This document shows, in pieces, positions 1 through 64,000 of a DNA stretch of 64,000 bases (the stretch's first letter is position 1; each line of letters opens with the position of its first letter). The translations under genes were made by a program, and so were the position numbers. The stretch comes from Craterostigma plantagineum. Lineage: Eukaryota > Streptophyta > Magnoliopsida > Lamiales > Linderniaceae. The notes below the pieces were generated by a model. That model was not told the origin of the DNA. It saw only the letters and a list, made by a program, of their open reading frames with translations, and did not search any database. The stretch is from assembly GCA_027422505.1 (NCBI GenBank), contig JAPQWV010000018.1:17998001-18062000 (forward strand). Reading direction: 5' to 3'.

Positions 1-1637
1 CCATTATGACCGCTCCTGATTGGGGGCTACCTTTTGAACTAATGTGCGATGCTAGTGACTACGCAGTGGGAGCTGTATTGGGGCAGCGAAAGGATAAACA
101 TTTTCGACCAATCTATCATGTAAGTAAGACGTTGGATGCAGCTCAAGCCAATTACACTACCACCGAAAAGGAACTCCTAGCTGTCGTGTTCGCCTTCGAC
201 AAATTCAGGTCATATCTTATTTTAACGAAAGTTATTGTTTTTACTGATCATTCTGCACTTAAGTACTTGCTAGCTAATCCGGATGCAAAGCCTCGACTCA
301 TTAGATGGATTTTACTCCTTCAAGAGTTCGACATCGAGATTCGGGATAAGAAAGGTGCAGAAAACATTGTCGCAGACCACCTCTCTCGACTAGAGGAGCA
401 TGAAATACAAGATACCAACAGAAGGACAATCGTTGATACGTTCCCGGACGAGCATTTCTACGCCGTACGAACAGTAAGCGAAGAAATCCCGTGGTTTGCA
501 GATTTAGCTAACTACCTTGTTGCGAGGATCTTACCTAAGGAGTACACGAGTCAACAAAAGAAGAAATTCTTTTCTGACTTAAGTACTACTTTTGGGAAGA
601 CCCTTATCTTTTCAGGAGATGTGCAAACCAAGTAATCCGAAGGTCCGTTGCTTTCCCCGAAACAATGAAGATTATCGAGCATTGCCACGGCGGACCAACT
701 GGAGGGCATTATGCAGCTAATCGAACCGCCCAAAAGGTACTTGAATGCGGCTTCTATTGGCCGACAATTTTTAAGGATGCTAATATGTACGTCAACACAT
801 GTGACCAATGTCAACGAGCAGGTAACATCTCTAAACGCGATGAAATGCCTCAGAACTTTATCTTAGTTTGCAAAGTGTTCGATGTTTGGGGTATAGACTT
901 TATGGGTCCATTTCCCAGCTCGTACAACAACAAATATATTATTGTGGCTGTTGACTACGTGTCCAAGTGGGCGAAAGCTCAAGCTTTACCCACGAACGAT
1001 GCTAGGGTGGTTGTTAGATTTCTACGAGCATTGTTCTCACGGTTCGGGTCACCTAAATGCATTATTAGTGATAAGGGTACTCATTTTTGCAACATCCAAT
1101 TCGCACGTACCTTAGAAAGATAGGTGTTAAGCATAACACTTCTACTCCTTATCACCCACAAGCAAGTGGTCAAGTAGAAGTAGTTAACCGTGAGTTGAAG
1201 CGCTAGAGAAAACCATAGATGGGAATCGACGGGAATGAGCGAATAAGCTTAACGACGTACTTTGGGCTTATAGGACTACATATAAGACACCAATAGGCAC
1301 TACTCCATATCGACTAGTTTACGGAAAGGCATGTCACCTTCCTGTTGAACTAGAACATAAAGCCTACTGGGCGATAAAGTCTTTAAACCTCGATTTGGTG
1401 CAAGCCGGTGAAAAACGTAAGCTCCAAATCAATGAGCTTGATGAATGGCGTTTGTCGGCATACGACAATACAAAAATGTATACGGTTACTCGCGTTTTTC
1501 CATATGGTAGTGTCGAAATTTCAAATGTTGTGCAGGGAAATTTCAAGGTTAATGGCCAACGACTGAAGCATTATTATGGTGGAGGAGAAGACACGGGCAC
1601 AAAGGAGGTCATGTACCTCGATTTCAAGCTACCGTAG
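1..1637 (+). pseudogene. pol fragment: RNase H and integrase, broken (copy 1)
   Basis: The first open stretch (to 635) is the RNase H domain, with CDAS near the start, [11 protein letters not shown] and the [11 protein letters not shown] segment. Integrase follows in other frames. The HHCC zinc region (HCHGG...H then CDQC) and the first two catalytic acidic positions (DFMGP, SDKGTHF) lie in 665-1123. The acidic residue of the NRELKR segment lies in a further frame, and the C-terminal part in 1395-1637. Reading-frame changes occur near 581, 1121 and 1204, and a stop lies near 1236. The same lesions occur in copy 2, so the damage predates the duplication. No functional integrase can be made from this stretch. 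Confidence 0.9.
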
Positions 1638-2973
1638 AACGAAAAGGTACGTCTGGCTCACGACATTAAAGAAGCGCTTCTTGGGAGGCAACCCAGGTAA
1701 TTGCATTAATTTTAAATAAGTGTGTACCTTAGGAAGTAAAAAAAAATTATAACTGTTGACATACATGGCCACAGACACGGCCGTGCCTAGCCATGTATGA
1801 GCAAGACAATCTCACGGCCTATACACACGGCCACTGACATGGCCGTGTTTGGTTATAAAAAAAAAAAGAAAGAAATGAAAATGAAAAAGTAAAAAAATAA
1901 TAGTAATAATAATAATTAAATATATAAACAAAAAAATATTATTATTATAATAATCATAAATAAATAAAAAAAATAAAAATAAAATAAAAATAAAATAAAA
2001 ATAAAAAAAGAGGCGCGAAATGTACACGGCCACACACATGGCCGTGTTCGTCTCTCTAAAATAATAAAAAAAGAGAGAATTATTAAAAAAAACCAAGAAA
2101 ATTAAAAATATATATTTCTAAATAAAAAAAATATATAATAAAATATATATAAATAAAGAAAAATAATAATCAGACAAAAAAAATAATAAAAAAAATAAAT
2201 AAAAAAAAAACGATTCCTACACGGCCACAAACATGGCTGTGTTTCCTCAATTAAATTCTCACGGCAATGCAACACGGCTATAAACATGGCCGTGTATATT
2301 CGATTCAATTTAAAAAGAAATAATAATGACTTCCTTCTTTAACATCGAATCTTTCACACATCACACACTTCACTCAACCAAACATCAAACCAAATACGAT
2401 TCTCCCGACCCGCGACGAATTCCGGCAACAAGCTTCGGTGAAACTTCCAACATCTATTATCATCGATTTAAGCAAGATAGGTAAAATCATTTACACCCTC
2501 AGTTTCGTTCTTACAAGCTAAACTCGGATTTTTGTTCGTTTCAATCCCCATAGCTTATATATTAGGGATATATGTAGTTCATGAAGTGGGTCTTGCTAAT
2601 TTCGCTTCCATTGCATATGGAATTTCGTGTTTAGTAAGAGCCCTAACTTTAAGATTCGGAAATGCATAATTTTCGTTTATGTTGTTGTTTCAATGCGGGT
2701 TTTCGGTTTGGGAGAAAATATTTCACTAGGAAAACATGATTGGCTAGCTAATTTCAACAATGTCGTTAGTTGAATTCATGTTCATTTTATGTGCATAGCA
2801 CGTGTTCGATGAAATGCCTCACTTGGATTGGGGTTGATTTGTTACCTACTTTTTGGAATTGACGAAGAAAAGCTTGTCTCTTTGTATGGATTATGAAGAT
2901 GATGTTTGATCTAGTTGAGCTAGCTTTGATTTGAACTTTTTTTCTCGAGAATCACATTCACTTTGTAGGTACG
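1638..2973 (+). other. Spacer between pol and extra ORF: AT-rich, with GGCCGTGT motifs
   Basis: No gene. At about 1860-2215 the sequence is almost only A and T on the plus strand (AAATAA-type runs). Short palindromic words such as ACACGGCC/GGCCGTGT recur around 1766-1850, 2020-2050 and 2218-2302. The last 600 bases are ordinary-composition leader before the ORF at 2974. The same GGCC words recur in the LTR (6117-6390), so they are an element-wide motif. Confidence 0.7.
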
Positions 2974-4137
2974 ATGTCTCGACGAAACCCCACACGTGCT
3001 AGCTCCTCCCGCCACCCACGTAACACCACCTCTAGCCCACCGGCACGCAACCGGCGGCTCGGGCCAACGGACACGGTGGATTTGCTAACCTCTATGGCCA
3101 CTTTCACTAGTGACGATGCCCGTGGACAGCGGTACGATAGGCTCAAAGGCATGAAATTCATGCGCACCGATCGACTCCACCGAGAGACCCTTCAACGCCT
3201 CGGCATTGTAACCCAGGTCGACCACTATCTTTCAACGAGTAGTTGGGACGCACTTTTCAGCATCGACGAGCCAGCATACGTGGAACTCACACTGGAGTTC
3301 CTCGCCACCTTCTCATTCGATGAGCACGACTACAAAAGGGTTGTCCGTTTCCGTACCTTTAATAAAGAGCATGTGGTCAGTCTTGATAATTTGTGTAGAG
3401 CGCTCGGTCTCAAAGTCCCAAGCTACGTACACGGCGAACCCGATGCCACCGATAATTACAAGTTCAAGCTCGATGGGACGGACGTGCGGAATGAAATTTG
3501 GCGCGAGATGATACGCCCCCAACTTCTAGGCCGGCCGGAAGCAGATTATAAAAGTACCCAATCGAAGGCTTCCTCGCTAATGATGCCGGGTCTACGATAC
3601 ATCCATCGGCTTTGCACCACCTCCGTCACCGCACGAGGCGAGTCACACGGTGTGGTCACATTACGGGGTCTCTTTTACCTCCACCGCATTCGCAATGGAT
3701 ACAAGGTCCATCTCGGACTAGCTATGGCCCACGGATTCCGGCAGCAATCCGAGGGACGCGAGAAGGGAAAAATCACGGTGGGACCGTTTATCACTAAGCT
3801 GGTGAAAGGATTGGGTTACTGGCCAGACGAGGAGCGCAACATGACAATATTTAATGGATCGAAGCACTTGGATGCCACGGCACTTCACATGATGAAGATG
3901 ATCGAAAAGCTGCCTGAGTGGAAGAAGGAGAACTATTTCTATCGATGGCACGAGGACTACCGAGCATACACCGATATCCCGTTGCCTCTTGCCATGGAAG
4001 GCCCGTTCCCGCATCCAATTGACGAGAGTGCTGGTAGTCATACTGATTCTGCGGTCCGTCCACGTTTAATCGTCGAGATTTCTCTGGTGTCACAACTTAC
4101 GTCGACGACCGACTCGCCGCCCTCCGCGAAGAACTAG
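2974..4137 (+). CDS. Athila ORF1-family protein of the retrotransposon (copy 1)
   Basis: Encodes 387 aa with no function assigned at biochemical level. The central part resembles the ATHILA ORF-1 family: an RLHRETLQRLGI segment, AYVELTLEFLATF, YIHRLCTTSVTARGES, then a GLFYLHRI segment. It lies after integrase, where Athila and related elements often carry an extra, sometimes env-like, ORF. I see no signal peptide and no membrane segment, so an envelope role is not supported. The next frame downstream (4086-4337) encodes a charged, coiled-coil-like tail rich in E, K and R and contains one stop. This suggests the ORF once extended about 65 codons further and was cut by a frameshift. It is nucleotide-identical, as far as I can compare, to 14360-15523. 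Confidence 0.8.
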   Translation: MSRRNPTRASSSRHPRNTTSSPPARNRRLGPTDTVDLLTSMATFTSDDARGQRYDRLKGMKFMRTDRLHRETLQRLGIVTQVDHYLSTSSWDALFSIDEPAYVELTLEFLATFSFDEHDYKRVVRFRTFNKEHVVSLDNLCRALGLKVPSYVHGEPDATDNYKFKLDGTDVRNEIWREMIRPQLLGRPEADYKSTQSKASSLMMPGLRYIHRLCTTSVTARGESHGVVTLRGLFYLHRIRNGYKVHLGLAMAHGFRQQSEGREKGKITVGPFITKLVKGLGYWPDEERNMTIFNGSKHLDATALHMMKMIEKLPEWKKENYFYRWHEDYRAYTDIPLPLAMEGPFPHPIDESAGSHTDSAVRPRLIVEISLVSQLTSTTDSPPSAKN

Positions 4138-4337
4138 CCCAACAGTGAGCCGCAGATCGGGATGAGAATGCCGCTGCCCATCACCGACGCGAGGAGGCCG
4201 AACTGAAACTCCAGAAACGGATGGATCGTCAGGAGAAAGCGCTGAAGAAAGTCCAAGATGCCATGAAGTTGCTTGCGGAGTCCCGCAAGCTGGTTGATCA
4301 AGGCGATGAGCCATCGTCCCCCGAGGATGACTCCTAG

Positions 4338-5924
4338 CATCCTCGTGGACCCTGATTTCTAGATTTTATTTTGAAGACTTTAATGCTTTGTTATGCTACT
4401 ATATGTTTCTCGACTTACTTTGTTTTAACGTGCTTTGTTTAAATCGTCGGCTTACAGGGCAAACAACGTTAAGTATGCAAAGCTCGCATGCAACATATTT
4501 ACTTGGAATCAACCACCGAATCACAACTTCAAGTGTGGGGAGGAGGACTTAACATTCATGCTTCAACCTCGTCACACTTCGCCATCATGCTCACCTAGTA
4601 TAATCAGGGGAGTCCACGTTTTTCAATAATTTTCCACTCCTTTTGTGCTTATAATTTTCCGTTGGGGACAACGTTTTCCTCAAGTGTGGGGAGGGGGAAT
4701 TTTGCGTGAACAGAATTTTTTGTTTCAAATGTGCGTGATCCGTTGAGAAAATGCATGTTCTTTTAATGTTTGGCATAATTAGTTGTTCATTATCTTAAAA
4801 ATAGAATGCATGCTAGGGATTATGTGAGAAATTAGGACATACACAATGATTGATTTCTTTCGACACGAACGAGTTTGGCGATACTATGAAAGATTCGTAT
4901 GCATGACCCACTTTGTGAGATTTGTGAGCTGAAAAGTGCATAGTTTAATTCTCTCGTAAACTTTCTCGTGGTGCATGTTGAAAATTACTAAGGTGAGACT
5001 GCGTGAAAATGAGGGAGACATTAGGAGATAAGTCCATAGCCAAAGTTTCCGACCACGTCTGATCAGCGTAGTTAGCCACTTTGAGCCTGAGCCCTTTTTA
5101 TTTCAGGAAACCCGGGAATTATAAGCCGCTCACCGAAGAAACTTTCAGATATCATCTTACCCGATTAATAGAGGAAGTGGAGGTTGAGTGTCAATGTCGA
5201 AAAGCATAGCCCGGCCATTGTTTAAAAAATATTTATATCTCCTTTAGATAATCTGGCGTTAAGAACTCCTCCATCGAGAATCTCACCCGCAAAGGGACTG
5301 AGAGAAGAGGGGCTTAGCGACACGAGAAGGGGAGCTTAGATATGTGGGAAAGATGTTAAGAACCCTTCCTTCGATAATCTCTCATGCTTAAAAAAAGTCG
5401 GAGAGAAGAAGGGCTTAGCATAGGTTTATGAAAAAATAATAATAATAAAAAAAAAATCAGAGACAGTAGGAGCTAACCACGACGTATGCGGCGCGCTATC
5501 GAACAATGGCACGACACCGACATGACCGCTTGATATTTTCGATTGAAGTTTACTCTCCAATATAGTCAGTTGAGCCCTACTATAACCCGGAAAGACCTTC
5601 TGATTCACGCCTTATCACCGAGAGTAGTAGATGTATGATCCACTTGCGAGTTTATAGTATGGACTAGACTATTGCATTAATTGAGGGAATTCACCGACAT
5701 TTAGCCTATACCCCGAGTTACTCGAGTGAATTCCTGCATAGTACGGATCTTGATTAATATTGCTTACGAAGTTCCTGTTGTTTTGAGGTAGTCATTGTGT
5801 CATGTTTCGAATTTCTTGATTAATTCCGTTTCATGTTTTTCTATTTTGAACGATGATGTGCAAAGGACATGTATTACATATTTTGATTTGTTAGCCTAAA
5901 TTGCTTGAGGACAAGCAAAAGTTC
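4338..5924 (+). other. 3' untranslated region of Athila-like element (copy 1)
   Basis: No coding sequence recognised. Contains two purine-rich stretches resembling polypurine tracts (around 4540 and 4684, each within AAGTGTGGGGAGG) well before the functional-looking tract next to the LTR. Short repeated phrases of the form 'gagagaagagggcttagc' occur near 5300 and 5400. The matching part of copy 2 is 15724-17312. Confidence 0.6.
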
Positions 5925-5939
5925 AAGTATGGGGAGGTT
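5925..5939 (+). other. Polypurine tract next to middle LTR
   Basis: AGTATGGGGAGGTT directly precedes the LTR start (TGAT). It is the expected primer for plus-strand DNA synthesis and fixes the left LTR boundary. The same tract precedes the right LTR at 17313-17327. Confidence 0.8.
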
Positions 5940-7412
5940 TGATTAATGTATTTTCATTCGTTTATCTCCATCATTTTCATGTTGAATATTTGGTTTATGT
6001 GAGTTGTCTCATGCATTTATTCATAATTTTTACATATTTTGATGTCAAAGGTTTATGAGGCGATATTTGGGATGAACCGCGTAAACATGGAGCAGAAATT
6101 ACAAATTTTTAATCAACACGGCCTTCAACATGGCCATGTCCAGCAGAAGGAAGGAGAACTCTAGCTTCGGCCTCCCAACACAGCCTTTAACACGGCCGTG
6201 TTTGTCAGCAGAAAAGAAAACACACTTGCGGCCCTTCAACATGGCCTGACACACGGCCATGTTTGTCAGCATAAAGGAAAATCATAGTTGCGGCCCTTCA
6301 ACATGGCCTGATACATGGCCGTGTTTATCAACAGTGTTGGGCCTTAAACCCTAAGCCCGAATGATACATGGCCGTGTTTGAGGCCGTATTCACCATGTTT
6401 TCTACTTAAGCCGCAATTTGAAGCCCTAAGAGCATCTAAGCCGCCACAACTCATTTCTAATCACCAAAAACACCTCAAGGACGACTCAAGAACCCTAGAG
6501 ATCAATCTCAAATGATCTCTAGGTGCTAAAGTGAAGATTTGAAGCTCATTTACACCGGAGGATCGAACAAAGTACGAGGGATAAGCTTGAGCTCGCTAAA
6601 AAGGGAAGAATCTATGTATTTCTCTGCTTTGTTTCGTATACATTTCGTGGCTTCTTCCTTCACTATGAGTAGCTAATCATTTTGTGTGTTTGGGATGAGA
6701 AAAACGCTAGATAGCGTCGTAGTTTGGATGTAAAATACTCGTGAACACATGATATGGCTTTGTATCGTTTATGACAGCTTTTATTCGATTCAATATGTCT
6801 ATGTATTGTTTTGAGAATCACATTTGGCATGTCTATGTGTTGGTGTGATGTTTAGTAGACCATTAAGGGCGAAAGCTAAATGACGGTTCGTTCTATCGTA
6901 AACGTTAGGCGTCGGCTATAGGGCGAAAGCAAATAGTCGACCCTCAATTTAGATAAACTACTATATATTCTCATTAGTCATTACCATTTAGGGCAAAAGC
7001 TAAGTTGGAAACGAGTAGGAATTATCGTGACATAGTCATTAATCATGTGGTAACGGTAGTTACGACTTCATCGACGATATCTAGCGGGATTCGAAATCCC
7101 AAGCACATTCCTTTTATTCAAAGTTACTCTTAAATGTTTAGTGTTTTGATCATTTTTCTGTGTTAGTTTAAGTTGTGACTGGTTCAAATATAAAAATCTC
7201 AATCATTTGTTAGGCTAGATATTAAATTGATAGGTTATTACTAGTAATCAAGATTATTCATCGTGTTCGATACTCGAATACTCGCTATAGCTATTTTACA
7301 AACGATAGGTACACTGCCTATTGCACGTGGTGATAGTTATAACATATTCGTTTTAATTATTACTTGACGTACTTGCACGAACATTTGTTTAAAACGTACA
7401 CGCGCGCGATCA
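5940..7412 (+). repeat. Middle LTR of the tandem Athila-like array (chimeric)
   Basis: 1473 bp, starting TGATTAATGT after the polypurine tract and ending GCGCGCGATCA just before the primer site. Positions 6117-6390 hold imperfect repeats of words such as CAACATGGCCTGACACACGG and GGCCGTGTTT. Against the right LTR, the first ~1035 bp differ by one single-base indel (near 6033), whereas the last ~435 bp carry about ten differences, including indels near 6975, 7146, 7178 and 7275. This mosaic is what a crossover between a 3' and a 5' LTR would leave. Confidence 0.9.
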
Positions 7413-7418
7413 AGTTTT

Positions 7419-7436
7419 TGGCGCCGTTGCCGGGGA
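7419..7436 (+). other. Primer binding site, complementary to tRNA-Asp 3' end
   Basis: TGGCGCCGTTGCCGGGGA begins six bases after the LTR and is complementary to the 3' end of plant tRNA-Asp including CCA. This primer is characteristic of Athila elements. Copy 1's primer site would be left of the window. Confidence 0.93.
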
Positions 7437-7601
7437 ATAATTTGATATTAGGAAAACCTAAGTTCGATAATTTAGCCATTCACTTATTTGTTATTTTATT
7501 CTAGTTTATCAGAATTTCTTTGACTTGCGATTATTTTTCCGGTTGTGACTTGTTAATAACTAACGAGATTCGTTGGTCTTCAGGGTGTACTCTTACAGTG
7601 A

Positions 7602-9150
7602 ATGACCCGAAATCATCCATCGTATCCACTCATTGAAGCATCTCCGGATTTCGAGCGTACATTGCGACGAAGACTAAGGCAGGAAGTAATTGGAAGTTCT
7701 TCGTCCGACAACTCATTTCAGCTAGTTGATTATTCTCAAGACGCAACAGAAGGTTCTCAGGACACGGCAAACACTTCTCACATCGAGACGTCAGTTGATA
7801 GTTCAGGAACACCAAAGGAAATGGCAGATCAAGAAATTAATAACGAGGAGCAAATCACTGCAAGATTTGCTCAAGCACGACACACTTGGTGGTACGGAAT
7901 CGGCAATTGTGATACCACCTTTCGAGAGCAACAACTTCGAGTTGAAGCATTCGTGGCTTCAAATGATATTTCAAATGGCCCAATTCGAAGGAAGGTCTGA
8001 AGATGATCCGTACAAACACATAAAGGCGTTTCTGACAATTACGGACACTATCAAGATTAATGGATTTCCAAATGACACCATCAAGCTTATGCTATTTTCA
8101 TTTTCTCTCAAAGACAAAGCAAATGAGTGGTTGGAGCTATTACCACCTAGGTCCATCACTACTTGGGACGAGCTGCGATGAGCCTTCCTTGGCTACTTCT
8201 TCCCACAATCGAAGGTACTTCGGTTGAAAACTGAAATTTCGCTCTTTCATCAGAAGGACACGGAGAACCTCTACGAAGCTTGGGAGAGGTACAAAGCCTT
8301 ATTAAAGAGATGTCCGCAGCATGGAATGACAAAGGCCGCAATCGTTAATCGATTCCACAAAGCACTCAATGATCAAACGGCCCATATGCTAGACGGGGCC
8401 GCAAACAGAGGACTTGTGAAGCTCAGTGCCACAGAAGCTTGGAACCTAATTGAAGATTATACAAGGAACAGCTTCATGCGAGGCAACACAAGAATGAGGG
8501 TGCCTGGAGTGTTCGAAGTAAGTGAGGACACGGCGATGAATGCTAAGTTTGACGCTCTTCAACAACAAGTTGCCACGACGCAAACTCAACTTCAGAAGAT
8601 GATCAATGCGCTACTACCAAAAGTTGCCCAACCACCGACCGTTAATGCTGTAATGACACCGATGATCGCTGCACCACCGCAACAGATACCTTACATACCG
8701 CAATGTGGTAATTGTGGTGCAGCCCACGAGACGTCGGAATGTCAAGCCATACCACCGGTGGAACACGTTGACTACAAGGGAAATTATCAAGGTCAGAGAA
8801 GCTTCCAACCTCGAGCACATCCGATCTTTCTTACGGAAATCAAGGCCATCAAGTGCAAAGGCAATCTGGTTACCAACAAGGGCCACCACCGGGATTTCAA
8901 GCCGGAGGATCAAGCAATAACTATCAGAATACGGCTCAGGGTTCAGGACAAATGACATGAGGGATATGAAGGGTATGATGGAAAGACTCCTCTCAAACTT
9001 CGACAAGACTACTCAAGCCCATGAGAGTCGATTAACAAAGATGGAAGAACAATTCCAATCCATTGATCTCCGAGCTCAAAATACAGATGCGTCTGTACGA
9101 AAATTGGAGTTGCAAGTTGGCCAAATAGCAAAGCAATTGGCTGAATGACC
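7602..9150 (+). pseudogene. gag of Athila-like element, frameshifted
   Basis: Retrotransposon gag (capsid) region spread over several frames: 7602-8000, 7726-8181, 8224-8955 and 8957-9148. The capsid-like part includes FEGRSEDDPYKHIKAFL, a KANEWLELLPP segment and, after an in-frame TGA at 8179-8181, GYFFPQSK and ENLYEAWERYKALLKRCP. A degenerate zinc-knuckle-like segment, CGNCGAAHETSEC, lies near 8703-8741 with three rather than four residues before the His. A coiled-coil-like tail (ESRLTKMEEQF...) precedes the stop at 9146-9148. At least two frame changes and one stop make it non-functional. There is no second copy in the window. Confidence 0.85.
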
Positions 9151-10153
9151 TCAAGGTTCACTTCCCAGCTATACCGAGACGAATCCTAGGGAACATTGCA
9201 AGGCCGTCACTTTAAGGAACGGGAAGGAGCTACAAGAGCGGGAGCAGACTGTAAGAAAGCAATCTCCGGAGAAGACTAACGTCGAGGGCCATGAAGAGCA
9301 GGTTTAAAAAAATGAAGAAGAAAGGCCCGAAAGACCGGAAGTTGAAAAGGAGAATGAGAAGGAAATTAGCCGACCAAAGTTATATCAACCGAAGATTCCT
9401 TATCCAGCTAGACTGAGGAAGGATCGAGACGAGGAACAGTTCGGTAAATTCATGGGTATGTGTAAACAAATACATATTAACTTTCCGTTTGTTGAAGCCA
9501 TTACGCAGATGGCTCGTTTCACGAAGTTTCTAAAGGACTTGCTCACCAACCGGAGGAAGCTTGAAGATGTGTCCACTGTGCACCTAAGAGGAGAATGTTC
9601 AGCCATTCTACAAAGCAAGATTCCAAAGAAGCTTAAGGACCCAGGGAGTTTTACTATTCCATGCCTTATTGGCGATGTTGTTGTCGAACGCGCTTTAGCC
9701 GATCTAGGAGTTAGTATAAATTTAATGACATTCTCCATGTTTAAGAGACTAGGTCTCAGCGAACCCAGACCCACTAGGATGAGCCTCCAATTGGCTGATA
9801 GATCTTTAAAATATCATCGAGGTGTTATCAAGGATGTCCTAGTTAAGGTGGATAAGTTTATTATCCCCGTTGATTTTGTCATCTTGGATATGGAGAAAGA
9901 CGAAAATATTCCTCTTATCCTCGTTCGATCCTTTTTAGCCACCGGTGAATCCATGATAGATGTCAGATATGCCACTTTGACTCTAACAGTGGATGGTGAG
10001 AAAGTAACTTTTAATATGGCAGACTCTATGAAAAGTCCTAGCTCACTCGATGATAAATGTTATTACGTGGATGTGTTTGAGCAAGATGTTCTCTTTTCTT
10101 TGGAGGACTTATTGCAGGTTATGGCGGAAACGATAAGCAAATATCCACAGTGA
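9151..10153 (+). pseudogene. Aspartic protease region of gag-pol
   Basis: From 9151 the frame reads a linker with AVTLRNGKEL, interrupted by a TAA near 9304. The retropepsin-like domain follows in the open stretch 9452-10153, with IPCLIGDVVVERALADLG as the protease active-site region; the residues there are DLGVS rather than the usual DTG/DSG, a common state in Athila. It overlaps the start of the RT ORF by four bases at 10150-10153 in another frame, so the natural gag-pol fusion is lost here. Confidence 0.75.
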
Positions 10154-12021
10154 TGGCCATTGATGAGCATGACGACGACATTGATGAGCCCGTAACGACT
10201 GTCCACGAAAGTAAAGAGGAGGATAAGGAGAAGAGTTCGATCGAAGAGCCACCGGTTCTTGAACTCAAACAATTGCCTGAGTATCTCGAATATGCAGACG
10301 GCGATTCAAAATTACCGGTGATTATATCCTCAAACCTCGACGATGAGCAGAAAGACCAACTATTAGAAGTGCTGCGAGAGCATAAGAAGGCCTTGGCGTG
10401 GAAGATATCAGACATTCGCGGGATTAGCCCGAGTTATTGTACGCACAAGATTCTCATGGAGGACGACTTCAAACTTGTAGCCCAACGACAAAGGAGGTTA
10501 AACCCGAACATGAAGGACGTTGTCAAAAAGGAAGTTATTAAGCTACTAGATGCTGGAGTGATTTACCCGATCTCAGATAGCGCGCGGGTTAGTCCAGTTC
10601 AGGTGGTTCCAAAGAAGGGAGGCATGACGGTCGTCCCCAATGAAAAGAATGAGTTGATTCCGACAAGGACAGTAACCGGATGGCGTGTATGCATCGACTA
10701 CAGGAAGTTGAATGACGCCACAAGAAAAGATCATTTTCCTTTACCCTTTATTGATCAAATTCTTGAAAAGTTATCTGGACATGCATTTTACTGTTTTCTT
10801 GATGGCCTGTCAGGTTATTTGCAGATTCCTATAGCACCGAAGGACCAAGAGAAGACCACGTTTACTTGCCCGTTCGGAACATTTGCTTATCGGCGGATGC
10901 CATTTGGACTGTGCAACGCCCCTACCACATTTCAGCGATGCATGATGGCTATCTTTGATGAATTGGTGGGCGACATTATGGAAGTGTTCATGGATGATTT
11001 CTCAGTGTTCGGTACCTCTTTCAATAATTGCTTAACTAATCTTAAGAGTGTGTTACAACGTTGTGAGGAAACGAATTTAGCACTTAATTGGGAAAAATGT
11101 CACTTTATGGTTCGGGAGGGCATAGTTTTGGGACACAAGATATCCTCTAAGGGGATTGAAGTGGACCGAGCTAAGATCGAAACAATAGAAAAACTACCAA
11201 TCCCCTCGAACGTAAAGGCTGTTAGGAGTTTTCTAGGTCATACGGGATTTTATCATAGATTCATAAAGGATTTTTCAAAAATCGCTCGACCGATGTCTAA
11301 GTTATTAGAAAAAGATGCTCCGTTCGATTTTAATGATGAATGTATTAATGCTTTCATGTTGCTTAAAGAGAGACTTGTATCCGCACCCATTATGACCGCT
11401 CCTGATTGGGGGCTACCTTTTGAACTAATGTGCGATGCTAGTGACTACGCAGTGGGAGCTGTATTGGGGCAGCGAAAGGATAAACATTTTCGACCAATCT
11501 ATCATGTAAGTAAGACGTTGGATGCAGCTCAAGCCAATTACACTACCACCGAAAAGGAACTCCTAGCTGTCGTGTTCGCCTTCGACAAATTCAGGTCATA
11601 TCTTATTTTAACGAAAGTTATTGTTTTTACTGATCATTCTGCACTTAAGTACTTGCTAGCTAATCCGGATGCAAAGCCTCGACTCATTAGATGGATTTTA
11701 CTCCTTCAAGAGTTCGACATCGAGATTCGGGATAAGAAAGGTGCAGAAAACATTGTCGCAGACCACCTCTCTCGACTAGAGGAGCATGAAATACAAGATA
11801 CCAACAGAAGGACAATCGTTGATACGTTCCCGGACGAGCATTTCTACGCCGTACGAACAGTAAGCGAAGAAATCCCGTGGTTTGCAGATTTAGCTAACTA
11901 CCTTGTTGCGAGGATCTTACCTAAGGAGTACACGAGTCAACAAAAGAAGAAATTCTTTTCTGACTTAAGTACTACTTTTGGGAAGACCCTTATCTTTTCA
12001 GGAGATGTGCAAACCAAGTAA
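10150..12021 (+). CDS. Reverse transcriptase and RNase H of Athila-like element
   Basis: Longest intact pol segment, 623 codons counted from the GTG at 10150 (ATG at 10153). The RT domain shows GVIYPISDS, the [11 protein letters not shown] segment, [11 protein letters not shown], the [13 protein letters not shown] block and the catalytic FMDD box (variant of YMDD). A connection with [16 protein letters not shown] leads to RNase H, starting [18 protein letters not shown]. It ends just past a frame change near 11967, so integrase is not translated from it. The last 630 bases are identical to 6-635 of copy 1. RT motifs look intact, but the protein would lack gag, protease and integrase fusions. 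Confidence 0.88.
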
Positions 12022-13023
12022 TCCGAAGGTCCGTTGCTTTCCCCGAAACAATGAAGATTATCGAGCATTGCCACGGCGGACCAACTGGAGGGCATTATGC
12101 AGCTAATCGAACCGCCCAAAAGGTACTTGAATGCGGCTTCTATTGGCCGACAATTTTTAAGGATGCTAATATGTACGTCAACACATGTGACCAATGTCAA
12201 CGAGCAGGTAACATCTCTAAACGCGATGAAATGCCTCAGAACTTTATCTTAGTTTGCAAAGTGTTCGATGTTTGGGGTATAGACTTTATGGGTCCATTTC
12301 CCAGCTCGTACAACAACAAATATATTATTGTGGCTGTTGACTACGTGTCCAAGTGGGCGAAAGCTCAAGCTTTACCCACGAACGATGCTAGGGTGGTTGT
12401 TAGATTTCTACGAGCATTGTTCTCACGGTTCGGGTCACCTAAATGCATTATTAGTGATAAGGGTACTCATTTTTGCAACATCCAATTCGCACGTACCTTA
12501 GAAAGATAGGTGTTAAGCATAACACTTCTACTCCTTATCACCCACAAGCAAGTGGTCAAGTAGAAGTAGTTAACCGTGAGTTGAAGCGCTAGAGAAAACC
12601 ATAGATGGGAATCGACGGGAATGAGCGAATAAGCTTAACGACGTACTTTGGGCTTATAGGACTGCATATAAGACACCAATAGGCACTACTCCATATCGAC
12701 TAGTTTACGGAAAGGCATGTCACCTTCCTGTTGAACTAGAACATAAAGCCTACTGGGCGATAAAGTCTTTAAACCTCGATTTGGTGCAAGCCGGTGAAAA
12801 ACGTAAGCTCCAAATTAATGAGCTTGATGAATGGCGTTTGTCGGCATACGACAATACAAAAATGTATACGGTTACTCGCGTTTTTCCATATGGTAGTGTC
12901 GAAATTTCAAATGTTGAGCAGGGAAATTTCAAGGTTAATGGCCAACGACTGAAGCATTATTATGGTGGAGGAGAAGACACGGGCACAAAGGAGGTCATGT
13001 ACCTCGATTTCAAGCTACCGTAG
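12022..13023 (+). pseudogene. Integrase region, broken (copy 2)
   Basis: Same integrase remains as in copy 1: zinc region and core in 12051-12509, another frame at about 12510-12590, C-terminal part in 12781-13023. Frame changes near 11967, 12507 and 12590 and a stop near 12622 match copy 1 exactly. Only a few point differences separate the copies, for example one changing Val to Glu near 12916 and a synonymous change near 12815. Confidence 0.88.
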
Positions 13024-14359
13024 AACGAAAAGGTACGTCTGGCTCACGACATTAAAGAAGCGCTTCTTGGGAGGCAACCCAGGTAATTGCATTAATTTTA
13101 AATAAGTGTGTACCTTAGGAAGTAAAAAAAAAAATTATAACTGTTGACATACATGGCCACAGACACGGCCGTGCCTAGCCATGTATGAGCAAGACAATCT
13201 CACGGCCTATACACACGGCCACTGACATGGCCGTGTTTGGTTATAAAAAAAAAAGAAAGAAATGAAAATGAAAAAGTAAAAAAATAATAGTAATAATAAT
13301 AATTAAATATATAAACAAAAAAATATTATTATTATAATAATCATAAATAAATAAAAAAAATAAAAATAAAAATAAAAATAAAATAAAATAAAAAAAGAGG
13401 CGCGAAATGTACACGGCCACACACATGGCCGTGTTCGTCTCTCTAAAATAATAAAAAAAGAGAGAATTATTAAAAAAAACCAAGAAAATTAAAAATATAT
13501 ATTTCTAAATAAAAAAATATATAATAAAATATATATAAATAAAGAAAAATAATAATCAGACAAAAAAATAATAAAAAAAATAAATAAAAAAAAAAACGAT
13601 TCCTACACGGCCACAAACATGGCTGTGTTTCCTCAATTAAATTCTCACGGCAATGCAACACGGCTATAAACATGGCCGTGTATATTCGATTCAATTTAAA
13701 AAGAAATAATAATGACTTCCTTCTTTAACATCGAATCTTTCACACATCACACACTTCACTCAACCAAACATCAAACCAAATACGATTCTCCCGACCCGCG
13801 ACGAATTCCGGCAACAAGCTTCGGTGAAACTTCCAACATCTATTATCATCGATTTAAGCAAGATAGGTAAAATCATTTACACCCTCAGTTTCGTTCTTAC
13901 AAGCTAAACTCGGATTTTTGTTCGTTTCAATCCCCATAGCTTATATATTAGGGATATATGTAGTTCATGAAGTGGGTCTTGCTAATTTCGCTTCCATTGC
14001 ATATGGAATTTCGTGTTTAGTAAGAGCCCTAACTTTAAGATTCGGAAATGCATAATTTTCGTTTATGTTGTTGTTTCAATGCGGGTTTTCGGTTTGGGAG
14101 AAAATATTTCACTAGGAAAACATGATTGGCTAGCTAATTTCAACAATGTCGTTAGTTGAATTCATGTTCATTTTATGTGCATAGCACGTGTTCGATGAAA
14201 TGCCTCACTTGGATTGGGGTTGATTTGTTACCTACTTTTTGGAATTGACGAAGAAAAGCTTGTCTCTTTGTATGGATTATGAAGATGATGTTTGATCTAG
14301 TTGAGCTAGCTTTGATTTGAACTTTTTTTCTCGAGAATCACATTCACTTTGTAGGTACG
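13024..14359 (+). other. AT-rich spacer with GGCCGTGT motifs (copy 2)
   Basis: Counterpart of 1638-2973. It differs mainly in the lengths of A runs and AAATA repeats, as expected for slippage-prone sequence. No gene seen. Confidence 0.65.
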
Positions 14360-15523
14360 ATGTCTCGACGAAACCCCACACGTGCTAGCTCCTCCCGCCA
14401 CCCACGTAACACCACCTCTAGCCCACCGGCACGCAACCGGCGGCTCGGGCCAACGGACACGGTGGATTTGCTAACCTCTATGGCCACTTTCACTAGTGAC
14501 GATGCCCGTGGACAGCGGTACGATAGGCTCAAAGGCATGAAATTCATGCGCACCGATCGACTCCACCGAGAGACCCTTCAACGCCTCGGCATTGTAACCC
14601 AGGTCGACCACTATCTTTCAACGAGTAGTTGGGACGCACTTTTCAGCATCGACGAGCCAGCATACGTGGAACTCACACTGGAGTTCCTCGCCACCTTCTC
14701 ATTCGATGAGCACGACTACAAAAGGGTTGTCCGTTTCCGTACCTTTAATAAAGAGCATGTGGTCAGTCTTGATAATTTGTGTAGAGCGCTCGGTCTCAAA
14801 GTCCCAAGCTACGTACACGGCGAACCCGATGCCACCGATAATTACAAGTTCAAGCTCGATGGGACGGACGTGCGGAATGAAATTTGGCGCGAGATGATAC
14901 GCCCCCAACTTCTAGGCCGGCCGGAAGCAGATTATAAAAGTACCCAATCGAAGGCTTCCTCGCTAATGATGCCGGGTCTACGATACATCCATCGGCTTTG
15001 CACCACCTCCGTCACCGCACGAGGCGAGTCACACGGTGTGGTCACATTACGGGGTCTCTTTTACCTCCACCGCATTCGCAATGGATACAAGGTCCATCTC
15101 GGACTAGCTATGGCCCACGGATTCCGGCAGCAATCCGAGGGACGCGAGAAGGGAAAAATCACGGTGGGACCGTTTATCACTAAGCTGGTGAAAGGATTGG
15201 GTTACTGGCCAGACGAGGAGCGCAACATGACAATATTTAATGGATCGAAGCACTTGGATGCCACGGCACTTCACATGATGAAGATGATCGAAAAGCTGCC
15301 TGAGTGGAAGAAGGAGAACTATTTCTATCGATGGCACGAGGACTACCGAGCATACACCGATATCCCGTTGCCTCTTGCCATGGAAGGCCCGTTCCCGCAT
15401 CCAATTGACGAGAGTGCTGGTAGTCATACTGATTCTGCGGTCCGTCCACGTTTAATCGTCGAGATTTCTCTGGTGTCACAACTTACGTCGACGACCGACT
15501 CGCCGCCCTCCGCGAAGAACTAG
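14360..15523 (+). CDS. Athila ORF1-family protein of the retrotransposon (copy 2)
   Basis: 387 aa, the same protein as at 2974-4137. It carries the ATHILA ORF-1-like core (LHRETLQRLGI, ELTLEFLATF, YIHRLCTTS) and lies after integrase. As in copy 1, a charged coiled-coil-like tail continues in another frame to about 15723. Function is unknown. The ORF has stayed open while gag and integrase collapsed, but the perfect match to copy 1 is more simply explained by recent duplication than by selection. Confidence 0.8.
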   Translation: MSRRNPTRASSSRHPRNTTSSPPARNRRLGPTDTVDLLTSMATFTSDDARGQRYDRLKGMKFMRTDRLHRETLQRLGIVTQVDHYLSTSSWDALFSIDEPAYVELTLEFLATFSFDEHDYKRVVRFRTFNKEHVVSLDNLCRALGLKVPSYVHGEPDATDNYKFKLDGTDVRNEIWREMIRPQLLGRPEADYKSTQSKASSLMMPGLRYIHRLCTTSVTARGESHGVVTLRGLFYLHRIRNGYKVHLGLAMAHGFRQQSEGREKGKITVGPFITKLVKGLGYWPDEERNMTIFNGSKHLDATALHMMKMIEKLPEWKKENYFYRWHEDYRAYTDIPLPLAMEGPFPHPIDESAGSHTDSAVRPRLIVEISLVSQLTSTTDSPPSAKN

Positions 15524-17312
15524 CCCAACAGTGAGCCGCAGATCGGGATGAGAATGCCGCTGCCCATCACCGACGCGAGGAGGCCGAACTGAAACTCCAG
15601 AAACGGATGGATCGTCAGGAGAAAGCGCTGAAGAAAGTCCAAGATGCCATGAAGTTGCTTGCGGAGTCCCGCAAGCTGGTTGATCAAGGCGATGAGCCAT
15701 CGTCCCCCGAGGATGACTCCTAGCATCCTCGTGGACCCTGATTTCTAGATTTTATTTTGAAGACTTTAATGCTTTGTTATGCTACTATATGTTTCTCGAC
15801 TTACTTTGTTTTAACGTGCTTTGTTTAAATCGTCGGCTTACAGGGCAAACAACGTTAAGTATGCAAAGCTCGCATGCAACATATTTACTTGGAATCAACC
15901 ACCGAATCACAACTTCAAGTGTGGGGAGGAGGACTTAACATTCATGCTTCAACCTCGTCACACTTCGCCATCATGCTCACCTAGTATAATCAGGGGAGTC
16001 CACGTTTTTCAATAATTTTCCACTCCTTTTGTGCTTATAATTTTCCGTTGGGGACAACGTTTTCCTCAAGTGTGGGGAGGGGGAATTTTGCGTGAACAGA
16101 ATTTTTTGTTTCAAATGTGCGTGATCCGTTGAGAAAATGCATGTTCTTTTAATGTTTGGCATAATTAGTTGTTCATTATCTTAAAAATAGAATGCATGCT
16201 AGGGATTATGTGAGAAATTAGGACATACACAATGATTGATTTCTTTCGACACGAACGAGTTTGGCGATACTATGAAAGATTCGTATGCATGACCCACTTT
16301 GTGAGATTTGTGAGCTGAAAAGTGCATAGTTTAATTCTCTCGTAAACTTTCTCGTGGTGCATGTTGAAAATTACTAAGGTGAGACTGCGTGAAAATGAGG
16401 GAGACATTAGGAGATAAGTCCATAGCCAAAGTTTCCGACCACGTCTGATCAGCGTAGTTAGCCACTTTGAGCCTGAGCCCTTTTTATTTCAGGAAACCCG
16501 GGGAATTATAAGCCGCTCACCGAAGAAACTTTCAGATATCATCTTACCCGATTAATAGAGGAAGTGGAGGTTGAGTGTCAATGTCGAAAAGCATAGCCCG
16601 GCCATTGTTTAAAAAATATTTATATCTCCTTTAGATAATCTGGCGTTAAGAACTCCTCCATCGAGAATCTCACCCGCAAAGGGACTGAGAGAAGAGGGGC
16701 TTAGCGACACGAGAAGGGGAGCTTAGATATGTGGGAAAGATGTTAAGAACCCTTCCTTCGATAATCTCTCATGCTTAAAAAAAAGTCGGAGAGAAGAAGG
16801 GCTTAGCATAGGTTTATGAAAAAATAATAATAATAAAAAAAAAATCAGAGACAGTAGGAGCTAACCACGACGTATGCGGCGCGCTATCGAACAATGGCAC
16901 GACACCGACATGACCGCTTGATATTTTCGATTGAAGTTTACTCTCCAATATAGTCAGTTGAGCCCTACTATAACCCGGAAAGACCTTCTGATTCACGCCT
17001 TATCACCGAGAGTAGTAGATGTATGATCCACTTGCGAGTTTATAGTATGGACTAGACTATTGCATTAATTGAGGGAATTCACCGACATTTAGCCTATACC
17101 CCGAGTTACTCGAGTGAATTCCTGCATAGTACGGATCTTGATTAATATTGCTTACGAAGTTCCTGTTGTTTTGAGGTAGTCATTGTGTCATGTTTCGAAT
17201 TTCTTGATTAATTCCGTTTCATGTTTTTCTATTTTGAACGATGATGTGCAAAGGACATGTATTACATATTTTGATTTGTTAGCCTAAATTGCTTGAGGAC
17301 AAGCAAAAGTTC
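15524..17312 (+). other. 3' untranslated region of Athila-like element (copy 2)
   Basis: Counterpart of 4138-5924, differing by single-base homopolymer changes (near 16500 and 16783). No gene recognised. Confidence 0.6.
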
Positions 17313-17327
17313 AAGTATGGGGAGGTT
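17313..17327 (+). other. Polypurine tract next to right LTR
   Basis: AGTATGGGGAGGTT immediately before the LTR start TGAT at 17328, as at the middle LTR. Confidence 0.8.
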
Positions 17328-18791
17328 TGATTAATGTATTTTCATTCGTTTATCTCCATCATTTTCATGTTGAATATTTGGTTTATGTGAGTTGTCTCAT
17401 GCATTTATTCATATTTTTACATATTTTGATGTCAAAGGTTTATGAGGCGATATTTGGGATGAACCGCGTAAACATGGAGCAGAAATTACAAATTTTTAAT
17501 CAACACGGCCTTCAACATGGCCATGTCCAGCAGAAGGAAGGAGAACTCTAGCTTCGGCCTCCCAACACAGCCTTTAACACGGCCGTGTTTGTCAGCAGAA
17601 AAGAAAACACACTTGCGGCCCTTCAACATGGCCTGACACACGGCCATGTTTGTCAGCATAAAGGAAAATCATAGTTGCGGCCCTTCAACATGGCCTGATA
17701 CATGGCCGTGTTTATCAACAGTGTTGGGCCTTAAACCCTAAGCCCGAATGATACATGGCCGTGTTTGAGGCCGTATTCACCATGTTTTCTACTTAAGCCG
17801 CAATTTGAAGCCCTAAGAGCATCTAAGCCGCCACAACTCATTTCTAATCACCAAAAACACCTCAAGGACGACTCAAGAACCCTAGAGATCAATCTCAAAT
17901 GATCTCTAGGTGCTAAAGTGAAGATTTGAAGCTCATTTACACCGGAGGATCGAACAAAGTACGAGGGATAAGCTTGAGCTCGCTAAAAAGGGAAGAATCT
18001 ATGTATTTCTCTGCTTTGTTTCGTATACATTTCGTGGCTTCTTCCTTCACTATGAGTAGCTAATCATTTTGTGTGTTTGGGATGAGAAAAACGCTAGATA
18101 GCGTCGTAGTTTGGATGTAAAATACTCGTGAACACATGATATGGCTTTGTATCGTTTATGACAGCTTTTATTCGATTCAATATGTCTATGTATTGTTTTG
18201 AGAATCACATTTGGCATGTCTATGTGTTGGTGTGATGTTTAGTAGACCATTAAGGGCGAAAGCTAAATGACGGTTCGTTCTATCGTAAACGTTAGGCGTC
18301 GGCTATAGGGCGAAAGCAAATAGTCGACCCTCAATTTAGATAAACTACTATATATTCTCGTTACCATTTAGGGCGAAAGCTAAGTTGGAAACGAGTAGGA
18401 ATTATCGTGACATAGTCATTAATCATGTGGTAACGGTAGTTACGACTTCATCGACGATATCTAGCGGGATTCGAAATCCCAAGCACATTCCTTTTATTCA
18501 AAGTTACTCTTAAATCTTTAGTTGTGTTTTGATCATTTTTCTGTGTTAGTTTAAGTTGTTGTGACTTAGTTCAAATATAAAAATCTCAATCATTTGTTAG
18601 GCTATATATTGAATTGATAGGTTATTACTAGTAATCAAGATTATTCCTCGTGTTCGATACTCGCTATAGCTATTTTACAAACGATAGGTACACTGCCTAT
18701 TGCGCGTGGTGATAGTTATAACATATTCGTTTTAATTATTACTTGACGTACTTGCACGAACATTTATTTAAAACGTACACGCGCGCGATCA
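17328..18791 (+). repeat. Right LTR of the tandem Athila-like array
   Basis: 1464 bp, TGAT...ATCA. It ends at 18791, where the sequence changes abruptly into an antisense copia frame. Its last ~435 bp are the diverged part relative to the middle LTR. The bases just outside (GGTGC) should be the target-site copy, to be sought at the far left end of the array. Confidence 0.9.
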
Positions 18792-19913
18792 GGTGCCCAC
18801 CATTCTTTAAGCGAATAAGAATGTTACATTTGCCTTTCACCTCGACCTTTGATTCGTCCCCGAATGCAACATTGCCGCTCACCGATTCATCAAGCTCTAC
18901 GAACATGTTCCTTTTCCCGCACATGTGATTGCTTGCGCCGGTGTCTAGGTACCACTTGTTACTTTCGCCTCTTTCATCATCCTTATGGGTTAGTAGTGGA
19001 ATATCTTCTACATTTTTCTCTTCGACGTAGTTGGCCTTCTCCTCAACTTTATGTTTAGGAACTCTACACTCGGAAGCATAGTGCCCAAACCTTCGCAATT
19101 GTAACACTTAACTTTTGATTTATCATACCTTGATCTTGGGTTACCTCTCCCACGACCTCTTGTTGAGTTATCTCTCCTTTGATGATAGTTGTTGCCATCA
19201 TCGTTGGGCCTCCAACCTCGTCCGTATCCGTGTCCACGACCTCCTCCTCGTTCTCCTTTTCTACAATCCCTTCCTTCTTCCTTTTCTTCTCTTCATGAGC
19301 TTGCAATGAGCCCAATAGTTGCTCCATCGTCATTTCTTCTAGATCCTTAGTTTCTTCTATGATGGCTACGATATGCTCGAATTTCGGATCTAACGAGCGT
19401 AGAATTTTCTCTATGATTCTAACATCATCAATTTTCTCGCCATTCCTCTTTAGTTGATTAGTTATTGCTAATACCCTCGAGAAGTAGTCCGACACAACTT
19501 CATCTTGCTTCATATGCAAGGCTTCAAACTCGGCTCTTAAAGTTTGAAGACGTACCTTCTTTACCGGATCCGCTCCTTTATACGATGTTTGAAGCTTCTC
19601 CCATGCTTCCTTGGCGGTCTTTGCTTCCGAAATCTTCTCGAAAGCATCGTCATCTAATCCTGATAGATTAGGTAGAGGCTTTCTTGTCTCTCTTTCGCAA
19701 TTCTCTCAAACAATCCTTTTGAGTTTGAGATTCGGTTTCTTCGTTCTTCGGCTCGACGTAGCCTTTCTCCACGATATCCCATACGTCTTGTGATTCAAGG
19801 AGCGCCCTCATCTTGATACTCCAATTGTCGTAGTTGCTCTTGTTGAGTGTCGGGACTTGAAAGGGAATCATGCCGCTCGCCATCGCCTTAGGATCTTCTA
19901 GCTCTGATACCAC
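18792..19913 (-). pseudogene. copia gag and start of protease, frameshifted
   Basis: Minus-strand coding begins near 19913 (or the internal ATG near 19883) with the copia gag N-terminus (VPTLNKSNYDNWSIKMRALL), continues in another frame with the UBN2-type gag region ([35 protein letters not shown]), then a zinc knuckle split by a frame change near 19090 (CYNC in one frame, HYASEC in the next). The protease active-site motif [12 protein letters not shown] follows near 18915-18950. The frame runs into the Athila LTR after RLKNGG. Two or more frame changes mean it is not expressed as gag. Confidence 0.85.
19901..19912 (-). other. Primer binding site for initiator tRNA-Met
   Basis: On the minus strand TGGTATCAGAGC, the standard copia primer site, three bases inside the LTR end at 19916. 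Confidence 0.92.
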
Positions 19914-19915
19914 TT

Positions 19916-20299
19916 TGTTGGAAATTGGGGTTTATATAGGAAGGGAGGAACTTGATATCGAAGGATAGTGTTTAGAGGAAGAGGCTTTGTATTACAACAC
20001 ACTTGTTTACAATATTGTTTTGATTTTGCTTGATACAATGGCAAGGACCTCACCCCTATTTATACTAATTTCAACTCCTTAAGATGTGTTTAAGATTAAG
20101 CCGCATGTCTCTAATCTAGAATTCTCCTTGATTCTTCTATCAAAATATCCTAAATTTTTCTATAGAAATATCCACATTATTCTATATAAATATCTTAGAT
20201 ATTTTTCTAAAACCTTCTAGAAATTGGGCTAGCTATTTTCCTAAGCCCAATACAAAACTATCTTAATTGCTCAAGTCCAAATAAGTTTAACTTTCAACA
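19916..20299 (-). repeat. copia 5' LTR
   Basis: 384 bp with perfect 5-bp inverted ends TGTTG...CAACA. The inner end abuts the tRNA-Met primer site, which fixes orientation. The outer end is at 20299. Confidence 0.88.
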
Positions 20300-21134
20300 A
20301 GTTTTCCTTCTTTTGTCTCAATAGATTACAGAGGTTCCCAAACTTTTCTTTCTGGCAACTACTAAGAATACATCCACGGATCAGAACGCAACTCCTCCAT
20401 CGATCATTCGAGTGTTCACAAATCACACGGGTCCTAATCTTTCTCTTCTGATTACACGATTAAGAACAACCCATTTACACACTCGTCGACACAAACTTAA
20501 TTAATGTTCTTGTCGAAGTAATTAAAGTCCAGTATAAAGCATATTCAAACACATATATGTAGGGTTTTTCTATAAAGTGGCCTTATGTGTGAAGTAGTTT
20601 GCCTTTCTGAGAAAATCGCAATAAATACAATCCACTCGGCCGTTAACTTGCTTTTATCAAGACTAATAATGTGCAGACAGGGAAAACTTAAAGTGTAATG
20701 TCTCTTTATTATGACATGATGTAATGATAATTGCAAAAGATAATTAGATGTGACTCGCTTTTGGTTGATGAATGATGATGAGTGCTGCTGCCACTTATGT
20801 TAGCCGCGAAGGTTGCCCATTGCCTTGGGACATGGAAGCTGTATGTTATGTATTAATAGCATTTACTTTTTTCTTTCCATATCTTGAAATCATAAAATAA
20901 GGTTTGAATTCAGTACACATTTTATTACATGTACATATGTGAAACCCCACCAACGTCGTGGTGTGGGTGGGCGATATATACAGAACTGGAAATGATTTCT
21001 GAAACAGCAATGTAATATGTTGCAATAGTCTTATCTGCAATCAAGAAACGACGACGATCACAACAAAAAGGGACGACTTTTCTTGCATTATTTATTAATT
21101 ACACAAACATATCAAGTAATTAATATTAAGCAAA
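20300..21134. other. Intergenic, nothing recognised
   Basis: No convincing coding sequence or transposon end. Short ORFs on either strand look like chance. Confidence 0.5.
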
Positions 21135-21698
21135 TTACTTAATATCCAGCAATGGGATCTCAGAGATGCTCTCCAAACGTGGCCTCCACACACCCACGCG
21201 CCGCCTCCTCCTCATATCCTTATTCGATGAAGCTTTGTTCTCCGACAAGATTTCAATCAAATACCGATCGCAGACTGCCATATTATCTCCCATACATCCG
21301 TTCATGTCATAACGCCGGCGACCCTTTTCCGGCGGGTAGTTATTAGGTTCCTTCTTCGCCTTATTATTCTTCTTCTTTTCCGAAGTATAAGTTTTAGCCC
21401 TCCTCGAACTCTTTTCATCACTTGGTGGTGGGATGAGGAAGTAAATGTTTCCTCTTTTGAGCTCAGTTTGGGGATCTACGGTCACGATCTTAGGATTAGA
21501 GCTGCTGCTGAAGTCGTCGGACGGCGAGGATGATGAGGGTTTCTTAAGTACGTGTTTGGGGTGGAGTTTGATGATCTCCGACGCCTTTACTGTTTTGCTG
21601 ATTTCTTCCACGTGGCCGTCGGCGTGTACAATTCTGACAACGTCGAATGCTCCACACGGTAATATGCACGATATAAAGCATCTTATGGCGCTTTTCAT
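21135..21698 (-). CDS. PADRE/DUF4228 domain protein
   Basis: Single-exon 187-aa protein. The N-terminus MKSAIRCFISCILPCGAFDV, followed by VRIVHADGHVEEISKTVKASEI, is the characteristic start of DUF4228 (PADRE), a plant family induced by pathogens and abiotic stress. The middle is disordered and Ser/Lys-rich (SSSSPSDDFSSSS), then QTELKRGNIYFLIPPP, which is conserved in the family. The C-terminal VWRPRLESISE motif is typical too. The Cys-rich extreme N-terminus could be lipidated; that is inference. Molecular function is not known for the family. An AT-rich TATA-like run lies near 21720-21735, upstream of the minus-strand start. Confidence 0.88.
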   Translation of the reverse strand: MKSAIRCFISCILPCGAFDVVRIVHADGHVEEISKTVKASEIIKLHPKHVLKKPSSSSPSDDFSSSSNPKIVTVDPQTELKRGNIYFLIPPPSDEKSSRRAKTYTSEKKKNNKAKKEPNNYPPEKGRRRYDMNGCMGDNMAVCDRYLIEILSENKASSNKDMRRRRRVGVWRPRLESISEIPLLDIK

Positions 21699-22530
21699 CG
21701 CTATATGGAGATCGAATATAAATATATATATATTTGTATGTGTGAGTTTTCTTGCTGTATTCTCTAGAAAGAGAGAGAGATGAGTTGTGTGATCATATAT
21801 GATATACGTCGGCAGCTACCATCATATATTAATATTGTTGTAACTGATGTGTATTGTTAATGGTAATGTGATTATTATAATATTTTGATATTCACATTCA
21901 TAAATAATAGAAAATAGTACGAACAAATGCTGATCACCTCACTTTTGGAATTTACCTTTTGGATCGAAGAAAGGCTTGGGGCTTCGGTGTGAGAGGTTGG
22001 AGACTATGGGCACACTTTTGTCCATTCTTGATTTTTTTCCCCTAATAAATAAAGTGGGTAATATATAAATGTGTATTATATTCTTTAGGTGTCTATTTTT
22101 TTTTTTTTCCTTATATGGTTTTTGAAGCTTCAATGAAGATCATTCCTAAACAAGATCATGTGGAGTATGATGGCTTTTTCATTGGAAAGTGAGTGGTGAT
22201 ATATTTGTTTTTTCCTTCTCATGGTGGATATAACTTGTTGCTTTGACTTATATGAAGATTGCTTGTCCTACATATACTATTTAAACAGAAAAGGTGACAA
22301 TATCTAATTCGTTTGTGATTAGTTACGGCTATGCTCAACACTTTGAATTATTATTATTATTTTTTTTTTGCAAAAATTAGTTGAATGGCCATGATCAAAT
22401 TAAAGACTTAGGATTATTGGGGAAGATTCATATGATTTAATCTCATCCTCTAGCAAACACCTTAGGTTAACTTATTACATATGAACTTATGCTAACCAAT
22501 TATATGGCTGGCAAAGAACTCGAGTTACTC
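21699..22530. other. Intergenic, AT-rich, no gene seen
   Basis: Contains the presumed upstream region of the PADRE gene. No other feature supported. Confidence 0.5.
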
Positions 22531-22534
22531 TAAA

Positions 22535-22890
22535 AAAAAAAGTATTTACACATAAATATCTATTTGGATAAAAACTTGTAATTTAGTACGCCAGGATGTC
22601 TTTCTGTGTAGGTACCTAATAGAATAATTTTTTGCACATAGGTACCAACCGCCGCAGGTACGCCGTATTAGCACATTTAGGTACCCTATACCATCGTATT
22701 GTAGTACGTGATACGTTTGAAAAAATGGTACGCTGTATTAGCACATTTATGTACTCTAATACCTTATTACTAGTATTCCTTTGTACACAAAAATGTACGG
22801 TCTTTACACATAAACTGGTACAAGCATAAATCGAGTACCTATTTTTTAAAACTTTCTAACATGGATACTGATTTTAACTTTTTTATTAAG
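22535..22890. repeat. Dispersed repeat A, first copy
   Basis: Starts with AGTATTTACACATAAATATC and is full of GGTAC-containing words (ATTAGCACATTTAGGTACCC, TACGCCGTATTAGCACAT). It ends with TTCTAACATGGATACTGATT. The same string of words in the same order occurs at 30395-30790, diverged. Probably a non-autonomous transposon family; no terminal repeats or target-site duplication identified. Confidence 0.6.
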
Positions 22891-23531
22891 TGGTATTTAT
22901 GTATAGATTACACTAAAAAAATTACACACACATATTGGTTGGTTGAACAAATAGGAGAAAGCGAAGTTGATTAAGACGTCCAATAACATTAAATAACTAA
23001 AGAAAATGTGAGGCCCATACCATTTTAATGGTTGTGATGTAGATAGATAGATAGATGCAAGAGAAGAAAGGACATGTGAGGATAGGTAAGAACATGGTCC
23101 ACGCATCAAATTAGGGGGGTCCTCAATTATTATCGATTCGATGCTGTCGAATAGGAAAATTAAAAGAAGGAACTTTAATCGCCTTCAAAATAACATTATT
23201 TATTTTGTATTTTCAAAAGGCATATTATCGTGTATTGTTATGGAATATCGAAGTAGCCATTATGGGCTTTTGGCCCACTTAGCCCGAATTTTAACAGATC
23301 ACTTAATTTTAAGTATGATCTCTAATATACATTATTACTAGTATTCCTTTGTACACAATAATGCATGGCATATATAAGTAAATTATAGTAATTTTATTTG
23401 AAACATTTAATTTGAATTATAATTCAGATTTAATTATCTTTATTTTATAAGTCAAAGTAAAGTTTTTGATTTATTATGAAAATTAAATGTAAAATAGTAA
23501 TTCATTTAAAAAGAAGGATAAAAATGAAATA

Positions 23532-23772
23532 CTCTCTATGTCCCAAATGTTTATGGACCTTTGGGAGTTGGCACGAATTAAGAAACTGAATATTTTAATA
23601 GTATAGTACAATTAAAAGGTAAAAAAGTGTATATTTTGACACATCTTTGAAGAATATTTAATATTATTATATTTGATTGTTTGTGATAGTTTTTTGCTAA
23701 ATAAGGAAATGTACAAAAGACGTGGAGCGTCCGATTTAGTAAAATGTATAAAATGATTTGGGACGAAGGGAG
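23532..23772. mobile_element. Stowaway-type MITE, copy 1
   Basis: 241 bp with degenerate Stowaway ends (CTCTCTATGTCCCAAAT...ATTTGGGACGAAGGGAG) and TA target duplications at 23530-23531 and 23773-23774. The core (CACATCTTTGAAGAATATTTA, TGATAGTTTTTTGCTAAATA) is shared with 34437-34679 (inverted) and 61884-62117. Confidence 0.82.
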
Positions 23773-24212
23773 TATAAAATTACATGCTAAATCGAGAGTT
23801 TACAACAAAATATAGTGGGTTGTTTTTTTTCCAATTTTATTAATATTTTACTAAAAAAGACTAAATTGACATGAAGTGACAATTTACAGCCATCCCTAAT
23901 GTTATATAAATCATATAAAATGTATATACAAAATATGTAACATCTACCCATTGCCAAAGTTGAAGAATAAAAGAACGCCATGGCGATGAATAAACCAATG
24001 CTCTTGCTCTCACCACCTTTGTGTTTCCCACCGCAAATCTGCCTTTCACTGCAAAAACATACACAAAAAATAAATCATCAGCTAATAGCTAAGAGAAGCA
24101 AGAAAATCGCACTTAAGACAAACGAACAAAGACAAATCCTTCCAAAGGGTTTCTTTTCTTTCCTTTTGGAATCAAATACGACGACGGAGAAAACCACGGC
24201 GCCCTAAACTCC

Positions 24213-24220
24213 TATAAATA
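24213..24220 (+). promoter_or_regulatory. TATA box of ginkbilobin-like gene
   Basis: TATAAATA 77 bp before the ATG at 24297, a normal distance allowing a 5' leader of about 45-50 bases. Confidence 0.6.
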
Positions 24221-24296
24221 CACTGCAAAAAATTGAGTACATCATCATTACACAGAAGAACGAAAAGCAAAAATGAGGGAAAGATAGAATTCAAAG

Positions 24297-24719
24297 ATGG
24301 GTCGTTGCCTAAACAACAACATGGCTCTCATAGTTACCTTGATAGCAGTTATTGCAGCAAACATGTTACTCTCACCCATGAAAGCTGCTGACACAGAAGT
24401 AACCGTAGAGGACTGCGGCCCAGAAAAGTGGGAAGAAGGGAACGGGCCCGCCGTAGTAACTCTTCTCGGAGATTTGACCAACAACGTTCCAACTACTGAG
24501 CCAAACTACGTTGGAACGTTGACCAAAGCGGTGGAGGGTTCGTCTGAGGTTGTCTACGGAAGAGGTAGCTGCAATTCTGGGGTGGAGTCGAGGGACGACT
24601 GCTACTTTTGCTTAGAGGTCGTCGAGGATCTCCTCAAGTTGACCTGCGAAGGATCCATAGATGCGCATATCGAACTCGTAGACTGTGGAATGAGGTATGA
24701 GAATAAACAGTTTTGGTAG
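24297..24719 (+). CDS. Secreted ginkbilobin-like (Gnk2/DUF26) antifungal-type protein
   Basis: 140 aa, single exon. Residues about 9-31 form a hydrophobic signal peptide (MALIVTLIAVIAANMLLS, likely cleaved after MKAA), so the product is probably apoplastic. The mature part is one Gnk2-homologous domain: VVYGRGSCNSG, then DDCYFCLEVV, LTCEGSIDAHIELVDCGMRYE at the end, closely matching the ginkbilobin pattern. The family's C-X8-C-X2-C motif appears here with nine residues in the first gap. Ginkbilobins bind mannose and inhibit fungi; activity here is inferred. No kinase or membrane segment follows, so it is not a cysteine-rich receptor kinase. The second ATG (24321) is an alternative start. Confidence 0.85.
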   Translation: MGRCLNNNMALIVTLIAVIAANMLLSPMKAADTEVTVEDCGPEKWEEGNGPAVVTLLGDLTNNVPTTEPNYVGTLTKAVEGSSEVVYGRGSCNSGVESRDDCYFCLEVVEDLLKLTCEGSIDAHIELVDCGMRYENKQFW

Positions 24720-25289
24720 CAATTAGATTGAAAAGTACACATGATCGAGCCAAGGACGACGACAGCCGAGCTTGTTTGATTTGCATACGTTATATGTGTG
24801 TTTTGTGTGCGTGCGTGTGTCTTTGAATGAATAATAAAACAGTTGCTAGCTAATTACTATTATGGCTCCTCATATGTATGAATGAATGTACGTGTATGAA
24901 TGAATAAAACAGCCGATAAAGAATAGTTGGATCTTTTGGTAATACCTCTATTATCCTTTTGGCTCTTTCTTACACTGTATAAACTGTAGCGTCCTTTGAG
25001 CATTTTGATTCCACAGACGATTTTACGAGGTTGTAGTCATTCAAAGAGTATGGTCACAGACAGTTAATCAACTAAGGTGCAATGATCAAAAAGCGTGGAC
25101 CAACTTCTTTCTATGGTGCTAAAATCCCTCTAAATATACAATGTTCTTTAGAGAGAGAGAGGGAGAGAGAGCTCATGCAGTTTATGCCAACCCTGGAACA
25201 TAGCATCACAAAGATTTCTTTTTTAAATATTCCCCAAGAAACCCAGAAAGTGCTTATTCATCCCATTCGTGATTCCGTCAGCTACCAAC
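24720..25289. other. Intergenic between ginkbilobin-like and purine permease genes
   Basis: 3' end of the preceding gene with AATAAAA near 24832 as a possible polyadenylation signal, then the leader of the permease gene with a GA-rich run near 25150-25172. Confidence 0.45.
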
Positions 25290-26521
25290 ATGGACGATGT
25301 TCAAGAGCCAAAGTTAACATCTTTAGGTAAATACAATTACCCACACTACATTTAAGAATCATCCAACTGACTGATTCTACCGTATGTAAAGTAAACTCGC
25401 TTTATTACCTGATGATCAATTTTGCAGTTAAAGATTCTGAGGACGGTGGAGCGGCTACGCCAAGTATCTACGAGCCCAAGAGAAGGAAGCAATGGCCTCA
25501 AATTATCATCTACACAGTCTTCGTTGTCTTGGGACAGTCCGGCGCAACCCTTCTAGCTAGACTTTATTACAACAAAGGTGGAAAGTCTGCACTTTTGACA
25601 GCTCTTTTGGAAACCATAGGATTCCCAGTTCTCGTTCCTTTCGCCATTTACTTCACTCCGAAAAACTATCGTGTGATAAGCTGTGAACCAACAGATCATA
25701 AGGATCAGCCCTGTACGCTAACCGTGGCGTCGGTGTGCCTAGTCATTGGTCTACTTCGAGCAGCTTCGAATGTTCTATATGCAATTGGGCTTCGTAGTCT
25801 TCCTATCTCCACGTTCTCTCTCATAAGCACCACTGAGTTGCTGTTCAACGCCCTCTTCTCTTTCTTCCTCAACGCCCAAAAGATCACCCCACCGATACTG
25901 AACTCCCTCTTTCTCCTAACCATATCCTCAACCCTCCTAGTGCTCGACGCCACAGAAAGCGAACAACAATCTTCTGCGAGCAACTGCAAAAGAAGAGAAT
26001 TTTTAGTAGGGTTCTCTAGCACTCTTGCGGCGTCCGCCTTGTACTCGTTAACGCTCTCGATGACTCAGCTCTCGCTCGATCGTAAAGTGCTAAAAACGAA
26101 GGTAACACTCTCAATCGGGGTTCATGTCATGATTTACCAGTCACTAGTGGAGACTTGTGTCGTGGGACTAGCACTGTTTGCTAGTGGAGAGAGGCGTGCT
26201 GTAAGAGACGAGATGGCTAGTTTTCAACTGGGGAATGCAGGTTACATGGTTGTCTTGGTGCTTATAGCAGTGGCTTGGCAGGTGTTTTCCCTCGGAGCTG
26301 TTGGGCTGATATTTGAAGTGTCTTCTTTGTTTTGCAATGCCGTTAGCACCGTAGGATTACCAGTGATGCCGATTATTGGATCTGTGTTCTTCCACGAGCG
26401 GATGAATCGGCTGAAGCTGCTTTCGATTCTCTTGGCAGCTGGTGGACTTGGTTCGTACGTCTACCATCAGTATGTTGAAGAGGGTGAGGATATCGCCGAA
26501 GTGGTGGAAATTGAGAAATGA
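25290..26521 (+). CDS. Purine permease (PUP) family transporter
   Basis: Two exons, 25290-25326 and 25428-26521, give 376 aa; the intron is GT-AG and joins in phase. The start at 25290 (MDDVQEPKLTS) is preferred because it splices in frame and gives the short hydrophilic N-terminus typical of PUPs. An ATG at 25412 falls inside the intron. The protein has about ten hydrophobic segments, beginning QIIIYTVFVVLGQSGATLLA, with the family signatures LLARLYYNKGGKS and, near the end, FHERMNRLKLLSILLAAGGLGSYVY. PUPs move purines, cytokinins and some alkaloids with protons across membranes. Substrate and membrane cannot be read from sequence. Confidence 0.9.
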
Positions 26522-27272
26522 TCTTGTCAGACAGTAGGTGCTATTGCTTCTTCTTTGTCAGGAAAGTATGATTTCCTAACTAAGGCATGCATAGTAGGTG
26601 ATAAATGTGTATGTAATCAATAGGTCATTCCACAAAAACAGTTGGAATATTTATAGCCTCACTAACCAGTTTGGAGACAATGCCTTTCAGGTCCCAAATG
26701 CTCTGTCTGCGTATTTTTTTCTCCTTCCGCCTATACCCATTCTTCACAGCAAAAGTAACGCGATGGCTGCATCAAACAGAAACACCCATGTTATTTACAT
26801 TACATTTCTGATGATAGTCCTTTATGACTAGCAATCGGAACAAATAAAAATGGGACTTCGAATGCTAGACGACCTGAATAGGATGTACGTAACAGTCAAA
26901 CTCTAATTTAGGATACAGAGAAGGCAATCAATTACATCAATTCAGCAACCATGGAATCACATACTTCGCATGCCTCTTTCATCAGAAATTGATCTGCTTC
27001 CTTGTTCATCGACCTCAGCTCCATGGATTCGCATTATATACAGTCCTGATCGTCAAATCTGTTACAAAAGAATATTAAAGCTAATTAATTGATCATATCA
27101 AAACGACATTCAATGTTTAACGAATGTAAAAGAAACAGTGAAACGTACCGTCCATTGCGGCATAATCTTCTCCGGCGAGGGAGGATTTAATATGAACAAA
27201 GCTCAAGCGAAGCTATGAATTAATCTAATAAGGTCTGCCTCGTTTTATACCACGGAGACGGAGAAATAACTG
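26522..27272. other. Intergenic; possible short minus-strand transcript
   Basis: After the permease 3' end there is a possible minus-strand unit facing RPL32. A GT-AG pair can be drawn (donor at 27148, acceptor near 27060), and a 30-codon ORF beginning MELRSMNKEADQ lies at 26932-27024. I do not recognise it and an in-frame stop blocks extension upstream. It may be noncoding or chance. Confidence 0.2.
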
Positions 27273-27381
27273 TGGGCCCCGCGACAGCTCAAAATGGGCT
27301 TACTCATTGATGGGCCGAGTCCAATACTGATACGCTAAATGGGCTGATGACATTTTTGACGTGGTCGATTCAAAACCCTAA
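27273..27381 (+). promoter_or_regulatory. Ribosomal-protein promoter elements of RPL32
   Basis: Four TGGGCY site II motifs (27273, 27295, 27311, 27340) followed by a telo-box AAACCCTAA at 27373-27381. This pairing is characteristic of plant ribosomal protein genes and is bound by TCP and telo-box factors. A minus-strand transcript could share it. Confidence 0.75.
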
Positions 27382-27594
27382 TCACATATATTGCCTCCAA
27401 CAACACTGAGCAACAACATAACATCGGCAGCTAGAGCTAAGCAGAAGACGCGAAAACCTTTTTGAAGATCTCAAGGTATGCATTCGATTTTGATCAGAAA
27501 AATAAGTGTGAGGTAGCTGCAGCACGATTCCTTTCTGTATCTGTTTAATCTATTGGGAACAATTGTTTTCTCTCCTTTGCAGAAGTCATCGAAA

Positions 27595-28313
<719 letters not shown>

Positions 28314-28586
28314 GCTGTCTCTTTGAAACTTTCCCTATAATTTCTGTGCTTGTTCTGTAATGCAGTCGTTCAGACGCATAAACCTTGTTTCTTTACTGAG
28401 TTTTGAGACTTTGCTATATGCCCTTATCTGTTTATCGGATTCAGTTATTTCTCATTTGATCTTCTTCAAATCTGCTACTTCAATTGATGAAAACAGTGGG
28501 AACCTCGTCGAAATTTTGCTTCAATTCGAACGACCTTCGACTTATAACCTTAGGAGTCCATTTACAACCCAAATCGAGCAAATTGT

Positions 28587-30323
28587 TTATGCCACTTGTG
28601 CTACCCAACTCAATCCGGGCTGTCTTAAAGTCCCAACCTTTTTCATGTTCGTTCTGATTATCGCAGCGTTGCCCCATTTACCATAAGATGCGTATATATT
28701 CGCCAGCAACACATAAGCCGCCCGACACTGAGGATCAATGTTCAAGATTTCCTCAGAAGCACGCTCGGCTACTTTGATGTCACTCTCCAGCCTACATCCA
28801 CCGAGCAGCGTAAGCCATATCGATAGGTTCGCCGTCACAGGCATTTTCATCACCAAGTCATTTGCTTCCTTTACTTTCCCACTCCTACACAAGAGATCAA
28901 CCATGCAAGCATAGTGCTCTTGATTCACTCTCAAGGAGGACGAGCGCAATAGGCGTTCGAAAAAAAGCCTTCCCTTTCGAAGCATGCCCGCGTGGCTGCA
29001 CGAGCTTAGCAGGCCCACGAATGTGATTTCGTCGGGATTTAATCCCTCCTTCACCATTTGGGTGAAGAAGGATAAAGCCCATTCTCCAAATCCATGCTGG
29101 GCGCAGCCAACGATGATCGAGTTCCAAGAAACGACGTTCTTTTCACCGATTTCGCCGAACGCCTTCGCCCCTTCGTGTAATTTCCCGCACTTTGCGTACA
29201 TCTCGACGAGGGAATTGCCCACGAAGGGATCGTTTGCCAAGCCAAGCTTCACCGCGGTGCTGTGCACGCCTCGGCCCAATTCGACGTCCTCCATTTCGCA
29301 GATCGAATTCAGTAAACTGGCGAATGTCGACTGGTTTGGGACGATACCTAATCTGTTCATGTCGACGAAAACTCTCAATGCATCTTCGTGGTTTGAATTA
29401 TAGCTGTTGCCTGTCAATAGAGACGTCCAAACGACGACATTTAGATGCAGATTCTCCTCGAAGGCCATTTGGCTTCGGTCCATCGAATTGCAGTTTGCGT
29501 AAAGGGTGATCAAGGAGGCTGTGATGAATGGATCAGAAGCGTAGCCGAGCTTCGTAATATGGGCATGAACTTGACAGCCTAGGAACAGTTCCCTTATATT
29601 AGCACAAGCAGTTGCTACACAGCAGAATGTGCTAGAAGTGGGCTTTACTCCCAAGCGCACCATTTTCTTGAATGCGGACAAAGCTTCGTCGCTCCTATTG
29701 TGCTGATCGAGCCCTTGAATCATCGTCGTCCATGAAATCACATTCTTAGCGGGCATCGCATGGAAGAATTCAATAGCCTCTTCCAACCGATTATTCACAA
29801 AACACCCGTGAATCATCGAGTTCCATGCAGGTATATCCCTCACAGGCATAGCCCAAAACAATTTTTTTGCATCTTCGATCTTCTTGCTTTTCAGCAAAGC
29901 GTCGATCACGGTAGTCCACGAGATGACGTTCCTTTGGGGCATTTCGTCGAACAGCTTCAGGCCCATCTCGGTATCTCTGCAGAGGATGCATCCTTTGATC
30001 ATCAAGTTCCACAGTACCGTGTCTTTAAGAGGCATTTCATCGAAAAGCTGCAATGCTTCGTCCAACCTGAAGTTGTCGACGTAGCAAGAGATCATCTTCG
30101 TGGATAGAATAACGTCGGGGGATGGGATTTCATCGTAGTGGCGCCGAGCTTCATCGATTCTTTGGCTCTTCAACAAATTGATCAGCGTCTGAGTTCGTGT
30201 AGGTGGATTAAACTTCCTTGTATGGGTTTTGATCGACGGCTTTGAAAGGTTTAGTGGCTCAGTCAAAGTTGAATATCTAAGCTTGGCGCGCAGTCTCAGC
30301 ATTTCCCTGCTGCAGCATACCAA
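28587..30323 (-). CDS. Pentatricopeptide repeat protein, PLS class with E motif
   Basis: Intron-less, 578 aa. About a dozen PPR motifs of the P, L and S types run from residue ~45 (e.g. DVILSTKMISCYVDNFRLDEA, NVISWTTVIDALLKSKKIEDA, NVVSWNSIIVGCAQHGFGEWA). The C-terminus (SIWLTLLGGCRLESD... ANIYASYGKWGNA ... QPGLSWVAQVA) is an E motif. There is no DYW deaminase, so if it acts in C-to-U RNA editing it needs a partner. The N-terminus is basic and Ser/Leu-rich, and the second Met (MLRLRAKLRYSTL) would start a good organelle transit peptide. Likely mitochondrial or plastid RNA binding. From memory it resembles At5g46460; not checked. Confidence 0.92.
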   Translation of the reverse strand: MVCCSREMLRLRAKLRYSTLTEPLNLSKPSIKTHTRKFNPPTRTQTLINLLKSQRIDEARRHYDEIPSPDVILSTKMISCYVDNFRLDEALQLFDEMPLKDTVLWNLMIKGCILCRDTEMGLKLFDEMPQRNVISWTTVIDALLKSKKIEDAKKLFWAMPVRDIPAWNSMIHGCFVNNRLEEAIEFFHAMPAKNVISWTTMIQGLDQHNRSDEALSAFKKMVRLGVKPTSSTFCCVATACANIRELFLGCQVHAHITKLGYASDPFITASLITLYANCNSMDRSQMAFEENLHLNVVVWTSLLTGNSYNSNHEDALRVFVDMNRLGIVPNQSTFASLLNSICEMEDVELGRGVHSTAVKLGLANDPFVGNSLVEMYAKCGKLHEGAKAFGEIGEKNVVSWNSIIVGCAQHGFGEWALSFFTQMVKEGLNPDEITFVGLLSSCSHAGMLRKGRLFFERLLRSSSLRVNQEHYACMVDLLCRSGKVKEANDLVMKMPVTANLSIWLTLLGGCRLESDIKVAERASEEILNIDPQCRAAYVLLANIYASYGKWGNAAIIRTNMKKVGTLRQPGLSWVAQVA

Positions 30324-30394
30324 AATCGCTCATCTGGTGTGACGTTAATAATTATCAAGCAACTTTTGAGTAGTTGAGACTTTTTTCGTAATAA

Positions 30395-30793
30395 CAAAGG
30401 TATTTACACATAAATATCCATTTCCAAAAAAACTTGTAATTTAGTACCTTATTAGATTTTTTGTATGTAAGTATCTCGTAGAATAAATTTTTGCAGATAG
30501 GTACCCCAGCCATAAGTATGTCATACAACACATTTGGGCACCCTAATCAATTGTGGAACGTCATATGTTGAGAAAATGATACCGTATTAGCACATTTAGG
30601 TACGCCATCTATAATAATACTAAGGTACGCCGTATAAACACATTTAGGTACTCTATAACGTGTTATGATACGTCATACAGATACACACAGAGGAAGATAC
30701 GGCGTGAATGAAGAAACCGATAAACATTAAATCGGGTACCTATCTGTAAAAATTTCTGACATGGATATCTATCTGTAAAAAGTTTATTCAAGT

Positions 30794-30796
<3 letters not shown>
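30395..30796. repeat. Dispersed repeat A, second copy
   Basis: Diverged relative of 22535-22890: GTATTTACACATAAATATCC, ACTTGTAATTTAGTACC, ATTAGCACATTTAGGTACGC and a terminal TTTCTGACATGGATAT. It lies just upstream of the PPR gene start and ends against a TA microsatellite. Confidence 0.6.

Positions 30797-30847
<51 letters not shown>
30797..30847. repeat. TA dinucleotide microsatellite
   Basis: About 25 uninterrupted TA units. Confidence 0.9.
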
Positions 30848-30850
<3 letters not shown>

Positions 30851-30943
30851 GGTGTCACTAATAACAAACACATATGGAGGAATTATACAAAATAAATAAA
30901 TTAATTTCATTCATATACAATTGGGCAATGAGCCTATCATCAT

Positions 30944-31547
30944 TTACAACGTGCTCACTTTACAGTTCGCCCTAAAGAACCATGGAAGAAGAAACGCCAC
31001 CGCCAAGCACGACGTCAGTAGACGGCGCAGATGTCTGTTCAAGTACCTCGTACTACAACTAGTACTACAGTCGTCGCTGGGTCCATCGCTCCACTCTTCA
31101 ATGAACCTCTCATCAACGATCCCTTTGATGTTCCTCGCCTTCTCCCCACATATTTCACACAACCTGCGAACGAATGAAGAAGATGAATAAAACCTAACAG
31201 TAACAGCAGCTAATAATTAATGAGTTCTTGTGTTCAGTATTAATTAATCACCTGTTCCCTTTGAATCTGAACCAAGCCTCGGCGCAGTACGTATGAGCAA
31301 GCCTGAGATCGCCATTACAGCCGCAGCCAAGCTCCATCAACTCCATGGCAGCGTCGTAATAACCGATCTCCTTTCCGCTCAAGTGACATACCCTACACAG
31401 GCTTCTGTTCTCTAGCACGTCTACTATGACGTGAGATGACGCGCCGCCACTTTTGGTCTTCTCCTCGCCGTCTAAAGGCATGGACGTCGCCGGCGACGGC
31501 GACCCTTTTGAATTTTCAACTGAACTTGTTGAGACAGCATCGTCCAT
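30944..31547 (-). CDS. RING-variant (RINGv/RING-CH) membrane-type E3 ligase-like protein
   Basis: Two exons on the minus strand, 31547-31252 and 31163-30944, with a GT-AG intron. They join in phase to give 171 aa. The C4HC3 RING-variant domain spans the junction: CRVC at residues 51-54, then GCGC, AHTYCAEAWF, and LCEIC after the intron, all eight ligands visible. A hydrophobic segment near the C-terminus (LLTSCLAVAFLLPWFF) could be one membrane anchor. The N-terminal 45 residues are Ser/Gly-rich and disordered. RINGv proteins are E2-recruiting ubiquitin ligases, often membrane-bound; activity and target are inferred. Exon 1 alone would end right after the splice site, so the spliced form is needed. 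Confidence 0.88.
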
Positions 31548-31710
31548 CAGTTGTCTGTCTGTCTGTCTGTGTATGGGCTTTGCTTTGAAAGATTTGGTGT
31601 AAAAGAGAGAGGCTTTGATGGTTTTTTAGGACGACAATGATGAAAGACGAGGTATTTGGTGAGCTTTCGTTATTATTATTATGTGGGAGAGGGCATACTT
31701 CATTTGACAA

Positions 31711-32367
31711 TTGACTTCAACGCCCAAGAACAAATACCGGCAAGAAAACGCAGCTTCTTGGCAGGAAAATACAGCCTACCGTGAATTTAATTTCCTGGTA
31801 ATTGACTTATATTTATAGTCAATTCCATGCTGCTTAGTGCTATGATGTTTATCTGGTCTCAACAGCACGAACGTTATCCTGGTTTCTGACTTTATCAAAC
31901 GAAGCTTCGTCTCTAAGCACGCCACTTTTGACTTTGATTAGATACGATGATTATATAGGTATTTATTCTAAGCAAGAGAGTAAGAAAGTAAATCAACCAA
32001 TTCTTTTTTTCTTTTTTGCCGCAAGTAATCAACCAACGCAACATATGATTCAAGTTTTCCAAGTGAATTCAATACATCATAGCTTTGGATTTTTTTCTTA
32101 CGTCGCATGCATGATGCACATACATTCGAATGGGACCATCGCCTTCTTGCTTAAACCCTACTACCTAGTAAGTCTCAACACATACTAAACAACGTTTATG
32201 GAGTAGCTTGTTAACTCTCTCTGTATGTTTATTCTGCAGATTCATAAACAAACATAACACGAAAACAAGATCTAACAAAAACTTCAAACAGTCTCATAAC
32301 AATTCGATACGAAACATCAAATAAAAATCGCCGCGCAACAACAGAAGAAAGAAAAGAGACGTTCTTA
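31711..32367. other. Intergenic, no gene seen
   Basis: Upstream region of the RINGv gene and 3' flank of RPL18a. No repeats or coding signal recognised. Confidence 0.45.
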
Positions 32368-33468
<1,101 letters not shown>

Positions 33469-33525
33469 TTCTTCACACGACGGCTCTTCACCCTATGTGA
33501 TCTGCCTCCCTCAGCTAGCTTCTGA

Positions 33526-33670
33526 TTAGGGTTTCGCGGGAGATGTAAAAAGGTCTTTATCTTGATTTTGATCGTCCTTGTGTTGGGCCCGAGGCCCGCG
33601 TCTCATTTTCGCTCTTTAATGGCCCGTCTTATTTAACTGGGCCCAAAACGGACTTTCGCATTGGGCTTGA
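33526..33670 (-). promoter_or_regulatory. Ribosomal-protein promoter elements of RPL18a
   Basis: A telo-box (TTAGGGTTT on the plus strand, 33526-33534) near the transcript start and several site II motifs (GGGCC/GGCCC words at about 33584-33595, 33620, 33638-33644 and 33662) upstream. Same arrangement as at RPL32. Confidence 0.7.
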
Positions 33671-34084
33671 GGTCGAGTCATAATCATCGTTACCCTCTAC
33701 TTTTTATTTATTCCAATTATATCCTTAAAAATCAATTTCTTCTTGAAATAATACCCAACTAAAATTGTAGCTACAATTTAGCTACTAAACATCTTAAATG
33801 ACACTAGTATATTAAGCACATCAAAAATATATCAAGTTATTTTATTCTTTATTCTTCATCTTAAATAAATCAGACTTGGAGCAGTTTTAGTTTTCATGCA
33901 ATGGTTTTTTGATCAGTCAAGAATGTGGTCCATAACTATTTAAAGGTGGTTTCACGTTAAAATTATCAGTTAAAAATGTGAGTTATCTATACTATTAATG
34001 CTCAGGACATGTTAAAAACTCAATTTTAGTCCACAATTTGGTGTATCAATTACACCAAAATTTTGAACCACAATAATATTATAG

Positions 34085-34425
34085 ACATTTATATCGTAGC
34101 ACACACCACGAGTGTGTTTTACTGTAAAATGGATAGTATAAAAATACAAGAGACCCCAGGAATTTACGTGGAAACCCTCTTTTTGAATAGGGGATAAAAA
34201 ACCATGGGCGAGACAGAAATTTTATTATGGGGTAAAAACAGGAGTTACAACCCCTCAATCTGTAAAGGAGAAAATATTCACTATCTCTCTTTATAATCTG
34301 AGCAAATACTGAACAAATCCTCTATTTTTTCTTTCTTTCTCCCTTTTCTTTGGCTTTGGTATCTTTTTCTTTTGCCTTCGCTCGTCGCTATTTATAGGCA
34401 AATTCTGTACTAATAACATTATTAT
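34085..34425 (-). repeat. Remnant of a copia-type LTR
   Basis: Shares the words TTTACGTGGAAA, GGGGTAAAAA, GAGTTACAACC, TCAATCTGTAAAGGAGAAAA and a minus-strand TATA region (TGCCTATAAATAG, near 34390) with 55894-56389. No clear ends or target duplication. Probably an eroded solo LTR of one family. Confidence 0.55.
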
Positions 34426-34436
34426 ATTATTATATA

Positions 34437-34679
34437 CTCTCTCCGTCCGGCTAATTTCATCACACTTTTCCATTTCAGGCGTCCCAATAATTTTATCACA
34501 TTAACTTATTTAGCAAAAAACTATCACAAACAATCAATATAATAATATTAAGTATTCTTAAAAGACGTGTCAAAATATACACTTTTTTTATATTTTCATT
34601 GTACTATATTATTATAATAATCTCACCTTAATTTGCGTGTCCAGCAACTTATGTCATAAAGTTGCTGGGACGGAGGGAG
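34437..34679. mobile_element. Stowaway-type MITE, copy 2
   Basis: 243 bp, ends CTCTCTCCGTCCGGC and GCTGGGACGGAGGGAG, with TA duplications at 34435-34436 and 34680-34681. The internal sequence is the reverse complement of the core in copies 1 and 3. Confidence 0.88.
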
Positions 34680-34901
34680 TATAATATATTGTACATCTTA
34701 GCATTCACGATGCTTCGCTGCACATGGTTTGGGCACATTGGTCCATGTGCTGTGCCAACAATAACTTGTCCTGCCAGCATGTTTAACTTAAATATCACGA
34801 AAATGTAGAAAGGCACAATTACTACGTAACTTCGCCATCGAACTTAAAATTATTACCACATTTCTGAAATGTGAAGTCAGGACAACAATCCTCTTACAAT
34901 C

Positions 34902-35312
34902 TTATTCGTCGAACGCCGAGACAGGCTCAGCACGTCCTATCCCGACCACACTGTTGAAGTAGACCATACCAGGCGAAGGCACGCCGACCTGTATGTCAAC
35001 TATTGCCACTGGGATTAAGAGTTCCTTTCCTCGGACGTCTTTGATGTTCTTCAAACGACCTTCTTCGAGAAAAGTCATAACCTCCTTGGCGTACAGTACG
35101 GTATTACCGTTGCTCTTGTACTTGTGCTCGCACTTCTTTGCTGGCTTCAACCATATGAACCCAGTCGAATGGTTAACGCCGAACTCCTCGACGTCCCCCA
35201 CGTGTAACAAACCCCTCGGGAATGAGAATTCGTCGAGGGTTTTGTACATTTTCTCCCTGGCTTCGATTCCTCGGTAAACCTCGGTTAACCGACGCCATGT
35301 TATGTGGTACAT
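34902..35312 (-). CDS. DUF538 family protein
   Basis: Single-exon 136-aa protein covering almost exactly one DUF538 domain. Family hallmarks seen in order: FPRGLLHVGDVEEFGVNHSTGFIWLK, the KKCEHKYKSNGNTVLYAKEVM segment, LEEGRLKNIKDVRGKELL, and the terminal GRAEPVSAFDE. DUF538 is plant-specific, linked to stress responses and proposed to bind lipid or chlorophyll breakdown products, without an agreed function. No signal peptide is seen, unlike many family members. From memory it resembles At5g46230. Confidence 0.9.
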   Translation of the reverse strand: MYHITWRRLTEVYRGIEAREKMYKTLDEFSFPRGLLHVGDVEEFGVNHSTGFIWLKPAKKCEHKYKSNGNTVLYAKEVMTFLEEGRLKNIKDVRGKELLIPVAIVDIQVGVPSPGMVYFNSVVGIGRAEPVSAFDE

Positions 35313-35602
35313 ATGTGTAAATGTAATAACGAAATATATGGGAAAGGTTTTATTTGGTGATGTTGTTCTACATGAATGGATCGAGGGTTACTTATTATAG
35401 AGTTCATGCGTAAGCCAATAATTTATATGAATATGAGTTTGTGTGTGTGGTTCATGTTAGATGACGGCTAGAAATTACTTGCCTAACTATTTTAATCTTC
35501 GTATATTTTTTCACCAAACCTATTTGCACGTAGGATTTGTTTAAGACATTGAAGTATGGTACTAGATTTTAGGATTGGATTTATAGGAAGGAGGATGCCT
35601 AA

Positions 35603-36247
35603 GAGCATCTCCAACCGGAATGTAAAACCAAAAAAAACCGATGAATTTTCTCCAACCGATACCAAAAACCAAACGCAAAATGGGATTTTTAATTTATCTC
35701 ACATGAAAAACGCATCTTTGCGTCTGTGTCGGTTATATGCGATCTAAGTTTTTAATTTGCTTTCAAGTCCCGACATTTCCTTTCTCTCGCACATCTGACA
35801 CAAAAGCTGATTTGACTGAAGAACTATGTGGTTGATTTGACTAAAGTAAGGTGTCTTCTTTTTCTAAATTAAGCCATTTAACTTGCTTTTTATATTTGCG
35901 TGGTGTCTTGCATGATAAAACCTACATCAAATGATATTTAGACTACTTCAAATATATTATAGTTATCATATTTTTAATAAACATTAATTGATGCTTTTTA
36001 TATATATAAATATATTTTTATTGTTAACTTTATTAATTTTTTAAATAAATCTAAAATAATATTTGTAGCATAATTGGTTTGTAAATTACGTAGTAGTATT
36101 GAAATTTATAAAAATTAATGTGAAAGTGAATATTACAAAATAACTATTGAGTTTGAGAATGAGTTGATCGATTGGAGAAGAATTACAGCATTTTGAGTTT
36201 GAGAATGCATTTGAGTTTGAGAATGCGTTTATCGGTTTGAGATGGTC
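35603..36247. mobile_element. PIF/Harbinger-like MITE
   Basis: 645 bp with imperfect ~16-bp terminal inverted repeats (GAGCATCTCCAACCGG at the left, TCGGTTTGAGATGGTC at the right; 13 of 16 pair) flanked by TAA on both sides (35600-35602, 36248-36250). The 3-bp TAA duplication is typical of Harbinger MITEs. The right end also holds repeats of TTTGAGAATG. No ORF. Confidence 0.6.
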
Positions 36248-36250
36248 TAA

Positions 36251-36811
36251 TAAATAATAATCACCAATATCTTTCTTTTCTCCTAGCCCTCCTAGACATA
36301 CTCCGACTAATCAATCTAATGCTAAACAAAATATCTAAGTCTTAAAACCTATGAAGAATGATATAGGTAGAAGACATATACATGATGCTTAAATTAGTGT
36401 TGAAAATTTAAAATTAATATTTAAGTTAATATGTATAGAAATAAATGTGATATTTGCTCATCATCTAATAAATCACATTGATTAAACATACAAAATCAAA
36501 TATGACACCAAAATAGACAAACTAGTGACATGTCACCTTAATCCACTTTTCAATATGATATTCCTAGTGTTGGTTCAAACAAACACTCCCTAAGAGAAAA
36601 TGTGGGATTGTAAGATATTGAGCTAATATAATATATGGGCTTATTAGAAAATATGAGCCCATTTACGGCCCAGCCTATCTAATATACAAAATTCAACAGA
36701 AAAAAGGAAAATAATAAAAAGAAATAGAAAAATCAGTTCTCGATCGTACAAGGGGCGAGCTAATCAGCTCTGCTCAGACCACATTTTCTTCTCATTTTCT
36801 TCCGCCGTTCT
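36251..36811. other. Promoter and leader region of CUL4
   Basis: AT-rich intergenic DNA. GGGCTT, GAGCCC and GGCCCA words at about 36638-36672 resemble site II elements common in housekeeping genes. Confidence 0.4.
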
Positions 36812-39800
36812 ATGTCTCATCAGCTTAAACGATCTTCGTCGTCGTCATCACCGGCACCTATGAAGAAGGCGAAGTCGCAGGCTATAGCTGAAGGGAGCAG
36901 CAAAAACGGTCAGACTACTACTTCTACCAACCCGAATATGCACTTATCTGAAGCTTTTCCGACGGCCGAAGACGATCCGAGCGACGACGTCGTTTTGGTG
37001 GAGGCCTCCTCGCGGGTCTCCGCGTCGAATCTGGCGCGAAAGAAGTCACAGCCTCCGCAGCCGGCGAAGAAGCTAGTGATTAAGATCGCTAAAGGTTTCT
37101 CGCCTTATGTTATTTCTTGATTGTCCTTTGTTCTTATGGTGTTGCGAATTTTGTGAGTTGGATTGATTGGGTTGAGCTTGGGTTCGATTGAATGCCAGGG
37201 TTTTTATGGGCTGAGACTCTGCGATGAGTTTAAGCTAAATGCCTTGTCATGTAGGTGGAGATCTGAGGCACTTTTTGAGTTTTAAATGGAAATTTTGCGG
37301 AATATAAAGTTGTTTTCAGCTGGATGTGAAGCATCTTTTTCTTGATTATGGTATAGTGTAGCATAGTATAATTTTGTGAAAGGGCTGAAGAATTGAAATA
37401 GTTAAAGTTGGAGAATTGCTTTGTGACTTTCAGACGGATGCGAAGCTTGACAATTCTTGAGTAGCGCCTTTTAATTATTTTTCCAATTATCTTTCTTTAC
37501 ATCTAAAGGTAAACCAACGCTACCGAGTAACTTCGAGGAAAATACCTGGGAAACGCTCAAGTCTGCTATTAGCGCAATATTTCTGAAGCAGCCAGATCCG
37601 TGTGACCTGGAGAAGCTATATCAGGTTAATTTAGCTTAAGCATTATGTTTTATTTTGATGTTATTTTAGATACTTACAACCTTTACTTCTTAACTCAAGG
37701 GGGTTAATGATCTATGCCTTCACAAGTTGGGCGGAAGCCTTTATCAAAAAATTGAAAAGGAGTGTGAATCCTACATAGCTGCTGCTTTGCATGCGTTGAT
37801 TGGGCAAAGTGAAGATTTGGTGGTTTTCCTATCACTTGTTCAAAAGTGCTGGCAAGATTTTTGTGAGCAGATGTTGGTGATCCGTAGTATAGCATTGTAT
37901 CTTGATAGGACGTATGTCAAGCAAACACCAAATGTCTGTTCACTTTGGGACATGGGCTTGAAGCTTTTTCGCAAGCATCTCGCCCTAGCTTCAGAAGTAG
38001 AGCACAAAACCTTGTTTGGGCTTTTGAAAATGATTGAAAGTGAGAGGTGAGTTCCAATTTTTAAGCATAAAATTTGTTTTCATCCCTTGTTATTATGACT
38101 CACTGGACCGTAAAGGGAGACCAATCATTTTTGTCTAAGAAGTCTTCCCTGTTGTTCGCATCCTTGCCTTATACTTCTGAATATTCTTTAGATAAGATGA
38201 AGCATGGTTTTATCAAATGTGGGATGTGGAATATGAAGTTAAATTTTATTTTATATTATCTTATAGATTAGGTGAAGCGATTGATAGTACTCTCCTTAAA
38301 AAGAATCTTCTGAAGATGTTCACTGCCTTGGGAATTTACACGGAAATCTTTGAGAAACCATTCCTTGAGGGTACAACAGAGTTTTACGCCGCAGAAGGCA
38401 TAACATACATGCAACAGTCAGATGTTCCCGATTATTTAAAGCATGTAGAGGTATGTGTTTACATGCTTACATTTTCTCTGCTCGAAAATTACGTAGCTTT
38501 TTCTTTTCCTGCCGGCGATTCATTGGTGTTTCTTATGTATGTCTAATATTTCAGATAAGGCTACAAGAGGAACATGACAGATGTCTACTGTACCTGGATG
38601 CAAGTACGAGAAAGCCACTTTTGGCCTCCTTAGAGATGGAACTTCTTGAGCGTCATGTTACTGCAATTCTTGATAAGGTTGGAGCCTCGAATGCATTACA
38701 ATCCTAATAGAAGTTTCAATTCCTATGTCTTCTTTTACCTGGCATTGTTATTTTGTACTAAATTGTGACTTTTGATACTTGCAGGGTTTCACGATGCTGA
38801 TGGAAGGGAAGCGTGTGGAAGACCTTCAGAGAATGTACATGCTTTTTAGCAGGATAACTGCACTTGAATCATTGAGGCAATCCCTTAACCAATATATCCG
38901 TAAAACTGGACAAAGACTTGTTTTAGATGAAGAAAAGGAGAAAGATATGGTGTCAAGTTTATTGGAATTTAAGGCCAATGTCGACATGATATGGGAAGAA
39001 AGTTTCTCGAGAAATGAAGCTTTTAGCAATACAATCAAGGAAGCTTTTGAGTATCTCATTAATCTTCGCCAGGTACCATTATTGCCACCCTTTATTCTAA
39101 TGTACCTGGAGATTAAGTTTTGTCTATTTAACTGATAAAAATGTTTTGTCTATTCCAGCCCTTTTAATCATATTCTCCTTTCTTATTCAGAACCGACCCG
39201 CCGAGCTGATTGCGAAGTTTGTAGATGAGAAGCTTCGAGCTGGAAATAAGGGTACATCTGAAGAGGAACTCGAGAGTATACTCGATAAAGTTCTGGTCTT
39301 GTTCAGGTTTATACAGGTACGTGCATCGATTGTGACATTGTGTTATTTTTCGATCTTTTGTATTAAGCGTGGTGCTCAGTAGTATAACAATCCCTTGTGT
39401 AGGGTAAAGATGTATTTGAAGCATTCTACAAGAAAGATCTTGCTAAAAGGCTTTTATTGGGGAAAAGTGCATCAATTGATGCAGAAAAATCAATGATTAC
39501 TAAGGTACTTTCTTTTTGTGTGTTTTTATGAACTGAATTTTCTTTTTATTTGTATTCTCAGATAAAGACCACTTTGATCTTTTATTTCAGTTGAAAACTG
39601 AGTGTGGCAGTCAATTTACCAACAAACTTGAAGGAATGTTCAAGGTGAGGAATTGTTCTCAGATCTTATGTGATGCCATCGAGCCATACTGCAGATACAG
39701 ATGCTTTCTGAACTTTCTGCCCCGTTGAAAGAAAAAAAGCCGTCTATTGTTTAATGTCCAAGGAATGATATATGACCTATCAAATGGTCTAGCTAGACCA

Positions 39801-41333
39801 TTTAAAATTTGGATTAAATTTATTTGCTAGATGGTATTAATTTCATGATGATACAATTTCCAGGATATTGAATTGTCGAAGGAGATAAATGAATCCTTCA
39901 AGCAGTCATCACAGGCTCGTACAAAGCTTCCGTCGGGCATCGAGATGGGCGTTCATGTCTTAACAACTGGGTGAGTAAAGCCTTTGATTCAGAAATCTTC
40001 AGCCTAAGCTTTCATTCTAGTCCAAGAGCCTTATTTAAATATTCTGACTGCAGGTATTGGCCTACCTATCCTCCTATGGATGTTCGTCTGCCTCATGAAT
40101 TGAATGTGTATCAGGTTTCCCTTATAGAATAGAACCCCGCTATTGATGTTGATGGCATCTCAACGTAAGGGAAAACGTAAGTTTCATCGTACTTCTCGGG
40201 TGTTTTGTCAGGATATATTCAAGGAGTTTTACTTGAGCAAACACAGCGGCAGGCGATTGATGTGGCAAAATTCGTTGGGTCAGTGTGTGCTGAAAGCTGA
40301 ATTTCCAAAAGGTAAAAAGGAGTTGGCCGTTTCTCTGTTTCAGGTTAGTACACTCTACTAGAGGATTCATATAGTCATATGGATACACACAAAATGCTAC
40401 TCAAAGCACCATGATTATAACATCTCTTCATGCTATTTCGTCTTTTGTTGTCTGCTGTAGGCTATTGTCTTGATGCTTTTCAACGATATGGAGAAGCTTA
40501 GCTTCGAAGACATCAAGGAATCAACGGGTATCGAGGATAAAGAACTGAGGAGGACATTACAGTCACTTGCATGTGGAAAGCTCCGCGTACTTCAAAAGGT
40601 GCATGAATGATCATTATCCAAGATTTATACCCTTGGCTCGTCTGTAATAAACTTTCTTCCCATATGATAATCAAGCTATTGCAATGATCCATGTAGATTC
40701 CTAAAGGCCGAGATGTAGAAGATGGGGATTCCTTCGTCTTCAACGATCAATTTACTGCTCCTTTATATCGTATAAAGGTATACCTTTCGTTTCTTTTTTT
40801 CTTTCTCAGTCAAACTATGTACTCCTGTAATGATCACTTTTACTACAATGCTATGTACGAGCAGGTAAATGCGATTCAGATGAAGGAAACTGTCGAGGAA
40901 AACACAAGTACTACCGAACGTGTATTCCAAGACCGCCAATACCAGGTTAGTGTGAAACTTGTCGTACTATGTTGTCTTATTTTGTTAAAGGAAATCGCAT
41001 CGTTGCAACACACTCTTTCGTACAGATTGATGCTGCGATTGTTCGTATAATGAAGACAAGGAAAGTTCTCAGCCACACACTTCTGATAACAGAGCTCTTT
41101 CAACAGGTAAAAAATCCATCATCCATCAAACATAAGCATTCGTTGTCGTCTGAATGAAAATCTTGAATCATAGGAATATTGCATTTGTGGTCTGAATTTG
41201 GAATCGATATTATTTGCAGCTGAAGTTTCCTATAAAACCCGCGGACTTGAAGAAAAGGATAGAGAGTTTGATCGATAGAGAGTACTTGGAGCGCGACAAG
41301 AGTAACCCTCAAGTATACAATTACCTTGCATAA
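36812..41333 (+). CDS. CUL4: Cullin 4, scaffold of CRL4 ubiquitin ligases
   Basis: Seventeen exons: 36812-37094, 37509-37624, 37700-38046, 38267-38450, 38555-38677, 38785-39072, 39191-39316, 39403-39504, 39591-39644, 39864-39970, 40054-40114, 40212-40343, 40461-40598, 40697-40777, 40865-40945, 41026-41106, 41220-41333. All GT-AG; they sum to 805 aa, close to Arabidopsis CUL4. A Ser/Lys-rich N-terminus carries a likely nuclear signal (PMKKAKSQ). Cullin repeats include [16 protein letters not shown] [10 protein letters not shown], the cullin homology domain has [17 protein letters not shown], and the C-terminal winged helix has IVRIMKTRK, whose Lys (~751) is the NEDD8 site. CUL4 binds DDB1 and RBX1 and targets proteins in light signalling, DNA repair and chromatin. 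No break found. Confidence 0.97.
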
Positions 41334-42344
41334 ATGCATCTTCATATGATCGTTACATTGTGTATTCTGTACATAATGTACTTCTACTTGCATCATATAG
41401 CTCTTTGATCAGTTTGCCTTTCGTTGTTACTGTGTAACTGTAAAGTGTTGTCTCGCTGTTATCTTCATATGCTATATATATTACCTTAAAGAGTTAAGTT
41501 CTTCACATGCATCATGTAACGAATTAATTCAACACTATTTTTGCGTGTTTACTTCAACTCCTTACATTACATTTATGGGACAAAATCGAATACATGTCGT
41601 CATCACTAGTGTGTTTATTTAAAACAAAGCTTTGGGTTAAGTTCAATCGTGGCGCGTAAATGAGTTGGCTTTTTACCACCGAAATCTCTACTAATATGAG
41701 GACATTTGAACTGAACACTCGAAATATCAAGTTAGGGTGTAATCCACGTTAACATTAAACGCTATTATACTAATGAAGATATTATTATAGCTTAAGGCGG
41801 TGATTAAGAGTCTTACTACGTTGTATGCATGATTGGGGACGCCACGTCGGCGGGGTTCGTGTCTTTGTGTCGTACAAATGTGTTTGTATAAAGACAAGAA
41901 AATAGATTAAATAATCGAGGGAAGAGAGGTTCACATTTAATATTCATTACATATTTATTTATATTGAGAGATGACGATGTGAAACTTACGAGGATAAAGA
42001 TTGCACGGTATCCTCGAAATCTTGGATTATAAATTAGCGTGTGACAGGTCTTTGCTATAGACGACTAGATTACGATAGTTAGCTTATTACACCAATGATT
42101 ACTCAATCATGATAAGGCCTATTCATATGTATGTTGCCATTAATATTCAAATGCAAAAATGGATGACGGTGATGATCTATACATCTTAGTATATATTAGA
42201 AACTGACCTTTACTTGATTATATTAATTTTTAAAGAAAATATCAACGCCACATAACGCCCTTTTCTAAATCCTAAAAGAAAATAAACCCTCGAAACTTCC
42301 AACGAAAATGCCATATCACATGATTTATCGCCATGCACGTCTCC
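41334..42344. other. Intergenic, nothing recognised
   Basis: CUL4 3' flank and upstream region of the DUF761 gene. No coding signal or transposon ends seen. Confidence 0.45.
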
Positions 42345-42350
42345 TATAAA
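42345..42350 (+). promoter_or_regulatory. TATA box of DUF761 gene
   Basis: TATAAA at 42345-42350, whose last A is the first base of an upstream in-frame ATG. Transcription should begin about 30 bases further on, so that ATG would not be in the mRNA. This decides the start at 42449. Confidence 0.7.
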
Positions 42351-42448
42351 TGGTCTCATTTGCAAATTGCAAACACAACTCACTTACATTCACTCTCAAA
42401 ATAATAATAATAGTACTACTATCGACAAAATCCCATTTAGATAAGGCC

Positions 42449-43249
42449 ATGCCGTTCTTGGATAATTTCCCAGAAAATCAGATCAATTTCAAGAAATTAA
42501 AGAAGAATAGGAAGACAAAGGAGCATCATCATCAAGTCTTCAAATCCTTACTCGCCCTTCTTGCATCTATTGCCTCTTACATCTCAGTGTTCTACGCTTT
42601 CGACCTATCTCCTTCGATGCTCCTATGCACTTCAACTTTCTGGTTTTTCACAGCAAACACCATCATCATCATCGTAGCTGCTGATTTCGAGTCGTTCTCT
42701 TCATCAAAGGAGCAAGATTCTTACGAAGGATACCTCAAGGACGAACACGTAATAAACCAACCTAGTACGATAATCCAATCTCTTGAGGTAATAACCGAAG
42801 AAAATGCAGCCAATACCTGCGAGGAAAAGAATTCCTCTAACAATGATGATGAGGTTCAAGATATTGATGAGCCGAAAAGTTCGATGCAAAACCCTAATGA
42901 TACTTTCGAGGAAAAAGAGAAAATTAGAGCCGCGAAGAAGCATAATGTCGATAAGAAACCGAAAAGTCGAAGGAAAAAGAGATCTTCGATGAAGAAGTTT
43001 GATAGGAGCTTCTCGGATGGAGTTATTGCAGAAGCTATGGAGGTTGAAGATGGCGAGTTGGGTGCTCTTGGAAGGACTATGTCCGAGAGATATGATGATC
43101 ATCTTCTTCATCAAAGTGATGACGTGTCCATGTTAGAAGCATCTAATGAGTTTGAGGTTATGTCCGATGAACAGCTTAACAGAAGAGTTGAGGAGTTTAT
43201 TAGGAAGTTTAATAGGGATATTAGGCTTCAAGCTGTCACGAGTTGTTGA
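42449..43249 (+). CDS. DUF761 (cotton-fibre-expressed) family protein
   Basis: Single exon, 266 aa from ATG 42449; the longer frame from 42350 is rejected because that ATG overlaps the TATA box. Residues ~32-46 and ~57-75 form two hydrophobic stretches (VFKSLLALLASIASYISVFYAF; TFWFFTANTIIIIVA), suggesting membrane association. A long acidic/basic disordered middle includes KKPKSRRKKRSS and a FDRSFSDG motif. The C-terminal DEQLNRRVEEFIRKFNRDIRLQ is the DUF761 signature. Function of the family is not established; some members affect growth and cell elongation. Confidence 0.88.
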   Translation: MPFLDNFPENQINFKKLKKNRKTKEHHHQVFKSLLALLASIASYISVFYAFDLSPSMLLCTSTFWFFTANTIIIIVAADFESFSSSKEQDSYEGYLKDEHVINQPSTIIQSLEVITEENAANTCEEKNSSNNDDEVQDIDEPKSSMQNPNDTFEEKEKIRAAKKHNVDKKPKSRRKKRSSMKKFDRSFSDGVIAEAMEVEDGELGALGRTMSERYDDHLLHQSDDVSMLEASNEFEVMSDEQLNRRVEEFIRKFNRDIRLQAVTSC

Positions 43250-43695
43250 TCAAACGGATTTTTTTGAAATAATAATGATATTGTAATGGTTTTTGGTAAT
43301 TAGTTGACGAGGCATGCAACTAAACTCAAATTTCTCACAAAAAAAAAAAAGAAACGAAGATATTACATATAGATTCATCTACATGCGTCGAAAATAGATA
43401 TTATAATACATAACGTAATATAAAGTTTGATTCTTCTTCCAAATGTATACAAACTATAACAAACCGACATCTATATAAATATATCAAATCATTAATAATC
43501 ATTAAAATATATCCTCTTTTTCACGATAAGTTACAAGTGGAATGGAACACAAAGGGCCCTCCCTAGTTATCAATACACTTCACCATAGCAAATCTCATAT
43601 TCCATCGTATAGATAGTGCATTATATATATACAGTATATATTTATATATCAGAGAGCTTTGCTAGACTATTTAGCTTCTTATTTCTGTCCATCCA
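43250..43695. other. Intergenic before the MULE
   Basis: DUF761 3' flank with an A-run near 43340. No gene. Confidence 0.45.
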
Positions 43696-43704
43696 TATAT
43701 TAAA
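43696..43704. repeat. Left 9-bp target-site duplication of MULE
   Basis: TATATTAAA, identical to 55167-55175. Nine bases is the standard Mutator-superfamily duplication length. Confidence 0.95.
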
Positions 43705-43850
43705 GGGTAAATTCCTTATCAGTCCCACTTGAAGTTTAAACTTTCTCTTAAATACCCCTCGAATTATTTATTCCTGATCAGTATCCATCTGTGAAAAGTT
43801 TCATATTTAATACCCCAAACATTGAAATGACGGAAATAACCTTTCTTTAG
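43705..43850. repeat. Left terminal inverted repeat of MULE
   Basis: About 145 bp, GGGTAAATTCCTTATCAGTC onward. It matches the reverse complement of 55025-55166 with roughly 85% identity by eye, including CACTTGAAGTTTAAACTT and AAATACCCCTCGAATTATTT. Confidence 0.9.
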
Positions 43851-45450
43851 AATTGCTTAACAATTTTCAGAATATTATATCATGAGACGCGATTATTATA
43901 CCAAGAAAAGATGTTATTATACTAGAAAAATTTATACTATTTTACCAATAGACATAGTTATACCAACAGTGGACTATCATATCCAGTAAAATTTAAGAGT
44001 ATTACACCAATAGATGTCAAAATTATACTAAGAAATAAGAGTTATCATACGAATTGATCTTTCTACATTATACACAAAGACGAAAATTTTACCATCAAAA
44101 TCCAAAATTTCACCAACAAAATATTCAAAAAATTGTACCTAAAATTAGTTAATTATACCATATGTTGTCAACATTATACCAGTAAATAATGTAATTTTAA
44201 ATTATTTTTATATCTGAAATAATCAAATTATACAACAAACACCGTCAATTATACCAACAAACACGAAAAATTTAACCATAAAAATATTCTGAAAATTATA
44301 CCAGTAGAGCGTAACATTATACCAACAAACCAATTTATTACATTATGATTTTTCAGTCCAATTTCTGACAATTATACTAACAGAAGTTGAATATTATACC
44401 AACTGTTTCAGTTATTATACTTAAAAACACTACATATGAAATTATACTCACAGGCGTCAACATTATACCAACAAATCAACTAATTATTCCTAGAAAGAAT
44501 TACAGAATTTTACCATTATATGTTGAAATTTTACCGAAATACCAACTAATTATACCACAAAAACCTCAATAGAATTATACCACGTGTTGTCAACATTATA
44601 CCAGTAAATATTGTAATTTTAAATTATTTATAAATCTGATATAATCAAATTATACCACAAACACCGTCAATTATACCAACAAACACGAAAAATTTAACCA
44701 TAAAAATATTCTGAAAATTATACCAGTAGAGCGTAACATTATACCAATAAACCAATTTATTACATTATGATTTTTCAATCCAATTTCTGACAATTATAAT
44801 AACAGAAGTTGAATATTATACCAACTGTTTCAGTTATTATACTTAAAAACACTACATATGAAATTATACTCACATGCGTCAACATTATACCAACAAATCA
44901 ACTACTTATACCTAGAAAGAATTACAGAATTTTACCATTATATGTTGAAATTTTACCGAAATACGAACTAATTATACCACGAAAACCTCAATAGAATTAT
45001 ACCACGTGTTGTCAACATTATACCAGTAAATATTGTAATTTTAAATTATTTATAAATCTGATATAATCAAATTATACCACAAACACCGTCAATTATACCA
45101 ACAAACACGAAAATTTAACCATAAAAATATTCTGAAAATTATACCAGTAGAGCGTAACATTATACCAACAAACCAATTTATTACATTATGATTTTTCAAT
45201 CCAATTTCTGGCAATTATACTAACAGAAGTTGAATATTATACCAACTGTTTCAGTTATTATACTTAAAAACACTGCATATTAAATTATACTCACAGGCGT
45301 CAACATTATACCAACAAATCAACTAATTATACCTAGGAAGAATTACAGAATTTTACCATTATATGTTGCAATTTTACCGAAATACCAACTAATTATACCA
45401 CGAAAACTCAATAGAATTATACCACGTGTTGTCAACAAATTACCACGTTA
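43851..45450. repeat. Left outer subterminal array, octamer TTATACCA
   Basis: Dozens of TTATACCA words, nearly all in this orientation. Within it three tandem units of about 422 bp (44159-44580, 44581-45002, 45003-45422) are nearly identical, each carrying many octamers and the phrase CACGTGTTGTCAACATTATA. Spurious ORFs at 44387 and 44809 are translations of these units. Confidence 0.9.
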
Positions 45451-46600
45451 CGCCAACAAACTCAATTATAATAACTGGTATAATAACACAAACAGACGGT
45501 ATAATGTCAACAATTACTGGTATAATTTGAGAATTAGTTGGTATAACGTCCAATTTCAATGTATAAAATTAAAATAACTGGTATAATAACGAAATCAGAT
45601 GGTATAATTTCAACAATTCCTGGTATAATTTCAAAATCAGTTGGTATAAATGTCCAATTCCCTGTATAAAATTAAAATAACTGGTATAATAACGGACGAC
45701 GGTATAATTTCTACAGTTTGGTATAATTTCAATATCAGTTGGTATTATTGTCCAATTCGCTGTGTAAAATTAAAATAACTGGTATAATAACGCAAACAGA
45801 TGGTATAATTACTACAATTAATGGTATCATTTCAAAATGAGTTGGTATAAATGTCCAATTCGCTGTATTAAATTGAAAAACTGGTAGAATAACGCGAACA
45901 GATGGTATAATTTCTACCATTTCTGGTATAATTTCAACGGCAGTTGGTATAACATCCAATTTCACTGTATAAATTTAAAATAACTGGTATAATAACAAAA
46001 GGAGATGGTATAGTTTCAGCAATTCCTGGTACTTTTAGAATCAGTTGGTATGACGTCCAATTTCACTGTAAAATTAGAATAACTGGTATAATAACACAAA
46101 CAGATGGTATAGTTTCAACAATTACTGGTATAATTTCAAATTCAGTTGGTATAACGCACAATTTCACTGTATAAAATTAAAATAACTGGTATAATAACAA
46201 AAGGAGATGGTTTAGTTTCAGCAATTTCTGGTATAATTTTAGAATCAGTTGGTATGACGTCCAATTTCACTGTAAAATTTAAATAACTGGTATAATTTCA
46301 ATAGTTTGTGGTATAATTTCCAACATTACTGGTATAATTTCAAAATCAGTTGGTATAACGTCCAATTTCACTGTATAAAATTCGATCAAAGTTGCACATA
46401 CATTTACCAAATGATTCCAAATTATACCACGAAAGACAAATCATATACCAATAAAGGGTAATATTATACCATCAAGAAACTTTAGAAATTTACCAATAAT
46501 CGGTAACATTATTTTTCCGACCAATTTCTAACTATTATACCAGTACCTTCCGACATTATACCAGATGTACTCGAAGATAAGTATTTCGCAGAAGTAAAAA
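45451..46600. repeat. Left inner subterminal array, inverted octamer TGGTATAA
   Basis: The octamer flips to TGGTATAA at about 45475. Around nine tandem units of about 100 bp (e.g. starting 45470, 45573, 45676, 45774) have the pattern AATAACTGGTATAATAAC, then CAGATGGTATAATTTC and CAGTTGGTATAACGTCCAAT. After 46390 a few TTATACCA words return. Confidence 0.88.
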
Positions 46601-46904
46601 AGTTTGTACTTAACACTGAAAAAACAATTTCAACCTAATTGCAACATTAGAACGAAAGGAAGAATAATTCCATCGGTGTTGCGAGGGGAAACCAGGCGTC
46701 GACATTCGATCGGGAACAAGAAAAGCTCAACATCTCTTGTAATCGTGTATTTCGCTGCTGGAAGGTGCGAAACAATTCGTGATTTCGTAGAGCAATTTTT
46801 CGTCAATTTGGTATTTTATTATGGTCTTCTCGTCGAATTGGTGCGTTATTAGGTTTAATATCGTAGTGATTTGGTTATTACTTGTGCCCAGGTAGAATTT
46901 CAAA
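46601..46904 (+). other. Presumed promoter/leader of the Ulp1-like gene
   Basis: Ordinary-composition sequence between the octamer array and the ATG. No clear TATA box identified. Confidence 0.35.
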
Positions 46905-49772
46905 ATGCCGAAGAAGAATAAAGAATTGGTGAACCCCAACGACGAGGCTGTGGGGACTAAACGTAGCCGTTGTCATGTCAACTGTTTTAGAGGCCTTATG
47001 GAGACGGTGATAAAAACGGCCAGTGAGGAGCAGGTTCGAGCTGTAATGCGGTGCCCGTTTTCTCATTTTTTGAAAATACCTCGTATGGAAATACCAACTG
47101 GGCGTTTAGAAGGGATTTTGAGCCGGTTTAGTGAAGACTTTTCTGATTTTAGGTTTGGAAAGAATCATATTGTTCCATTTGAAAAACAAGCTTTTTCTAT
47201 GTTTCTTGGACTGAGGTGTGAAGGAGAGCATGTTGTAGATAATATAATGGTGAGTAAGGATATGTCTTTCCTTCGCCGTTGTTTCGCGGAAAGGAAGATA
47301 TACACTCTTACTAGGTCCGATATCACAAATGCCTTAGAAAGAAATACTGAAGGAGCAGGATTGGGTAGTGATGACTTTGTGCGTTGTTACATTTTATATG
47401 TATTTAGTTGTATCTTGTTTCCGACTTCCACGTATAACCTGCCGTCGTACCTCCTCGCTTACGTGGATAATTTGGGGGGAATTGGAAGTTTTGCGTGCGG
47501 TGCTGCAGTGCATCAGTTTTTGCTGAAATCGATGCGTTCAAAGAGGATGTACGTGGAAGGATGTACATACGGTTTGTTGGTAAGTTATGGGTCTTTAATT
47601 TATTCTGAAGAGACGTAGATTTGAATATACTTGTTCTTAGTTGTGTTGATTTATCTATGATGTTGCAGATTTGGGTGTTCGAGCATTGTCCCTCGGTAGG
47701 GAAGAAGTGTGGGCTGTACGAAGTACCCCGTTGTCTGCGTTGGGTGGATCCGACGACACGTCCTAAGTTAAAGGACGTGGAGAAGCCGTTTGATGCGTTG
47801 GAGCCACATCAAATACTTCAAATATTTCCATCAGTCGAAGAGCAAGTATTTGTAACGATGCCAATGACGGTTGAAGATATCGTGGCACAACGGTATACCG
47901 ATGCGGCAGCGTACCTACAAGAGATAGAACAATTAAGGGCAACGAATTCGAAGTTGGAAGGCATGGTCGAGTACTTAAGGAGACCTAACGAGCTGAACAA
48001 AGTGATGGAAGAAGAGGATAATCGGGGGGAAGAAGATGCCGTGCCCGATAGTATAAGTTTAACTGATGTGGTGCCCGACGGTATAAGTTTGATTGATGTT
48101 CCTATCAAGTTCGAGGAGATAGTAGTTTGCATGTCCCCAAATAGGGGAGGAGCACATAGAGAGTATGATTACACCGTGGAGTACGTTGGAGACGAAGGTG
48201 GACACGATGTGAGCGTAGAAGAAGGCATGCGAGGGACAGATGTAGGGACAGGTAGAGATGATTTGGGCACTGAAGAAGGAAGAAGAATGGAAGGTACAGA
48301 TGATGTGGGCAACGAAGATGGGGTGCCCGAAGGTGAGGGAAGTTGGTGCGCTGAGCAAGCTGCGGTTGAGAGCGTCCGTCGCTTTGGTAAAGTCTTTGGA
48401 CGAAGGAAGAATAATGAAACCAAAGAAGATAGCTCCATTGTCGAAGATGTCGTAGGCAGGAGAGACAGAAAGCCAAGAAAGGATTCGTTGTTCGTGACGC
48501 CTCCTGGATCGACTACACCTGCGAAGAAGTTGAGGCGTACGCGAAAGGGAAAGGTATTTACTATGCTGTTCTTTAACCATTAATTTAATTCAACTTTTGT
48601 GTATAATCGAAAACTTCATTTTCACAGGAGAAGTTGATTGAAATTGAATCTGATGATGAGGCGGGTTTGATAATTGAAAAAGAACGTCACGAAGCTAAGA
48701 AAGCTGCATTAATGCAGAAGTATTATATGTCGAGGTCTTATCCAGGCAGAGACTGCTTGGACGGGGATCGTAGGAACTTGGTTGATGCTTTTTTTGACCA
48801 AGATGATTTTACGTAAGTAAAGATTGATCATATCTTTTATGTTGTTGCGTACAATCTGCGTTTGATTCGACATTTATGTGTAGGTCAACCGTGTTCGCAA
48901 ACGGACCGTCGCAGGTGACCGGTGAGCTACTCATCAATTTGTTTGGGTGAGCCCATTCAAGGCGATATCATCGATTCATGGTTCCAATACATTACTCCAC
49001 CGGTTTACCAAGCACGGAACAATGTCTTTGGTATTGTAAGATTTCTCACAACACATGTCACGGTGAGTATAGTTTACCTACTTGATAGTAAATTTGTTTT
49101 CATTAACTTCATAATAATAGATACTAACTTATTACATCGCTCTGCAGGCTAATTTCTTGGACATTTTGGGGCAGCGGAGAAATAAAAAATTTCCCGATAA
49201 GGACGTGAAAAGTATGTCCTTTGACAATAAGTTGTTACCCTACGTGCTCGGACAGTTAAAAATATTGGAAAACTATGACTTGTCTAAGATGCGAGCTATA
49301 GTTATGCCAATTAATACGAAATTCCACTGGCATCTGCTTATTTTCCTCCCACAAGACAGCATTTTCCGTCATTATACGTCCTTGCAATCCCCCCAATATC
49401 GGTCAGACAGTGAGCTCGTCGTAAGTTCCCTATGAATTACTGTTTTTGATATATATTGATTGGTATAGATGTACCATTTACACGTTTGCTTTTGTTGTTA
49501 AATTTCAGGCCACGCTGTTCGCGCAATACCTCAACGTTCGACATAAACAGAAATTAGCAACTAAGAACAACGTCGAGCATGTAAAATGTCGACAACAAGC
49601 GGAGGGCTCCATGGACTGTGGCACGCTTGTATGCATGTGGGCTGATTCCGTGTTGAAGGACAACATCGCTGGTTGGGATTACGTGGAAGAAGCTGGCGAT
49701 GTTCAAGAATTCCGTGTCATTATCGCATCTGGGATTCTGTCCCACGCTAAGAGTTGTCGAAAAGCGGACTGA
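46905..49772 (+). CDS. MULE-borne Ulp1/C48-like cysteine protease
   Basis: Model: exons 46905-47579, 47669-48553, 48628-48812, 48884-49062, 49148-49420, 49509-49772, all GT-AG. The N-terminal ~225 aa helical domain (CPFSHFLKIPRMEIPTGRLE) resembles domains preceding Ulp1 in plant transposons. Exon 2 has an acidic linker with a duplicated VPD(S/G)ISL phrase. The C-terminal part is the protease: GDIIDSWFQYI, then FHWHLLIF with catalytic His at 49325-49327, and QQAEGSMDCGTL with Gln and Cys (49617-49619). The usual Asp is Thr (49376-49378). Exon 4 needs a one-base frame change near 48945 to stay open, or an acceptor at 48926. It may therefore be damaged. Ulp1 proteases remove SUMO-like tags; the role here is unknown. 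Confidence 0.72.
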
Positions 49773-50708
49773 ACGTTACAACTAGGATAATATATTGTGG
49801 TTTTATTTTGGAAAATTATGTGATGCTGGTGTTTATTTTGTGGGATATCGCATCTGGGATTTTGTGGGCTGATGTTTATTTTGCGAAATGGCAGTGGACA
49901 AGATTTAGGACAAGATGTTATGGAATGATTGTTGAATTACTAGACTGGTGTTTATTTTGTTTGTTGGCAATGAACAATTGTAAGGTCAGATGTTTGTGGG
50001 TTTAAGTGTTTAATATGTCGATCTTCTTTTTGAAATTGGATTACTAAGCAAACTTAACTTCGATTATACTACATATGTTTTCATTTTTGTTATTATACCA
50101 ATACTAACGGAATAAAACCATATCATTTAGCAATTAACTTGATTCTTTAGCAAACTTACTTGATTCTTATATATACTTTGTCAATTTCACTTACTTGATT
50201 CTTTAGCAAACTTACTTATGCCAGCAAACTTAGTCGATTCTTATACATAAGGTTAAACAAGTATATCTATATTATTAATGCATTATAATTCTTGGACATA
50301 ACTTGATTATGTTGATACGCTTTGAGTTTGTTATGATACTAACATTAATCGACTTATAAGTAAAATATAAAGATTTATAATTATGAACGATTATGATAAT
50401 AGTGTATACAATTATGATAATGCGGCTTTACAAACATAATCAACTGAAAGAGCGGTTTATTATACAAATAGTTGATATAATTATACCAATAAAAAAGGTG
50501 AATTTAGTAATGCGATTTTAGTAATATTGTGGCACAGTGAATGCCACTCATCAATTATGATATGATAATGCGCTTTTAGTAATATTTCCCGCTCATAAAA
50601 AAGGTGAATCCCGCTCACTAATTAGTGGGTAAAGTGAAATTGTGGCACAGTAAAAACCCCAATTGACCTTCCTTCGAAGCCCCAATTTGTCTGCAACTAC
50701 CCACTAAA
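49773..50708. other. Spacer between Ulp1-like and transposase genes
   Basis: 3' flank and AT-rich DNA with scattered TTATACCA-like words near 50090 and 50460-50480. Two near-repeats of AATGCG(A/C)TTTTAGTAATAT lie near 50510 and 50570. No gene. Confidence 0.45.
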
Positions 50709-52713
50709 ATGAGCATTGTTGAGCACCATTTATGTCTTTGTACATTCAACAATGACGATTATGTCCTTGCAGTTCCTCAAGATTCCTCACTGCGGGACCT
50801 ACAACAACTGCTGCATACTAGATGGCCCATGTTACAGAATAACCCAGCAAATTTCAGATACAAGATGCCGTCGACTTGCTATAAGAGTAGCTTACTCAAT
50901 GAAGAAGATTTCGCCAACATGTTTTCCGTCCATCAAAGATTTGGAAATCAGATGATACATATCTTTGTCGAAATAGACGCTCAGAGCTCGAGAAACACCC
51001 CCGAACAGATTGCGCTAGACGACGATCTCCCAGAAGACTTAGATGATGTGTTGCCTAATGGAAAATGGACAGCTTGCATAACAGGTGTTGGGCAGCTGTT
51101 TGTTGATGCAGTCCAATTTCGAAGCAAACTGAAAAAATATTCGATTTCTAGGGGCAAGGAAAAAATATTTGACGACACATTTGCAATACGCAATTGTAAT
51201 CTTGAACACAATTGTGGCAGTTCGAATTTGTTGTCGAGAGACCATCCGAAAGCTGGCAGATATTGGGTGGCTGAGTTAGTCAAACAGAAATTGCGAAGTG
51301 ATCCACTCTATAAACCTTGCAATCTGAAAGCTGACATCCTCGAAGAAAACGGGGTCGAGATTCCATATCGAAGAGCATGGGAAGGTCGAGAGAAAGCCAT
51401 TCAACAAATACACGGTGGTGATCGTGAGTCGTACGAGAAACTCGGTTGGTATTGTCGTAAAGTGATTGAAACTAATCCAGGCAGCTTTGCTTGTTGTGAG
51501 ATACTCGCAGAATCGAAAAAATTCCGAAGATTATTCCTAAGTTTTGCGGCTTGCGCTATTGGATTTATGAGAGGATGCAGACCAATAGTATTCTTAGATG
51601 GGACACACATCAAAAGTAAATACAAGGGTACATTGCTTAGTGCTACATCGAAGGACGCAAACGACGGGCTGTTCACCATAGCATATGCAGTTGTTGACAA
51701 TGAGAACAATGACAATTGGGAATGGTTTTGCAGCAAATTACGGGAGGTTTTTAGCTATCATGGGAACAATGATTACACACGGTTTACATTCTTCTCAGAC
51801 CGTCATAATGGTCTCTTGAACGGTGTCCCGCTCGTTTTCCCTGAGAGTAACCATGCTTACTGTCTGCGGCACTTAGTCGACAATTTCAAGACGGATGTCG
51901 TGATCAAGCACTCGTTTAAAGAAACAGAGAAGTGGAAATAAGTGTTCAAAGCAGCTGCGTCCCCGACGCAACAAGGTTTTGTCACAAATACCAATCTAAT
52001 TTTGGAGAAATTCAAGGAGCACGGTGCCCTATCCTTAGTAACTCCAAACCCGATCATTGGGCTAACTCACTCTTTACAGGCATGCGTTGGGTGTGATGAA
52101 CAATAATGTTGCTGAGTCGTGGAATCATTGGGTAAAATCGGCGAGATTCTTGCCCGTGCTCGGGTTAATTGATGAAATCCGCAGAAATATTATGGTGACG
52201 ATGAGCACAAGACGGGAGGATGCGGTTAAAATGAGTGGAATTATATGTGTGAATCAAGAGAAGAAGCTCAGTAACAAGATTAGCGGGGCGCGGAAGTTAC
52301 GTGTTGAGCAGTCAAGCAACTACATCTTCGAAGTGGCCGATGGAGGACATACTTATGCTGTGGACTTGAGCGGACGGACATGCTCTTGAAAATGGTACCA
52401 AATTGAGGGTATTCCTTGTAAGCATGTATGTGCATGCATAAGCACGTTACAACTATCGCCCTACGAGTTTTGCGATGCATTATATGGCGTTCACAGATAT
52501 AAGGAGGCATACATGCAGGTCTTGTATCCAATTCCTACGCACGAAATGGATAAGGTGACGGTAACTGACGCTATCAATGCCCCGGATGTTCGCCGCCCGC
52601 CGGGTCGTAGAAGGACAATCAGAATTCCATCACAAACTGATGTTAGGGCATTAAAGTGTGGACGATTTTCCAGCCTGGGTCACAATCGTAGATCCTGCAA
52701 AGAGCCCATGTGA
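50709..52713 (+). pseudogene. MULE transposase (mudrA type), decayed
   Basis: First ORF 50709-51941 (410 aa) holds the N-terminal region, a MuDR-like domain, and the start of the MULE transposase core, with catalytic Asp in FLDGTHIK (~297) and FFSDRHNG (~364). It is cut by TAA at 51939-51941 within an otherwise continuing frame. The frame then changes near 52025 and again near 52092. The catalytic Glu lies in NNVAESWNHW (52114-52116). A SWIM zinc finger (EGIPCKHVCACI) is broken by TGA at 52387-52389. The C-terminal zinc knuckle is degenerate (KCGRF then GHNRRSC). Two stops and two frame changes rule out an active protein, so movement would need a transposase from elsewhere. Confidence 0.9.
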
Positions 52714-52929
52714 AGGTAAATGTAGGTATGTATAAATTTCAGGCATACGTGTGGGTATGTATATTTTGCTGACTGTTCTGGAATGTCAGGTACATATTTT
52801 TGTTATTGCTTAGTGCTTGTAAAACTTTGATGGCATGGGTGTGGGTATGTATATTTTGCTGATTCTTTTGGAATGTCAGGTAGTTATCTTGATGTACTGC
52901 TTGGTGCTTGTAAACATTTGATGCTATGA
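52714..52929. other. Transposase 3' flank with a ~110-bp direct duplication
   Basis: Two copies of a segment starting GTGTGGGTATGTATATTTTGC (near 52749 and 52838) and ending with GTGCTTGTAAA. Confidence 0.6.
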
Positions 52930-54362
52930 TATCTAAGCATGTTGGTATTTTTCGAATTTGGTATGATAATCAAAGTTGTTGGTTTAATAATTTGAGATAA
53001 AATAATCAGAACTGATAGTATAATTAGGTCTTCTGTTGACAAAATAAATAAGGGTACTAAAATTTATACAAAAAAATTGGAGATTATACCAACTAATTTT
53101 GCTATTATACCAGAAATTTGAGATTACCATCTATTTTCGTTATTATTCCAATAAATAAGGGTACTAAAATATTCTACAGCGAAATTGAATTATATACCAA
53201 ATAATTTTTACAATTACACCAGAAATTGTGAAATTATACTATATACTTTCGTTATTATACCATCTTTCTTCGTTATTATGCCAATAAATATAGTTATATT
53301 AATTTTATACAGAAATATCGGAGATTATACCAACTAATTTTGCTATTATACCAGAAATTGAGGAGATTATACCATCTATTTTCGTTATTATACCAATAAA
53401 TATTGTTATTTTAATTTTCTACAGCGAAACTGAATTATATACCAACTAATTTTTGCAATTACACCAGAAATTGTGAAAATTATACCATATACTTTTGTTA
53501 TTATACCATCTTTCTTCGTTATTATGCCAATAAATATAGTTATATTAATTTTATACAGAAAAATTGGAGATTATACCAACTAATTTTGCTATTATACCAG
53601 AAATTGAGGAGATTATACCATCTATTTTCGTTATTATACCAATAAATATTGTTATTTTAATTTTCTACAGCAAAGTTGAATTATATACCAACTAATTTGT
53701 GCAATTACACCAGAAATTGTGAAAATTATACCATATACTTTCGTTATTATACCATCTTTCTTCGTTATTATGCCAATAAATATAGTTATACTAATTTTAT
53801 ACAGAAAAATTGGAGATTATACCAACTAATTTTGCTATTATACCAGAAATTGAGGAGATTACACCATCTATTTTCGTTATTATACCAATAAATATTGTTA
53901 TTTTAATTTTATACAGCGAAATTGAATTATATACCAACTAATTTGTGCAATTACACCAGAAATTGTGAAAATTATACCATATACTTTCGTTATTATACCA
54001 TCTTTCTTCGTTATTATGCCAATAAATATAGTTATATTAATTTTATACAGAGAAATTGGAGATTATACCAGCTAATTTGCTATTATACCAGAAATTGAGG
54101 AGACTATACCATCTATTTTCGTTATTATACCAATAAATATTGTTATTTTAATTTTATACAGCGAAATTGAATTACATACCAACTAATTTTTGCAATTATA
54201 CCAGAAATTACGAAAATTATACCATATATTTTCGTTATTATACCATCTTTCTTCGTTATTATGCCAATAAATATAGTTATATTAATTTTATACAGCAAAA
54301 TTGGAGATTATACCAACTAATTTTGCTATTATACCAGGAACTTTGTAAATTATACCATAATA
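52930..54362. repeat. Right inner subterminal array, octamer TTATACCA
   Basis: Five tandem units of about 246 bp, with marker TTCGTTATTATACCAATAAA at 53381, 53627, 53873 and 54118 (53136 slightly diverged). Each carries about seven TTATACCA-type words. Octamer orientation is opposite to the left inner array. Confidence 0.9.
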
Positions 54363-55015
54363 ATTAGGTGCTCTAATTGTAAAATAATCTTGTGTATGGG
54401 TAGGATAACCAATTGTATTAGTATAATTAGATCTTTTATTGGTATTATAATTGTTAAAATCATTCAGTATTTGTTCGTATAATAACCAAAACTGTTGGTA
54501 TAATCGTATCATGTGTTGGTATATTTATATGCACATTTAGTCAAATATATGGTGGTATAATAAACAAGTTTTTTGGTACGATGTTATACAATGTAATTCG
54601 GGTAGAATAGCTAAAACAGTTGGTATAATGCGATCTTTTGTTGGTATAATAGTTAGAAATTGAATGGAAAAATAATAATATAAAAATGAGTTTATTGGTA
54701 TAATAATTGAATTTATTGGTATAATTATCTGAATATTTGTTGGTATAATATTCCCTTTTGTTGGTATAATATATGCCGTTCGTGGTATGATGTGCAAAGA
54801 TTATTTCATATATAAAAATTATAATAACACTATTTGTTGGTATAATAATAATAATAATTTATAATAATTTTTAATTTGACTTGGTATAAAAAGTGAAACA
54901 ATTGGTATATTATCTATTTTTATTGGTAGAATTATATGTTCGATTTTGGGTATAATTAGTTGTTTCCATGGTATAATACTTGCTACATGTGATGTAATAA
55001 TCTGAAAGTTTTTTA
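54363..55015. repeat. Right outer subterminal array, inverted octamer TGGTATAA
   Basis: About twenty TGGTATAA-type words in mainly one orientation, less regular than the other arrays, running up to the right terminal inverted repeat. Confidence 0.85.
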
Positions 55016-55024
55016 AATCCTTAT

Positions 55025-55166
55025 GGAAGGGTTATTTTCGTCTTTTCAAGCGTTTGGGGTATTAAACAGGAAACTTTTAACAGAAGGATACTGAACAGGA
55101 AGAAATAATTCGAGGGGTATTTAAGAGGAAGTTTAAACTTCAAGTGGGACTGATAAGAATTTACCC
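55025..55166. repeat. Right terminal inverted repeat of MULE
   Basis: Ends GAATTTACCC at 55166, complementary to the left GGGTAAATTC. See the left repeat for the extent of match. Confidence 0.9.
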
Positions 55167-55175
55167 TATATTAAA
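55167..55175. repeat. Right 9-bp target-site duplication of MULE
   Basis: TATATTAAA, identical to 43696-43704. Confidence 0.95.
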
Positions 55176-55298
55176 TTATGCCTTCAAATAGTTTTTTAAT
55201 CCTATTTCAGTTATGTGCTTATCTTGTATTTATTAGAATAAAAATTGTTTATAATTCGGCCCAAGTTCTAAGATTGATGGCCCATTAGGACGTGATCT

Positions 55299-55303
<5 letters not shown>

Positions 55304-55347
<44 letters not shown>
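55304..55347. repeat. AT dinucleotide microsatellite
   Basis: About 22 AT units upstream of the F-box fragment. Confidence 0.9.
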
Positions 55348-55350
<3 letters not shown>

Positions 55351-55433
55351 AACACAAAGAACGTTTGCGATCGTGCAAGGCATAATCGACATGCAAATCT
55401 CCAAACCCTAGGAAACCATTCTCCATCGTCGCA

Positions 55434-55767
55434 ATGAATTGGAAAGCTGCGCTGTTGAACTTTGTCCCAACAGACATCATTGCACCGTGGATCGAGCTGC
55501 CCCGTGATGTAACGGCGTCGATTCCGCTTAAATTGCGTTTGAGGTACTGACGGTTGCGCAGAATGTGTGCACTACGTGGAGGAGCGTGTGCGCCGACCAA
55601 TCCATGTGGCGGAGCATCAAAATGGGCAGCGGATTCCGTCGTTCGGCTACCAAGGACGCTCTGCGCAGATTATGCCGAGATGCAGTGGATCGAAGCCAAG
55701 GCGAATTGGTTGATATCTTGATTTTTGCCTTTTGCAACGATGATTTGCTCGTCTACATTTCGGAGAG
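55434..55767 (+). pseudogene. F-box gene fragment (SKIP19/FBL-like), first exon only
   Basis: Begins with an F-box: WIELPRDVTASI, then, in another frame, FEVLTVAQNVCTTWRSVCADQSMWRSI. This is the pattern of the plant F-box/LRR SKIP19-like family, followed by its conserved LCRDAVDRSQGELVDI and FCNDDLLVYISER. A frame change near 55535 breaks the F-box, and the exon ends at a GT donor (55768). No downstream LRR exon is found before or after the transposon remnants that start at 55894. It is best read as a truncated pseudogene. F-box proteins link substrates to SCF ligases through SKP1. Confidence 0.78.
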
Positions 55768-55893
55768 GTTGGTTGTTTCCTTTGTGTGGTTATTTGTTTT
55801 TGGGCGCTTCTGTTGCTTGCATTTCTTTACTGTGGCGAAATTGGGGGTCTTTTTGAGCAATTCAATTCATTTACTTAGGATTAGTGTTCTTAT

Positions 55894-56389
55894 TGTTGGC
55901 GTAGCAGCGGACCCGGTCGAGTAATACCGCGGCTAAGTATTTGAACAATTAAAGATAAAATGTGGACACCGAGATTTAACGTGGAAAACCCCCAAACAAA
56001 TCGGGGTAAAAACCACGGACAAGGAAGAAGAATCCACTATAGAGGAAATATAGGAGTTACAACCTCTCAATCTATAAAGGAGAAAACCCTCAACATCTCT
56101 CTTTATAGTCGGAGAAAATACCCGACAAACTCTCTATTATTTTCCCTCTATTTATTCTCTCTTCACTGATCCCTTTGGATTTCTTCTGTGGGATGCATTT
56201 CCTCTTCTGTTTTGAGCTCTATTTATAGGCAAAGCTTCGACCTGCATGTGAACAAAGAAACATTCAGCACACTTTTGATAATGCGGCGCCAACTCCTTTT
56301 TATTTCTTCTTCTTTCTCCACTTGCATCCCCTCTTTGACCATTCAACATGTGCCTTTTTTTCTTCTTTTCATATTATGTCGATAATCTC
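55894..56389 (-). repeat. copia-type LTR remnant next to a polypurine tract
   Basis: On the minus strand it follows the purine-rich CAAGTGGGAGAT (56383-56394 region), typical of the end of a copia internal region, has a TATA region (CCTATAAATAG, near 56220) and ends CGCCAACA at 55894. It resembles 34085-34425. Start boundary is uncertain by a few bases and no target duplication was found. It lies in what was intron 1 of the F-box gene. Confidence 0.6.
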
Positions 56390-56394
56390 CCACT

Positions 56395-59006
56395 TGAAGA
56401 TTTGTGCCATCAACCAAGGTCGGGAGGTAGCCAAGAAGGAATCTGGGGGATCTGTGCCAATCAAAGGCAGACAACCCCCACCTCCTCTAGATAGGACCAG
56501 CTCCATTTAAGGCTCAGCCTCAAGCCAAGCTCTACGCTGGCAAAGGTCCACAGGACCTCAAAGTCCAGCTCCGGGCTGGCATCCGGAGATCCCAGGGAGG
56601 TCGAGGTCCTCCTCTGCACTGGCATATGAAAAGCCACGGGGATTTAAAAGCCCAGCTCCCCGCTGGCACGAAGACCTACAGTCCAGCTCCGCGCTGACAT
56701 GAAGGCCCTAACTCCAGGGGACCTAAAGACAAGCTCCTTGCTGAAAACGAGGACATGATCCGTGTCTTTGAGATCTCCATGCTGAGTTCCTCGCCAGTAT
56801 GCGAAGTTCGTTATAAGAGATCTCCAAACAAGCTGAAACCTAGCTCCGTGCTGGTTGAAAGCAAAGAAGTCAAGCTCTAGGCTGACACGTGAAGGTCCAG
56901 GGGACCTAGAAGATAGCTCCATGCTGACATCCAAACCTCCGGAGATCTGGAGCCGGGGACCTCGTCATTAACAGAGAAGAAAGGAGCTCCATATCTCCGT
57001 TACTTTCAAAATTCTAGGCCTCCACAAGGAGCCCGGATACTAAGCGAGCTGGCGCTATATCCATGCATTTAAGCGAGCTGGCGCTATATCCACACATTTA
57101 AGCGTGCTGGCGCTATATCCACGCATTTAAGCGAGCTGGCGCTATAACCACGCATTTAAGCGAGCTGGCGCTATAACCACGCCCTTAAGCGAGCGGGCGC
57201 TATAACCACGCACTTAAGCGGGCTGGCGCTATAACCATGCACTTAAGCGAGCGGGCGCTATAACCACGCGTTCAAGCAAAGCTGGCGCTATAACCAAGTC
57301 GATACCAAAGGTCGACGGACCTGTGGCGTACAAAGACATCAAAGACTGATAGTCTGCGACGTGAGACGATGCCAAAGACCGACGGGTCGGCGGTGTACCT
57401 GACATCAAAGGCCACAGGTCTGCGACGTGAAAGATGCCCATGAGGGCGTACAAGATGCCACCGCTGACGGGCTGTGGTGTACAGGACATCAAAGGTCCTC
57501 AGTAAGGCCTGCGACGTGAATAGGTGCCTCAGCGTAGCTGGTGCTATAACCAGGGTAAAACAGTGGGAGAGATCCCCACTTCATACTTAAGACCTTCGGG
57601 CCTACATTACTGAACTCGCTGAGGACAAAGAGAGCCTAACGCAAAGCGACACCCGAGGACAATGACGACAGTCATTGCAACCAAGGGCGTGAATTCGTAC
57701 TTAGCTTACGAATTGAATAAACGAGTTGGCGCTATAACCATGCCACGATAATGATGTTCCCGGAAACATCATCAGGTCCCGCGAAAGAAAATATAATACG
57801 AGGAGGAAGGGAACTCCGATTAAACTTACATTCATGGGGAGTTAAGCTCCCCAAGTCCTTACCATCGTATCTCGAAAGGAAAAAATGACAAAATATTTCT
57901 TACAGGCCGTCACCACCCTGAAAAAGGCAAAAGGGAACTCGGAGATACGTACAACGGGACCTAGGGACCTCCTTACAAGTGAAAAGGCTCGAAGAGGAGC
58001 TCCCCCATCAGGTCCCCGCCAGGGGAGTTGAGCTCCCCTAAAACATCGCAGGTCCTAGGATGGCCGAAAGGCCTTCCACTAAGTCCTCTGAGGAGCTGGA
58101 GATGACGTCTGGGAGATCGTAGCATGGGCCAGGGCCTCCACGTGCTCCTTCGAGGTGCCAACCCAGAAACGAGGACTCCCAGGAGCTTGGGGACCTCATT
58201 CAAAGCAAGCCAAATGCACCATCTTCATACGCGCGAAATCGACATCTCACTCTTCCTTCTCCTTAGTGAAGGAGCTCCAGAGATCCTCATCGCGCTATCT
58301 CATAAGAGCTGCATTTCTATCTTTCCCTCTCCAGGGAGCTCTGCAGTTCCCTCTCGTACTAATCCATTGACTTTGTCTAATCAGCTATCCCCAGGTCCCG
58401 GGTTGACGACTTGGCGGACGGTCCGGTAGCTACCCACCACCTGGGGGATGATCTCTGAACGTTTGGGAGCACCTAACGACCTAACAAGCTCATCTTTTCA
58501 CCTATGTTCAGATGGTCCACAGAAGTAGGGAGCTCAGCCACTGAGGTCCCCATAGGTCCCGTGAGAGGCTCAACATATTCACCCCAAGGGGAAGAAGGAC
58601 ATAACTTCCTTTTTGTGTTTCTTTCTGACCATTTGTTGAAGTTGTTTTCATGTTAACACAAAAAACAAGGGCTGTGATACTTGAGTTTCCCTAATAGGAG
58701 AAGGAACCACGGGGACGTCTGTCGTCCCTACAAAAGGAGGAATCTCCTTGCAAACATCCCGTGCCACCAGGACCCGAGGGAGCAAGGGAGCTAGGAGCAA
58801 CGTACAACAGAACCTGGGGATCTCCTTCAATAATGCAATGTTCGAAGAGGAGCTCTACCATCAGGTCTCCACTAGACGTGCATAGGGGAGTTAAGCTCCC
58901 CAAAAACCAATGGGGTCCTAAACCTTCAAGAGGTAATTACGGTAGGGAGGTAACGCCCATCTTACTATTTTACTCGAATTCACTTTTGTCCCAAAAGACA
59001 AATTAG
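56395..59006 (+). mobile_element. 3' region of a Tat/Ogre-like gypsy element, no coding domains
   Basis: GC-richer, highly repetitive DNA. It holds diverged ~50-bp repeats around CCAGCTCCGCGCTGGCA-type words (56505-56940), a minisatellite (57042-57298), and paired segments such as CCATCAGGTCCCCGCCAGGG (58006) against a related one at 58857. No gag or pol found; ORFs here are short and not recognised. It ends at a polypurine tract and an LTR. Plant Tat/Ogre elements often carry tandem repeats just before the 3' LTR, which is the basis for the assignment; the 5' part is absent from the window. Confidence 0.5.
57042..57298. repeat. 29-bp minisatellite, about nine units
   Basis: Unit AAGCGAGCTGGCGCTATAAC plus CACGCATTT, with point variants (TATATCC in the first units, TATAACC in later ones). 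Lone derived units lie near 57530 and 57722. Confidence 0.92.
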
Positions 59007-59020
59007 AGTAGGGGAGTGGT
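59007..59020 (+). other. Polypurine tract before LTR
   Basis: AGAGTAGGGGAGTGGT directly precedes TGATACGG, the likely LTR start. Confidence 0.65.
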
Positions 59021-59800
59021 TGATACGGACAGATGGGCCTGAACAAAATCAGAAAAGGCCCGTTAGGCCCATTGGAAAATACTTATAGTGAGTAAATAGT
59101 AGAGATAGGGACCTTCGAGGACCTCCGACAGGTTTTAGGGAGCTAACAACAGGTGCTGGGGACCTGAGGAACTACCTGACAGCCCCCAAGGACGAACAAA
59201 GCTTCCCTGATACGCCACCGGATCTTGTAAGAAGATATCCACTGAAGATGCCACGTGTTCGATTGAGAGAGGGCAGCTCCACTGCAAAAAGCTGTCAGCC
59301 AACCACTGTTCACTGAAAGGACTGCAGACTGTACAAAGCTGACAGACAGCCTATACTGTACACAAAAGGTCCTATCACCAGGAATTAGGGGACGTAACGC
59401 AGACTGCTTGCAGCTCCCCGATGTGATGGAATGCCTCCCATCCCCAGGAATCTAAGGTCGGACCTCCAGGCAATATCCAAGGACTGGGGGACGTACCTTC
59501 ATGCAATATCCAGAGAGCCGCCTATATAAGGGGGACTTCATCATTTTCACAAGGAATTCTCATTCCAACACTTCTAAACGTCTATAAAATATTCTCTCTC
59601 TACAAATAACGTCCTTAAGTGTTTTAGTAGGTGTTCTTGATATAAAGAAGAGAGAGTGAGTTGTTTGAGTGTGTAATCATCGAAGTATAGCGAAAGAGGT
59701 TTCAGAGCCCCCGTGGACGTAGGATCTGCAAAGATCTGAACCACGTACATCTTGTGTTGTTTCTGTTTTACGTCCTCCTTTTATGCCTTTGCAAACAAGC
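59021..59800 (+). repeat. Gypsy LTR (3' LTR or its remnant)
   Basis: Starts TGATACGGACAGATGGGCC after a polypurine tract. A TATA box (CTATATAAGG, 59522-59531) and the conserved U5-like segment TTTCAGAGCCCCCGTGGACG near 59699, seen in many plant gypsy LTRs, support it. The right end is not resolved: no ATCA terminus or target duplication was found, so the end is set only roughly. Confidence 0.6.
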
Positions 59801-60706
59801 ACGTCCCAATACGTACCCAAGTACGTTCTACGTCCCCAAACAGATCCCCCAATGTCCCAAAACACTCCTCAACACGTCCCCGACTACCAAATATGCCACC
59901 AACAGGTCCCCAACGCCCTAAATAGATCCCCCAATGTTCTAAATACCTCCCAAACATGTCCCTTCCAATTCCTTTACAAATAAGCACCTTACGCACGTAA
60001 CTTTATCGATTCTCCGGCTATATAAATTTCTTTACCCACACATATAAATCTTGTTGATTGGGATAGCCCCATATCACACTTGAAATATATACGTGAATTA
60101 ATTGTAACAAACTTCATAAGAAAAGATTTGGTAAATTTTTATTCATGTACAGTAAAGATGTTTTAACGATCGATTGGAAAAAAGATATTCAAATGTTATG
60201 TTATACTTAGTTGTGCCATTTTTACTATTGAAAGGCCACACATCTTTTACTTTGTTGGACCATAATTAAGCCCAAATAGTAGAGCCCAAAACAGGCCCAT
60301 TACCAAAAACTACAGTGATGGGTCTGACTCTGAGCATGTCATTGTCGAACCTCAACACGTCGTATCGTATTCGTGGATGAAAGAGAAATGTAAAAAAGGC
60401 ACAAATACGTGCACACGTTCTTAATATACGGAACGCGCCATGTTCCACCGTGGGAACACGCGCCAGCTTCGGTTAAAATAGATGGAGGGAGACACGACGT
60501 AGAAGTGAGAAAGATGGTTTGAAGAAAAGGAGCATGGTAGCTTCGTACATTTTGTTTCCCTTTACTTGCAAAGGCACCAACGATCCTTCAAATCTGCTTC
60601 TTTTCGTTTCTTTTTTTTTTTTTAATTTCAGCTGCATTCGCTTGGGATCCTGAATTGTCAGATCTAGCTACGTTTTTTACGTTGTGTAATTCATCGAAAT
60701 TATGCA
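59801..60706. other. Intergenic; promoter of the CCC1 gene
   Basis: Begins with C-rich diverged repeats of ACGTCCCCAA/AGATCCCCCAATGT type (59800-59960), probably still transposon-derived. GCCCA words at about 60270-60298 and a T-run near 60608 precede the ATG. Confidence 0.4.
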
Positions 60707-63700
60707 ATGGCGTCTGGTAACAACAATGTAGCGGTAATGGAAGCATCGGATGCGAATGAATTCGGTTCTAGTGGAGGTTCGGGTGGTCGCAAGTACAGGC
60801 CAGTGTTTGCACAGGACCACGATCGAGCCGTTCTGGAGATGTCATCAATCGATCCGACAGCTGTTTCTTCGTCTCATGTCAAGTAATTTCATCATTGATT
60901 ATCGTTTTTTCCCTTCTTTTAGTTTGGGATGATATGCTTTCAGCTTGACTTGTAGTTGATAATCAATTTTGTGCTGTTAGATTACGTAATCTTTAGGTGC
61001 TAATCGTTGTACTGCATTGAAATGTAATTAATGCACTAGGCGTGCTTCATTTCTTTCTTTGAGTGCTGAGTTGATTGCTAGGGCGATCCTTTGTATTCAG
61101 CAGGGCGATTGAGGTAGTTGAACGACAGATTATGAAGTGTTATGAGATTTACAGCATAAGAGGTTGATAGCATAGGAACGTTAAGAATTTACCCTTTTCA
61201 ACTGAGATAGGAAACTAGATTGTGAAATTTCTACTGGATACGAGTAAGAAATCTTGGCTCTGTCTAACGTTTCTGCATAAGGGTCGGTCTATCCATCCCA
61301 TTTGAAGACCAGTTTCTTATTATTCAAATGCATGATTTCTCTCTTCTCCACGCTTCTATAGGGCAACAAGAGGTGAGAATCGACCGAGTATGTCTTCTGA
61401 AGGATCAGATGCGTCGTTGGATAATCATGTCGTTTCCAGTGGCTCTCGACAGGAGTCGAAATTGGAATTATTTGGTTTTGACTCACTCGTCAATAAATTT
61501 GGGCTTAAAAGGTATGGTGTAAGTAGTTATGTTTTTTCTATAAATTTTGTATGACGGAGAACCGACGCACCACCGCAAATTAGAAAACTTACATGCACTA
61601 TGAAATCAGAACTCATTCATTTTGTCCTTCTTTGGCCTGGTTGAATCTAGATGCTTGTGATTCGTTAGTTGATGGATATTGATCTTTTGTGCTTCAGTAT
61701 GGCAGGTGATCAGAGTCAAGTACCTTTGAGCCCCAAAACTAGAGACGATGCAACCATCACCGCGGCCCGACCAAAGGTACTACAGTGAATCATAGCCTCT
61801 TCCGCATATTTGGCTTTGAATTTGATGAAGTTCCTGTTTGGACCTTTTATTGGGCTTTCCACGAGAGTAGTCTCTTGGTGTTACTCCCTCCGTCCCGGTA
61901 TCTTTTGGACATTTGGGATTGAGTTCGGTTTTTAAAAAATATAATATTTTAATAGTATAGAGGAAGAAAAGTGTATGGGTGTGACACGTCTTTGAAGAAT
62001 ATTTAATGTTATTATATTGATTGTGTATGATAGTTTTTTACTAAATATGGAAATGTATAAAAGATAGTGGGACGACCGATTTGGTAAAATGTACAAAAGT
62101 TACCGGGACGGACGTAGTACATATAACTTAGAACTCTCTGAATAAAGTCGTTTTTTGTGCAGCCAATCAGTGTCAAATCGGGGACTATGATGGGTGTGTT
62201 TGTACCTTGTTTACAGAACATTTTAGGAATTATCTACTACATCAGATTTTCATGGTAAGTTTTTTGCTACTAAGGTTTTTTGTTTTCTGAACAATGTTTG
62301 TAATCACACTTAACTTTTGAGGATTTTTTTCTCAAACTGATTCACTAAGGGAGGACTCACCTTATCACATTATAAAATGATGTATGTTCTATTTGCATAT
62401 ATTTCAGGGAAATAAAGTGTTAAGGGGCATTTCAGCTCATGTTCTATCCACAGATGAAAAGCTTTTACAGTTTAATGTTTAACGATCACATTTTTCTGAT
62501 AATCCTACACCTTTAGGATTGTCGGAATGGCTGGAATTGGTGGATCGTTGTTGGTGGTTGCCTTCTGCGGTTCATGTACTTTTCTTACAACTATATCGTT
62601 GAGTGCAATTGCTTCTAACGGCGCTATGAAGGTATGTCATTTTGTTTTTTATCGGTGACATATGTGCTTGCTTCGGAAGCAATATGAAATGTAACGTACA
62701 ATATATTTGTCTTTACAAGCCAGGGAGGGGGACCTTATTATCTCATTGGCCGTGCATTGGGGCCTGAGGTTGGAGTCAGCATTGGTTTATGCTTTTTCCT
62801 TGGAAATGCAGTTGCCGGATCACTGTAAGTAGATAGTAAATGACCTATTTGTTCTCCTTTCGCCAAGTCGGTCAAACACGCCATTCTACTTGACACAGTT
62901 ATGTTTTGGGAGCTGTGGAGACTTTTCTAAATGCCATACCCCAAGCAGGCCTTTTCAGAGGTATAATGCTTTTTTTCGGAATATCTTACTGCTTGAGTTG
63001 ATCGACGGAGATTTATCATAAGTTTTTTTCCTCATTTTATGTGACTTTTACATAGTTTTATGTATAACATTTCGAGGACGGATCCGTAAGCAATCTTTAT
63101 ATGTTTTGTGATAAAAATTGGACGTTTGATTGTTTATGATAAATATTGGAGGGATCTCTTAGCAATCTGTTTCGAGATAAAAATTGGATGATTGTTTATG
63201 ATAAATTATCTACCTTGCAGACAATCAGACTTTTGTGATGGTAAATGGCACGGACATCGTACAGCCCGTTACAAGCCCAAGTTTACATGACTTACAAGTT
63301 TATGGGATCATTGTGACAATCATACTGTGTTTCATAGTATTTGGTGGAGTAAAAATGATCAACCGAGTCGCACCTGCATTCCTTATACCTGTTTTGCTTT
63401 CACTTTTCTGTATATTTATTGGGATCTTTTCAGCTAGGGAGGACTACCCTGCCCGTGAGTTTCTTTCATTTTCCTTCTTGTGTCTTCTCTGTTTCACATG
63501 CCAGTTTAGTGTACGGTGATCTATTAGAGCCTTTTAACTCTCCAAATTCTTTTGCTGATTCATTGCAGCTGGGATTACGGGATTGAGTTTGACCTCTTTC
63601 CAGGATAATTGGAGTTCAGACTACCAGACCACTAACAATGCGGGAATTCCTGATCCTAACGGGGATATTTACTGGAATTTCAAGTAATTTATCTGACTTA

Positions 63701-64000
63701 CCTCGTTTTTGTTTACTGTTGTACATTGTTATCGAATAAGATAATACGTATACATACACGACTTGCAAAATTATTAAGGTTGCCAAAAGAATCTTCTAAT
63801 TTTCGTCCACTATGTTGATTCGCTCCAGTGCACTGGTGGGTCTATTTTTCCCTGCTGTGACGGGGATTATGGCAGGTTCGAATCGGTCTGCTTCACTTAA
63901 AGATACTCAGCAATCCATCCCCATTGGAACTCTAGCAGCAAATCTGACGACGTCTGGTCTGTACTCGGTTTCTGTTCTCTTCTTCGGAGCTTTAGCCACA
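60707..64000 (+). CDS. CCC1: Cation-chloride cotransporter (CCC1 type), 5' part
   Basis: Ten exons visible: 60707-60882, 61362-61511, 61698-61776, 62163-62254, 62517-62631, 62724-62824, 62899-62960, 63221-63454, 63569-63683, 63829 to beyond the window. They give 432 codons of a protein of about 970-990 in plants. The start MASGNNN is chosen over an out-of-frame ATG at 60702. N-terminal cytosolic region: [22 protein letters not shown] and [19 protein letters not shown]. Then membrane segments with [37 protein letters not shown] and [17 protein letters not shown], all near-invariant in plant CCC1. It carries Na+, K+ and Cl- across endomembranes (TGN) and affects ion homeostasis and growth. No break found. 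Confidence 0.95.
61884..62117. mobile_element. Stowaway-type MITE, copy 3, in a CCC1 intron
   Basis: 234 bp between CTCCCTCCGTCCCGGTA and TTACCGGGACGGACGTAG, TA duplications at 61882-61883 and 62118-62119. It lies wholly inside intron 3 (61777-62162), ending about 45 bases before the acceptor. Best-preserved ends of the three copies. Confidence 0.92.

Follow-up and report, generated by a model that had tools for sequence, protein, structure and literature searches.

Anti-silencing by proteins that bind arrays of a short DNA word is best described for the VANDAL transposons of Arabidopsis. According to parts of Hosaka et al. 2017 (PMC5735166), the anti-silencing protein VANC21 binds arrayed 9-bp motifs (YAGTATTAY), VANC6 has motifs other than those of VANC21, and VANCs carry a DUF1985 domain, with DUF287 also shown for them in the legend of Fig. 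5. The element analysed here lies in a 64,000-nt window of the Craterostigma plantagineum assembly GCA_027422505.1 (contig JAPQWV010000018.1, forward-strand positions 17,998,001-18,062,000). It resembles VANDAL21 and VANDAL6, as portrayed in passages of Hosaka et al. and of Sasaki et al. 2023 (PMC10398659), in combining a DUF1985 gene with a transposase, in having non-coding arrays where a short word recurs in one orientation, within tandem units that turn over, and in belonging to a set of families whose word differs where the VANC differs. Unlike the VANDALs as those passages present them, it has another word, terminal inverted repeats (TIRs) of about 200 bp where VANDAL TIRs are described as degenerated, and an Ulp1 region, while no DUF287 was found in the pieces scanned, a set that excludes the short exons predicted at 48.6-49.1 kb. 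Because its TIRs are not degenerated, we have not filed it as a VANDAL.

An Ulp1-like domain is shared with KAONASHI (KI) MULEs and with further Ulp1 carriers among the MULEs of Arabidopsis, melon, rice and grapevine, and KI genes are counted as VANC genes with Ulp1 in a review, to go by portions of these sources (PMC2528002, PMC13317346). KI-MULEs are described there as non-TIR elements with ULP opposite to mudrA, whereas our element, which does have the Ulp1-type domain in its DUF1985 gene, has long TIRs and both genes in the same direction. Spm/En belongs to another superfamily, but is similar in that the activity of an element protein goes with demethylation, as in the activation of Spm by TNPA outlined in part of PMC10398659. 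The array-binding principle is already known from Arabidopsis VANDALs, and as far as the literature examined shows, what is new is the octamer, its long-TIR carriers and the coexistence of several parallel word/protein pairs within a single genome. Sasaki et al. 2022 (EMBO J e110070) reportedly described several VANC systems per eudicot genome, with word sequence, density and helical spacing setting specificity, and parts of our finding may already be covered by that work.

The Mutator-like element (MULE) in the window spans positions 43705-55166 (11,462 bp) and extends beyond 43851..55015, the interval of the original prediction. It is flanked by exact 9-bp target-site duplications, TATATTAAA, at 43696-43704 and 55167-55175, and local alignment of the left end with the reverse complement of the right end defined imperfect TIRs at 43705-43903 (forward, starting GGGTAAATT) and 54969-55166 (reverse). 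The transposase ORF (50709-51941, forward strand) matches PF10551 at E=1.9e-20, above the gathering score, so that both the domain and the termini are those of a MULE. Compared by eye with the open frames of relatives, its similarity runs on past 51941 in other frames, and this transposase copy therefore looks decayed.

Upstream, on the same strand, lies a VANC-like DUF1985/PMD ORF (46905-47618, the first predicted exon), recognised by Pfam and by a profile of relatives; its Pfam matches to PMD (7.5e-5) and DUF1985 (0.0085) are both under the gathering score. The open frame that continues at 47642-48583 encodes a variable, acidic stretch containing a peptide repeat (a 30-bp repeat in the DNA at 48041-48099) and matched no Pfam family, its join to the first ORF being a splice judged by eye. 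The Ulp1-type (Peptidase_C48) region at 49148-49772, also on the forward strand, consists of two open pieces that match PF02902 at E=5.3e-8 when joined by hand, and its link to the DUF1985 ORF is again a splice judged by eye. A search of a 5.8-billion-protein set with the DUF1985 ORF gave 111 candidates, none at E<=0.001, and a structure prediction of the ORF made without an alignment was set aside (mean pLDDT 34). A DUF1985 profile built from this genome matches Arabidopsis VANC21 in the PDB (9lnj, 9lnk) at E=0.0017 when built from 11 rows and at 0.0002 when built from 13; with the window protein included in the family profile, VANC21 was the only match at E<=10 among 177,635 distinct PDB sequences, and all of the 11 rows tested (11 of 11) hit both DUF1985 and PMD at E<=0.05. 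It is the family profile that finds VANC21, since the window protein as sole query matches no PDB chain and falls below Pfam gathering. As judged by these profiles, the predicted protein is a VANC-class homologue of VANC21 over the DUF1985 domain.

We propose, with a probability of roughly 0.78, that the octamer arrays of this element are docking sites of its own VANC-like DUF1985 protein, which would lift silencing from the element and from shorter relatives. The octamer, ATTATACCA with its usual leading A, occurs in 100 exact copies in the element, 64 times as TTATACCA and 36 times as TGGTATAA, nearly always in four arrays that switch polarity; a single further TTATACCA in the window lies outside the element, at 27245. 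The abundance and polarity claimed for it stood up to a comparison with the means of 300 dinucleotide shuffles, counted per strand. The left outer array (43851-45463, forward) holds 29 TTATACCA and 0 TGGTATAA (0.34 and 0.03 in shuffles) and the left inner array (45464-46382, reverse) 0 and 25 (0.05 and 0.16), while the right inner array (53063-54360, forward) has 29 and 0 (0.28 and 0.04) and the right outer array (54361-55015, reverse) 0 and 11 (0.02 and 0.21). The original prediction had missed four TTATACCA in the gene-proximal stretch (46383-46904) and an isolated pair between the genes (50093-50488, octamers at 50093 and 50481), all in forward orientation. Same-strand gaps between successive exact octamers have their mode at 21 bp (38 of the 91 gaps shorter than 130 bp; 24/57 and 14/34). 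Dense, built on one short word in the same orientation, and placed in non-coding DNA within tandem units, the arrays have the features of VANC target arrays.

Ordinary tandem-repeat growth, in which the octamer would be common merely through the copying of units that contain it, is an explanation to which we give hardly any credence. Higher-order units are indeed present in three of the four arrays, and Tandem Repeats Finder recovered the periods claimed earlier, with a 422-bp unit (3.1 copies) in the left outer array, a 103-bp unit (9 copies) in the left inner and a 246-bp unit in the right inner; for the right outer array, described as irregular, it lists no long unit. By position, however, one 422-bp unit contains 9 octamers and one 246-bp unit contains 6, with differing spacers between them, so the counts exceed what unit copy number alone would give. 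The two left arrays have just 72 bp in common, at 75%, yet the octamer is identical. Octamers also diverge less than spacers, with a ratio of 0.36-0.52 over four runs (spacers 1.9-2.8 times faster) and the octamer less diverged in 34/36, 34/36, 28/28 and 27/28 pairs of copies, pairs that come from aligned repeats and share copies; the shifted-mask runs were unfiltered and are no direct control, and gene conversion could mimic selection in this contrast. Finally, copying of units leaves unexplained why different words in different clades should share the 21-bp spacing. These comparisons support the claim that what is kept is the octamer and not the unit.

The mirror symmetry claimed for the arrays was also found, the left inner array aligning with the reverse complement of the right inner at 67% over 1084 bp and the left outer with that of the right outer at 70% over 400 bp. 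Such inverted arms would suit a fold-back structure, or arrays that are targeted by silencing small RNAs or give rise to them, with the octamer having no protein reader. RNA-directed DNA methylation (RdDM) can draw on tandem repeats, and in Arabidopsis the targets of VANC and of RdDM overlap in non-coding regions, as stated in part of PMC10398659. Homology-based silencing requires neither a conserved 8-bp word amid faster-changing spacers nor a favoured 21-bp spacing, and a fold-back leaves the octamer's conservation unexplained, so we regard this explanation as very unlikely.

The arrays and their favoured spacing recur elsewhere in the genome. Octamer pairs spaced 21 bp apart number 23,282 (11681+11601), against 2,658 (1284+1374) for spacings of 22-31 bp combined and 0 for the reversed-pattern control. 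At least 8 octamers lie within 1.5 kb upstream of 27 of 30 DUF1985 loci, some of which are pieces of one element, and at least 8 were counted within 2.5 kb upstream of L051 and L052. Upstream of 15 clade-A loci (1.5 kb, or 2.5 kb in two) the octamer is TTATACCA alone or in all but one copy, and in the sister subfamily, clade A2, the upstream arrays have one orientation with single opposite copies in two loci (1.5-2.5 kb viewed). The polarity switch within an arm was thus seen in the window element and not in these upstream stretches; because the inner arrays are mutually inverted homologues and the sister subfamily is nearly one-way upstream, polarity looks secondary and was set aside as a functional feature. 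Two short derivatives, C1:480871-482686 and C1:127528-128278, keep the arrays with no match longer than 150 bp to the genes of the window element; the second has a 9-bp target duplication, TAAATAGAA, and for the first no exact target duplication was found.

In most of the other DUF1985 clades that were sampled, the arrays are built of different short words, again at 21-bp spacing but for one family at 23 bp. Of the 22 non-A loci, 21 show 0-2 octamers upstream and L043 shows 4; arrays of RTAACA, AATAAC, GTAAC or RTACCA stand upstream in 11 of these loci. When 21 spacings were compared in a motif-free test, 21 bp came outright first at 37 of 49 loci, compared with 1/20 and 1/33 for control pieces of the window; L043 and L058 are among the 12 loci where it did not. 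Both of the clade N genes without an upstream array that were retrieved (2 of 2) proved to have TACCA arrays at 21-bp spacing on their downstream side, which corrects the "no array" label of this clade. On a 43-row DUF1985 tree that still bears this superseded label, and on which near-copies inflate the contrast, the array labels change 7 times (minimum possible 5) against a mean of 25.6 when shuffled, with 0 of 200 shuffles as low. The word changes with the VANC clade, a pattern that linkage alone would produce as well; since word and protein are inherited together, their association is no proof of binding. Strict 10.5-bp helical phasing was rejected beyond the adjacent pair because longer gaps do not hold to it (vector strength 0.37-0.57) and because family H, which has the opposite-strand gene layout described for KI-MULEs, has a 23-bp pitch.

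The octamer is identical to neither known VANC target word. It agrees with the VANC21 word YAGTATTAY at 6 of 8 positions (P=0.11), and a 9-mer picked afterwards agrees at 7 of 9 (P=0.04), a score equalled by 190 of 3,431 other 9-mers of the arms, so that homology to the VANC21 word is suggestive only; neither the octamer nor the 9-mer shows likeness to the VANC6 word (AGTTGTCC/AC).

Alternatively, the octamer could be bound by the transposase that the element itself encodes, with the arrays helping to assemble both ends for excision. In Spm/En, the short word of TNPA is repeated in the element ends, at far fewer sites than in our element, and these subterminal repeats are a precedent for binding by a transposase. 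The arrays occupy both arms, mirrored and starting at the inner edge of the TIRs, the two short TIR-bearing derivatives retain them, and the transposase is itself linked to DUF1985 genes and hence to arrays: of 100 places with a transposase match, 49 have a DUF1985 match upstream of them, on their own strand and no more than 12 kb away (clade letters were roughly assigned from identity lists, and pair counts alone were used). We nevertheless consider this explanation unlikely, because 100 sites, almost all of them dispersed over about 5 kb and some beside or between genes, are more than end recognition should require, because families N and H have arrays between the DUF1985 and transposase genes (as placed relative to genes, not element ends), and because a DUF1985 relative is already the published binder of such arrays, as part of PMC5735166 reports. 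Four transposase relatives thought to lack DUF1985 had the octamer in 0/4, 21-bp scores of 0-2, which is shuffle level, and 23-bp spacing in 3/4; in one of the transposase relatives, L065, 21 bp ranked first upstream with 2 pairs. The two that were followed further both carry a DUF1985 gene further down together with 23-bp arrays, and these relatives are therefore no valid negative control.

The original interpretation is thus partly supported: the sequence evidence favours binding-site-like arrays, and its list of a transposase site, a protease-complex site, a silencing target or a fold-back is narrowed to a probable target of the VANC-like DUF1985 protein. In the proposed mechanism this protein, rather than the transposase, would read ATTATACCA with its usual leading A, and dense sites about two helical turns apart would allow many protein copies to line up next to one another, an arrangement that could give specificity to so short a word. 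Once bound, the element would lose its DNA methylation, the effect published for both VANC21 and VANC6, and families in one nucleus would be kept separate by word and protein changing together. A broader and more tentative idea, to which we give somewhat less than even odds, is that DUF1985-MULE families almost all read a private variant of an R-T-A-(C/A)-C core (ATTATACCA, RTACCA, GTACCAAA, ATAACAA, AGTAAC and AATAAC), each at a family-specific pitch of 21 or 23 bp. Such a two-part key would have each DUF1985 protein coat and free its own arrays only, with polarity free and many short gene-less copies riding on the code.

For the questions of how a short DNA word can lift the silencing of an entire transposon, and of how a protein and its word can change jointly with no non-functional step between, this one genome contains at least six candidate word/protein pairs. 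Their cores are as close as one base (TACCA and TAACA) and they have two spacings, so that what governs recognition, and what spacing contributes to it, could be tested by swapping proteins and arrays. It has also been proposed, in part of PMC10398659, that the loss of TIRs in VANDALs served as an escape from RNA-directed methylation, and long-TIR elements with VANC-like genes bear on that proposal.

The element analyzed here, a MULE at 43705-55166, is bounded by imperfect terminal inverted repeats (TIRs) of about 200 bp, the left one running from 43705 and starting with GGGTAAATT and the right one, its inverted copy, ending at 55166, and is flanked by an exact 9-bp target-site duplication, TATATTAAA. 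Its + strand carries a DUF1985/PMD ORF (46905-47618), followed by a variable acidic stretch with a repeated peptide (48041-48099), a Ulp1-type region near 49148-49772, where two pieces match PF02902 at 5.3e-8 when joined by hand, and a MULE transposase ORF to 51941 (PF10551, 1.9e-20), with exon borders judged by eye. This copy looks decayed because the transposase similarity, again by eye, runs past 51941 in other frames. Outside the element, ORFs and tandem repeats at 665-4137 recur at 12051-15523, about 11.39 kb apart (for example the ORFs at 2974-4137 and 14360-15523), as if one retrotransposon region lay there in two tandem copies, and a 29-bp tandem array of 8.8 copies lies at 57041-57296.

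The original prediction that arrays of the octamer TTATACCA (reverse complement TGGTATAA) switch polarity on both sides of the transposon is borne out by the counts. The element contains 64 exact copies of TTATACCA and 36 of TGGTATAA. Counted per strand against shuffled sequence, as had been proposed, each of the left outer (43851-45463), left inner (45464-46382), right inner (53063-54360) and right outer (54361-55015) arrays has 11-29 octamers, all facing the same way, with shuffled means of at most 0.34. The 6 octamers outside these arrays are all TTATACCA, 4 adjoining the first gene and 2 lying between both genes. The left inner array matches the reverse complement of the right inner one at 67% over 1084 bp and the left outer that of the right outer at 70% over 400 bp, so the arms are diverged inverted repeats; the two left arrays are alike over only 72 bp, at 75%.

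It had also been suggested that what is preserved is the octamer and not the unit that contains it, and this too held. The higher-order units of 422, 103 and 246 bp were recovered as tandem repeats, but unit copy number alone does not explain the octamer counts because, counted from positions, a single 422-bp unit already includes 9 octamers and a single 246-bp unit 6. Octamers also diverge more slowly than spacers: with octamer positions set on a reference copy and then compared between other sister copies, differences per site were 0.043-0.050 in octamers and 0.088-0.125 in spacers (ratios 0.36-0.52; the shifted-mask runs, at 0.17-0.25, were unfiltered and hence are not comparable). Octamer divergence was the lower in 34/36, 34/36, 28/28 and 27/28 copy pairs, the four runs representing two sets of copies, with pairs that are not independent and arrays that are hard to align. 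Gene conversion, instead of selection, could be behind this slow change.

Within the element 21 bp is the commonest gap (38 of 91 gaps below 130 bp between successive exact octamers on the same strand). Genome-wide, 11681 + 11601 octamer pairs are exactly 21 bp apart (reversed-pattern control, 0), and the ten spacings 22-31 pooled give 1284 + 1374 (reversed control, 30 + 28). TTATACCATACCAAAACTCATGTAAG units, with octamers 26 bp apart and an extra TACCA, occur at C1:3375518-3375808 (genome G000) and similar places, and are apparently another array type. In a motif-free test, the best repeated 5-mer was scored at each of 21 spacings (12-32 bp) in 49 DUF1985 loci, 5 of the 54 having been dropped beforehand (L016, L030, L033 and L037 as extra fragments of included elements, L034 as 5'-truncated). 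The 21-bp spacing was strictly best in 37 of the 49, the others being L039, L040, L041, L043, L045, L050, L054 and L057-L061; among control pieces taken from the window, it came out best in 1/20 and 1/33.

The genome search with the DUF1985 ORF gave at least 152 matches (150 of 1,749 candidates were scored). Among 30 loci cut from it, 27 have at least 8 octamers within 1.5 kb upstream and three (L016, L030, L034) have none there. Polarity was surveyed over the same 1.5 kb (2.5 kb in L051 and L052) in clade A, the DUF1985 genes with octamer arrays: the gene-adjoining array is mainly TGGTATAA in 14 loci, or 12 once the duplicates L033 and L037 are removed, and TTATACCA in 15 others, where opposite copies number 0 in 13 and one each in L020 and L036, although a switch may lie farther out. 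Five of these 15 were compared with the window; their closest likeness is to the reverse complement of the right outer array, followed by the left outer array. The exception is L028, a decayed partial copy whose protein groups with the TGGTATAA-type set and whose array reads as TTATACCA-type. L018 and L019 were probably copied recently, since their DUF1985 stretches are identical over 702 bp at different genome places.

Of 24 further loci selected for divergence, only L051 and L052 have octamer arrays; the other 22 have 0-2 octamers, except L043 with 4. Another word is arrayed upstream in 11 of these 22: RTAACA in L042, L044, L046, L049, L053 and L061 (22-30 copies, 0-3 in the opposite orientation), AATAAC in L047, GTAAC in L048 and L055, and RTACCA in L056 and L062. 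Ten of the 11 have 21 bp as their strictly best spacing; in L061 a simple repeat scores higher. Upstream of its gene, L054 has a tandem TCACGGCC array with 22-bp spacing, in which it differs from its sister L047. In L043 and L058, of one DUF1985 clade, GGTATA is enriched upstream (13 and 7 copies against 0.6 expected) with no 21-bp lattice. No fitting array was found upstream in 9 of the 22; in both such loci fetched, TACCA arrays at 21 bp (51 and 54 lattice pairs) lie downstream, between DUF1985 and transposase. On a 43-row DUF1985 tree (11 of 54 loci excluded as fragments, duplicates or shorter than 140 residues), array labels change 7 times against a shuffled mean of 25.6, and none of 200 shuffles was as low, a contrast inflated by near-copies; the labels predate the finding of the downstream arrays.

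A less probable reader of the word than the DUF1985 protein is the element's transposase, with which linkage is also compatible. Four MULE transposase relatives from the 51-57% identity band were intended as a negative control; among the matches listed, 0 of 24 in this band have a DUF1985 match within 12 kb upstream. The octamer is absent from all four, and their 21-bp scores are at shuffle level (0-2), with 21 bp still ranking first in the upstream part of L065 (2 pairs). Three of the four have a 23-bp spacing. Both elements followed further, at C57:3015332-3026331 (L064 and L067) and C15:3674692-3685691 (L066 and L068), belong to a second MULE family with a DUF1985 gene downstream of the transposase on the opposite strand, and therefore the control cannot separate the two proteins as readers. 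In both, TTTGGTAC arrays have a 23-bp pitch, kept in 36 of 45 successive intervals of one element, which shows that array pitch can differ between families.

Short copies also carry the octamer. In C1:480871-482686 (1,816 bp), each end matches the right TIR of the window element at 96-97%, and the copy contains 11 + 20 octamers. The TIRs of C1:127528-128278 (751 bp) are only 70-74% like those of the window element; this copy shows 9 + 2 octamers along with a 9-bp duplication, TAAATAGAA. Matches longer than 150 bp to the window element's coding part are absent from both. Within the pairs listed first, octamer arrays group into roughly 13 sites over the initial 3.4 Mb of contig 1, and thousands would be present genome-wide if that density held.

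A profile built on 11 of this genome's DUF1985 domains had a single PDB match at E<=10, to the Arabidopsis VANDAL-encoded anti-silencing protein VANC21 (9lnj, 9lnk; E=0.0017), improving to E=0.0002 with two rows from the 23-bp family; the window protein alone had no match. According to PMC5735166, YAGTATTAY is the motif to which VANC21 binds both in vivo and in vitro, in non-coding DNA that often consists of tandem repeats and holds many motifs pointing the same way. DNA methylation is lost through VANC21 and VANC6 on different element sets, and the paper proposes that a motif and its protein change jointly. Repeated peptides are frequent in VANC variable regions, as in the window ORF. PMC10398659 states that RdDM and VANC act on common non-coding regions and that degenerated TIRs are a VANDAL trait, and PMC13317346 describes VANC genes with Ulp1. 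In a grapevine transposon paper that includes Ulp1-MULEs (PMC2528002), the words 'tandem' and 'subterminal' are absent.

Because word, spacing, homology, conservation and the association of word with protein all fit, the arrays, judged from sequence, most likely act as address labels for a VANC-like anti-silencing system. The putative system would work like that of VANDALs, but we do not file the element as a VANDAL because its long TIRs do not fit and its word differs. An EMBO J 2022 study of eudicot VANC systems reportedly describes several systems and helical spacing, and its findings may overlap with ours. As far as the VANC literature was compared, our results go beyond it in a preferred lattice of 21 bp, from which one family departs with 23 bp, in an RTA(C/A)C core common to several families of one genome, and in carriers with long TIRs.
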